Shown here: in pieces, positions 1-39,730 of the stretch | Position numbering within the stretch: the stretch's first letter is position 1 | Layout of the letters: each line of letters starts with the position of its first letter | IMG/VR virus record: IMGVR_UViG_3300009009_000024 | Location: 1 to 39,730 of that record | DNA length: 39,730 nt | DNA from: a virus | Reading direction: 5' to 3' (one strand) | The notes under the pieces: generated by a model | Databases searched by the model: none | Seen by the model: the letters and a program-made list of their open reading frames with translations, nothing else | Told to the model about the DNA's origin: nothing | Program-made: the position numbers and the translations under genes

Positions 1-1
1 G

Positions 2-82
2 GTATCATGGAAAACCATGCAGGGTACGGTTATTTTAAATGATGCATGGATGGCGGTGTATGAGGCGGCATGTACTTCGTGA
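2..82 (+). CDS. C-terminal end of an upstream gene, possibly the major capsid protein
   Basis: The frame is open from the first bases and ends at a TGA at 80-82, giving 26 residues that finish with DAWMAVYEAACTS. The gene starts outside the window. Its place just ahead of small virion genes and an adaptor gene is where a capsid gene usually sits in tailed phages, but 26 residues are too few to identify the family. The capsid call is inference from position only. Confidence 0.45.
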   Translation, partial: VSWKTMQGTVILNDAWMAVYEAACTS

Positions 83-120
83 AAAATTTAGAATAAAATC
101 AATAACATAATGCAATACGC

Positions 121-147
121 GCGGCTCGCTCATCCTAACCGAGTCGC
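121..147 (+). promoter_or_regulatory. Hairpin between upstream gene and first full virion gene
   Basis: GCGGCTCG (121-128) pairs with CGAGTCGC (140-147), giving an 8-bp stem with one G-T wobble and an 11-base loop. No T-run follows, so it is not a standard intrinsic terminator. It could be an attenuator or an RNA-processing site that sets expression of the following genes relative to the upstream gene. Confidence 0.35.
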
Positions 148-150
148 ATC

Positions 151-178
151 TTGACCTCTAAGTTTAGGACAGGACAAT
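151..178 (+). promoter_or_regulatory. Weak sigma70-like promoter candidate
   Basis: TTGACC (151-156) is followed after 16 bases by GACAAT (173-178), which matches the -10 consensus at four of six positions. It lies just downstream of the hairpin at 121-147 and upstream of the AAGGAG site of the gene at 199. The match is weak and could be chance. Confidence 0.2.
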
Positions 179-198
179 TTATTTAAGGAGAAACTACT

Positions 199-780
199 AT
201 GGCTTACAGAAAATTTGACGACCCTGCATTGTCATCCAGTGATGATGCGAGAAAAGTATATCCGGTATTCCCGAAGGAAGCTCTTCGCAGGGCTATTCAG
301 TCCATCACGAACCGCGTTGTAAGCGGTACGAACGGGACAATGGGAGGCACTGCCGGTATCGGGGCAGCATGGCTTGGCACGGGCGGAACAGCAGGTATTA
401 AGCTTAATACCGCGCTTGGCCTTGCAATTAACGGCAGATATGGAACTGCTGTAGCGCAGGACAATATCTATCTGCCTACGGGAACGCAGAGCAAGTCAAC
501 ATATGTAAAGTATCTTGTTGCTGCTAAATTCGGCACCGCTGCAACTGTGGTTGCGGGGAACGAAGGCGCTACCTCAACAGCGGCGCGACTGCCCGATTGC
601 CCGGATGGATATGTGGCTGTTGGCTACATGGAATATGCGACTGGAACAGCCGGCGCTTATATCCGATTCGGTGGTGGAACGGCTGGTGGGTATAACGTAC
701 TTTCCGGCAATACCGCCGCGACATGCGGTACGGTAAACGCGTGGGAGCAACTGCTCCACATGCCTTATGACGAAGCGTAA
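199..780 (+). CDS. Unknown virion-region protein with GT-A/G inserts
   Basis: This 193-residue protein has AAGGAG at 184-189, well spaced from the ATG. No family is recognised. The N-terminal 40 residues look like a normal soluble domain. From about residue 42 the chain is rich in Gly-Thr units (SGTNGT, GGTAG, LGTGGTAG), and more follow near residues 148-163 and at the C-terminal end. The same Gly-Thr-Ala-Gly signature recurs in neighbouring virion genes. Position after the upstream gene and before the adaptor suggests a capsid decoration, head-completion or similar structural role, which is inference. It could also be a fibre-like or spike protein. Confidence 0.5.
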   Translation: MAYRKFDDPALSSSDDARKVYPVFPKEALRRAIQSITNRVVSGTNGTMGGTAGIGAAWLGTGGTAGIKLNTALGLAINGRYGTAVAQDNIYLPTGTQSKSTYVKYLVAAKFGTAATVVAGNEGATSTAARLPDCPDGYVAVGYMEYATGTAGAYIRFGGGTAGGYNVLSGNTAATCGTVNAWEQLLHMPYDEA

Positions 781-836
781 CAATTAAAAAGGGGTAGGAC
801 AGCCTGCCCCTTAGTTCAATCGCAGGAGGGCGAGAT

Positions 837-1202
837 ATGGCAACAGCTATTAAGAAAAAGGACATGAACATGTTCATCACACCGGAAGGTCATCCCAGAG
901 ACCGCATCATAATCAACGAGTCTGCTGAGATACCGAGAGAGGGAATCTTTATCGCTTTGAATGGGTATTCCTTTCTTGCAAAAGCAGGCGTCCCTATCGA
1001 CCTGCCCCGCCCGGTAAGGGAAATGTTGGATACGAGAATCAAAACCGATACACAGATGGTTGACGACGGTAACGGGCACCTGATTACTCACCCCCGAAAT
1101 ATGCTGAGGATAACATATTCCATAGTGCAGCTCGATGTGAATGCTGTTCCGACGGAAGCCCCGGCATCAGGGCATAACGAAGCGCCAGCATCCCCGGCGT
1201 AA
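837..1202 (+). CDS. Conserved-looking phage protein of unknown function
   Basis: This 121-residue protein has a GGAGGG site ahead of the ATG. The body contains a compact stretch ending PREGIFIALNGYSF, then a predicted alpha/beta region. The last 20 residues are an Ala/Pro/Glu-rich tail (EAPASGHNEAPASPA) that is probably disordered. There are no catalytic motifs, signal peptide or membrane segment. It lies 32 bases before the adaptor gene in the same operon, so a small head or connector-associated protein is plausible. The function is unknown. Confidence 0.5.
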   Translation: MATAIKKKDMNMFITPEGHPRDRIIINESAEIPREGIFIALNGYSFLAKAGVPIDLPRPVREMLDTRIKTDTQMVDDGNGHLITHPRNMLRITYSIVQLDVNAVPTEAPASGHNEAPASPA

Positions 1203-1234
1203 AGTAACGCAACGCCGTTGCATAGGAGGTAATT

Positions 1235-1978
1235 ATGACCGGGAGAGAGATGGTCGCCCACATGCGCGAAAGCGTCTTGGACGATATGGCGGTTCCTTAT
1301 TTATGGCCTGATACTGAAATTCTGAGAAATCTTAATTACTCGGAGGTTCAGGCTTGTCGTAGGGCAAACCTCATCATAGATGGGATAACTGCCAACGATA
1401 ATGGCACAGCCGGAACCGCAGGAACACTTGGGCAGAGACCTCTCTGCTCTTTATCTCTCGTGGCGGATCAGGCTTACTATCTGTTGTCTTCCAAGATTCT
1501 TCAGATAAAGCGATGCCAGTTGCGCTCGATGACGTATCCTCTTAACGGCCCAGTGACCTATCCTGAACTTGATGATGGACTGTCCGGATGGATAGGGACA
1601 AGCGGCACAGTGGGCACAGCAGGTTCGGGAGGATACCCAGCGTATTTCTTAAACGAGCCCGGTAACACGATAACCTTCGTACCAGCACCGTCTGTATCCG
1701 ATACAGCGTCTCTTGTCGTATCTCGCTTACCCTTGACACCCTTTACTCTTAATACCTCTCCTGAGATTGACGAGAAGTGGCATGAAGGGCTGATGAACTG
1801 GGCAGCCCGACTTTGTTTTCTTAAACCGGATTCCGATACATACAATCTTAATCTCGCGCAGGAATACGAGAAGAGATTCACGGCGGAGTTCGGAATTCTT
1901 CCCGACGCATATAGCGAACGGATGAGAAAAATAATATCACAAAGACAAATTATGAGGCCGCGCGCGTTCGGCAGCTAA
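1235..1978 (+). CDS. Head-tail adaptor protein, DUF6682-like
   Basis: This 247-residue protein follows an AGGAGG site. The pattern fits the DUF6682 'phage adaptor' family: an N-terminal helix with VPYLWPDTEILRNLNYSE, a repeatedly Arg-rich helix, a strand with YYLLSSKILQIKRCQL, a strand pair near FVPAPS, and a C-terminal helix EKWHEGLMNWAARLCFLK followed by EYEKRFTAEFG. Such proteins join the portal to the tail. Two loops carry extra Gly-Thr segments absent from the family as I recall it: NGTAGTAGTLG at about residues 55-65 and GTSGTVGTAGSGG at about 121-133. The family call is from memory of its sequence pattern. Confidence 0.7.
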   Translation: MTGREMVAHMRESVLDDMAVPYLWPDTEILRNLNYSEVQACRRANLIIDGITANDNGTAGTAGTLGQRPLCSLSLVADQAYYLLSSKILQIKRCQLRSMTYPLNGPVTYPELDDGLSGWIGTSGTVGTAGSGGYPAYFLNEPGNTITFVPAPSVSDTASLVVSRLPLTPFTLNTSPEIDEKWHEGLMNWAARLCFLKPDSDTYNLNLAQEYEKRFTAEFGILPDAYSERMRKIISQRQIMRPRAFGS

Positions 1979-1993
1979 TTCAAGGAGGAACAA

Positions 1994-2173
1994 ATGGCTA
2001 TTAAAAAAACAAGCAAAGAGGCACCCCAAATATTCGTTGGAAGCACAAATCCGAATACAGACAAGGTGGCACCTACAAAAGTAGGCGATATCTATGTCAA
2101 CACAGCCCTACTGACTCTTCATTTTGCTTTCGGGCTCGCCGGAACTCAATGGGGGACTGCCGGAACAGCATGA
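1994..2173 (+). CDS. Small 59-residue virion-region protein
   Basis: A short gene starts MAIKKTSKEAPQIFVG behind an AAGGAGG site (about 1982-1988) and ends in GLAGTQWGTAGTA. The middle, KVGDIYVNTALLTLHFAFG, looks like a beta-hairpin of a small structural protein. The C-terminal tail is the same Gly-Thr-Ala-Gly-Thr motif found inside neighbouring virion proteins. Good ribosome binding site, codon use and spacing support a real gene. The function is unknown. Confidence 0.6.
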   Translation: MAIKKTSKEAPQIFVGSTNPNTDKVAPTKVGDIYVNTALLTLHFAFGLAGTQWGTAGTA

Positions 2174-2230
2174 TAAACCATACCGTTGAGAGTGAGGACT
2201 GCCTCTCAACGACACCAAGGAGGACTATGT

Positions 2231-2596
2231 ATGGCACAGCATATCACTACTATACCTGTTTTTAGAAATACTTCCTGCGGAGCAACAGGAACTGCTGGTA
2301 CGATTCTTTCCGATCCAATTGATTTAAGGGATATTTGCGCTCAAGGCATTACAGCCCTCGCCTATTCGATCTCTTCCACAACGGGAACTGCTGGTTCAAG
2401 TTTATTTGGATATCAGGATTGCTCTGTATATGATGGAGTATACCGCGAGGCTGGGACTTTCGGAACGCAGGGGAATGTTAAAGGCCAAGCTGGGAGAATA
2501 AACTTCACAACTATAGTCGCGCCGTTTATTAAGATAAAAGCGCTCACAGGAACAAGCGCACACGCTCTCTTTACTGCGGAGCTAAGTGTTCGATAA
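2231..2596 (+). CDS. Small beta-rich virion protein of unknown function
   Basis: The ATG at 2231 is chosen because AAGGAGG lies seven bases upstream; an ATG at 2186 lacks such a site. The 121-residue product begins MAQHITTIPVFRN and looks beta-rich. It carries GATGTAGTILSD, STTGTAGSSLFG and AGTFGTQG, again Gly-Thr inserts in apparent loops. The C-terminal half (FIKIKALTGTSAHALFTAELSV) resembles the strands of a small phage beta-sandwich. It sits between the adaptor and the fibres and could be a head-tail or tail accessory protein. Confidence 0.55.
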   Translation: MAQHITTIPVFRNTSCGATGTAGTILSDPIDLRDICAQGITALAYSISSTTGTAGSSLFGYQDCSVYDGVYREAGTFGTQGNVKGQAGRINFTTIVAPFIKIKALTGTSAHALFTAELSVR

Positions 2597-2605
2597 GGAG
2601 GACGC

Positions 2606-2983
2606 ATGGCTCTTAAAACGCTATCTCTTATAAGAGGCGATTCGCAGACGTATACCCTTACGTTTAAAACTGCTGCTGGCACTTTGTACTGTCTTAAGAA
2701 CTGGAACGTCTTCTTTACACTTAAGACAAATCATGGCCTTGATGATAACAGGGCCTCTCTCCAGAAAATTATCACATCATTCTCTGACTCAACGGGCGGA
2801 ACTACTGGCGTTGCCGTTATCCCCATTTACCCCTCAGACACAAAGGAACTTGATCCGGGAGAGTATGATTTTGATATCTCCGTTCTTACTGCGGCCAGCG
2901 AATCATTTACCGTTATGAGAGGCAAGCTCAATCTTGAATATGATGTCACCAGAACACTCGGTACTGCTGGGACGGCAGAATAA
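2606..2983 (+). CDS. BppU-like Ig-fold baseplate/fibre accessory protein
   Basis: This 125-residue protein begins MALKTLSLIRGDSQTYTLTF, followed by a strand ending WNVFFTLKT and later LDPGEYDFDISV. This matches the small immunoglobulin-like domain seen in phage BppU-type baseplate upper proteins and similar fibre-attachment proteins. It ends in TRTLGTAGTAE, another Gly-Thr tail. It lies 11 bases before the first collagen-like fibre, so a role in fixing that fibre to the tail is reasonable. The fold call is by pattern only. Confidence 0.5.
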   Translation: MALKTLSLIRGDSQTYTLTFKTAAGTLYCLKNWNVFFTLKTNHGLDDNRASLQKIITSFSDSTGGTTGVAVIPIYPSDTKELDPGEYDFDISVLTAASESFTVMRGKLNLEYDVTRTLGTAGTAE

Positions 2984-2994
2984 GGGGAAAGAGT

Positions 2995-3765
2995 ATGGGC
3001 GAAAGCATAACTGTATATTTTACCAATCCGATCACAGGAGTTCCGGGGTCTTCTGGAACAAGCGGAACCTCTGCTGTTGGCTCTTCGGGGACGAGCGGGA
3101 CATCCCCTCTTGGGTTTACGTCGGGTACGTCAGGAACCTCCGGAGAAGGTTCGTCTGGAACATCAGGAACGAGTGGGTTGGCAGGTTCTCATGGTACGTC
3201 CGGAACGAGCGGCAGTTCCGGCGCGGGTTCATCTGGCACATCGGGCACGAGTGGAGTAGGAACGTCAGGGACATCCGGTTCGAGCGGGACATCGGCTGAG
3301 GGGTCTTCTGGAACCTCTGGAACTTCTGGGACATCTGCCCTTGGCGTCACCTCTGGAACCTCTGGCACTTCGGGTGCTGGCAGTAGCGGAACATCGGGTA
3401 CTTCCGGCTCATCCGGGACAAGCGGAGTTGCTGGCGGCGCTGGCTCAAGCGGTACGTCTGGCTCAAGTGGTAGCAGCGGGAGCTCCGGCGCGGATGGTTC
3501 TTCAGGCACATCTGGCACATCGGGGAACGGCACATCTGGAACCTCCGGTTCGTCAGGGTCTTCTGGCGGTGGCACTTCCGGCACCTCTGGAACCAGCGGC
3601 ACGATAGGTACAGATGCCACATTTAACCATATACACATCTCCGGCAGCGATGGAGCTGGAACGATTGGGACGACAGGCGTGGTGGTAAATGTATATTTCG
3701 GCACTGCGGCGACCATGGCTACGAATGGAATACCACAGGGATCGCTCTATTTTCAATACACGTAA
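2995..3765 (+). CDS. Collagen-like Gly-Thr-Ser tail fibre protein (first of three)
   Basis: This 256-residue protein has a short N-terminal anchor (MGESITVYFTNPITGVP). From about residue 18 to 205 it is an almost unbroken run of Gly-X-Y triplets, mostly GTS and GSS with some GTN, GAG and GVG. A C-terminal cap of about 50 residues follows, containing FNHIHISGSDGAG and ending GSLYFQYT. Triplet repeats with a non-repetitive cap are typical of trimeric collagen-like phage fibres, and the cap probably drives trimerisation or receptor contact. There is almost no proline, which is unusual for a triple helix. Confidence 0.75.
   Translation: MGESITVYFTNPITGVPGSSGTSGTSAVGSSGTSGTSPLGFTSGTSGTSGEGSSGTSGTSGLAGSHGTSGTSGSSGAGSSGTSGTSGVGTSGTSGSSGTSAEGSSGTSGTSGTSALGVTSGTSGTSGAGSSGTSGTSGSSGTSGVAGGAGSSGTSGSSGSSGSSGADGSSGTSGTSGNGTSGTSGSSGSSGGGTSGTSGTSGTIGTDATFNHIHISGSDGAGTIGTTGVVVNVYFGTAATMATNGIPQGSLYFQYT
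3046..3612 (+). repeat. Gly-Thr-Ser triplet array, fibre 1
   Basis: A nine-base periodicity encodes Gly-Thr/Ser-Ser triplets. Codons for the same residue vary freely (GGA, GGC, GGG, GGT; ACA, ACG, ACC; TCT, TCG, TCC, AGC), so the repeat is strict in protein but loose in DNA. Variant triplets (AVG, PLG, EGS, AGS) occur at irregular intervals. Confidence 0.85.
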
Positions 3766-3786
3766 TGCCACGGAGCGTGAGTGGAT

Positions 3787-3879
3787 ATGAGATATCTGTT
3801 GCTTGCAGTTTTAATCATCATAACCCTCTGGGCATGGAGCCTTGTGAGGGCGGGGAGTAAGGAATGGTTATTAGAATAG
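3787..3879 (+). CDS. 30-residue single-membrane-segment peptide
   Basis: The small frame reads MRYLLLAVLIIITLWAWSLV and then RAGSKEWLLE. It has one strongly hydrophobic helix of about 18 residues and a charged tail. GGAG at 3772-3775 lies 11 bases before the ATG. Its end overlaps the start of the next gene by 16 bases, which suggests translational coupling. It could be a small membrane or lysis-related peptide, or a chance frame. There is no supporting homology. Confidence 0.35.
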   Translation: MRYLLLAVLIIITLWAWSLVRAGSKEWLLE

Positions 3880-4184
3880 AAAAACGCAATGATAGAATTG
3901 GATGGGATGTAAGTGCAATCTTAACTGATGGCAAAACAACATCGGTCATTACCTTTTATTGGCCTTTTAAAGAAGAACCTGCGAAAGACGATGCCAAACT
4001 TCTTGAGAAGGTAAAGTATTTGCAAGAGAACTTTATTGAAGAAGGAAAAAATACGCAGGAGCCATCGTTTGCCAAATCCGAGGTAGAAGCCCTGCTTATT
4101 GAAAAAGGGTATCTGGTGAAAGAAGCAAAGCTTGAAGATTTAAAAACGGCTGCTGAGTTTATCTCTGAAAAGGTGGTGGAATAA
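3864..4184 (+). CDS. Unknown 106-residue protein
   Basis: GGGGAG lies just ahead of the ATG, and the gene ends in a one-base overlap with the tailspike start (TAATG). The N-terminal half looks like a beta-hairpin (MVIRIEKRNDRIGWDVSAIL, then TTSVITFYW). The C-terminal half is helical and charged (LLEKVKYLQENFIEEGK, and LEDLKTAAEFISEKVVE). No motif is recognised. Strict coupling to the tailspike gene suggests a chaperone or attachment role for it, which is inference. Confidence 0.5.
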   Translation: MVIRIEKRNDRIGWDVSAILTDGKTTSVITFYWPFKEEPAKDDAKLLEKVKYLQENFIEEGKNTQEPSFAKSEVEALLIEKGYLVKEAKLEDLKTAAEFISEKVVE

Positions 4185-5800
4185 TGGCTAATTGGTTTGT
4201 AGACTCTCAACTTGGTTCAGGGAACAACGATGGCACGACTACCGACCACGCATGGAGAGGTACAAGTGCAATCAAAACAGCAATGGAGTATGGTTCTTTT
4301 GCTGATGGTGATAGAATATGGATTAAAAGAGACTCCTCTTATGATGAGGGGGTCGCTAACAATGGCGCTGACATAGCTCCAACAGATGATGGTATTATAT
4401 CAGCTCCACTTTATTTTATCGGATGGCCTCGTCCTGAATTACCGAACACCACGATTACTCAGGCTGACTGGACGAACGGCAGTACTACGGTTGATAATAT
4501 TGTAGGAATAACCTGCACAAGGCTTTCACATCAGGCAAGATGGGCGGTGGCTCCGGACGGGAAGAAGTACCTAATTACACGAGTCATTGATGCCAACACA
4601 ATTATTGTGGACAGAGAATATGTCGGAAGCACAGTTACAGGAACAAGCGGGAAGTTCTCTATCGAGGCAGATGAAGATTATGCCACAGCACAGGCCATTG
4701 ACGATAGTGCATGGACAATAAAGTTAAGCACTTGGAGTGATGACTCTCACGATATGCCGTTTATAGATTTCAATGATGAAGCGTACCAGCTATTGGTTTC
4801 AGCGGATTTTTACTTCTCTTTTAGAAATCTTGAAATGAGATCAAGCAGCGATGCGGCCGGTATATTTGCCGTTTCTTCTGCTTATGTTTGCGAAGTAATC
4901 GGCTGTTTGTTTAAGCAAACATCTAATTCTTATGCAGTATTAGCGACCGGGCCAACGCTTATTATGGATAGGTTCACGATTGAAGGAACGGAAGATAGTG
5001 GTGCAAATACCGATCAGTATGGCCTTACTGCAGGTTATGGTATGTTTTCAATGCGAATTAGAAACGGTGCAATTTATAATACGGGCGGAGTTGGATTAGG
5101 GGCAAGATCGGGAGCTTATTTGTCGTCCGGAGTAATTGAAAATGTTAATGTTGGGGTAGAACAGGCTAACGGCACTTTTGATATATCCTTTGCCTTAGCA
5201 ACAAGCATGTATTTAAGAGATATTAAGTCGGGCGGAACAAATGGTTATGTGAATTTGCCAGTAACAGCAAACCCCATAGGACAGTTAAATATAGAAAATT
5301 ATGGTAAGGTTCTCGGAGCACATAAGTCTTGGTTTCCGGGCGGAGTATTAGAAAAGGTTGCAGTTACAGCAACAAATGCAAATAAAAAACTTTCAGACAA
5401 TGTGCTTAAGATCACACCGAACGCAAACAGTGTGCCTGCTGGAATTATGTATAAGCACATACTCTTTGAGGGAGAATTTGAATTACAGGCCGGAGCGCAA
5501 ACAATAAAGTTCTGGCTGTTTAATGATGTTGGAGCAACACTTAATAATACCACAGCAACAGATAACATTTTTCTTGAAGCGACTTATGTTGATTCTTATG
5601 ATGATACCACAGAATACACACAGACAAGAGTATTCAGCACAGAGATTGACATAGCGGATTCGGCAAGCGCAGATGACTGGGATTATCTGCAAGTATCTGT
5701 TAATCCGGCAACAGCGAGTAAAGTTCGGGTGATGCTGAAAATATCTTATTATGACACAACAGGGGATATACTTATAGACCCACAACCGGTGATAGCATAA
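4184..5800 (+). CDS. Tailspike-like right-handed beta-helix protein
   Basis: This 538-residue protein starts MANWFVDSQLGSGNNDGTTT followed by AWRGTSAI. That opening is common in pectate-lyase-like phage spikes. Residues about 200-370 are rich in short strands with Asn/Gly turns (LEMRSSSDAAGIFAVSSAYV, IENVNVGVEQANGTFDIS), as in a parallel beta-helix. Residues about 380-535 look like a separate beta-sandwich ending GDILIDPQPVIA. Host polysaccharide binding or cleavage is the usual role of such spikes, but no catalytic residues can be assigned by eye. It is coupled to the genes on both sides. Confidence 0.6.
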   Translation: MANWFVDSQLGSGNNDGTTTDHAWRGTSAIKTAMEYGSFADGDRIWIKRDSSYDEGVANNGADIAPTDDGIISAPLYFIGWPRPELPNTTITQADWTNGSTTVDNIVGITCTRLSHQARWAVAPDGKKYLITRVIDANTIIVDREYVGSTVTGTSGKFSIEADEDYATAQAIDDSAWTIKLSTWSDDSHDMPFIDFNDEAYQLLVSADFYFSFRNLEMRSSSDAAGIFAVSSAYVCEVIGCLFKQTSNSYAVLATGPTLIMDRFTIEGTEDSGANTDQYGLTAGYGMFSMRIRNGAIYNTGGVGLGARSGAYLSSGVIENVNVGVEQANGTFDISFALATSMYLRDIKSGGTNGYVNLPVTANPIGQLNIENYGKVLGAHKSWFPGGVLEKVAVTATNANKKLSDNVLKITPNANSVPAGIMYKHILFEGEFELQAGAQTIKFWLFNDVGATLNNTTATDNIFLEATYVDSYDDTTEYTQTRVFSTEIDIADSASADDWDYLQVSVNPATASKVRVMLKISYYDTTGDILIDPQPVIA

Positions 5801-6061
5801 ATGGCAGAGAATAATCCTATATGGAGTGATGGTAATGTTTACTTCTCTAATGCGACAACAGTATCTCCGGCTCCTGATTGGAGTGATGGGAATATTTCAA
5901 TCTTGTTGGAGTATGAAGCGCCAGCAGGTGGACTCTCAATACCAGTAGCGATGCAGGGGGCATGGAAAGAAGCGACACCAAAAATTATGATAAATAGTGC
6001 GTGGCACGATGTTGAAGCTGCAAAGATACTTATTGCCGGAGCATGGAAAGAAGTAACTTAA
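5801..6061 (+). CDS. Small tail protein with repeated GAWKE motifs
   Basis: This 86-residue protein starts on the base after the tailspike stop. The N-terminal half has a repeated WSDGN motif (IWSDGNVYFSNA and DWSDGNISILLE). The C-terminal half has three units of a phage tail repeat: MQGAWKEATP, INSAWHDVEA and IAGAWKEVT. Related Gly-x-Trp-Lys repeats are common at the ends of phage tail and fibre proteins and probably form small beta-hairpins. A fourth unit lies immediately downstream in another frame (6061-6099). Confidence 0.55.
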   Translation: MAENNPIWSDGNVYFSNATTVSPAPDWSDGNISILLEYEAPAGGLSIPVAMQGAWKEATPKIMINSAWHDVEAAKILIAGAWKEVT

Positions 6062-6099
6062 TGATTGCAGGCGCATGGAAAGAAATAACAGGTAGCTAA
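6061..6099 (+). CDS. 12-codon out-of-frame GAWKE repeat unit
   Basis: The TAA of the preceding gene overlaps an ATG (TAATG at 6059-6063), which opens a frame reading MIAGAWKEITGS and then stop. The peptide repeats the IAGAWKEVT unit just upstream but is displaced by one frame. It may be a detached repeat unit, a translationally coupled micro-peptide, or the relic of a frameshift. The next gene starts on the following base. Confidence 0.3.
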   Translation: MIAGAWKEITGS

Positions 6100-7347
6100 A
6101 TGCCCGAAGAACTCGACATAAACGTAACCATTGTAGCCGAACAACAGATCACTGCGACTCTGGACTCGGATGTACCTATTGTGGTCACATTTTCAAACCC
6201 CATACTTAGTGGTTTCAGTACCTCCGGTACAAGCGGGGTTTCCGGTACTTCCGGTACAAGCGGAGTCGGGACATCAGGGACAAGTGGAACGAGCGGAACA
6301 AGTAGCACGGGAGAGTCTGGTTCATCTGGTTCAAGCGGAACGTCAGGAACGGGTGGGCTGTCAGGGAGTAGCGGCACATCAGGAACTTCGGGCAGTTCTG
6401 GTTCAAGCGGAAGCGCTGGAACCTCCGGAACGTCTGGGGCTGGCACTTCAGGAACCTCTGGAACGTCTGCTTTGGGCGTTACATCAGGTACTTCTGGTAC
6501 TTCGGGTTCGGCAGGAACCAGTGGCTCTACGGGCACACACGGAACAAGTGGGTCTTCTGGGACGCATGGTTCATCCGGAACAAGTGGTTCGTCCGGCACT
6601 CACGGTACGTCCGGCACGAGTGGGACATCAGGAACGTCCGGATCGAGTGGAACATCAGGGTCTTCGGGCACCGATGGCACACATGGTACATCGGGTAGTA
6701 GTGGTATGTCGGGGACTTCAGGCACAAGCGGTTCTACGGGTAGCGCTGGAACAAGCGGTACTTCGGGCTCTACCGGGACACATGGCACAAGCGGTACGTC
6801 TGGAACCTCTGGCACAAATGGAAGCGCAGGAACCTCCGGGACAAGTGGCAGCTCTGGGTCATCTGGAACCAGCGGTACATCCGGCTCAGTCGGTAGTGCG
6901 GGTAGCCACGGCACAAGCGGAACATCGGGTACTTCTGGAACTTCGGGAACAAGTGGAAGCGCTGGAAGCCATGGAACATCGGGGTCAACCGGGTCGGCTG
7001 GCACATCGGGAACTTCTGGGTCAAGCGGAATTGCGGGAACTCATGGAACATCAGGTTCAAGCGGCACACACGGGACAAGTGGTTCTTCGGGCTCATCAGG
7101 AACCCACGGCACTTCCGGTTCATCAGGCACACACGGGACTTCAGGAAGTAGTGGAACATCCGGTAGCACTGGTACGCACGGAACAAGTGGTACATCTGGC
7201 ACATCAGGCACTTCGGGGTCGACCGGCACGCACGGCACATCAGGCTCATCTGGAACACACGGTACGAGTGGTACGTCGGGAACGGCGGGGAGCAGCGGAA
7301 CCTCGGACAACATGGGCATGATATGGGCAATAGTTTTTGGAGGATAA
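6100..7347 (+). CDS. Large collagen-like Gly-Thr-Ser/His fibre (second of three)
   Basis: This 415-residue protein starts with a beta-rich anchor (MPEELDINVTIVAEQQITATL, then VPIVVTFSNPIL) that recalls the start of fibre 1. From about residue 38 to 402 it is one continuous run of triplets: GTS, GSS, GTH, GST, GSA. It ends in a very short hydrophobic tail, SDNMGMIWAIVFGG, without a folded cap. Absence of a cap suggests that the next protein, which has an array and a C-terminal domain, may complete the fibre. The phage fibre call rests on the repeats and gene context. Confidence 0.75.
   Translation: MPEELDINVTIVAEQQITATLDSDVPIVVTFSNPILSGFSTSGTSGVSGTSGTSGVGTSGTSGTSGTSSTGESGSSGSSGTSGTGGLSGSSGTSGTSGSSGSSGSAGTSGTSGAGTSGTSGTSALGVTSGTSGTSGSAGTSGSTGTHGTSGSSGTHGSSGTSGSSGTHGTSGTSGTSGTSGSSGTSGSSGTDGTHGTSGSSGMSGTSGTSGSTGSAGTSGTSGSTGTHGTSGTSGTSGTNGSAGTSGTSGSSGSSGTSGTSGSVGSAGSHGTSGTSGTSGTSGTSGSAGSHGTSGSTGSAGTSGTSGSSGIAGTHGTSGSSGTHGTSGSSGSSGTHGTSGSSGTHGTSGSSGTSGSTGTHGTSGTSGTSGTSGSTGTHGTSGSSGTHGTSGTSGTAGSSGTSDNMGMIWAIVFGG
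6211..7305 (+). repeat. Gly-Thr-Ser/His triplet array, fibre 2
   Basis: About 1.1 kb encodes Gly-X-Y triplets with no proline. Histidine appears in recurring units such as GTHGTSG and GSHGTSG, which are rare in fibre 1. Synonymous codons are thoroughly mixed, so long exact DNA repeats are scarce despite the monotonous protein. Confidence 0.85.
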
Positions 7348-8373
7348 ATGATAGTCTTAGAAAATGCAGACATAATCGAAGGAGACGCCACAAGCGCAAC
7401 CGAGGTTGACTTCACAATACATGGGCTTGACAACAATGCTCTAAAGCAACTTGCGGACGGACAGCTTGCCAGCTCAAAGGGGACGATTTATACTGCTGAC
7501 TCTACAGATGTAATTACTTCAATTATTCTTGTAAATACAGGTGCTGCCCATAACCATGTTAACCTTTATCTTAAACCTTCTGCCGGAACTTCTCGCAGGC
7601 TCATCGCAAAAGACCTTCAACTTGAGTCTGGATATTCTCTACACTTTGATGGTGCAAAGGTAATGGTTCTCAATACCGCTGGGCAAATTATATACGTAGG
7701 TGCAACTGGAGCGGCAGGAACTTCTGGAACGAGCGGTAGCTCTGGTTCTTCGGGCAGTAGCGGCACTTCCGGTTCAAGCGGAACTCATGGCACATCCGGA
7801 ACATCTGGCAGCACAGGAACACATGGAACTTCTGGTTCTTCGGGCACACACGGAACAAGTGGTACCAGCGGGTCTTCTGGTACACACGGAACCTCTGGTT
7901 CAAGTGGTACCCACGGGACATCAGGCACAAGCGGCAGCGCAGGCTCATCGGGGAGTTCCGGAACCTCTGGTTCAAGGGGTACCCACGGGACAAGCGGTAG
8001 TTCGGGAAGTTCGGGCACGCACGGAACCTCTGGAACCTCTGGTAGTGGAACATCGGGCACTTCTGGAACCGGCGCTGGCGGAGGGATAGTCTGGACGCTT
8101 ATCACCGGAACATCCGGCACAGGGACAGCTAATTGTGGCTACATATGGGGTACGGGCGGGACAAACGGGACATTTGTGCTCCCCCCAACTCCAGTAACTG
8201 GTGATTACGTTTCTGTTGTTGACGGAGCAGGAAACTTCGGGACATTTAATCTTGTGATGGGAAGAGGAACTGCAAATATAATGGGACTCGGTGAGAATAT
8301 GACTGCAAACTATAATTACGCCAGAGTAGGTTTTGTATATGGCAATGCAACATGCGGCTGGAGGTTAGCATAA
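7348..8373 (+). CDS. Fibre with folded N-terminal domain, triplet array and tip domain (third of three)
   Basis: GGAGG lies just before the ATG of this 341-residue protein. Residues 1-115 form a beta domain of a type I associate with phage fibres (VDFTIHGLDNNALKQLADGQ, and later NLYLKPSAGTSRRLIAKDLQ, then YSLHFDGAKVMVL). Residues about 118-243 are GTS/GSS/GTH triplets. The last 95 residues (from about GGGIVWTLITG) resemble a recurrent fibre-tip domain with FVLPPTPVTGDYVSVVDGAG, then FNLVMGRGTANIMG. The tip domain probably gives trimerisation or receptor contact. Confidence 0.7.
   Translation: MIVLENADIIEGDATSATEVDFTIHGLDNNALKQLADGQLASSKGTIYTADSTDVITSIILVNTGAAHNHVNLYLKPSAGTSRRLIAKDLQLESGYSLHFDGAKVMVLNTAGQIIYVGATGAAGTSGTSGSSGSSGSSGTSGSSGTHGTSGTSGSTGTHGTSGSSGTHGTSGTSGSSGTHGTSGSSGTHGTSGTSGSAGSSGSSGTSGSRGTHGTSGSSGSSGTHGTSGTSGSGTSGTSGTGAGGGIVWTLITGTSGTGTANCGYIWGTGGTNGTFVLPPTPVTGDYVSVVDGAGNFGTFNLVMGRGTANIMGLGENMTANYNYARVGFVYGNATCGWRLA
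7700..8076 (+). repeat. Gly-Thr-Ser/His triplet array, fibre 3
   Basis: The array begins at GATGAAGTSG and ends at GTSGTGAGGG. It alternates GSSGTHGTSG-type units like fibre 2, so arrays 2 and 3 are more alike than either is to array 1. Codon use is mixed. One arginine-bearing triplet (GSRGTHG) breaks the pattern. Confidence 0.8.
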
Positions 8374-9416
8374 TGTCAGATATAAATCAATTTATAACAA
8401 GACAAGCGGTTAACATTGCAATGTTTTTCCCAAGTTCTACATCCCTCACTATTGCTTATACAGGGAAATATCGAATAACAGCATTAGGAGCAGGGGCTTC
8501 TGGCGCGGCTATTTTTACTACTACCACTGGTGGAGCTGCTTCTGGTGGTGGCGGTGGCGCTTTCTGTGAAAAAGAAATTATTTTAATTGCAGGTGATGTG
8601 CTTACAATCGTAACGGGAGCAAGGGGTGATAGCGTCGCTTCAACTTCTTCTGGTACAGGATTTGATGGGGAGGATGGAGGGACAACTACCGTAGTGTGCG
8701 CAGCCAGAGGTTTAAGTTTATCGGCAGGCGGTGGAGTGAAGGGAACTTTTACCGTTACTAATGATGTTACTGAAGCTGGCGGTGCAGGCGGCACAGCTTC
8801 AGGCGGAGATATAAATTCTACAGGCGGTGCAGGGGGTGCGGCAAAGCACTTAACGAATGGGGCCGAGGCTGGTGGTGGCGGTGCTTCCGGTAGTGTTTAT
8901 GGCACAGGCGGCGCAGGTGGTTCTGCAATATCAGCTGGAGCTGCTTGTGACTTAGCAGGCGGTGGTGGTGGCATAGGCGGAGCTGGTGGAAACGTAACCT
9001 CAGCAGCAAGTGGAGCGGGAGGCGGTTCTGGCGGAGCAGCAGATGGAGTAACTGCGGGGATAGGGAGAATTGGTACCGTGGCTTCTAATGCAGGAGCGAT
9101 TTATCTTAATGCAGAAAGTAAAACATCTACAGCTACTCTTGCCTGTTTTGAATCATTTATTGATCCTTTTAGAGCATTAACGGCTGGAGGCTCTGCCAGT
9201 AGTTATGGAGGCCCCGGTAGCGGTGGTGCAGGTAATAATGCAGGGTCGGGGTTCGCTGGTGGGATTTGTGGTGGCAGTGGAGGAACGGCAACAAGTGGGT
9301 ATGGTAATAATAACGCCCATCTGGGGGGTGGTTCTGGCGGAGCAGCATCAAAATCAATATCAGCAACATCAGGTAATGCAGGTAATGGGTTGGTAGTAGT
9401 AGAAAGGATTGGGTGA
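8373..9416 (+). CDS. Glycine-rich adhesin-like tail protein
   Basis: The ATG at 8373 overlaps the preceding stop (TAATG) and is preferred over one 21 bases upstream. The 347-residue product starts with a fibre-attachment-like segment (MSDINQFITRQAVNIAMFF). It continues as a glycine-rich beta domain with many runs such as GGAGGTASGG, AGGGGGIGGAGG and GGGSGGAA. This resembles the glycine-rich domains of phage tail adhesins, where poly-glycine II-like sandwiches present variable loops. Residues about 240-290 form a non-repetitive insert. It ends NAGNGLVVVERIG, the usual end of such domains. Confidence 0.6.
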   Translation: MSDINQFITRQAVNIAMFFPSSTSLTIAYTGKYRITALGAGASGAAIFTTTTGGAASGGGGGAFCEKEIILIAGDVLTIVTGARGDSVASTSSGTGFDGEDGGTTTVVCAARGLSLSAGGGVKGTFTVTNDVTEAGGAGGTASGGDINSTGGAGGAAKHLTNGAEAGGGGASGSVYGTGGAGGSAISAGAACDLAGGGGGIGGAGGNVTSAASGAGGGSGGAADGVTAGIGRIGTVASNAGAIYLNAESKTSTATLACFESFIDPFRALTAGGSASSYGGPGSGGAGNNAGSGFAGGICGGSGGTATSGYGNNNAHLGGGSGGAASKSISATSGNAGNGLVVVERIG

Positions 9417-9418
9417 TT

Positions 9419-9625
9419 ATGATATACGAAATATTAAATGATAAAAATGAAGTAATTAATAGAATTGTTGCTGATGAATCTTTTGTAGAAAAAGAATACC
9501 CAAAAAAATATAGGTTGGTAGAAGAACAACCTGAGATTACTCAGACTGTTAAACCAGAAACTTTAGAAGATAAAATTGAGGCCTTAACAAAAAAAGTTGA
9601 CGCTTTAATTGAAGGATTAAAATGA
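9419..9625 (+). CDS. Small coiled-coil tail-associated protein
   Basis: ATG 9419 is preferred because AAAGGA lies about ten bases upstream; GTG 9413, overlapping the preceding stop, is the alternative. The 68 residues read MIYEILNDKNEVINRIVADE and end with a predicted coiled coil (LEDKIEALTKKVDALIEGLK). Small proteins of this form commonly follow fibre genes in phages and are thought to help fibre assembly. It overlaps the next gene by ATGA. Confidence 0.5.
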   Translation: MIYEILNDKNEVINRIVADESFVEKEYPKKYRLVEEQPEITQTVKPETLEDKIEALTKKVDALIEGLK

Positions 9626-10563
9626 AAGAGCATATAATTTCGTATTTATTGAAAAACGATAAGTGGTGGAGCAGTCTGAACATCACAAATCATTCGTTTT
9701 ATCCGACATCCGTGCTGATTGAGTACTATTCGAGTACGGGGTCTTTGGTTAAAACGGAAGAGATATCTCTTGCTGCAAAATGCCAAAATGCGTTTTTGCT
9801 GACAACTCCTCCGCTCGGATGGGCAAGGGCTCTGTCCGGCGACAATGTAACTATCATGGAATTCTTTGGCAGTGGTTACGGTGTAAGCGACCCATTTCAA
9901 TCGGTAGTAATTCAACCACGGGATGTGATCGTGAAAAACATCACATACCCTTGCACTATAAAAACAGCCATCCGGAACACTTCATTTACAGAGGACATGT
10001 GCAACTGCAAATATTTTAACAAGGAATTCAGCGACATCATTGAGCATATCGGCAGAGCCGTGTTCTGCAGATATTCGATAAGGGCGGCAAAAAAACTGGA
10101 AGTAATTGATGGGAGTCCGCAGTCTGATTCAGATTGCCCGGAGCATCCGGCGGGGTCTCACCGTTTCGGCGATGCCGCTGATTTCCATTACTTTACACAT
10201 GGCGCAACGAACCATACTCAGCGTGGCACGCCGCTGATACCGATCTGGACAAATGGCTTGCTAAACAGTAATTTCGATAAAGAAAGGAACGCTGATTTTC
10301 TTCTGATGCTTTGCCGGATATTCCCGGTGGCTCACATTGCAATTGACCAGAGGATAAAAGATTCTCTGGCAATTCAGGCGTGGGGGATGTACGGGGAATC
10401 GGCTCGGCAGATAATTCTTGCAAGGGTACAGGGTGACGCGCCGGAGCTATATAATCATCACTTGCACATGCACGTAAATTATACGGGAGACTCCGGAGGC
10501 GTTCCGGGGTACGGCTATATTAACTGGGAGTCCTCTGATATGGACGTTAAGAAAGGAATCTGA
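9622..10563 (+). CDS. Endolysin-like zinc peptidase, M15/M74 type
   Basis: This 313-residue protein has two parts. Residues 1-110 form a beta domain (WWSSLNITNHSFYPTSVLIE, and later VTIMEFFGSG). Residues about 130-300 carry a zinc-peptidase pattern: SHRFGDAADF, with H180-xx-G-x-A-x-D187 as in M15 D-Ala-D-Ala peptidases, and HHLHMHV with H282-x-H284 as the second metal site. Cleavage of peptidoglycan cross-links is the expected role, either in lysis or in cell entry. No signal peptide is seen, so it would need a holin or be a virion enzyme. It is the first of three peptidase genes in a row. Confidence 0.6.
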   Translation: MKEHIISYLLKNDKWWSSLNITNHSFYPTSVLIEYYSSTGSLVKTEEISLAAKCQNAFLLTTPPLGWARALSGDNVTIMEFFGSGYGVSDPFQSVVIQPRDVIVKNITYPCTIKTAIRNTSFTEDMCNCKYFNKEFSDIIEHIGRAVFCRYSIRAAKKLEVIDGSPQSDSDCPEHPAGSHRFGDAADFHYFTHGATNHTQRGTPLIPIWTNGLLNSNFDKERNADFLLMLCRIFPVAHIAIDQRIKDSLAIQAWGMYGESARQIILARVQGDAPELYNHHLHMHVNYTGDSGGVPGYGYINWESSDMDVKKGI

Positions 10564-10565
10564 AA

Positions 10566-10847
10566 ATGAAATGGGATGGAACTGAGCGGAGAGAGAATAA
10601 GTTAAGCACCTACGATATTGAAGCGATTACGGCAGGAGTTTCAGAGGCAATTACAAATCACATTTGCAGATTTCCGAATGTATCAGCAAAAGAGATGGAA
10701 GAGGCTATACCGTTCATACTTTCATTCAAAGGTGTGGTTGAAAAAACAGGGTGGATTGTATGGAAAATCATTATTGGCGGGGTAGCTCTCGCATTGATGG
10801 GCTGGACGTTTTTAGGTTTTGTCACAAAAATTAGGGGGAAGGGATGA
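10566..10847 (+). CDS. Holin-like one-membrane-segment protein
   Basis: This 93-residue protein begins MKWDGTERREN, a charged start I associate with phage lysis-module proteins. It has an amphipathic helical middle and one membrane segment near residues 64-86 (WIVWKIIIGGVALALMGWTF), then a basic end (TKIRGKG). The topology and location between peptidoglycan hydrolases suit a class III-type or signal-arrest-like holin. It overlaps the next gene by four bases. Function is inferred from context. Confidence 0.5.
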   Translation: MKWDGTERRENKLSTYDIEAITAGVSEAITNHICRFPNVSAKEMEEAIPFILSFKGVVEKTGWIVWKIIIGGVALALMGWTFLGFVTKIRGKG

Positions 10848-11284
10848 TCATCTATAATCCTACTGGACTTGGTATCCGCTCTGATCCTGCCGGTGACGGA
10901 CATTTCGGAGCTTCAAGGGGCAATCGCAAGCATGAAGGGCTGGACTTTCTGGTCGCGCCGGGGCAGATCGTAAAAGCTGTGATTGCAGGTAAACTTGTCA
11001 GGGCATATCCATATGTCGATGATGTTATATTCGCTGGTTGCCGACTATGGGGCAAGGACTTCATGGCAAAGATGTTCTATTTCATACCACACGAAAAGCT
11101 GATTCATGAAGACGTTCTGGCAGGAGAAGAAATCGGTATAGCACAGGATATATCAGCAAAGTACGGGGGCGGGATGAAGGCGCACATTCATGTTGGTTTG
11201 TACTCGTTGAATCCAACAAAGCTGGTCAACCCGGAGGACTATCTGGACACGGAAGAAAATCGATTGAAGAACGGTGGGTACTGA
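10844..11284 (+). CDS. M23/LytM-type metallopeptidase
   Basis: This 146-residue single-domain protein carries the M23 zinc motifs: H30-xxx-D34 in RKHEGLDF, and H114-x-H116 in KAHIHVGLY. A glycine-rich strand (VAPGQIVKAVIAGKLVRA) and a late strand typical of the fold are present. M23 enzymes cut peptide cross-bridges of peptidoglycan. It has no signal peptide. It follows the holin-like gene and precedes a cysteine-peptidase-like gene, so a lytic or virion-entry role is likely. The length is short for M23 proteins, with no separate binding domain. Confidence 0.75.
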   Translation: MIIYNPTGLGIRSDPAGDGHFGASRGNRKHEGLDFLVAPGQIVKAVIAGKLVRAYPYVDDVIFAGCRLWGKDFMAKMFYFIPHEKLIHEDVLAGEEIGIAQDISAKYGGGMKAHIHVGLYSLNPTKLVNPEDYLDTEENRLKNGGY

Positions 11285-11285
11285 T

Positions 11286-11825
11286 ATGAGCACAGGAATA
11301 TTCAATAATATGAAGTCTGGGAAACTCGACAGATACAATGAATTAAAAGACCAGTTTAAAACAGGGGATATTCTCCAATGGTCTTCTGATTCCATGATAG
11401 GTTCGGCTATCCGCTGGCGCACCAAGTCGGACGTGAATCATTCTTCGATGGTAATCCGTATGTCAGAATGGGAAGGACTGGAACGCCGAAGGTTCCATAC
11501 GGAAGCGATGGGGAGAGGCGTGTATCCTAATCTGCTTTCAAACAGGCTCAAAGACTATAAAGGCAAGATGTGGTGGATGCCCCTGAAAGATTCATGGGAT
11601 GATAAAAGACAGCTTGTCGGGGAGCGACTGACTGAATGCTGGGGTAAAGAATACGATATGAAATCTTTGTTCTGGCAAGCAATCGGCAAGGTAAGCATAG
11701 ACGCTCAGCAGTTGTTCTGCTCCGAAGTTGTTGACTACGCTTTAGGATTCACAGGGCAGGCTCATAATCCCGGCGAACTGGAAACTTTAGGGATACATAA
11801 GCACAGGATTTTAATTTATGGATAA
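11286..11825 (+). CDS. Permuted NlpC/P60 (YiiX-like) hydrolase
   Basis: ATG 11286 directly follows the preceding stop; GTG 11274 is an in-frame alternative. The 179 residues match circularly permuted NlpC/P60 proteins: TGDILQWSS near residue 26, a conserved His in NHSSMVI (H52), KEYDMKSLF, and the nucleophile-like Cys in LFCSEVVDYAL (C145). Members act as peptidoglycan or amide hydrolases. It is the third cell-wall-type enzyme in the lysis module. A virion or bacteriolytic role is inferred. Confidence 0.65.
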   Translation: MSTGIFNNMKSGKLDRYNELKDQFKTGDILQWSSDSMIGSAIRWRTKSDVNHSSMVIRMSEWEGLERRRFHTEAMGRGVYPNLLSNRLKDYKGKMWWMPLKDSWDDKRQLVGERLTECWGKEYDMKSLFWQAIGKVSIDAQQLFCSEVVDYALGFTGQAHNPGELETLGIHKHRILIYG

Positions 11826-11971
11826 AATTAAAACAAAAGAAATCCGCAATAGCGGTAACGATAGCCTCCCGGACAGGGTTCATTACCCTTGTCGGAATCA
11901 TGCCCTCAGATGACGCGTCCGGGAGGTTTCACAAAAAACATGAGGGAGTCCTTACGAGGGCGAGGAGGATT
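11826..11971 (+). other. Gap before glycosyltransferase with in-frame open extension
   Basis: A 31-residue frame starts at ATG 11818 and ends at 11913. In another frame, the one used by the glycosyltransferase, the DNA is open from 11801. It reads protein-like text (KKSAIAVTIASRTGFITLVG, then MPSDDASGRFHKKHEGV) that joins the glycosyltransferase. The only ATG in that stretch is 11900, with no good ribosome binding site. A one-base indel in the A-run near 11824-11827 would link ATG 11818 to this frame. Confidence 0.4.
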
Positions 11972-14872
11972 ATGATTAAAAAAGTTGTATTTCATGGCAA
12001 TTTAAACGAACGAACGGGATACGGCATCCATGCGTCGAGGTTCACCGAACAGCTATCTAAATTGGTTCAGGTTAACTTTGAGGGCGATGGAGACGCCCAT
12101 ATCTCTCTGTATGACACAGTAACTGCATCTCAGGTAACAGAGAGGCACCCCTATCCGTCCATCCTTTATAACGTGTGGGAAAGCACGGAGCAGCCTTTGG
12201 CGTTCATCGACAAACTGAAGCTGTATGACCAGATGTGGGTTGCGTCGGAATGGCAGAGAGCTGCTTCTATCGCTCAGGGCATACCGGAGGAATACGTCAA
12301 GGTCGTCCCAGAGGGTGTAGACCCGGAGGTTTATAAACCCGGCGATACTGTTAAATCAGAAACATTCAACTTCGTTCACGTTGGCCAATTTCAGCCGCGT
12401 AAATCAACCCGTGAAATCTGCGAGGCATTTTTAAAAGCTTTTCCGGACAATGCCAATGTCCGGCTCCATCTCTCAGCAGACACGCTGTTTCCCTCCGACT
12501 CGTTCACTTCAACCGAAGAACGACTCCAAGCCTACGGTCTCGCAGATTCACGCATTATACCGGTGCATTTCGAGGAGAGAGCAGATTACATTAAAAGATT
12601 ACAATCTGCAAACTGTTTCGTATCATGCGCGCGCGCTGAAGGATGGGGACTGCCCATAATTGAAGCAATGGCTTGCGGTATTCCAACGATAGTGTGTGAT
12701 TATTCAGGTTCTACCGAGTATGCGTATGATGCGATCAAAGTCCCGGTCAAGGAGATGGTTAAGCCTTTTGGAATATATGGTAATTGGGAGGTGCCCGGTC
12801 AATGGGCTGAGCCTGATTTTGAAGTGCTTGTTGGCCAAATGAGGGATGTCTATGAAAACTACACAGTCCATAAGGACAAAGCTCTTAAGACTTCCGAGAT
12901 GATTCGGACGAAGTTCTCATGGGAAGCCGCGGCAAAGAAAGCGTATTCGATTATACAGGAATTCAATAAAGAAGTTCCTATTGATGCAGAAAAGGCTATC
13001 CGTATCGACGCTCGCAAGAAAGGCTATGAGATAACAGCAATGCACAAAAGAAAGGCCATCTTCTTTGTAGATTGCTGGCCGTCTTCGCAGCCGAAAATGG
13101 ATACCTTGACTGAGTCCATAAAACAGATTCAGGGGTTCGGCTATCCGGTGCTTGTGTCGTCCCATTATCCTCTGCCCGCTACGATAACTGAACTATGCGA
13201 CTTCTATATATACGAGAAGCAAGACATCATGTCGGGTGACGACAAGCCTGTTTATTGGCGCACAGGACAGGATGGCAAGATAGAACAGAAACAGTGCGGG
13301 CTTGAGTATCAGGGCGTAGCCGCTTTAAATTGTGCTCGTAACGCCATTGATTTCTGCCGGGGTAAGTACGACTGGATATATATGATGAGCGCTGACATGG
13401 AGGTTGACCTTGAGGACTGGCTTTCAAAGGTACACGCTTCTGACAAACCTCTTGCGTTCATGCCCTATGAGGGAATTAAGAACGGATTCGGCGGTGGGCT
13501 CTGGGCGGGTACGGCAGAAATGGCCGACAAGGTGTTCCCTTATCTGACCTCTTGGAAGCAGTATGCTGATATGTTCCCGGACGTGAGGTTCGTAGCCGAA
13601 CGATGGCTCTATAATTACATTGCGACAAAGACCGATATCGATTCTACGGTAGAATGGATTGAGTGCGAAACCACAAACCGGTTTGATAATGTAGACAGGG
13701 ATGTCTGGAAGGACGATGTTTTCCAATGTCATTTCGTTGACGGCCCCTATCTTAACATAGCCGGTCTATCCAACCGGGAATACGATATCTCATTCACCAC
13801 TCCTGATGCCAGAGACAATTATTCGTTGAAACAGAAAGTATCGATGTGGAGCAAGCCGAACATCAAGTATTACAAGGATTGGACGATAACAGCCAAACTG
13901 GATGGGGAGATAAAATTCCAGCACCATATCGATCTCAAAGACAAGAGGGTGATGATTCAGATGGGCTCTAAGGCGCTTGGAGACACTCTGGCATGGATTC
14001 CCTATGTCGATGAGTTCAGGAAGAAACACGGATGTCATGTCATCTGCTCAAGCTGGTGGAAAGACATCTTCGACTATCCGGAGATAGAGTTCGTTAACCC
14101 CGGAACCGGAGTCGAGAATATCTACGCCACTTATTCGGTCGGATGTTTCGATGGCCAGAAAGAGTTAAACCCTGTGGACTGGAGACTGACTACGCTCCAG
14201 AAAGTGTCATCTGACATCCTCGGTCTTGAATATGAGCCTATCAGGTGTAAACTGAAAGGGGCTGACAAGAAAAGCAACGGCGTTGCGCCTTATATCTGTT
14301 TCTCGGAATTCTCAACGATGCAGAACAAAATGTGGAACAGACCCGGAGCATGGCAGAAGACAATAGACCATCTGAAATCAATCGGATACAACTGTGTGTC
14401 TATCAGCGCTGAGAACACAACTCTCGAAGGGGTTATCAAGCATAACGGTCAGCCCATCGAGCAAACCATAGCGGATATCAACGGAGCACAGTTCTATGTC
14501 GGGCTCAATCACGGCCCAGCTTGGATAGCATATTCTCTTGGAATTCCCTGCATCATGATTACGGGTGTTAGCGAGCCGTGGAATGACTTCCCGAATCCCC
14601 ATCGGATTGCGATAGATGTCTGTCGTCCGGGGTGCTTTAACGACCCGTCGCTCCCGATTCAACGAGGGTGGCATTGGTGCCCGCGAGAGAAGGATTATGC
14701 CTGCACGAGAGAGATAACTGAAGAGATGGTGCGCGAACAGATTGCCAAAATACGAGGCGAATTTACTGTCGGGGAAAGGAAGATCGAAAAAAGCGATGTC
14801 GGAGGATACACAGGAGCTCTGAACCGTGGAATGTCCGCAGGAGGAGTCAGTTACGCACAACAAGCCAGATAG
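11972..14872 (+). CDS. Three-part glycosyltransferase with autotransporter O-heptosyltransferase-like C-terminus
   Basis: ATG 11972 follows GAGGAGG, though the spacing is short; ATG 11900 would add 24 residues. The product has 966 residues. Residues 1-340 are a GT-B group 1 (GT4) enzyme (HVGQFQPRKSTREICEAFLK; CARAEGWGLPIIEAMACGIP). Residues about 350-620 look GT-A-like, with YDWIYMMSADMEVD as a DxD-type site. From about 640 it resembles the O-heptosyltransferase family of autotransporters (TibC/Aah, TIGR04414): QMGSKALGDTLAWIPYVDEF and SSDILGLEYEPIRCKL. It keeps C884-x3-C888-x14-C903-x7-C911, like the TibC metal site. It lies inside the virion operon. A protein O-glycosylation role is inferred. 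Confidence 0.75.
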   Translation: MIKKVVFHGNLNERTGYGIHASRFTEQLSKLVQVNFEGDGDAHISLYDTVTASQVTERHPYPSILYNVWESTEQPLAFIDKLKLYDQMWVASEWQRAASIAQGIPEEYVKVVPEGVDPEVYKPGDTVKSETFNFVHVGQFQPRKSTREICEAFLKAFPDNANVRLHLSADTLFPSDSFTSTEERLQAYGLADSRIIPVHFEERADYIKRLQSANCFVSCARAEGWGLPIIEAMACGIPTIVCDYSGSTEYAYDAIKVPVKEMVKPFGIYGNWEVPGQWAEPDFEVLVGQMRDVYENYTVHKDKALKTSEMIRTKFSWEAAAKKAYSIIQEFNKEVPIDAEKAIRIDARKKGYEITAMHKRKAIFFVDCWPSSQPKMDTLTESIKQIQGFGYPVLVSSHYPLPATITELCDFYIYEKQDIMSGDDKPVYWRTGQDGKIEQKQCGLEYQGVAALNCARNAIDFCRGKYDWIYMMSADMEVDLEDWLSKVHASDKPLAFMPYEGIKNGFGGGLWAGTAEMADKVFPYLTSWKQYADMFPDVRFVAERWLYNYIATKTDIDSTVEWIECETTNRFDNVDRDVWKDDVFQCHFVDGPYLNIAGLSNREYDISFTTPDARDNYSLKQKVSMWSKPNIKYYKDWTITAKLDGEIKFQHHIDLKDKRVMIQMGSKALGDTLAWIPYVDEFRKKHGCHVICSSWWKDIFDYPEIEFVNPGTGVENIYATYSVGCFDGQKELNPVDWRLTTLQKVSSDILGLEYEPIRCKLKGADKKSNGVAPYICFSEFSTMQNKMWNRPGAWQKTIDHLKSIGYNCVSISAENTTLEGVIKHNGQPIEQTIADINGAQFYVGLNHGPAWIAYSLGIPCIMITGVSEPWNDFPNPHRIAIDVCRPGCFNDPSLPIQRGWHWCPREKDYACTREITEEMVREQIAKIRGEFTVGERKIEKSDVGGYTGALNRGMSAGGVSYAQQAR

Positions 14873-14881
14873 GAGAGAGAC

Positions 14882-15169
14882 ATGGGAATGCTAAAAAAAG
14901 TAGGGAATACGGCTATGGATGTGGCAAGGAAGACAGGAAGGGCCATTGAGTCTGGGGCTGACGCCGCTATAGGACTCGGAATGAAATTATTGCCGGAAGA
15001 AACAGGGAATACGCCAGCCCCGCCTAAGCTTGGCATCGGGGACGAGACGAAGAGGAAGATGGGCGCTGTGAAAAAAAGAAACAGAAATCTTGCTGAAGCA
15101 GCAGACTATCCGCCAATGTCGCAAGGCCAACAACTTGCAACATTGGATGAACCAAAAAGGAAGAAATAA
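14882..15169 (+). CDS. Small basic protein of unknown function
   Basis: This 95-residue protein begins with an amphipathic Ala/Gly-rich helix (MGMLKKVGNTAMDVARKTGR). A Pro-rich linker follows, then a basic region (KRKMGAVKKRNRNLAEAA). It ends EPKRKK. The mix of a membrane-active-looking helix and basic tail resembles small internal virion proteins. It overlaps the next gene by one base (TAATG), so the two are coupled. No family is recognised. Confidence 0.45.
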   Translation: MGMLKKVGNTAMDVARKTGRAIESGADAAIGLGMKLLPEETGNTPAPPKLGIGDETKRKMGAVKKRNRNLAEAADYPPMSQGQQLATLDEPKRKK

Positions 15170-16071
15170 TGGATGCAACGGCTCATCAATCTGTAGATAA
15201 ATTCTCAGGCATAGACAACGTTAACCCGGCGACGAGACTGTTTCCGGCTATCGTTGACCATGCATACGTATATCCATTGCAGCAGGCGAACAACGTCATC
15301 ATCGACAACACGTTCCAGATTGCATCTCGTGACGGGTATACGTCTGTTGTTACCGGAAGTGATATCCATTCCATGTGGTCGGATAACGAAGCCTGCTTTT
15401 TATGCGACGGCGCAACTCTGAAACAGATGGACGCCATTTATGGCCTGAAAACAATCCGAACCGGGCTCACGGAAGGCGCAAGAATGTCGTATGCGCTCTT
15501 TAACGACCGTTATTATTTCACCAACAGGTACGAGATAGGGTACGCCAAAGATAATGCGTCCTACGAGCTTCCAGACCCATCCAGAGAGTTTAAGCTACCT
15601 CTTCCGGCAGGGCAACTCATTGAGTATTTCTTAGGTGTCCTGTATGTGGCAAGAGACAACATCCTGTATATAGCCGACCCTCTCTGTGATTATTACGATG
15701 TCCGCACCGGGTACAGGATATTTAACAAAGATATCACCATGCTCAGGTCGGTCGATGGAGGGCTTTATGTGTCAGATGACAGGGTGTGGTTCGTAAAAGG
15801 AAGGGCGAACGAGGATTTTGAAAGAGACGAGGCATATCCTTCACCGGCCATAATCCATACCGATGTGTCTGTGAACGGTAAGTTCATAGACGATACGATG
15901 GTGGGAAAGGTTGCGATATGGACAGGAGAGAACGGGATATGTCTTGGGGATGCGAACGGGACGGTGATAAATTTGACTGACAACAGGTACACGTTCACGG
16001 CTCGTGGCAGAGGAACCGGCTTTATACGCGAAACAGAGAACGTTAGGCATTACGTTAATTCATTATATTAA
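15169..16071 (+). CDS. Beta-propeller-like tail protein
   Basis: This 300-residue protein opens with a phage tail signature: DKFSGIDNVNPATRLFPA, then NVIIDNTFQIASRDGYTSVV and SDIHSMWSDNEACFLCDGAT. Repeated short sheets follow, each with an aromatic-Asp or Gly turn (FNDRYYFTNRYEIGYAKDN, EYFLGVLYVARDNILYIADP, VDGGLYVSDDRVWFVKG). This pattern fits a beta-propeller virion protein of the tail tube or stabilising kind. No active site is apparent. It is coupled to the small gene upstream. Confidence 0.5.
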   Translation: MDATAHQSVDKFSGIDNVNPATRLFPAIVDHAYVYPLQQANNVIIDNTFQIASRDGYTSVVTGSDIHSMWSDNEACFLCDGATLKQMDAIYGLKTIRTGLTEGARMSYALFNDRYYFTNRYEIGYAKDNASYELPDPSREFKLPLPAGQLIEYFLGVLYVARDNILYIADPLCDYYDVRTGYRIFNKDITMLRSVDGGLYVSDDRVWFVKGRANEDFERDEAYPSPAIIHTDVSVNGKFIDDTMVGKVAIWTGENGICLGDANGTVINLTDNRYTFTARGRGTGFIRETENVRHYVNSLY

Positions 16072-16082
16072 AGGAGGACATT

Positions 16083-16550
16083 ATGGCAATTCGATTGAGC
16101 ACAGGGCTCCGCACTGCGATGTTAGGCGCTGGTGGTGTAGGAACGGGTGGAACCGGAGGACTTAAAACTCTTCTGGATGGCGGTGTCATTGACATATTCA
16201 CGGGGTCACAACCGGCAAGTGCAGATTATGTCGAAACAGGGACAAAGCTCGTCAGAATCAGTTCAACAAGCGGCATCACGAATGTGGACGGCTTGAGATT
16301 CGGAACTGCTGCGGCTGGTGTACTCGGCAGAACTGTTCCGGCATGGACAGGCTCGGTCATAGTCGCCGGTGTAGCTGGCTGGTTCAGGTTCTACGGGACA
16401 ACGGGCACGTCAGGTACGAGCGCAACTACGTGGAGATTTGATGGCGGCGTCGGTGTCTCCGGAGCTGACCTGAATCTGTCGCATACAGACCTTGTCGCTG
16501 ACTCCGTTCTGACACTCTCAACTTTTAATATTACGCAACCGGCAGAGTAA
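16083..16550 (+). CDS. Phage tail protein with TGxQPASAD motif (paralogue A)
   Basis: AAGGAGG precedes the ATG. The 155-residue product contains IDIFTGSQPASADYVETGTK. This matches a widespread phage structural motif with consensus TGTQPASADxAPTGT. Late strands (AGWFRFYGT, TTWRFDGGVG) suggest a compact beta fold. Gly-Thr segments (GTGGTGG near residue 20, GTTGTSGTS near 113) look inserted into loops. It is a clear paralogue of the next gene. The structural role is not known; tail tube or spike accessory is plausible. Confidence 0.55.
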   Translation: MAIRLSTGLRTAMLGAGGVGTGGTGGLKTLLDGGVIDIFTGSQPASADYVETGTKLVRISSTSGITNVDGLRFGTAAAGVLGRTVPAWTGSVIVAGVAGWFRFYGTTGTSGTSATTWRFDGGVGVSGADLNLSHTDLVADSVLTLSTFNITQPAE

Positions 16551-16561
16551 GGAGGTAGGGT

Positions 16562-17035
16562 ATGGCATTAAAATTATCCACAGACTTAAAAAACTATATC
16601 ATCAATCAGGCCATTGTGAAGCAAATGGCCGGTACGATGGGAACTGGCGGAACAGCGTCCATTACAATATATACTGGGACGCAGCCTACCAATGCCGATA
16701 CCGCCCCTACAGGCACGTCCGGGACAGTGCTATGCACAATTATCAACATGGGATGGGGCGGGACTACCGGAGACCAAAGCACCGTTGGGTCTACAGCTGG
16801 AACCACCGGATTTGCTGCGGCAGCAGGTGGATATAGCGGAACTGCGGTATACACCGGGACAGCGGGATGGGCAAGGCTAGTAACATATGGAACTGGATTT
16901 ACTGGTTCCGCCGCTACCTTTAGAATTGATGGTAATGTTGGGACTGCTTCAACCTGCGAATTTGTCATCAACAGTGTGTCCATCACAAACCTTGGGGCCG
17001 TGACATTATTAAGCACACCTATTTCATTATCATAA
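16562..17035 (+). CDS. Phage tail protein with TGTQPTNAD motif (paralogue B)
   Basis: AAGGAGG lies before the ATG. The 157 residues start like the preceding protein (ALKLSTDLKNY versus AIRLSTGLRTA) and share ITIYTGTQPTNADTAPTGTS and a late AGWARLVTYGTG strand. Gly-Thr units are even denser (GTMGTGGTAS, STVGSTAGTTG, YTGTAGW). Tandem duplication followed by divergence explains the pair. Function is unknown, probably structural. Confidence 0.55.
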   Translation: MALKLSTDLKNYIINQAIVKQMAGTMGTGGTASITIYTGTQPTNADTAPTGTSGTVLCTIINMGWGGTTGDQSTVGSTAGTTGFAAAAGGYSGTAVYTGTAGWARLVTYGTGFTGSAATFRIDGNVGTASTCEFVINSVSITNLGAVTLLSTPISLS

Positions 17036-17047
17036 AAGGAGGCGTGC

Positions 17048-18142
17048 GTGTCTGATATAACTGGGACAATAATCATATCGCCAGTACTTTCGGGAGTTCT
17101 TCGGAGTACTGCAATAACAGGCTCAATCTCTATTTCCCCTCAAATAACGGGGGTGGTTGCAAGCCAGCTATATGCATCGGGGTCGATCTCTATTTCTCCG
17201 AAAATAAGTGGAACAGTCTTTGCCGCAGAAGGATTAGATGGCGAAGCTCCGTATATTTATTTTCCTGTTTTCACTGTGTCAGGAGAAGCCTTAAATGGTG
17301 AGTTTGGCGATGCATCAATCGAAATGCCTTTCTTCACTTTAGACGCCGAAGGCATAAACGATGCGCTCGGAGATGCCTCTTTTGAAATACCTGTCATATC
17401 CGTATCCGCTACGGGGCAGACCGACATAATCGGAACCGCTTCATTCTCTTTACCGAGATTGACCATAGATGCTTCAACCCTGATAAGCTCTATCGGTAAT
17501 GCTTCAATAACATTCCCTCTATTGTCAGTATATGGAGTCGGACAGGACGGTGCGGTGGGCACATTTAATAAGCCTCTGCCGATGTTCAAGCTATCTGCCG
17601 GAACGTTTAACGAGATACTCGGTAATGGCAATATAGTCTTGCCGATGCTCACTCTGATAACGTCTGTCTTACCAACAACCGCTTACCTCTCGATGGTTAT
17701 GAATCTAAAAAACAGGGCTTTGACCCTTTACGATAATTACGACTTCAACTCAATGTGCCGATTTAAAGATAAACATTTTGGCGCAACCAAGACCGGAATA
17801 TATGACCTTGATACCGGGACAACCGACAATGGGACTTTAATCGACTGGAACTTCAGAACAGGGTATCTCGACCTCGAACAGAAGAATAAGAAGAAACTTA
17901 AACAAGCATGGTTATCATATAAGTCTGATGGTGATCTAATCCTGACCGTTATTCAACCCAACGGCGATGAATACGAATACTCACTCCAAGGAATAGATAC
18001 AACCGAAACCGGGCATAGAGTAAAATTCGGTAAAGGAATCAGAAGCAAGTATGTCGCCTTGGATATTAAAAACGTGGATGGAAGTACGATTACTCTGGAC
18101 ACCTTGAAACTTCACTTTGATAAATTGAGTTTAAATAGATGA
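17048..18142 (+). CDS. Repeat-rich tail protein with C-terminal phage beta domain
   Basis: The start is GTG 17048, five bases after AAGGAGG. The 364-residue protein has two repeat sets. Residues 1-55 have three units of about 20 residues with the core GSISISPxIxG. Residues about 85-205 have six units of about 24 residues with the core GxASFxLPxxxxxA. From about residue 215 there is a conserved phage domain (MNLKNRALTLYDNYDFNSMC, then FKDKHFGATKTGIYDLD; KFGKGIRSKYVALDIKNVDG) seen in tail proteins. Repeats probably form a beta-solenoid-like rod. It overlaps the next gene by ATGA. Confidence 0.55.
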   Translation: MSDITGTIIISPVLSGVLRSTAITGSISISPQITGVVASQLYASGSISISPKISGTVFAAEGLDGEAPYIYFPVFTVSGEALNGEFGDASIEMPFFTLDAEGINDALGDASFEIPVISVSATGQTDIIGTASFSLPRLTIDASTLISSIGNASITFPLLSVYGVGQDGAVGTFNKPLPMFKLSAGTFNEILGNGNIVLPMLTLITSVLPTTAYLSMVMNLKNRALTLYDNYDFNSMCRFKDKHFGATKTGIYDLDTGTTDNGTLIDWNFRTGYLDLEQKNKKKLKQAWLSYKSDGDLILTVIQPNGDEYEYSLQGIDTTETGHRVKFGKGIRSKYVALDIKNVDGSTITLDTLKLHFDKLSLNR

Positions 18143-19677
18143 GCCCATTCAGAAAATACAGAACAGACGCAGACCCGACTCCCTTTATGGGGGCTTTACG
18201 GAAGATGTCTTTTCATGCAGACCAGATGCACGGCTTTTCTGGTGGTGTTCAGAGATTACGACAAGTTACTCCTGATGGCGAAGTGGTTCTTACAAGAGTA
18301 AATGATATGGACATTGTGGATATATTCCATTCGGTTAAAGGATGGGAATGGGAGATGGTCTTTAGGTTTCCGCTTGATTCAGAAGGCAACCCGACACTCC
18401 CGGCTAACTATGGGATGAATCTATACTTTAACTTCAAGAAAGATGGGCTGAGATACTATGTCTCTGCAACAGAAATTAAGTTGCCCATGGATGAGTCCAC
18501 TTATATCCTGCTTTCATCCGGAGAGACGACCATGTATCTTCAGGTTGATAATATCGTGTATACCGATAAAGTTATTTCATGCTCTCTATGCATTTATGAT
18601 AATCACGGCCCCGTTAGAGAAGAACAATCCGAGCCACCGTCAAAGGTTGATGGTATGGAATTCATTTGCTATTATTATGTAGGCGGTATTTTTGATAGCA
18701 CTGCTTATTTTCCTATCGGTGGATACGTCGTAAGGAAGAACTATATCAATTGGCACACATTTCTTGAAGAAGATTGGCAAGAAACAAGGGGCAAATATAT
18801 TATCGATATGACAATGGTAAAAGTAGCCACCGATGGAAATAGTTATATTTCGTTAGAATATTTGGGTAATAGCATCAAAGATATACAATATTCTCCTTCT
18901 GGCGATACAGGTTGGTCGGGATATCCAACGACTGAAATCCGAGATGATTATGACTATTCCGGGTTACTAAGAAACTATATCAATCAGTTCTCTGCAACGG
19001 TCAGAGCTGATATGTATAATCGATATCTTACGCGCGAATGCACAGTTTATAATCATCGCACAGGACTAACCCATACGTTTGACTATGCTGGAGCTTCTGG
19101 GTATTATAATTATTTTACAATGCCCTCAAACCCAAACCTTAATCCTGTTAAAACTTTTGTGCACGCACCGTATAACGGATTCTATACAATGCCCTCATTT
19201 GCCGCCGCTTTTGTCGACCCGATGTCATGGGCTTCTGAAGATAGTGGCAGAAGCGCGACCTACAGCTACGTGGCTGCCGGTGTGTATCCTTTTGCCGGAC
19301 GTACATATGAGGCAGCTATAAGCGTAGAGTATACACCCATAAACATCGATACTCTTAAAGCGATGTCCGTCCTTACAGATAGTGATGTATTTTCTAATGG
19401 ACTCTCTTTAGACCTCTCGATGACAGAGGCCACAGCGGATGTATCAGGAACTGCCCAGACATACAGCATGGGCGGGGGAGAAAAATATTACTATGACCAC
19501 TGTAGTATCATAACTGACCACAGGGTCTTAACGTGGGACTGGCAGGGCCCCAACTATTCCGTAGCTTGGGAGCCTACCCAGCTCCCAGCAAAAAATACGA
19601 GCAAAATTGAGGGTGGGACAATGGTCGTTTCAGCCAGAGCTTATTCTGCTGGAACAGCAGGATCACCGGGATTATAG
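18139..19677 (+). CDS. Large unknown tail protein
   Basis: This 512-residue protein starts in an ATGA overlap. The sequence is rich in Tyr, Ser and Asp, with alternating short strands (MNLYFNFKKDGLRYYVSATE, and later YIISLEYLGN-type strands). There are no catalytic motifs or membrane segments. The C-terminal end reads AYSAGTAGSPGL, another Gly-Thr-Ala-Gly element. Placement after a repeat-rich tail protein and before a coiled-coil internal protein suggests a distal tail or hub part. The family is not recognised. Confidence 0.45.
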   Translation: MSPFRKYRTDADPTPFMGALRKMSFHADQMHGFSGGVQRLRQVTPDGEVVLTRVNDMDIVDIFHSVKGWEWEMVFRFPLDSEGNPTLPANYGMNLYFNFKKDGLRYYVSATEIKLPMDESTYILLSSGETTMYLQVDNIVYTDKVISCSLCIYDNHGPVREEQSEPPSKVDGMEFICYYYVGGIFDSTAYFPIGGYVVRKNYINWHTFLEEDWQETRGKYIIDMTMVKVATDGNSYISLEYLGNSIKDIQYSPSGDTGWSGYPTTEIRDDYDYSGLLRNYINQFSATVRADMYNRYLTRECTVYNHRTGLTHTFDYAGASGYYNYFTMPSNPNLNPVKTFVHAPYNGFYTMPSFAAAFVDPMSWASEDSGRSATYSYVAAGVYPFAGRTYEAAISVEYTPINIDTLKAMSVLTDSDVFSNGLSLDLSMTEATADVSGTAQTYSMGGGEKYYYDHCSIITDHRVLTWDWQGPNYSVAWEPTQLPAKNTSKIEGGTMVVSARAYSAGTAGSPGL

Positions 19678-19685
19678 GAGGTAAT

Positions 19686-21137
19686 ATGGCAGGTCAAGCG
19701 ATGACAGCAGTAGGTACTCAAATAACCACAATAAATGGATATGCAAATTCAGCATTGTCGGCGGCGCAAAGTGCTTTAAGCGCGCTCGCCGCCATTGACT
19801 TGCCGACCTCTTATGCAAGCTCTTATTCCATAGGCGGAGATGCGGTGTTCGTGCCCACCTCTCCATCGCAGCCATCGGCAATGGCGATAACCACAGCTCC
19901 TGACATTGTTTCAATAGCTGTTCCAACAAAGATAACCAAGCCCGATATCGCATCAGTATCACTTGGGAGCCTACTCGCTATCTCGCTTCCGAGTGTACCG
20001 ACCGTGAGTTTCCCGGCACTCAACGTTGAGGCTCCTGTCTATTCTTTGACCGCACCGAGTGAATGGGCTTTCGGAGTCAATAGCAACATACTCATTTCAG
20101 ACGACCCCATGATTCAGGCTGCAATTAATAGGCTTTCGGATAATATCGCAAACGGCGGAACGGGTCTCTCCGCAGATGTCGAAGCAGCTATCTGGGCGAG
20201 AGGGCTTGAGCGTGAAGGGCAACAGCTTGAGGATTCGAGCGATAACATCTTGTCTATGTGGGCGAAAAAAGGATTCAGTCTGCCGGACGGAATGCTCGCT
20301 CATTCCCTGTCGGAAATTCAGAAAGAATACATGAATAAAAAGATAGACCGTTCAAGAGAAATTGAAATAAAACAGGCCGAACTTGAACAGGCTAATCTCT
20401 TTAAGTCACTTGAACTCTCCATCGGGCTTGCAAAAGAACTCATTGGGCTCCTGATAAGTTACGAAGAATTGGTGTTCAAGGGGCAGGAGGCCACGGCCAG
20501 ATTTGCCAATGAATACATAGACCTTCAAATAAAAACATACATGTCGATGGTTGAGGCTTACAAGGCTACAGCTCAGGTTCAGGAAATGCTGATTCGTTCC
20601 GAGATAGCCAAAGTAGAGCTTTATAAGGCACAGCTCGATGGGCAAAGGCTTATCGGCGAAATAAACCAACAGACTGTTAAGATATATTCGGAACAGCTTC
20701 AGGCGACTACGATTCTGATAGAAAGATACAAAACAGAGGTTCAGGCGATGGTGTCTGAGCTTGAGGTCGAAAAGGCGAAGATCGAAGCGAACAAGATTCA
20801 GATGGACGCATGGGCGAAGAAGGCTGATGTTGAGATTGCAAGATACAACGGAGCTATTGAGCTTTATAAAGCGACTTCGATGTTTAACGTAGCGACAGCA
20901 GAACTCCAGAGCAAAGGCGTAGAAGCTAATATGAGAACAACGATAGCCGCTGTTGAGGCCACTGTCAGGAGCTATCAAGTTCAGGAAACAAGTATGGTGG
21001 CAAAGGCTCAGATCGTTATGGAAGCTGCAAGGGGAGTTGCGATTGCCGCAGGGTCAATGGCCGCTGGAGCAATGGCCGCCGCCTCTGCTCATTCGAGCAT
21101 GTCTTATGATGAGAAAATGGAATTAACCGAACCATAA
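19686..21137 (+). CDS. Coiled-coil internal virion or tail protein
   Basis: An AGGAGGT site precedes this 483-residue protein. Residues 1-140 are Ala/Ser/Pro-rich and repetitive (SALSAAQSALSALAAI, and later SVPTVSFPALNVEAPVYSL). Residues about 180-440 are long charged helices (KKIDRSREIEIKQAELEQA; VSELEVEKAKIEANKIQMDA), typical of phage coiled-coil proteins. The C-terminus is a small-residue helix (GVAIAAGSMAAGAMAAASAH) that could insert in membrane. I associate this architecture with tail or ejection proteins of short-tailed phages. It precedes other ejection-type genes. Confidence 0.5.
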   Translation: MAGQAMTAVGTQITTINGYANSALSAAQSALSALAAIDLPTSYASSYSIGGDAVFVPTSPSQPSAMAITTAPDIVSIAVPTKITKPDIASVSLGSLLAISLPSVPTVSFPALNVEAPVYSLTAPSEWAFGVNSNILISDDPMIQAAINRLSDNIANGGTGLSADVEAAIWARGLEREGQQLEDSSDNILSMWAKKGFSLPDGMLAHSLSEIQKEYMNKKIDRSREIEIKQAELEQANLFKSLELSIGLAKELIGLLISYEELVFKGQEATARFANEYIDLQIKTYMSMVEAYKATAQVQEMLIRSEIAKVELYKAQLDGQRLIGEINQQTVKIYSEQLQATTILIERYKTEVQAMVSELEVEKAKIEANKIQMDAWAKKADVEIARYNGAIELYKATSMFNVATAELQSKGVEANMRTTIAAVEATVRSYQVQETSMVAKAQIVMEAARGVAIAAGSMAAGAMAAASAHSSMSYDEKMELTEP

Positions 21138-21152
21138 AAAGGGAGGAGTATT

Positions 21153-22316
21153 ATGGCTGGAAAAGATAGCGAAGACGTGGGAACCTTGAAGGAGAACATC
21201 CGCAAAACCATTCAGGAGATAAGGGGATTAAACCAAGCTCCGAAGCCAACCCAGAGCGGACTGGGCATAGTCAAGGATATCGCCACGGGTGGAGCGAAGA
21301 TGCTTGCCGGAGGGCTGGGCGCAATCCCTACCGCTGTGGGGAAGGGAATAGAACAGACCCCTACGCTTATAGGCAAAGGTATCGGAGCAGTTCCGGTGAA
21401 GCCTCCCGACTTGGCCAGCAATCCAAGTGCGAAGTTAGCCGGAGAAGGATACGACCAGTTCGCCAAAGGCATCGGCGGTGTCGCAAAAGCCGCAAGGAGC
21501 GGCATAATGTCTGCGTTAGACTTAAAGGAAGCACCCAAGCCCGTGACTCAGCCAGCACGTGCGGCTACTCCTACCGCATCTTCCTTGGTCAACCAGCCCG
21601 TAGTTCCAACGGCACAGAATTCTGCGGCGAACAAGCAGGTAATAATGGATGAAACCAAAGCCACGAGAGTTCCTCCTACTGGAGACCTCGATAAGAGGCT
21701 CGGCATTGGCGCAAACGAGAGCGCCGGGTATATAGAAAATGCGACAACCGGAGGAAGAATCAATGTGCCTAAGAGTACTGGAGAAACAAGCAGGCCAGAA
21801 TCAGACTCTTTTGCCGATACATTACGTGAAGTTTCAACTGCCTTTGGAGATGATAGAACTGGATTCAAAAAGACCGTTCTGGATAAGGCCACTGATATTT
21901 ATAACGCACGGTTAGGGCTTGAAGGACACAAGATAAGCGCAACCGTGTCTGCAAAAGACAGAGCGGATGCCATGAAAGAACGCAACGAGTTGCTCAGGCA
22001 GCAGATTGAGGAGAGAAGGATAGCAGGGGAAGATACCAGAGAGCTCAGGAAGCAAATGGCTGAAGACACCATATTCCAGAAAGACCTTACAAAGTTTGGG
22101 ACTGATGCCATGGGCGAGTTTAATCCTGAAAAAGGCTTGTTCGAAATGGCCGATCAAGGTATACATACAAATAGGCCAGAAGTAGACAGGGCGTACTCAG
22201 CGTATAGATCAATGAAGGAAAAGGTTGAAAAAGAACATAAAGCAAAAATGACCCCGGCGCAGGCGCAGGCTTTCAAGAGAAATTATTTTAAAGCAAAAGG
22301 CTGGATGGCTGAGTAG
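21153..22316 (+). CDS. Putative internal/ejection virion protein
   Basis: GGGAGGAG precedes the ATG of this 387-residue protein. Residues 40-115 are Gly/Ala-rich with hydrophobic stretches (GGAKMLAGGLGAIPTAVGKG, GIGGVAKAARSGIMSALDL) like membrane-active segments. Residues 115-180 are Pro/Ala/Thr-rich and probably disordered. Residues 215-350 are charged helices (RADAMKERNELLRQQIEERR). It ends with a helical segment (AQAQAFKRNYFKAKGWMAE). It lies eight bases before the first polyvalent protein gene, so co-packaging is plausible. No family is recognised. Confidence 0.45.
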   Translation: MAGKDSEDVGTLKENIRKTIQEIRGLNQAPKPTQSGLGIVKDIATGGAKMLAGGLGAIPTAVGKGIEQTPTLIGKGIGAVPVKPPDLASNPSAKLAGEGYDQFAKGIGGVAKAARSGIMSALDLKEAPKPVTQPARAATPTASSLVNQPVVPTAQNSAANKQVIMDETKATRVPPTGDLDKRLGIGANESAGYIENATTGGRINVPKSTGETSRPESDSFADTLREVSTAFGDDRTGFKKTVLDKATDIYNARLGLEGHKISATVSAKDRADAMKERNELLRQQIEERRIAGEDTRELRKQMAEDTIFQKDLTKFGTDAMGEFNPEKGLFEMADQGIHTNRPEVDRAYSAYRSMKEKVEKEHKAKMTPAQAQAFKRNYFKAKGWMAE

Positions 22317-22324
22317 GAGAGAGC

Positions 22325-25225
22325 ATGGAAAATGTTATACCAGACGATGCGTTGAATCCTTGGGGGAAAGAGAGCCAAGGCATACCTGAATCGGCGCTTA
22401 ATCCGTGGGCTGAACCAGAACCCGATACTATCCTTGGCGAAATTCCCAAAGGCTTAAAGGCGGGCGTCCAGCAGCTAAAGGGTATGGGATATGGTATTGG
22501 CGCTCTTGCGTCTCAGGCGGTTGGCTCTGAAGCCGGAGTTGACTGGGCGAGGGAAGGCTTGAAAGAGGTTGAAGCCGCTACCCCGAAACCAGCCGTAGCC
22601 TCTTATTCTGATGTTACCGACCTTACCAGTGCGGCCAAGTATCTTGCTTATGGAGTGGCCTCTAACGTACCCAATATGGCTTTATCTATCGGCGGCGGTG
22701 GCGTCGGGGCTCTCATTGGTGGAAGAGTTGTTTCAGGCGCTGTAAAATCTGCTCTCACAAAAGAGTTGGCTAAAAAGATACTTGCCAAAGGAGTGGCTCG
22801 CGGCGCAATGGCTGGTGCCGCTGGAGCATCTATTGGCATGGAGGCTGGCTCTATAGCAGGCGATCAGCTAACGGAGACCGGAGAGGTTGACCCGCTCCGA
22901 GCTGTCGCCGGGGCGATTCCCGCTGGTCTTCTTGATGTTATCCCTGAATGGTATCTGGCTAAGAAACTCGGTCTATTCGGCGGAGAAGGACGCAAGGCAG
23001 GGGAGAAGTTAATCAAATTCCTCGGCAGAACGGCGGCCACTCAGTTCGCGATGGAAGCCCCAACGGAAGCCATGCAGTCTGTAATCGAAAGGGCATCAGT
23101 TCCCGGTAAGGCAATAACCAACCAAGAAGCATGGGATGAGTATATCAACGCGTTCATACTTGGCGGAGCAACCGGTGCTGTGATGGGCGGCGGTGCGGGC
23201 ATCTTTGCCAAAAAGCAAACGGCTGTCCAGAAAGTGATCGAGCGCGACCCTCTTGCGAATGACCTTGAAACACAATTATCCGAAGCCGACCCAGATGGCC
23301 TCACAAGCGTTCCTGCGGAGGTTTGGGATACAAGTCGTGTCCCGGTGAGGCAGGCGAGCCCGGAACCTCCTGCGCCAGCTCCTGTGCTTCCCGCGTCAGA
23401 AACTAACGTAGCGGGTGCGACCCTTACCCCGGAAGAAGTCGCCGTTCGTGACATGCAGCGAGGGAACGTAGCCGCAGAAGAGGCCAAGGTTAAGCAGACC
23501 GCTGCCCAGAGTGTCCTTCAAGAGACAGCCAAGGCAGCAGAAACCCAGAAAGGATTCGCCTCAGAAGCCGAAGCCCTCATGTCTATCCAAGCCAGAAGAC
23601 TCGACCCTAAAGACTTTAATGTTCAGAAGGCCGGGAACAGATGGACTGTAACCCCTAAGTCGATTTATGAGGGGCTGGAAGAAACAGAAGAGACTGCAAC
23701 TCCGTTGCGTACCGAGGAAGCCAAACCCGCGGTTGAAGAAGCCAAGGCTCCTGCGGAAGTTGCATTGCGTAAAGACGGATACGAACCAGCAAGCAGAATC
23801 ATGGCCGCTGAGCTCGAAGCTGGAGATAAGGTAAAAATCAACAATGAGGTCTTTGAAAGCAAGGGGATTGTAAACGGCAAGTCTGTACTTAAGGATGGTG
23901 TAACGTTAAGAGTCGCTCCGGATTCGGACTTAGACATTGAAGCCATTAAAAGAGGCGAGCCAGTTCTCCCTCCTACCGAGGCAGAACGCCAGATTATCCA
24001 AGAAACAGCAGAAGCCCAAGGGGGACGGCTCGAAGGGGGATGGTCTCCGGACATGGGTTTCACCGTGACCGAGGTAAGAGACGGGACAAAGAGGTCTTAT
24101 CAGGTGAGAACGCCCGAAGAAATAGCTCCGAGATTCGCCGAAGCCAGAAGGCAGCCACCCGCCCTTACAACCACAGCATCTGCCGTGCAGACTGCGTCAG
24201 ATGCCCCCAAACCAACGATCTCCCCTGAAGGCATACAGGGACAAGGCTCAAAAACAACAAAGAAGGCTCAAATAACAGGTAAAGCCATACCGAAGAAGAA
24301 TCAGACACGGATTCCGGGGTTTGTGAAAGGAGCGCAAGGCAAGGCGACCAAAGAAGACGTACAGGCGGTAGCCGACAATCTAATGAGCGGACTCAAGAAC
24401 GTGTCACGAGCCTTGGTTCATACCAATGTAAAAGACGTCAACATGCCGATAGACGCTCTTGATGCCATGAACAGGGCGAATGGTATTGATGAGAACGGCA
24501 ATTCAGATGTCGCCGGGATGGTATGGGATGGACAGATATATCTTTTCTCTGACAACATCTCCAGCGAATTAGATGTAATCCGCACCTTCGTTAAACACGA
24601 GATGTTCCACAAAGGATTCCAGACTCTCTTTAGAAATCTGGCGGGCAAGAATGGCACATTCATTCCTTACCTTACTCAGGTGAATACTCTCTTGGATAAT
24701 ATATGGACTCAGCGAGAAGCTGGCGTCCGGGAGAATACAGCCAAGAACCAAGACCAACTTGAGATAGATTCTAAAGATGGAGTCACAAGGACAAAGGCAA
24801 GAAGGAAAGCTGCGGAAGAATGGCTGGCGAATCAGGCTCCTGAATCAGAACCAAAACTCTTCGACCGGCTCGTATCTATTGTAAGGAACTTCCTGAGGCA
24901 GATCGGATTCGATGTCAAGCTATCTGACGAAGAGGTCAGGACTATAATAGCAGACTCCTATGCGGCTCTGCGGGGAGAAGTACCTTCTGGAATAAAGAAC
25001 GCTGACCCTGTCTTTGCTTTCAATAGTAAGAGTCCGTTAGGGAAAATAAGCGGTCACGCAAGGAGCCTTGGAGCAAGGGTTCTCGCCGGGACAGAGAAGA
25101 AAAGTCCAAAGGTAGGTAAATTAAAAACTCAAATCGCTGCTCACTTTGCAGAAAGACGCGCAAAGGGCGGAGTGATAGATTATCTGAAGAATGAACCTAA
25201 AGAAAATCGACGGGTAGAGAAATAA
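22325..25225 (+). CDS. Large polyvalent protein (LPP), N-terminal half with HExxH metallopeptidase motif
   Basis: This 966-residue half starts after AGGAG. The first 30 residues hold a tandem motif (IPDDALNPW, IPESALNPW). Residues about 35-290 are Gly/Ala-rich helices (NMALSIGGGGVGALIGGRVV; AMAGAAGASIGMEAGSIAGD), as in membrane-active ejection proteins. Residues 300-690 are charged linkers. Residues about 700-930 form a zincin-like module (DGQIYLFSDNI, then H758-E-M-F-H762 and EEWLANQ at 831-837). Such modules are known in phage polyvalent proteins. It ends at TAA 25223-25225, in frame with the next gene, suggesting one interrupted gene. Virion ejection is inferred. Confidence 0.65.
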   Translation: MENVIPDDALNPWGKESQGIPESALNPWAEPEPDTILGEIPKGLKAGVQQLKGMGYGIGALASQAVGSEAGVDWAREGLKEVEAATPKPAVASYSDVTDLTSAAKYLAYGVASNVPNMALSIGGGGVGALIGGRVVSGAVKSALTKELAKKILAKGVARGAMAGAAGASIGMEAGSIAGDQLTETGEVDPLRAVAGAIPAGLLDVIPEWYLAKKLGLFGGEGRKAGEKLIKFLGRTAATQFAMEAPTEAMQSVIERASVPGKAITNQEAWDEYINAFILGGATGAVMGGGAGIFAKKQTAVQKVIERDPLANDLETQLSEADPDGLTSVPAEVWDTSRVPVRQASPEPPAPAPVLPASETNVAGATLTPEEVAVRDMQRGNVAAEEAKVKQTAAQSVLQETAKAAETQKGFASEAEALMSIQARRLDPKDFNVQKAGNRWTVTPKSIYEGLEETEETATPLRTEEAKPAVEEAKAPAEVALRKDGYEPASRIMAAELEAGDKVKINNEVFESKGIVNGKSVLKDGVTLRVAPDSDLDIEAIKRGEPVLPPTEAERQIIQETAEAQGGRLEGGWSPDMGFTVTEVRDGTKRSYQVRTPEEIAPRFAEARRQPPALTTTASAVQTASDAPKPTISPEGIQGQGSKTTKKAQITGKAIPKKNQTRIPGFVKGAQGKATKEDVQAVADNLMSGLKNVSRALVHTNVKDVNMPIDALDAMNRANGIDENGNSDVAGMVWDGQIYLFSDNISSELDVIRTFVKHEMFHKGFQTLFRNLAGKNGTFIPYLTQVNTLLDNIWTQREAGVRENTAKNQDQLEIDSKDGVTRTKARRKAAEEWLANQAPESEPKLFDRLVSIVRNFLRQIGFDVKLSDEEVRTIIADSYAALRGEVPSGIKNADPVFAFNSKSPLGKISGHARSLGARVLAGTEKKSPKVGKLKTQIAAHFAERRAKGGVIDYLKNEPKENRRVEK
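25223..25225 (+). other. In-frame TAA between the two halves of the polyvalent protein
   Basis: The upstream frame (from 22325) and downstream frame (to 30595) are identical. They are interrupted only by this TAA, and the codons that follow at once read LREFFDVCMVKHPEALEWY, which continues a helical domain without break. There is no ribosome binding site before GTG 25244 or ATG 25250, unlike nearly all other genes in this operon. TAA ends many other genes here, so it is not generally reassigned. Confidence 0.75.
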
Positions 25226-25243
25226 TTACGCGAGTTCTTTGAT

Positions 25244-28200
25244 GTGTGCATGGTAAAGCATCCCGAAGCGCTGGAATGGTACCGCAAAGAAATTAAAGAA
25301 ACTTTTGACATCTTAACTCAGCTTGCGCCGGAGCTTGTCAATAAAGAGAATAGGTTCGTAATGAATCTGGCTCTTGCCATAGCTTCAAACGGAGAAAAGA
25401 ATATCCCCAATGTTAAGAGTGCCTATGAAATTTATCAAAGTTTTCAGGTAAATCGTACGTTTCTATCTAAGGTAGGGGCAAGGCGTGGAGAGTTAATAGA
25501 GAAAGGATTGAAGAGGGCAGATGCGTTTAGTCGGGAATTCAACACTTTAGGCGAATTTGAAACTTGGTTGCTCGAAAAAGTCCCAAGGCATATCCTTGTT
25601 GATGAGGTTGCAGCTCTTCTGGGTATAACAAGAAAAGAAGCGCTCTGGGTCGGTGACGAAGAAGACATGGCAACTATTCTCCCAAGGTCAGTCATCTTTG
25701 GCCCCAAGGTAGGAGGAGCCTTCTTCCCGAATCTGAGCGGAGATTTCGACACTATTACTATGGATATGTGGTTTATGCGTACCATTGGACGCATTACCGG
25801 AGACCTCATAGAGGGCGGTACGCCAGAAGAGGTAGAAGCCCAAAGAGAGAGACTCTGGAAAGCAATAAAAGCCTCACCAGAAGGAATGAAGATAGTCAGA
25901 AAAGATTGGGCGGAAAAGTTACGGGGCGAGAAAGGGATGACAAAGGGCGGAGAGCGTCTTTTTGCAAATGAGTTTGAAGGCGCAAAGATAGACGTGATAG
26001 CCAATATAATAGCAAAGTTGTCAGGAGATAAATCTTTCCGGGATAAAATAGGCGCGGTTGAGGGCGGTGAGAAATTACGGACAGCGGCTAATAATAGAAA
26101 CGAGTATATTTTGGGGCCACTCCCAAAAGACGCCCCGAAGGGAGAGGGGAAAAGAGCATGGCTTAGAGAAAGAATAAACAACGTCAGAAAGGGGCTGGCC
26201 AAAGATGGCAAGAACTACGATAACGCCGATATACAAGCAGTAATGTGGATAGGTGAGAAGGAGCTATGGAAAAAATATGGACTCAGACAAACTCAAGGGG
26301 ACTACTACTCGGACGGAGCGAACGCCCTCTATGAAGGGATACATGGTGGAGCATCTGGACTCTTTACAGGCGGAGCAAGACGAGTGGGAGAAGAAAGCGG
26401 AGGCGGGATGGAACAAGGGGCTCTCTTTTCTCGCCGAAAAGCAGAAACTGAGGGAACAAAAACAGAGCGAGACACCGCTACCATTACCTTAGGGGCAGCC
26501 CCTGATGTATCGAACGGGGAAAGCATGATTAGCAAGATATACGCGCTGGCCAAAGCAAACCCCGCAGGTTTCACTATAGATGTTTCTACCGGAAAGATTG
26601 TCACAAAAGGGTATGCGGTAGCCCCTTCCAAAAGGACAGCAACCCCCTATGACAACCTGTCGGAGCAAGACGTTGACGATTACCTTGAAAAATTTAAACA
26701 GGTCTTTGACTCTGACAAAAGGGCTTTCTTCGGGGGATGGCAATGCGATGACGAAAAATCCCCTGACTTTGGAAAATTTGTTCTTGATGTGTCTTTTGTT
26801 GTTGACAACCGAGAAGATGCTATCTATATTGCAGACATAGGAGAACAAGATGGAATCTACCACATTGATGGGCCAGACCCGAAAACAAACTACTTCAGAA
26901 CCGATGAAGCCGTCGCAGACCTCAAAAAACGGAGTCTTTTTGATGAGAGGCGAAGGGCAGAGCTGGGAGGACTTCAAAAAAGCCTGCATAGAGTCATGCA
27001 GGGCGGCAGGCCTATTGTCGGGGAAGAAGTCAAACGAGAAGCCCCCGAACGAAGGCCAGCAGCCGAGCGAGTGGGACTTAATGATGCACAAAAGGAACGA
27101 AGACGGCCTGCGGGAGCTTTTTTCAAAACGGCAGGAGTCCACTTCAGCACCGAAAAAAGAGACGCCCTCTCCAGTAGCTTCTACGGACGAGGGCTAAAAG
27201 GGGCAGAGGCTGATCGTCTCGAAGGCCAAGAAGACCTGCTCCATAGAATCTACTTTTATCCAGACAACGAGAGGCTCAAGAAAGAACCATCTCTCGGCAA
27301 CGTCGCACATAAAATCCCGCCAGACTATTACCTTTACGATGCAACGGCTGATCCGGAAGGATTAGCAAAGAACTCACCCGATGCCAACGCCTTTGAAAGA
27401 GCGGTTATTTCTAACGGATATGATGGATATGTGAACACCGATAGGAACACGGGCGTTCTCCTCGGCAAAAGGGATATCCCGATAGACCATGCCGATAAAA
27501 CTACCGAAGAGCCGAGCTTTTCCCGTGAAAGCCGCCAAGATAAAGAAAAACTCATCAACGATTTCTTTAACTACGCCAAACCTAAATTTTTCATTGACGG
27601 CGACACTGAATCAATCAAGATAAATATCAAGGGGACTTCCCAGCATCAAGAAGGAAAAGGAGGATGGGGAGAAGAGGGTCGGGTGCAGGGAAAGTCAACG
27701 ATGAGGATACTCCGGAAGGATGTAGAAGCCTACAAGCCTAAGCTGGATAGCACAGCATCTGTGTCCGGATTCAGAGGGCCAACAGCCGCTATTAATGGAT
27801 TAGTGGAAATGGCTAAGCGCTGGTTTAAATATGCGGATAAGAATAATATTCTCAAACGTCTTCCATCCCAACCAAAAAACAAAACAACCGAAGAGCCTTC
27901 GTTCTCCCGCGCATCCGAGTACGTGGACAATGGAAGGCAGTACATAGAAGCGGCACGTAATGTATGGAGTTCCCCGAAAGAAAGCTACAAGTATCCCGGA
28001 GCCATCAAGCGGTCATTTGAGTATGTCTTCGGCTCACCGGAACACAGCAGCCATCCAGTTATAAAGGCTCTGTCCAGAGTATTCGAGGAGCGCAACGGAT
28101 GGTTCAACGAATACTTCCTCCGATTCGCTGAAGGAGACCATCCCGGCAGACAACACGACACAATGGCTGAAGCGCTGGACAGTCTCAACGATGACCATTA

Positions 28201-30595
28201 CGATTCCTTCGAGCAGGTAGATAACGACATGGACGTCAGTGGATATACTCAGGACGAAGCCCGCGAATACATGAAAAAGAACAAGGTTGCTCCTGAGGTG
28301 GTGGAAGCGTGGGAAGCTAAAACCGCCAGATTCAACACTGTCATGGACACGATTATCGAAAACGTCCAAGAGCAGATAGATGAGATAGACGAGTCGGCCT
28401 CCATGAGAGGGAGCGAGCCCAGCTATCCGAGGATAGCCTACGAAACAAACGAGCAGGGAGAGCCGGACTTCAACAGTCCGATAGACCTCAAGGATTATCT
28501 CGATGTCCTGAAAGAGATGAAGAACTATGCCTACTCACCGAGAATAAGGGAGCCCGGTAAATATGTAGTCAGGGCGGAGATACCCGCTTCCGGAAGAAAA
28601 TTCATGCAGTTCGCTAAGAGCCAGATAGCTGCCGAAAAACTCAAGCTGGATAAGATAGCCGAGGGCTGGGAGAATGTTGAAGTCGCCCAGTCGAGAACGC
28701 TCCCAGAATCGGTTCAGGCCGGGCTCAAAGAGATAGACGTCCTTAAACTTGTCGGAGAAGCTCTTAACAAAACAAACGACGCAGCAGCTTCAGAGGCTTT
28801 TGGAGCACAGCTCACAAGCGCTATCCATAACATAATTCTCTCCAGAGGATACAGACGGCATCAGATAGGCAGGCAGTCACAACTTGTCGAGGGGTACGAG
28901 ACCGACCCAAGGAAGAAGGTCTTCACTTATCTCACCAACTCCGCGGCAGGCATCGCAAAGGCTAAGGCCGCTAAGCAGGCAATGCAGATTATGACCGGAG
29001 GCACCAGCGAAGAGACCGCGGAAGGAGCCCTTACCGTTAAAACCCTCGGCGAATATCATAGAACTCCTATCAATCCAGCAATGGAAGGAAGAACATACGA
29101 AGCGGCAAAGAAATATATTGCTGATAACCTGCGGAATATTGAGGACGCTGACCGGGCAGTTGCCTTTGTTAAAAAGCTCGCCACGTTTAAATACCTGTCT
29201 TGGACACTCCGGGCACCCCTTGTTAATGTTACCGCCCTTATGACTACGGTAGCTCCTTCTATCCAGCAATACGCCGGACAGGGGAAGGCCGGGATGCTAA
29301 ACGTTATGAAGGAAATAGGCAAGGCATCCACCCAGTATGTCAGGGTCATGCGCGGAGAGAGAGGGACGCTGACATCGGCAGAACAATCGTTTATGGATGA
29401 AGTCAACAGACGCCAGTACGACGACCCCCAGATGGTAAGGGACATGATGACATCCATGCAGGGTTCTTCCGGCAGGACTTTCGACAACATAGTCCAGTGG
29501 GGCATGAAGCCCTTCAGCTATGTCGAGCAGTGGATGAGAGGTCTCACCATGCTTGCGGGGTACAGGATAGCAAAGCAGGGAGGTATGTCCGAGCTTGATG
29601 CAAGGGAAGCGGCGATACAGTCCGCCAGCAACGCTCACGGTGTCTACGGGAAAGCTACGAGACAGTACTGGGCTCAGGGCACCGACCCTGCCGCAAGGAT
29701 AGGCCAGATCGCATCCACCTTCTTAAAGTTCCCCCAGAACTATCTGAACCTCCTGTATGATTTGGGATATACCAAGGGGAATATAAAGGCTTTCACGTGG
29801 GCTCTTGCCGCTCCGATTGTTCTCGGCGGAATGGCCTCAATCCCGTTTAAGGACAATATCGTATGGATGATAAACGCCTTACTGAAAGGACTTGGCGACG
29901 ACAGGGACATCGAGAAGATGGTATTTGATGACATCAGATTCTACCTTGGGCCGGAGGCCGAAAAGAATGCGCGAACCGGATTAATGGGATGGGCCGGAAT
30001 AGACATTACTGGTTCCTTGGCGATGAACATCGGACTCCCCACTGACCTTTTGAGCTTAACTGGTATTTTTGGAGCCATGGCGAAAGAAACATACAGAGCC
30101 GGACACTTCGTAACCACCCAACAGTACAGCAAGGCGCTTGAGACCGTACTCCCCTCCCTTCCCGCTAACGCGTTTAGGGCTTTCCGTGAGATGGACGGAG
30201 CCACAACCATGTCAGGCAAAAGAGTTTGGAATGAAGACGGAACTCCATATATCCCAACCTCCGGGGAGACTGCGCTACGCGTCGCAGGGTTCAGGGGCTC
30301 AAAAAGGACAACTACTCAACAGAGAGACTGGGAAACCAATAGAGAGAAACAGAGATGGGACGAATCCAAGGGGAAGATATACGAGAGATACAGAGCCTTC
30401 CTTGCCGAGAGAAACCCAAGTCAGGATAGATTCAGGTCTATCATGGAAGATGTCTCTAAATACAATAAGGCTATTGTCGCCAGAGGCAGGGTCGGAATGG
30501 TTGTTCCGATAAAACCTGCACAGCTTAAAAGGATTACCAGAGACATGCTCCGGGAATCCAAGGTAGAGCTGAGGATGAAAAAAGTGGGGAGTTAA
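25244..30595 (+). CDS. Large polyvalent protein (LPP), C-terminal half, multi-domain
   Basis: This 1783-residue open frame may start at GTG 25244 or ATG 25250; neither has a ribosome binding site. Modules I recognise from phage polyvalent proteins are: an N-terminal helical domain with FGPKVGGAFFPNLSG (about 1-230); a module with NPAGFTIDVSTGKIVTKGYA (about 425-560); a STEKRDALSSSFYGRGLKGA module (about 630-750); and a long C-terminal domain (about 1290-1720) with PLVNVTALMTTVAPS, ARIGQIASTFLKFPQNYLN and hydrophobic ALAAPIVLGGMASIPF. Short FSR motifs sit between modules. Such proteins are thought to be injected with the DNA. Module limits are by eye. Confidence 0.65.
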   Translation: MCMVKHPEALEWYRKEIKETFDILTQLAPELVNKENRFVMNLALAIASNGEKNIPNVKSAYEIYQSFQVNRTFLSKVGARRGELIEKGLKRADAFSREFNTLGEFETWLLEKVPRHILVDEVAALLGITRKEALWVGDEEDMATILPRSVIFGPKVGGAFFPNLSGDFDTITMDMWFMRTIGRITGDLIEGGTPEEVEAQRERLWKAIKASPEGMKIVRKDWAEKLRGEKGMTKGGERLFANEFEGAKIDVIANIIAKLSGDKSFRDKIGAVEGGEKLRTAANNRNEYILGPLPKDAPKGEGKRAWLRERINNVRKGLAKDGKNYDNADIQAVMWIGEKELWKKYGLRQTQGDYYSDGANALYEGIHGGASGLFTGGARRVGEESGGGMEQGALFSRRKAETEGTKTERDTATITLGAAPDVSNGESMISKIYALAKANPAGFTIDVSTGKIVTKGYAVAPSKRTATPYDNLSEQDVDDYLEKFKQVFDSDKRAFFGGWQCDDEKSPDFGKFVLDVSFVVDNREDAIYIADIGEQDGIYHIDGPDPKTNYFRTDEAVADLKKRSLFDERRRAELGGLQKSLHRVMQGGRPIVGEEVKREAPERRPAAERVGLNDAQKERRRPAGAFFKTAGVHFSTEKRDALSSSFYGRGLKGAEADRLEGQEDLLHRIYFYPDNERLKKEPSLGNVAHKIPPDYYLYDATADPEGLAKNSPDANAFERAVISNGYDGYVNTDRNTGVLLGKRDIPIDHADKTTEEPSFSRESRQDKEKLINDFFNYAKPKFFIDGDTESIKINIKGTSQHQEGKGGWGEEGRVQGKSTMRILRKDVEAYKPKLDSTASVSGFRGPTAAINGLVEMAKRWFKYADKNNILKRLPSQPKNKTTEEPSFSRASEYVDNGRQYIEAARNVWSSPKESYKYPGAIKRSFEYVFGSPEHSSHPVIKALSRVFEERNGWFNEYFLRFAEGDHPGRQHDTMAEALDSLNDDHYDSFEQVDNDMDVSGYTQDEAREYMKKNKVAPEVVEAWEAKTARFNTVMDTIIENVQEQIDEIDESASMRGSEPSYPRIAYETNEQGEPDFNSPIDLKDYLDVLKEMKNYAYSPRIREPGKYVVRAEIPASGRKFMQFAKSQIAAEKLKLDKIAEGWENVEVAQSRTLPESVQAGLKEIDVLKLVGEALNKTNDAAASEAFGAQLTSAIHNIILSRGYRRHQIGRQSQLVEGYETDPRKKVFTYLTNSAAGIAKAKAAKQAMQIMTGGTSEETAEGALTVKTLGEYHRTPINPAMEGRTYEAAKKYIADNLRNIEDADRAVAFVKKLATFKYLSWTLRAPLVNVTALMTTVAPSIQQYAGQGKAGMLNVMKEIGKASTQYVRVMRGERGTLTSAEQSFMDEVNRRQYDDPQMVRDMMTSMQGSSGRTFDNIVQWGMKPFSYVEQWMRGLTMLAGYRIAKQGGMSELDAREAAIQSASNAHGVYGKATRQYWAQGTDPAARIGQIASTFLKFPQNYLNLLYDLGYTKGNIKAFTWALAAPIVLGGMASIPFKDNIVWMINALLKGLGDDRDIEKMVFDDIRFYLGPEAEKNARTGLMGWAGIDITGSLAMNIGLPTDLLSLTGIFGAMAKETYRAGHFVTTQQYSKALETVLPSLPANAFRAFREMDGATTMSGKRVWNEDGTPYIPTSGETALRVAGFRGSKRTTTQQRDWETNREKQRWDESKGKIYERYRAFLAERNPSQDRFRSIMEDVSKYNKAIVARGRVGMVVPIKPAQLKRITRDMLRESKVELRMKKVGS

Positions 30596-30600
30596 AGGGC

Positions 30601-30981
30601 TCAGGCGGTGAGCTCTATCGTAAAGTGATGGATGTGCACGACTGACTGCAAAGACAACACCGGCGAACTCACATTCAGTTCGCAGCCAGAAGAACCGACT
30701 GTCGCCAGCAGAAGCGCTCCGTCGCCGAATTCAATCAGAGCGCTTTTAGCGGTAGCACTTTTTTTCGCGGTAAGCTCTATTCCGTTTTTCAGTGATATTG
30801 TGCCGTCGATTATTTTTATGTCAAAGAATGCGGTATCGGTGATAACATTTCTACAATAGACCCTATCTATATCTACATCTCTGACGGCCACATCCAGAAA
30901 TTCGATGCTCCAGCCTTTCTTTGGGATATCCTCTGGGTTGCCTAAACAGAGATACTCTTTTGCTTTTTTATTCAGCCTCAT
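30601..30981 (-). CDS. Unknown 126-residue protein ending the minus-strand operon
   Basis: It starts MRLNKKAKEYLCLGNPEDIP in an ATGA overlap with the radical SAM gene upstream, so it is the last gene of the minus-strand operon. The body alternates strands (WSIEFLDVAVRDVDIDRVYC; TISLKNGIELTA; GALLLATVGSSGCELNV), suggesting a small all-beta protein. Its stop lies five bases from the end of the convergent virion operon. There is no recognisable motif. Coupling to the radical SAM gene suggests a partner or substrate role, which is speculative. Confidence 0.45.
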   Translation of the reverse strand: MRLNKKAKEYLCLGNPEDIPKKGWSIEFLDVAVRDVDIDRVYCRNVITDTAFFDIKIIDGTISLKNGIELTAKKSATAKSALIEFGDGALLLATVGSSGCELNVSSPVLSLQSVVHIHHFTIELTA

Positions 30982-32216
30982 ATTACACCCCCGTAAAGCC
31001 GTCCGTCGCCGAGCTTTCTCATTGCCCGATGGATAAACTTATGGATACCATCATAGGTGAGTTCGTCTATCTCAGGCATACACTGTGTCTCCACAGCCAG
31101 CGCGAAGACCTTCTGGAGAACATAGGCCTGCATCTTATATTCCTCGGAGAAATTCAGCACCGACCTCTCAAAGAAGTTGTCGCCCATATCTGAATAATCC
31201 CCTGTATACCAGCCCTTCTCTTTGCACTCATCTCCAAGCGCTGTACCGGGATAAGGGGCGAAGATGGACGACCACGCGTAGTCGGGCTTGCATTGGATAT
31301 TCACCTCAAGGGTCTGGAGGTCGTCTTCGATGGTCGAGGTCGGTAGCGCCAACATATTTTGTATCATCAGCTTGATTCCAGCCTTACGCAACAGCGTTGC
31401 GCTTCTTATAGTTTCCTCATTTGAGGTCTGCTCCCGGCCTATGACTTTACGAAGTTGATCGCTCGCTGTTTCGAGGGCTATCCGGGTGGACAGGCAGTTG
31501 GCCTCCTTAAGTAGAGATACGCGTTCTGGAGTCACCTGAGAGGGTCTGAGGTGGCAATGGAAGGGTATTCCTATCCTGTCCTTGTATTGTTCCGAGAACT
31601 CTTTTAACCAACCCAGAGATACTCCGAAACATGAGTCCTGAAAATACACAAACTCTGGACGGACAGAATCGATCTCAGCTATCACGTCATCAACAGACCG
31701 GAACCTAACTTTGGGTAAATCGGGATACATTTTTATCCATTTGTCGTTAAAACAGTAGCGACACCGGTACGGACATCCGCGCGATGTGATAAAGTCCCTT
31801 ATCTTCATATCAGGGAAGTCGTCTCTTACCGGCCAAGGAATAGAATCCAAATTTGGGTAGCTTGTCTCTGACCCAAGGAAGTCAGCAAGCCAGTTTTCTG
31901 CCTCTCCCGGAATAATTAAATCAAATTCTGAGATTAGAAAGTCTCTGGGAAAGAACGTCGCATGAGGCCCACCTACGATAATCTTGCTATCCGGCAATAT
32001 CATCCTCAGCCTTCTGGCAAGATGGATAAACGACTGTTGATTGCCCGTAAGTACAGATAGACCGACTATGTCTGGTCGCCATGCGTTCGCCACGATACAA
32101 GCGTTCTCTATGGCTACGATGCGTGTCTCTGCCCCAGCCTCTCTCGCCACAGCCGACAGGTACATAGGGCCTAACGTCTCAATTGCCTTGGATTTAACAA
32201 CAAACAGTATCTTCAT
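30978..32216 (-). CDS. Radical SAM protein with B12-binding-like domain (A)
   Basis: This 412-residue protein has an N-terminal B12-binding-like Rossmann domain (about 1-115; LPDSKIIVGGPHATFFPRDF and LIIPGEAENWLADF), but no clear DxHxxG motif. The radical SAM domain follows, with C148-xxx-C152-xx-C155 in SRGCPYRCRYCFN for the 4Fe-4S cluster, and TRIALETASDQLRKVIGR typical of this superfamily. Members do methylations, ring formation and other radical chemistry. Neighbours suggest a carbohydrate or lipid-linked substrate, or a peptide. It overlaps both flanking genes by ATGA. Substrate is unknown. Confidence 0.75.
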   Translation of the reverse strand: MKILFVVKSKAIETLGPMYLSAVAREAGAETRIVAIENACIVANAWRPDIVGLSVLTGNQQSFIHLARRLRMILPDSKIIVGGPHATFFPRDFLISEFDLIIPGEAENWLADFLGSETSYPNLDSIPWPVRDDFPDMKIRDFITSRGCPYRCRYCFNDKWIKMYPDLPKVRFRSVDDVIAEIDSVRPEFVYFQDSCFGVSLGWLKEFSEQYKDRIGIPFHCHLRPSQVTPERVSLLKEANCLSTRIALETASDQLRKVIGREQTSNEETIRSATLLRKAGIKLMIQNMLALPTSTIEDDLQTLEVNIQCKPDYAWSSIFAPYPGTALGDECKEKGWYTGDYSDMGDNFFERSVLNFSEEYKMQAYVLQKVFALAVETQCMPEIDELTYDGIHKFIHRAMRKLGDGRLYGGVI

Positions 32217-32596
32217 ATTTTCTCCGGAAGTCCTTCGTCAAGGGTGTTTGTTTCCCAGTACATTATAGGGAAGGTGTACCTGCCATCGGCCAGCTTCGCT
32301 CCGCTTATGTACGCATAAGGAACCGGCTCTCCATTTCGGGTGACTGAGACATACAGTCCAGCCGCTGAAGGCATCTGTTCTTCCGAGATGGAGTTGATAT
32401 CGATGCCGAGCAAGCTCATCTGCATGTCAATCGACTCCTTGTTTTTCGCGACATCAACCCCCAGCTTAACGAGCACCTTGGTTATCCGGTCTTCCAGAAT
32501 CTGCACCGCCTTCCGGGATGGCTTGATATGGAGCGACTCCTTTAGTAACTGCCGATACATCAGCTCGTCCTCACTCACTTCGTTTCTTTTCTTCAT
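32213..32596 (-). CDS. Unknown 127-residue protein
   Basis: The ATG at 32596 is preferred over one at 32644 because it overlaps the stop of the methyltransferase gene (ATGA) and GAGG lies upstream. The N-terminal half is helical and charged (RKAVQILEDRITKVLVKLGV). The C-terminal half is beta-like (GLYVSVTRNGEPVPYAYISG, then YTFPIMYWET). No motif is recognised. It is enclosed between a sugar methyltransferase and a radical SAM gene, both by ATGA overlaps, so it is almost certainly translated with them. Confidence 0.45.
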   Translation of the reverse strand: MKKRNEVSEDELMYRQLLKESLHIKPSRKAVQILEDRITKVLVKLGVDVAKNKESIDMQMSLLGIDINSISEEQMPSAAGLYVSVTRNGEPVPYAYISGAKLADGRYTFPIMYWETNTLDEGLPEKI

Positions 32597-33810
32597 CCTC
32601 GCACCTCCAGCTCCGGGACTGCGGTGACGAACTTCGCCCCCCATTCCCTAGCGTATGATAGTTGTTCCATAATTTCTTCTTTGAGATTCCACGGCAATAT
32701 CAGAATAAACTCCGGCTTAAGGAATTTAATCCTATCTTCGCTTGTCACCCTTATATGGCTCCCCGGAAGGTACTTCCCTATCTTATACGGAGACCTGTCC
32801 ACAACCAGTGGTAGAAGATCGGACTTGATACCACAAGTATTAAGCAGCGTAACTCCCTTTGCGGCGGCTCCGTATCCGAAGACAGCTTTGCCGAATGATT
32901 TCTGGCGAATGAGGAAAGCCACGAGGTCGGTCTTAATCTTGCCCACCTTATATTGGAATCCAGAATAATGGTTCATGGACGTAATCCCATCGAGTATCTC
33001 CCCTCCGAGCAGCGTGGCCACCTTGGTGCTCTCAGCATGCACCCTCTTTTGATGTTGGGCATATATCCTCAGGCTACCCCCGTGCTCCGGTATCTCATCG
33101 ACATCAAAGATGCACAGCCCGTTGTTATTGAATATGGTACATATCGCCATGAAGGAGAAATAGTTGTAGTGCTCGGAATAGATCGTGTCGAACTGGCACT
33201 GGCTAATGAGATTCTGGAGATGAGGAAATTCAAACACGGCAACTCCGTCTGGGTTCAGGGCTATCCTAACACCCTCTACGAAGTCGTTGATATCCGGCTG
33301 ATGAGCGATAACATTGATGCCGCAGATGAGGTCAACACTCCCAATGAGATATTGCGTGTTGTCTGTGCAAAAGAAATCTGCCACAGTGTCTATGCCCTTG
33401 CTTCTGGCCACCTCTGCCGCCTCTCTTGCAGGGTCATATCCCAAAACATCACACCCTATCCCCTTGAACCATTGAAGCAGATACCCGTCATTGCTCCCTA
33501 TTTCAAGCACCTTGCTTTCAGACCCAAGGCCGAACCTCTCACACATAATATCAGCAAACTCTTTTGCATGGCTGACGTTCGATGGACTCTGCGAGCTGAA
33601 ATAGACGTAGTCGTCCTTGAATATCTCCGAAGCCTTCTTGCTCTCCGGTATCTGCACGAGAAAGCATTTGTCGCACACGAACACCTTTAACGGATAAGTC
33701 ATCTCCGGCTCGTTGAGCTGCTCTTCGGTCAGAAACGAATTGCTTGGCGGTTGATGCCCAAGGTCAATAAATTCATGTGTCAACGGTTCGTTACAGGCTC
33801 TGCAATTCAT
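32593..33810 (-). CDS. Sugar C-methyltransferase, TylC3/TcaB9 family
   Basis: This 405-residue SAM enzyme has the three-part family layout. Zinc cysteines C3, C6, C46 and C49 lie in the N-terminal part. A Rossmann SAM domain has VLEIGSNDGYLLQWF at 101-115. A C-terminal domain has KAVFGYGAAAKGVTLLN near 310. H170 and Y211-S-E213-H214 keep the same spacing as the catalytic His, Tyr, Glu and His I recall for TcaB9. The family adds a methyl group to C3 of 4-keto-6-deoxy nucleotide sugars. The rfbG gene upstream would supply such a substrate, so a branched CDP-hexose is expected. Confidence 0.8.
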   Translation of the reverse strand: MNCRACNEPLTHEFIDLGHQPPSNSFLTEEQLNEPEMTYPLKVFVCDKCFLVQIPESKKASEIFKDDYVYFSSQSPSNVSHAKEFADIMCERFGLGSESKVLEIGSNDGYLLQWFKGIGCDVLGYDPAREAAEVARSKGIDTVADFFCTDNTQYLIGSVDLICGINVIAHQPDINDFVEGVRIALNPDGVAVFEFPHLQNLISQCQFDTIYSEHYNYFSFMAICTIFNNNGLCIFDVDEIPEHGGSLRIYAQHQKRVHAESTKVATLLGGEILDGITSMNHYSGFQYKVGKIKTDLVAFLIRQKSFGKAVFGYGAAAKGVTLLNTCGIKSDLLPLVVDRSPYKIGKYLPGSHIRVTSEDRIKFLKPEFILILPWNLKEEIMEQLSYAREWGAKFVTAVPELEVRG

Positions 33811-34838
33811 GTGTTTTCACCTCCGCAATAATCTTCAATATCTTCTGTAGTTAGAATCTTGCCGGTTTCATAATATTCCTTGTACCACCGGATGCTTCTT
33901 GCAACTGCATACTTCATGCTCCAGCGAGGCTCCCACCCCAAAAGCTTTCGACTTTCGGTTGAGTCTATCTTGAGCAGATAGACCATCCCCGGATGCGTAG
34001 GGGTGTTATCGATCTCCCAGTTAATTACAGGCCATACTTCTTTTGCTGTTTGAAGGACTTCAAGAACCGTCATTTCTCCTTGTGGCCCAAAATTGAAAGG
34101 TTTCGCAAATCGCTGATTCCCCTGTAATAACTTTTCTCCAAGTAATAAATATCCCATTAACGGCTCAAGGACAAATTGCCAAGGCCGGGTCGATGTTGGC
34201 GTGTGTATTTTTACGGGTATTCCCATTCTTGTTGCTCTGACAATATCCGGTATTAAACGCTTCTCCCCCCAATCTGCTCCGCCAAGGACATTCCCGGCTC
34301 TCGCTACCGCAATCATTGGGAAATAATGTTCCTTATAACATTCTACTACTTGTTCCACACAAACCTTACTTGCTCCATACGGAGTAGAATCTCCCATAGC
34401 GTCATTTTCCCGATAAGCCCAGTTCCATTCCCTGCTCTTATATATTTTGTCACTTGTTATGATAACAATAGCCTTTACGGTTTCAGACAATCTACAGGCA
34501 TCGAGAAGATTTACAGTTGCCATTATATTATTTTCAAATGTTTCTCTTGGTTCCTCAAATGTTTTGGCAACAATAGCGGAAGCCGCAAGATGGAATACAA
34601 TATCAGGTCTAATTTTGTCTAAATTTAACTGTTCTTTTAAATCGAATCTAACATCAGAAATGTTTTTTCCCAATTCAAGAATGTTGAAATGGCTTGGGTC
34701 GGTGGGCGGATTCCTTGCTATGCTTGTGACATTAGCCCCAAGTTTCATTAACCACAAACAAAGCCACGAACCCTTGAACCCAGTTCCGCCAGTTACAAGA
34801 ACATTTTTACCTTTGTATGTTTCATATAAGTTGCTCAT
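33807..34838 (-). CDS. rfbG: CDP-glucose 4,6-dehydratase
   Basis: ATG 34838 is chosen because AAGGAG lies just ahead of it; 34883 would add 15 residues. The 343-residue short-chain dehydrogenase has NVLVTGGTGFKGSW (12-25) as the NAD(P) site, and T128-SDK with Y154-xxx-K158 as the catalytic residues. It closely follows RfbG (for example LMKLGANVTSIARNPPTDPS). It converts CDP-glucose to CDP-4-keto-6-deoxyglucose in the cytoplasm. The DNA looks more AT-rich than the methyltransferase gene next to it. It overlaps the preceding homing endonuclease gene by 17 bases. Confidence 0.85.
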   Translation of the reverse strand: MSNLYETYKGKNVLVTGGTGFKGSWLCLWLMKLGANVTSIARNPPTDPSHFNILELGKNISDVRFDLKEQLNLDKIRPDIVFHLAASAIVAKTFEEPRETFENNIMATVNLLDACRLSETVKAIVIITSDKIYKSREWNWAYRENDAMGDSTPYGASKVCVEQVVECYKEHYFPMIAVARAGNVLGGADWGEKRLIPDIVRATRMGIPVKIHTPTSTRPWQFVLEPLMGYLLLGEKLLQGNQRFAKPFNFGPQGEMTVLEVLQTAKEVWPVINWEIDNTPTHPGMVYLLKIDSTESRKLLGWEPRWSMKYAVARSIRWYKEYYETGKILTTEDIEDYCGGENT

Positions 34839-35439
34839 ACTCGCTCCTTTTTTCTGGAAAATTAAGGATGGCATCCTCGCCACGATATTTTATGATTGCA
34901 CAATCGTAAGCAAAAACAGCATCAAGCAGATTATTAAATGAACCGCAATATATATGTTCCCCATGGTATAAAAACTGTGCCATCCATTTTCTGGATTTTT
35001 TGTGCCAAAACACGCCCCTATACCCGGAAGAGTTGTCTCTGTGCATTCTGCAATTATATCCATTTATTGATGGAGCCGCTATTCTTAGGTTTACTTTTCG
35101 ATTGTCTAAACAATTCCTGTTTATATGATCGACTATAATTCCGTCCTTGGGCTTGCACCCCATAATTTCGCGGTGCATATTTACGGTAATGTTGCTATGG
35201 TTCCTGCCTTCCGTCCCGTTTCTCCCATTAGGATAGGCTGTCCGACTCGCGTAGCAATTCCATGCATCGTGTCTCGCTCCCCATTTCCACTGCATAAGCC
35301 ATTCGTAATCTTCATCGTCTACTATGGCTATCTTCCCTTGGGTAAGGGGTATTCCCCGGACGCTTCCGTTCTCTATCCCAGCAAGCACTATGGCATCGTG
35401 GGCATACATTGACTTTAGGCTTTCGAGCAAACCAGACAT
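34822..35439 (-). CDS. HNH homing endonuclease with AP2 domain (copy 1)
   Basis: GGAGGTG lies ahead of the ATG of this 205-residue protein. It has three parts: an N-terminal conserved segment (IPLTQGKIAIVDDEDYEWLM), an HNH nuclease (MHREIMG, VDHINRNCLDNRKVNLR), and a C-terminal AP2 DNA-binding domain (SGYRGVFWHKKSRKWMAQF, then AIIKYRGEDAILNFPE). These are free-standing homing endonucleases, common in phages. It sits between rfbF and rfbG, and its 3' end contains the ribosome binding site and start of rfbG. It has a longer N-terminus than copy 2. Confidence 0.8.
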   Translation of the reverse strand: MSGLLESLKSMYAHDAIVLAGIENGSVRGIPLTQGKIAIVDDEDYEWLMQWKWGARHDAWNCYASRTAYPNGRNGTEGRNHSNITVNMHREIMGCKPKDGIIVDHINRNCLDNRKVNLRIAAPSINGYNCRMHRDNSSGYRGVFWHKKSRKWMAQFLYHGEHIYCGSFNNLLDAVFAYDCAIIKYRGEDAILNFPEKRSEYEQLI

Positions 35440-35521
35440 GGTTACACCTCCGACATTTGAGTTCTATTAATTTAAGCTCCATATCTGTTCCTTACCATAA
35501 TATAATTATTAAAGTCAAGTG

Positions 35522-36292
35522 TCATTTCCAAATTTTCCATTTAGGTTTCCCCTCATCCCACATATTCTGCAACACGCCCATATCATAAAGGTTATCCATA
35601 TATCCAAAAAAGCCTTTATGCTGATACACCATGAGCTCTTTATCCTGTGTTAAATCATGGAAACAATCCGTCTCAAGGTCACAGCTTTCGTCTTCAGAAA
35701 GATAATCAAAGATGCCCCTGTTGAACACCATAAACCCGCCGTTCATGAGGCACTCCCCTTGAGGCTTCTCGGTGAAAACCTGAACCAAACCATCCACATG
35801 ATGTATCTCTCCGAATCTTGGCGAGGGATGAACCCCGGTGATGGTCGCTATCTTCCCATGACTCTTGTGGAAGGCCAGCAGATCGGTGAGGTTGACGTCC
35901 GAGAGGCCGTCGCCGTAGCTGCACATGAAGGTATCCCCATTGATGTAGTTCTCGATCCTCTTAAGCCGCGCTCCCTTCAGAGTGTTCAGCCCGGTATCGG
36001 AAAGGGTCACAGACCAGTCATAGTCGGATGGTTTCCTGTAAACTTGGATAGATTGGCCAATCCTAAAGGTCACATCGCAATTTATTTCATCGAACACCGA
36101 GAAGTATTTCTTAAACTCCTCCTGCTTATATCCAAGCGCCAACACAAAGTCGGTGAAGCCATAATGGGCGTATATCTTCATGATATGGAATATCATTGGC
36201 TTCCCGCCTATCTGCACCATGGGCTTAGGCAAGAATTCGGTCTGCTCTCTTAGTCTTGTTCCACTTCCACCGCAAAGCACTACTGTCTGCAT
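35522..36292 (-). CDS. rfbF: Glucose-1-phosphate cytidylyltransferase
   Basis: This 256-residue nucleotidyltransferase begins MQTVVLCGGSGTRLREQTEF and continues LPKPMVQIGGKPMIFHIMKI, the signature of RfbF. Later segments also fit: DTFMCSYGDGLSDVNLTDL and ECLMNGGFMVFNRGIFDYL. It forms CDP-glucose from CTP and glucose 1-phosphate, the substrate of RfbG. AAGGAG sits upstream of its ATG, two bases after the preceding stop. Length matches the family. A homing endonuclease gene separates it from rfbG. Confidence 0.9.
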   Translation of the reverse strand: MQTVVLCGGSGTRLREQTEFLPKPMVQIGGKPMIFHIMKIYAHYGFTDFVLALGYKQEEFKKYFSVFDEINCDVTFRIGQSIQVYRKPSDYDWSVTLSDTGLNTLKGARLKRIENYINGDTFMCSYGDGLSDVNLTDLLAFHKSHGKIATITGVHPSPRFGEIHHVDGLVQVFTEKPQGECLMNGGFMVFNRGIFDYLSEDESCDLETDCFHDLTQDKELMVYQHKGFFGYMDNLYDMGVLQNMWDEGKPKWKIWK

Positions 36293-36294
36293 CG

Positions 36295-36858
36295 TTATCT
36301 CCTTAAAGTTGCTCTTCCCCGTCTCATCGCATCGGGCTGCCTGATTCTTGTCTCCAGTCTGGCTCTGAGTTTATCGCTCAACTCATAGTGAGAACATACC
36401 CTGTAGGCTGTTAGCTCAAGCCCCATCAAACTGCTATGATCGTTTTCGGGATTTACCAAAAATATAAATCTGTAGCTGCCCACCGCTATGTAGCCCCTAC
36501 TTGCGTCTATAGCAGCCTCCGGGTGCCTTTCCTTAATGAACATCATCTTATCCCTCAAGCACTCTTGCCTACAGCAAATCCCCAGATAGTTTTTTGTTGG
36601 TTCCGGCATATCTCGTACCTCCCCGAATCTTTGAAAGCGAAGACTTCGGGATGCCCGCCTCAGCATCTCCAATGAGGTATCTCCAGCCGCCTGTGGCGAT
36701 ATTCCTCCATAATGAGCTGCATCCCCGGAATGGCCTAAAATATTAGGCGGTACAGCAAAGCTATTTTCATATTCCCGTCTGAATCGCTCAGCATCAGTCG
36801 CAATCTCTCGCCGAGCCGCAAGTTCTTCTGGGGATATCGTTCCAAAGGTAGTAGGCAT
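36295..36858 (-). CDS. Unknown 187-residue protein
   Basis: The protein starts MPTTFGTISPEELAARREIA and has a helical N-terminal region. A middle part has clustered cysteines (GICCRQECLRDKMMF, C95-C96 region), then a small alpha/beta section (YIAVGSYRFIFLVNP). It ends basic (MRRGRATLRR). The cysteines could bind metal, but no known motif is matched. Its start overlaps the stop of the O-methyltransferase by one base, so the two genes are coupled. The function is unknown. Confidence 0.45.
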   Translation of the reverse strand: MPTTFGTISPEELAARREIATDAERFRREYENSFAVPPNILGHSGDAAHYGGISPQAAGDTSLEMLRRASRSLRFQRFGEVRDMPEPTKNYLGICCRQECLRDKMMFIKERHPEAAIDASRGYIAVGSYRFIFLVNPENDHSSLMGLELTAYRVCSHYELSDKLRARLETRIRQPDAMRRGRATLRR

Positions 36859-37589
36859 TATTTTACCCTCCTAAGCCAACCCCCCGGCGCGCTCGTTATC
36901 AGGGCGCGTTGTTCTATATCTTTATCCACAACAAACTCGTCGTTGTCTTTCATAAATTCCTGAACCGCCGTCCAAGGATTGTTCCCTTTACCCCAAGGCC
37001 GGTCTTGGTTCTTATCAAGATGGCCATAAAACTGAATCGCTGTATCGAAGACCACTAAATATGACCCTACCGACACAAGCGGTGAATAGAGTTTTAGCTC
37101 TTGCAATACGTGGTCATGGGTGTGGTTTGAATCAAGGGATACAAGAACCGGAGCCCACTTACCGATGATATCAAACACGTCTTCGGCAACATATGGGTCT
37201 ACGCTTGAGCCCTCTAAGGTCTCGCAGCGAGGAAGCCCTTGGAGTAATGCTTTGGCGTGGCTCCTTATATCTATATCAAGGGCGAGAACCTTCCCGGCGG
37301 CGACACCTGCGGAAAAAAGCATGTCTGAATAAAAACTTGTCATCCCTCCGAAAGCGACTCCTATCTCGACAATCCGCTTCGGCCTTATCTGCCAAATCAG
37401 TTCTTGCATCACCATTAGGTCTGTTGGATATTGAAGTATCGGTATCCCCATATAGGTGAAGTTCTTCACATAGTTTGTTCTGACAAGGGACTCCGTGAGC
37501 CTGTGGACGTCTATCTCCAAGTCCCTGTCGGTTAGATTCTGTCTGACCTGCCCATCTCTTTCGTTAAAGTACTTTTCTGCTGGGTTCAC
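36858..37589 (-). CDS. CmcI-type (rhamnosyl) O-methyltransferase
   Basis: This 243-residue protein fits the cephalosporin hydroxylase/rhamnosyl O-methyltransferase family (CmcI). It has YMGIPILQYPTDLMVMQELI, then IRPKRIVEIGVAFGGMTSF as the SAM site, VLALDIDIR, VLVSLDSNHTHDHVLQELK, and a typical end LITSAPGGWLRRVK. Many relatives methylate sugar hydroxyls. Placement near rfbF, rfbG and a sugar C-methyltransferase suggests it methylates the finished deoxysugar or glycan. The target hydroxyl is not predictable. Confidence 0.75.
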   Translation of the reverse strand: MNPAEKYFNERDGQVRQNLTDRDLEIDVHRLTESLVRTNYVKNFTYMGIPILQYPTDLMVMQELIWQIRPKRIVEIGVAFGGMTSFYSDMLFSAGVAAGKVLALDIDIRSHAKALLQGLPRCETLEGSSVDPYVAEDVFDIIGKWAPVLVSLDSNHTHDHVLQELKLYSPLVSVGSYLVVFDTAIQFYGHLDKNQDRPWGKGNNPWTAVQEFMKDNDEFVVDKDIEQRALITSAPGGWLRRVK

Positions 37590-37602
37590 GCTTGCTCCTT
37601 GA

Positions 37603-37782
37603 TTAAGATTTTTGCTGACATTTCGGCATAGTCATTAACTCTTTTTCCGACAACGGGATAACTTGCAGATAAAATCCCATAGCTGATGCTATCTTCCGTA
37701 GTGCACCAACATGCCCTCCGCATATGAGGGCTTCGTCTTGCCCCGGCCACGTGAATCTGTATTCTGCTAATTTGTCACACAT
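37603..37782 (-). CDS. Small 59-residue protein coupled to radical SAM gene
   Basis: The frame starts MCDKLAEYRFTWPGQDEALI and continues CGGHVGALRKIASAMGFYLQ before ending MPKCQQKS. It has a good GAGGAG site eight bases upstream. It overlaps the end of the radical SAM gene by 16 bases, which supports translation. Four cysteines (C2, C21, C54 and one to check) are few for a metal site. A partner of the radical SAM enzyme or a peptide substrate is possible but unsupported. Confidence 0.5.
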   Translation of the reverse strand: MCDKLAEYRFTWPGQDEALICGGHVGALRKIASAMGFYLQVIPLSEKELMTMPKCQQKS

Positions 37783-39224
37783 TTTATCTTCTCCTCACAA
37801 ATTCTAAGATAATGTTTTGCTACTTCATGCCCTGAGTATCTTTTGATAACTTCCTCAAAGCATCGCTTCGCTGTCTTGTAATCCCCGATTCTCATCCTGC
37901 GGTTGTTGTGGAAGTTGATGTCCAGATTCATCTGATAGACACCGGCCTCTATCTTCTCCGGGTCAGTGCCGGGGACATGGATGATGTACTTTTTATCAAC
38001 AACGTCCTCAATTCTCTGTTTCTTTATCCATCCGTTCTTTATACAATCGTCATACAGCCTGCTGCCCCTGACCGGGGTAGCCATATTAAAACCGCACCAG
38101 TCAAGGTCTACGTCCTCTAAGAACCTCCGGGTAACCAAACGATGGGCGTCGGTCTCTCCCGGCATCCCCATGACCAGAAAGCCGTGGATAAAGAAGTCGT
38201 TATCCCGTAGGGCTTTTACCGCTGGCTTCACCTGCCAGAGTTCCAAGGGCTTGTTAATGAACTCCCGAAGGACTAACGCGCATCCGCTCTCTATCGCAAG
38301 ATAGGCCGTGTCCATTCCAGCTCTCCTCATCAGCCCAGCCATCTCCTCGTCCAGATATCTCACGCTCAGGCCATTCGGGGCCTCTATCCTTAGATTGAAC
38401 TCAGCGAGCCTCTTGAAAAGAACCTTGGCTCTCGGCATGTTTATCAAGAGCTGATCATCATAAAAAATAAGTGTCTCCATTCCATAGTTTTCAACTAAAT
38501 GCCTCACGTGCGAAACAAGGCACTCGACAGATGCCTGACGGACTCTCTTGCCGTGTAATGTGGAATTGGAGCAGAACGTACAATTCCCGAAACAGCCACG
38601 AGACGAGGAAATAAAGAAACACTTTTTGCCATGCCTTGCGAAAGGCGAAAAAGCCTCCTGCATATCGTATGCCTCATGGTTAACAAGCGAATAATCAAGA
38701 TTAATCAAGGAGTCCAGATTATCAATAAGGGTTTTTTGGGGTTGCTTATTTTGCCTCATGGCTTCGCGTGTTACCCAAGCACTATTGTTAAACTCCTTGG
38801 TTAAAATAAAATCCCTTAAAGCCAGCTCGCCTTCTGCAAAACAGATAGCATCCAGATCGGGCTGTTCGCTTATAATTTCTTGATATGAGTAAGACGCGGC
38901 AGCGCCGCCTAAAAGAGTAACCGCGGTTGGTTGCGCTTTGCGCGTAAGAGAGAGAAGGTCTCTTAGATACTTGTAGCTCGTATCAAACATGAGGCCGAAA
39001 CCGATGATGTCGAAACGGGTACTGCTTAAGACGCGTTCGATTTCCTCATTATAATCCGGCAGAGTATCGCAATCAATTATTTGGAAGCTTGCAATGTCTT
39101 GGCAAAAGGTTGCTAAAGAAAGTATCCCGTACGGAAAGCCAAGATAAGAGCGTATTTTAGGGCGTTTTGAATCAATGTCCTTTATTGTATAAGGAAGATT
39201 AACTAACAATGTTTTAGGTTTCAC
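37767..39224 (-). CDS. Radical SAM protein with B12-binding-like domain (B)
   Basis: The start is GTG 39224, with AAAGGA ahead, overlapping the homing endonuclease end. The 485-residue protein has a B12-binding-like N-terminal domain (1-140; FDIIGFGLMFDTSYKYL, VTLLGGAAASYSYQEI) without a clear DxHxxG motif. The radical SAM domain has C211-xxx-C215-xx-C218 in SRGCFGNCTFCSNS, and later HGFLVMGMPGETDAHRLV. The last 40 residues look like a TPR-type helix pair (GDYKTAKRCFEEVIKRYSG). It is related to copy A in layout but not a close copy. Substrate is unknown. Confidence 0.75.
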   Translation of the reverse strand: MKPKTLLVNLPYTIKDIDSKRPKIRSYLGFPYGILSLATFCQDIASFQIIDCDTLPDYNEEIERVLSSTRFDIIGFGLMFDTSYKYLRDLLSLTRKAQPTAVTLLGGAAASYSYQEIISEQPDLDAICFAEGELALRDFILTKEFNNSAWVTREAMRQNKQPQKTLIDNLDSLINLDYSLVNHEAYDMQEAFSPFARHGKKCFFISSSRGCFGNCTFCSNSTLHGKRVRQASVECLVSHVRHLVENYGMETLIFYDDQLLINMPRAKVLFKRLAEFNLRIEAPNGLSVRYLDEEMAGLMRRAGMDTAYLAIESGCALVLREFINKPLELWQVKPAVKALRDNDFFIHGFLVMGMPGETDAHRLVTRRFLEDVDLDWCGFNMATPVRGSRLYDDCIKNGWIKKQRIEDVVDKKYIIHVPGTDPEKIEAGVYQMNLDINFHNNRRMRIGDYKTAKRCFEEVIKRYSGHEVAKHYLRICEEKIKCVTN

Positions 39225-39729
39225 TATAATTCCTTTCTGGGAAATTCAAGATAGCATTTTCTCCATAATATTTTATCGCAGCCCTGTCGTAGGCTTTTGC
39301 CGCTGATATTTTATCGTGGAAATATCCTATAGTTGTCTGTTTTTTGTTTATCGAGACGGTGCAACACCATCGCCTGTGGCGCTTGTGCCAATACGTGCCG
39401 CGATATCCGGAGGTATTATCGACCCGTAGTTTTTGATTAAGCCTGTTGGCTTGAGGGCTTGCAATCCTCAGATTGCCCCTCCAGTTGTGAAGTCCGTTTT
39501 GGTCTTTATGGTCTGCCTGCCTTTTGTCTCCAACGGCGAGTCCAAGTATTTCACGGTGCATTCTTATAATTGGCTTGTCGGGACGTACCTTTCCATCAAT
39601 GTAGGTATGGCGAGCAGCATAAAAAGTATATCTGTTTCTGTGGGCATACCACTTCCATTTTATCAACATATCGTAGTCCTCATCGTCTACCAATGCGACC
39701 TTGCCTTGAGTTAATGGTATCTCTCTCAT
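39214..39729 (-). CDS. HNH homing endonuclease with AP2 domain (copy 2)
   Basis: This 171-residue frame begins MREIPLTQGKVALVDDEDYD one base from the window end, so a longer N-terminus outside is possible. The HNH part reads MHREILGLAVGDKRQADHKD, then NGLHNWRGNLR. The AP2 part reads SGYRGTYWHKRHRRWCCTV and ends YGENAILNFPERNYSET. It has the same order and ends as copy 1 near 35 kb but is diverged. Its last codons contain the ribosome binding site and GTG start of the radical SAM gene. Confidence 0.8.
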   Translation of the reverse strand: MREIPLTQGKVALVDDEDYDMLIKWKWYAHRNRYTFYAARHTYIDGKVRPDKPIIRMHREILGLAVGDKRQADHKDQNGLHNWRGNLRIASPQANRLNQKLRVDNTSGYRGTYWHKRHRRWCCTVSINKKQTTIGYFHDKISAAKAYDRAAIKYYGENAILNFPERNYSET

Positions 39730-39730
39730 A

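Follow-up and report, generated by a model that had tools for sequence, protein, structure and literature searches.

Our analyses were computational and dealt with the 39,730-nt viral record IMGVR_UViG_3300009009_000024, hereafter the window. Its long ORFs between positions 199 and 30595 lie on the plus strand throughout and are separated by short gaps. Among them are three fiber-like genes whose products are predicted acceptors for glycosylation. The first (positions 2995 to 3765, plus strand) encodes a 256-residue protein with interrupted Gly-Thr-Ser/Gly-Ser-Ser arrays, which contains 46 Gly-X-Y triplets (counting only runs of at least four triplets, here and below), 116 Ser and Thr residues and 4 Pro. 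The second (6100 to 7347, plus strand; 415 residues), the predicted main acceptor, has 111 triplets, 91 of which form one unbroken run from residue 130 to 402, with 214 Ser and Thr residues and 3 Pro. The third (7348 to 8373, plus strand; 341 residues) consists of an N-terminal domain, 39 triplets spanning residues 118 to 234 and a C-terminal domain, and has 105 Ser and Thr residues and 4 Pro. The Pfam collagen family PF01391 matches all three proteins over long Gly-X-Y runs, with E values of 2.5e-08, 1.6e-45 and 2.3e-15, respectively. Together, the three proteins have 435 Ser and Thr residues compared to 11 Pro, which agrees with an earlier note that described three fibers with hundreds of such residues in Gly-Thr-Ser arrays and marks them as proline-poor. 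Position X of the triplets is mostly Thr, then Ser, and position Y mostly Ser, then His. The Gly-Thr dipeptide occurs at 2.7 to 3.2 times its shuffled expectation and the motif GGNAC is nearly confined to the coding frame. Thus, the array is a protein-level feature rather than a chance one. Gly, Thr and Ser are specified by many different codons.

Located among the virion genes is an ORF at 11900 to 14872 (plus strand), the 990-residue product of which was identified by profile, PDB sequence and fold matches as a three-domain glycosyltransferase. The same note had placed this gene and the fibers in one operon; the common strand and short gaps make this plausible, but a terminator motif scan of the window was uninformative, with matches at the shuffled background level, and promoter motif matches were only moderately above background. 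The first domain (about residues 26 to 356; 11975 to 12967, plus strand) is a GT4 (GT-B) domain that matches Glycos_transf_1 (1.8e-13) and phrog_2170 (1.3e-29). The middle domain (about residues 363 to 606; 12986 to 13717, plus strand) is predicted to adopt a GT-A fold: its structure model (pLDDT 77) matched glycogenin and other GT-A enzymes in Foldseek with an E value of about 1e-5, and its D-x-E-x-D motif is invariant across nine relatives. The third (about residues 607 to 956; 13718 to 14767, plus strand) is a complete TibC-type domain, with a β-barrel, a catalytic GT-B core and an iron finger. The three-part architecture proposed earlier therefore holds. GT4-only phage loci were considered as a control set and ruled out, as 31 of the 32 viral loci found with GT4 relatives also encode a TibC domain.

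TibC and AAH belong to the BAHT family (TIGR04414; PDB 4RAP/4RB4; PMC4358343). The TIGR04414 profile scored the window enzyme at 202.2 bits against a cut-off of 200, a narrow pass. The C-terminal part matched the sequence of TibC in the PDB at 5.2e-40, and alignment of the TibC-type domain to TibC gave an E value of 1.7e-40. The resemblance extends to the predicted fold, as had been anticipated: the domain model, obtained as a monomer and not as the dodecameric ring of the BAHTs, superimposed on 4rap/4rb4 with a target TM score of 0.84 and a root mean square deviation of 2.2 Å over about 375 columns, and contains the TibC fold including the N-terminal β-barrel and GT-B core. In the alignment, the TibC catalytic base Asp110 corresponds to Asp695 (13982 to 13984, plus strand); of the 154 viral TibC domains compared, 152 have this Asp and the other 2 a gap. 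The catalytic/donor-site residues Thr226, Lys230 and Trp305 correspond to Thr806, Lys810 and Trp875. The iron-finger cysteines C908, C912, C927 and C935 (14621 to 14704, plus strand) are kept in 146 to 150 of the 154 domains, with gaps in the remainder; the first pair is spaced C-x3-C in the window enzyme compared to C-x2-C in TibC. A difference lies at Arg286. In TibC this residue touches the adenine of ADP-heptose, and its replacement by Ala abolished activity (PMC4358343); the window enzyme has Thr856 there (14465 to 14467, plus strand), and only 36 of the 154 viral domains have Arg. TibC modifies Ser, not Thr (PMC4358343), which argues against the idea that Thr is the main acceptor. The enzyme is predicted from sequence and modeling to work like a BAHT. 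However, no autotransporter was seen in the window record and both acceptor and sugar are predictions, and hence we do not file it as a heptosyltransferase.

The pairing of enzyme and array recurs across viruses. Gly-Ser/Thr arrays were present in 45 of 80 TibC loci compared to 0 of 31 and 0 of 80 random loci, and in 28 of 42 TibC-bearing whole viral records compared to 0 of 50 random ones. Conversely, TIGR04414 enzymes were found in 27 of 80 array-bearing records and in 0 of 54 random records. The two are also close together, with an array within 10 kb of the enzyme in 29 of 34 records (9.7 expected, p 5e-5). When enzymes were clustered at 60% identity, leaving aside 40 loci that had been picked by array pattern, 25 of 35 clusters had an array in the vicinity, in most cases on the strand of the enzyme. 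The pair was also found in a 190-kb Microcystis phage and a 735-kb phage. In the cultured Microcystis phage Mel-JY01, the enzyme gene adjoins that of a giant GTS/GSS fiber. Against random viral contigs the co-occurrence is thus strong; against a matched control anchored on tail sheath genes it was weakly positive, with arrays at 4 of 22 loci with the enzyme and 1 of 58 without it (p 0.019, small sample). Between 8 and 14 of the 42 large TibC-bearing records, depending on array scoring, had no Gly-Ser/Thr array, a circumstance that the earlier note had named as refuting if frequent, and some of these carry collagen arrays of another kind, rich in Pro and with hardly any Ser/Thr residues. Among relatives of the enzyme, L161, L163 and L164 have no Gly-X-Y array in their available flanks and the L162 fiber is Ser/Thr-rich but not Gly-X-Y. 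The proposed pairing of enzyme and fibers is therefore strong but not obligatory. Its presence in many unrelated viruses suggests that viral fiber glycosylation is widespread, and makes it testable. A search of open-license PMC papers, which may miss earlier work, found no paper pairing TibC-type enzymes with phage fibers.

The minus strand carries a cassette for a CDP-sugar. Its steps comprise CDP-glucose synthesis by a glucose-1-phosphate cytidylyltransferase-like protein (35522 to 36292), 4,6-dehydration to CDP-4-keto-6-deoxyglucose by a CDP-glucose 4,6-dehydratase (33807 to 34883; TIGR02622, 381.6 bits, cut-off 278.45), C-methylation by a sugar C-methyltransferase of the Methyltransf_13/23/14 type (32593 to 33810; PF08484, 1.9e-55; PF08421, 2e-24), O-methylation by a rhamnosyl O-methyltransferase/CmcI-type protein (36858 to 37589; PF04989, 1.3e-66) and steps by two B12-binding radical SAM enzymes (30978 to 32216 and 37767 to 39224). 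The cytidylyltransferase-like protein scored 268 bits with TIGR02623, below the cut-off of 300.25, but the match is full length and TIGR02623 is by far its best family. Whole-record searches showed that the cassette is common to the window and the records L004, L162 and L011, a sharing that is new in this analysis. In these three relatives the cytidylyltransferase has orthologs of 57 to 61% identity, both methyltransferases are kept, the first radical SAM enzyme is 57 to 58% identical and a small cassette ORF (32213 to 32644, minus strand) is 32 to 38% identical with the same neighbors; the second radical SAM enzyme is 49 to 56% identical in two of them. A tblastn search of loci with short flanks showed no full cassette, and two further relatives, whose records of 41.9 and 43.2 kb may be fragments, have no cassette. 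A CDP-glucose dehydratase above cut-off was found in none of 34 random records.

Heptose, the sugar first suggested, fits these data poorly. The phage does not appear to supply it, as gmhA is absent from the window and was found in only 2 of the 43 records searched. This, together with the Thr at the Arg286 position and the shared CDP cassette, leads us to predict a methylated CDP-deoxysugar instead. For the window's lineage, judged on one residue and gene content, the most probable sugar is a CDP-6-deoxyhexose that the phage itself makes and methylates at C and O, rather than host heptose. That the fibers are glycosylated but from host ADP-heptose, as happens in bacteria, with the CDP cassette serving another purpose, is a competing view of the donor only. 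It draws on TIGR04414 membership above the curated cut-off, on the heptose nucleotides that a Gram-negative host would supply and on the lack of a CDP-glucose dehydratase above cut-off in most TibC-bearing phages; given the substituted arginine and the conserved cassette, we regard it as doubtful.

Taken together, these findings suggest that the virus encodes what it needs to put sugars on its Ser/Thr-rich collagen-like fibers. We put the probability that the window encodes a virion-protein glycosylation system, in which the three-domain enzyme acts on the collagen-like fibers, at about 0.7. Late in infection, before assembly, the enzyme would glycosylate the fiber proteins on Ser and perhaps also on Thr of their Gly-Thr/Ser-Ser arrays. 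The TibC-type domain would transfer the protein-linked sugar, the fused GT4 and GT-A domains would add or extend glycan, and the minus-strand cassette would make the methylated CDP-6-deoxyhexose donor; the catalysis, the acceptor, the domain order and the exact sugar are predicted from sequence and models. The glycan might benefit these proline-poor fibers through solubility, stiffness, protease resistance or adhesion. A broader proposal, which we advance tentatively, is that TibC-type fused enzymes decorate proline-poor GTS fibers as a widespread, unrecognized class in which glycan replaces hydroxyproline as the stabilizer, that in the window's lineage the whole pathway including the methylated CDP-deoxysugar is phage-encoded, and that head proteins also bear glycans on Gly-Thr loops.

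This last element also underlies an alternative, in which virion proteins are glycosylated but mainly on head or tail Gly-Thr loops or other fiber domains, the arrays merely sharing the tail-fiber locus. Comparison with homologs revealed two Gly-Thr-rich loops inserted in a head-module protein, phrog_399 (1403 to 1432 and 1595 to 1633, plus strand; the second is GTSGTVGTAGSGG), both missing in homologs from phages without the enzyme, and the ORF has 6 in-frame Gly-Thr dipeptides compared to 1.4 expected. An excess of Gly-Thr in nonfiber virion proteins is a feature of the window's lineage, and TibC-bearing phages without arrays exist. However, as a general glycosylation tag of TibC-bearing phages, Gly-Thr excess outside arrays was rejected (median 1.05 compared to 1.05 in random loci), and the array linkage holds across dereplicated enzyme clusters, making other main acceptors unlikely. 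Coincidence at a diverse tail-fiber hot spot, where arrays and glycosyltransferases gather with no functional link, would suit T4-like phages, whose TibC genes adjoin tail sheath and fiber genes where arrays also lie, and the matched control is small; yet the association persisted at sheath-anchored loci and, in whole records, was independent of locus position, so that we consider coincidence quite improbable. Finally, CDP-6-deoxyhexose genes typically belong to O-antigen pathways and phage glycosyltransferases that alter host serotype are known, and the enzyme and cassette might accordingly act on glycans of the host surface (LPS, capsule or S-layer) instead of the virion, to block superinfection or change a receptor. 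Such a role is very unlikely: TIGR04414 enzymes are protein O-glycosyltransferases, this gene lies among virion genes and is linked to Ser/Thr arrays, and the scanned ORFs gave no match to a flippase or polymerase family.

The glycosylation system favored here can be compared with several known ones. With the BAHTs it shares the fold, β-barrel, catalytic Asp, donor-site Thr/Lys/Trp and four-Cys iron finger, as well as repetitive Ser/Thr/Gly-rich acceptors encoded nearby. It differs in being viral, in its fused GT4 and GT-A domains, in the replacement of the adenine-contacting Arg by Thr with a likely CDP-sugar donor, and in its predicted collagen-like acceptor, the known acceptors of TibC being β-helical autotransporters. 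The name "Glycosyltransferase Aah/TibC" is already public for a phage protein, A0A6J5SVC1 (BFVD, uncultured Caudovirales phage), as a database name only, with no acceptor or fiber pairing stated there. Mimivirus encodes collagen-like proteins together with L230, which glycosylates collagen-like proteins; L230 is a lysyl hydroxylase-glycosyltransferase of a different fold family that acts on hydroxylysine, and Ser/Thr arrays are not involved. On Bacillus spores, the BclA-type Gly-Pro-Thr repeats are bacterial triplets that bear rare methylated deoxysugars in O-linkage, but these triplets are Pro-rich, the enzymes are host-encoded and the site is the spore surface. Self-glycosylation of phage virions is already known: Freeman et al. 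2023, as summarized in PMC12363180, reported glycosyltransferases of mycobacteriophages Che8, Corndog and Myrna that modify the phages' own virion proteins, namely capsid and tail tube proteins. The phage-encoded glycosyltransferase is common to both systems, with fibers as the predicted acceptors here, and mycobacteriophages were not among our tblastn matches. The proposed TibC-type, GTS-fiber version would be a new variety.

Environmental phages commonly carry Gly-Thr/Ser arrays, for which we found no earlier explanation. How proline-poor triplets fold and stay soluble now has a testable answer in a linked, conserved protein glycosyltransferase, which extends a family of bacterial adhesin-modifying enzymes to viral fibers. 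The system may also provide tools to produce glycosylated collagen-like materials. If the proposal is true, a large class of phage tail fibers would be heavily glycosylated, which would affect the adsorption, persistence and purification behavior of the virions.

The plus strand of the 39,730-base IMG/VR virus record holds every long ORF between 199 and 30595, among them head, connector and tail-type genes with matches to phrog_399, phrog_8040 (head closure) and phrog_3758, while on the minus strand a sugar and methylation cassette lies between 30601 and the window end. The three plus-strand ORFs that the earlier note had described as Ser/Thr fibres (2995-3765, 6100-7347 and 7348-8373) indeed contain Gly-X-Y arrays, in which X is mostly Thr or Ser, Y is mostly Ser, proline is nearly missing and codons are varied. 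Gly-Thr is in excess in frame and nearly absent out of frame, which shows a protein-level feature. Adjoining the fibres, 8352-9416 encodes a 354-aa protein with 93 glycines but no long Gly-X-Y phase, possibly a fourth, glycine-rich fibre. The same gene run includes an M23-peptidase-like ORF (10844-11284; match below the Pfam cut-off), perhaps a lysis enzyme. A groundwater MAG of Candidatus Nitrosotalea includes a close relative of the window phage, L469 (JAHEYD010000005.1), which is probably a mis-binned phage contig, or else a hint of the host.

The enzyme (11900-14872, plus strand) combines a GT4 domain, identified by profile matches, a middle domain with an invariant D-x-E-x-D motif and a GT-A fold according to its predicted model and Foldseek, and a complete TibC-type domain, identified by sequence matches. 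The full-length model has a mean pLDDT of 82.7 and a pTM of 0.46, the mutual orientation of the three domains being uncertain. The proposed resemblance of the C-terminal domain to TibC was supported by overlay of its predicted structure on TibC crystals (target TM 0.84, 2.2 Å), in which ~375 aligned columns cover the β-barrel, GT-B core and iron-finger region. The catalytic Asp110 of TibC, its three donor-site residues (Thr226, Lys230, Trp305) and its four iron-binding cysteines (PMC4358343) all have equivalents in the enzyme. The equivalent of Arg286, which contacts adenine in TibC (PMC4358343), is Thr856, and Arg is present in only 36 of 154 viral domains. When the GT4 domain alone was used as query, 31 of the 32 loci retrieved also carried a TibC domain; thus, the two domains appear to function as one unit. 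One 2,859-aa phage protein (L173:270-8849), a giant glycosyltransferase fusion, starts with GT4 and ends with a TibC-type domain.

A search by a six-sequence alignment of the TibC-type domain yielded at least 582 viral stretches in which relatives are encoded. Among the best 80, taken with up to 10 kb per side, 45 contain a Ser/Thr-rich Gly-X-Y array, compared to 0/31 and 0/80 random viral loci, the random contigs being unmatched for phage type. The anticipated co-occurrence in other phages was also borne out in whole records, with a Gly-(Thr/Ser)-rich DNA pattern in 28/42 that encode the domain versus 0/50 random. Conversely, TIGR04414, the curated TibC/AAH-type model, matched 27/80 records picked by array alone (26 above cut-off) versus 0/54 random; for array records 60 kb or longer, the figures are 17/24 versus 0/10 random. 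The array lies within 10 kb of the enzyme in 29/34 records (9.7 expected under random placement). With enzymes grouped at 60% identity and loci picked by array pattern left out, an array sits near the enzyme in 25 of 35 clusters, at a median of ~1.7 kb, and on the enzyme's strand in 19 of the 25. The pair recurs in two distant phages, Microcystis phage Mel-JY01, whose GT4-TibC fusion lies a few genes downstream of a giant GTS/GSS fibre, and the 735 kb phage LR756501. Common genomic location alone could create such linkage, because in T4-like phages the enzyme adjoins fibre and tail sheath genes; yet among loci anchored on sheath genes, arrays accompany 4/22 with the enzyme versus 1/58 without (p = 0.019), on small numbers and many short contigs.

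The pairing has exceptions. Some enzyme-bearing phages showed no recognisable repeat array when their loci were inspected, and others carry different repeats. In viral loci L242-L245, L254 and L268 the enzyme adjoins a long, Pro-rich collagen-like fibre with 5-8% Ser/Thr at X/Y, possibly a different acceptor. Two further phages with the domain encode poly-Thr (TTTTTAAP; L196:4092-5459) or mucin-like Pro-Thr-Asn repeats (L218:5100-6758), with no Gly-X-Y array of scored length in the flanks.

The minus-strand cassette encodes a CDP-glucose 4,6-dehydratase (above the curated cut-off) and, by profile match, two methyltransferases (one a sugar C-methyltransferase, the other a CmcI/rhamnosyl O-methyltransferase), a pair of B12 radical-SAM enzymes and a glucose-1-phosphate cytidylyltransferase-like protein. 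L004, L162 and L011, whose records are the largest among relatives of the enzyme, carry the set as well, at ~45-61% identity, except that L162 gave no match to the second radical-SAM enzyme. Two relatives of smaller size (41.9 and 43.2 kb), perhaps fragments, are without it. No random record (0/34) has the dehydratase above cut-off. The heptose-supply gene gmhA was found neither in the window nor in 40 of 42 other records searched. Loss of the adenine-reading Arg and presence of the cassette favour a CDP-linked, methylated 6-deoxyhexose as our best guess for the donor in this lineage. A 6-deoxyhexose with a C-methyl group likewise contains seven carbons. Hence, of the earlier O-heptosyltransferase-like assignment, the TibC-type domain stands, but the Arg286-to-Thr856 change, the CDP cassette and the lack of a gmhA match speak against heptose. 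Also at the cassette are a homing-endonuclease-like ORF matching HNH and AP2 models (34822-35439, minus strand) and an ORF resembling it in sequence (39214-39729, minus strand).

Several head and tail proteins of the window lineage have Gly-Thr-rich loops, which could be additional acceptor sites. In the window, a strictly in-frame Gly-Thr excess marks non-fibre virion proteins at 199-780, 1235-1978, 2231-2596, 2606-2983, 16562-17035 and 17048-18142. Loop place and length vary among relatives, one insert (L241) reaching ~110 aa. The phrog_399 homologues of Acidovorax, Pseudomonas and Pseudoalteromonas phages are without such loops, and these phages gave no match to the enzyme. The trait of Gly-Thr enrichment outside the arrays is not shared by phages with the TibC-type domain in general.

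Virion self-glycosylation is already known in mycobacteriophages, as described in PMC12363180, and databases already contain phage proteins named Aah/TibC. In the open-access papers searched, we found no report pairing TibC-type enzymes with Gly-Thr-Ser fibres, nor one of a phage-encoded CDP-sugar cassette for such fibre glycosylation. The parts of the system, its fold, residues and linkage are computational observations. Thr had been favoured as the main acceptor; however, the residue modified by TibC and AAH is Ser, not Thr (PMC4358343), which by analogy makes Y-position Ser the likeliest site. As to activity, acceptor, sugar and benefit, we infer a system in which the phage itself would make the nucleotide sugar, the TibC-type domain would attach a sugar to Ser within the arrays, the GT4 and GT-A domains fused to it would add further sugar units, and the glycosylated, proline-poor Gly-X-Y fibres would be built into the virion.

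Follow-up and report, generated by a model that had tools for sequence, protein, structure and literature searches.

The window analyzed here is the 39,730-base virus record IMGVR_UViG_3300009009_000024 from IMG/VR. On its + strand, the list of open reading frames (ORFs) and their translations revealed one frame of 2757 codons (22325–30595) with a single TAA as its sole internal stop (Table 1). This agrees with the original prediction, which had two ORFs in one frame parted by one TAA and a protein of about 2760 residues if the stop were absent. The codons from the TAA to the GTG that opens the second ORF (25244–30595, 1783 aa counted from that GTG) are also open. The two candidate restart codons, GTG 25244 and ATG 25250, lie 18 and 24 nt downstream of the stop.

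Table 1. Features of the giant gene and its upstream neighbors (feature, position, strand, remarks)
Two genes upstream of the giant gene (483 and 387 aa)	19686..22316	+	first homologous to a gene of H66, 8P and ctwe8250
N-terminal part of the giant gene	22325..25225	+	966 aa; ATG start with Shine-Dalgarno site; ends at the TAA
HExxH peptidase-like domain (HEMFH at 24596–24610)	24230..24979	+	common to giant proteins of Methanosarcina virus MetMV and several podovirus contigs
Helical polyvalent-protein domain cut by the stop	25094..26332	+	WY, GPKxG, TMDxW and QAxxW motifs; hmmsearch 277.5 bits
In-frame TAA followed by T (UAAU)	25223..25225	+	model residue 63, inside predicted helix 54–74
C-terminal part, same frame as the N-terminal part	25226..30595	+	1789 sense codons
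First possible restart codons past the stop (GTG 25244, ATG 25250)	25244..25252	+	no Shine-Dalgarno site
PLxRFG/tail-700 region	28556..30484	+	NF032893, 126.6 bits (cut-off 100); also phrog_11358

The match to the NCBIfam profile NF032893 spans profile positions 10–646 of 681 and lies above the curated cut-off, which places the C-terminal region in the PLxRFG/tail-700 family. One frame thus carries a peptidase-like domain, a helical domain and the PLxRFG region, with the stop falling between, and no second enzymatic domain was identified. The hmmsearch alignment of the helical domain covers residues 924–1336 of the joined sequence. The domain has no Pfam match in the window, and it was found in giant proteins of phages DC33, ctQRb9 and ctEw122 and in many IMG/VR contigs. 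A polyvalent protein joins, within a single polypeptide, several domains that differ widely in activity; such proteins are packaged and injected along with the DNA, and metallopeptidase domains are among their known components (Iyer et al., 2017; PMC5512222).

The gene neighborhood points to the same family. In H66, 8P and ctwe8250, the second gene ahead of the giant one is a homologue of the 483-aa gene (19686–21137); ctwe8250 also agrees with the window in gene order and sizes, having a 386-aa gene between this homologue and the giant gene. Pseudomonas phage H66 gp60 (PLxRFG domain-containing, 3787 aa), whose annotation states that mass spectrometry confirmed its presence in the virion, and other F116-like giants resemble the window in the C-terminal PLxRFG/tail-700 region and in gene neighborhood. 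Unlike the window, they are encoded by one continuous gene, and the domain at the stop point was not detected in them by BLAST. Judged by its sequence, the product of the frame is a single giant polyvalent virion protein of the PLxRFG type, from an F116/H66-like phage: the PLxRFG match, the H66-like neighborhood and the peptidase-like domain all support it. This agrees with the giant polyvalent protein proposed originally. By analogy with the family, the protein probably enters the host by ejection together with the DNA.

Other genes of the window were also annotated. An adjacent pair at 6100–8373 has tail-fiber and collagen-like matches; the start of its second gene immediately follows the TAA of the first and is preceded by a good Shine-Dalgarno site. 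Amid the structural genes, 11900–14872 encodes a 990-aa protein that matches a glycosyltransferase, and a minus-strand block (30601–39729) has matches to a nucleotide-sugar epimerase and a methyltransferase, along with weak ones to radical SAM proteins. From these matches, the 990-aa protein and the minus-strand block perhaps serve surface-sugar modification.

The N-terminal and middle regions of the frame resemble other giant proteins. The DC33, ctQRb9 and ctEw122 giants carry the interrupted domain (23–31% identity) at a comparable position along the protein, but their genes are continuous (2792–3209 aa) and no similarity to the N-terminal 870 residues of the window protein was detected. A 3002-aa protein of Methanosarcina virus MetMV has a similar HExxH peptidase-like region (29% identity); it too is encoded by one continuous gene, and the stop-point domain was not detected in it. 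Both regions occur, in the same order and at nearly equal spacing, in a 4248-aa ORF of record IMGVR_UViG_3300010885_038579 (L059), which differs from the window in being fused through the stop point and is 26% identical to it. Window residues 731–1325 align to this ORF as a single block, and the distance from HExxH to the WY motif is 231 residues in L059 vs. 227 in the window. The alignment is direct evidence that the sequences corresponding to the two flanks of the stop belong to one predicted polypeptide in this relative. Separately, a segment of ~120 residues (27134–27490, 35–41% identical) follows the interrupted domain in DC33-like proteins and precedes it in loci L003–L014; from its placement in these sequences, it reads as a module that shifts position from one giant protein to another.

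A profile was built from 42 diverse homologues, leaving the window out, and scored with and without the residues ahead of the stop. The joined sequence scored 283.3 bits vs. 270.3 bits for the post-stop part alone, a gain of 13 bits. When the 79 pre-stop residues were shuffled, the joined score was reached in 0 of 1000 trials, and it was never reached when they were swapped for 220 other segments of the same protein. Shuffling the 14 post-stop residues gave a weaker result in the same direction (joined score reached in 20 of 1000). The N-terminal part alone gave no significant match to the profile (E 0.16), because only ~43 domain residues precede the stop. In the nearest relatives the alignment crosses the stop without a gap, as in L027 (IDYKKSTPEQNRLFEDLIYEEVLYAQELHPEAAGWY) vs. 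the window (IDYLKNEPKENRRVEK(stop)LREFFDVCMVKHPEALEWY).

No homologue is divided at this place: an ORF began at the stop point in 0 of 112 loci in one homologue set and 0 of 76 in another, with some contigs counted twice and all homologues distant. Same-frame neighboring ORFs at some homologous loci looked mostly like ordinary adjacent genes that start near the stop. The ORF limits closest to the stop point were contig edges, ~80 residues before the WY motif, and ORFs not cut by an edge had at least 158 residues ahead of that motif. The case with 158 residues, L242:7530–9170, carries the WY domain as a stand-alone 547-aa ORF rather than within a giant protein; the natural domain border should therefore lie upstream of the window stop. 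Taken on these alignments, the stop interrupts the predicted domain and does not mark its border. The proposal that the post-stop codons continue a domain found whole in polyvalent proteins is upheld by the profile scores, and homologues separately encoded here with a ribosome binding site, which would have spoken against it, did not appear. Its suggestion that GAA had changed to TAA fared less well, since the stop column is hydrophobic (V, L, M, I, A or F) in 36 of the 42 homologues.

Alignment scans recovered distant kin only, with up to about 33% identity, with search tools that may omit records closely similar to the window. No relatives emerged when viral contigs were scanned with the pre-stop region, the C-terminal region or the 483-aa gene singly, or when genomes were scanned with the joined region by itself; a degenerate DNA pattern just past the stop gave no matches.

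The region was modeled with AlphaFold2 (residues 905–1365, 42 aligned sequences, the stop read as glutamine for modeling only). The model (pLDDT 89, pTM 0.85) places the stop at residue 63, within a predicted 21-residue helix. Strong Foldseek matches were to uncultured phage proteins only, several of them annotated as large polyvalent proteins. No solved structure was found by sequence, and Foldseek against the PDB returned nothing significant. In this model, a restart at GTG 25244 or ATG 25250 (model residues 70 and 72) would take away most of the helix.

This loss bears on whether the gene is functionally split, the second protein being made by termination-reinitiation at either codon and both parts associating in the virion. 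Two start codons so close to the stop and a wholly open C-terminal part would suit such a split. However, pairing with the 3′ end of 16S rRNA is only −2.5 kcal/mol at each of them, a value that 69% of positions drawn at random inside the late genes also attain, vs. −11.3 to −13.4 kcal/mol at the + strand genes starting at 16083, 16562, 17048, 19686 and 21153; at the start of the giant gene (22325) it is −7.3 kcal/mol. The claim that the second part lacks a ribosome binding site is thus confirmed. A few other genes of the window, such as those at 18139 (−2.2 kcal/mol) and 11274 (−1.0 kcal/mol), have weak sites as well, and the missing site is therefore not decisive by itself. Nor is a nearby start evidence for a split, because 30% of codon positions in the giant gene have a start codon within nine codons. 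In native E. coli gene pairs a 14-nt gap reduced reinitiation by 40–80% and a gap of ~20 nt almost abolished coupling (PMC10666635), which argues against restart across 18–24 nt. With the loss of the helix and undivided homologues as well, we consider a functional split unlikely.

Readthrough, with few ribosomes crossing the UAA to yield a minor full-length form beside an abundant N-terminal form, would fit a frame that runs on without a gap in mid-domain. Against it stands the UAAU context: UAA followed by U is reported to be the most efficient termination signal in bacteria (PMC5289835). Neither a leaky context nor a stimulatory RNA structure was found: the downstream RNA is not stably folded (fold z-score −0.08), and Rfam gave no matches. 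The window encodes no tRNA, and the stop was kept in none of the homologues in the two sets, all of them distant. We regard readthrough as improbable. Slightly more doubtful still is a version in which an unusual phage- or host-encoded suppressor lets one frame give two forms, an abundant peptidase-bearing N-terminal protein and a rare full-length protein made across UAAU. Reassignment of TAA to an amino acid across the whole genome of the phage or its host, for which the open frame alone speaks, was rejected on stop usage: TAA terminates 20 of the 36 genes in the window (TGA 12, TAG 4), leaving this reading a negligible chance.

We consider it likely that the TAA is a recent private nonsense mutation, or a consensus or assembly error, in an ancestrally continuous gene, and not a conserved or programmed stop. 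This reading is favored because there is one lesion, an intact remainder and no relative with the stop. The ancestral gene would have encoded one continuous polyvalent virion protein of ~2760 residues, and a single base change would have placed an ordinary strong TAA in the helix leading into a middle domain. The change would be either a nonsense mutation private to the lineage or to part of the population, or an error of consensus or assembly; among the homologues compared, those closest in the domain are about a third identical. If the stop is real, translation should yield for the most part the 966-aa N-terminal product, which carries the HExxH peptidase, and the part bearing the PLxRFG region would be scarce. 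We infer the recency of the change and its effect on the protein products. Two points count against a private change or error: the start codon 18 nt downstream makes a second product conceivable, and the 1789 open codons after the stop also fit a translated second gene. Of the options raised originally, a sense-to-stop change or a sequence error is thus preferred, and readthrough and a real split are disfavored.

Internal stops were also sought in other records, with the scan restricted to true giant ORFs, a scan of all long ORFs being swamped by wrong-frame ORFs of GC-rich phages. Record IMGVR_UViG_3300009185_000071 has a lone in-frame TAA (11324–11326) at an unrelated place in another giant polyvalent gene; its kin, 76–78% identical, have a leucine sense codon at that position and the frame runs on. 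Private stops therefore occur sporadically in such records. In a structural gene of another record (IMGVR_UViG_2913042868_000008, position 13465), an in-frame TAG stands where 17 related ORFs have tyrosine, a private nonsense codon.

These data suggest that (i) the cause of the stop is most likely mundane; and (ii) when a giant phage gene contains a single in-frame stop, its homologues should be compared before the case is called readthrough or gene fission. Should reads confirm the stop and the full-length protein be present in virions, the crossing of a strong UAAU signal would be highly unexpected. Read literally, the record leads to a two-gene annotation that masks a giant polyvalent virion protein and splits one of its domains.
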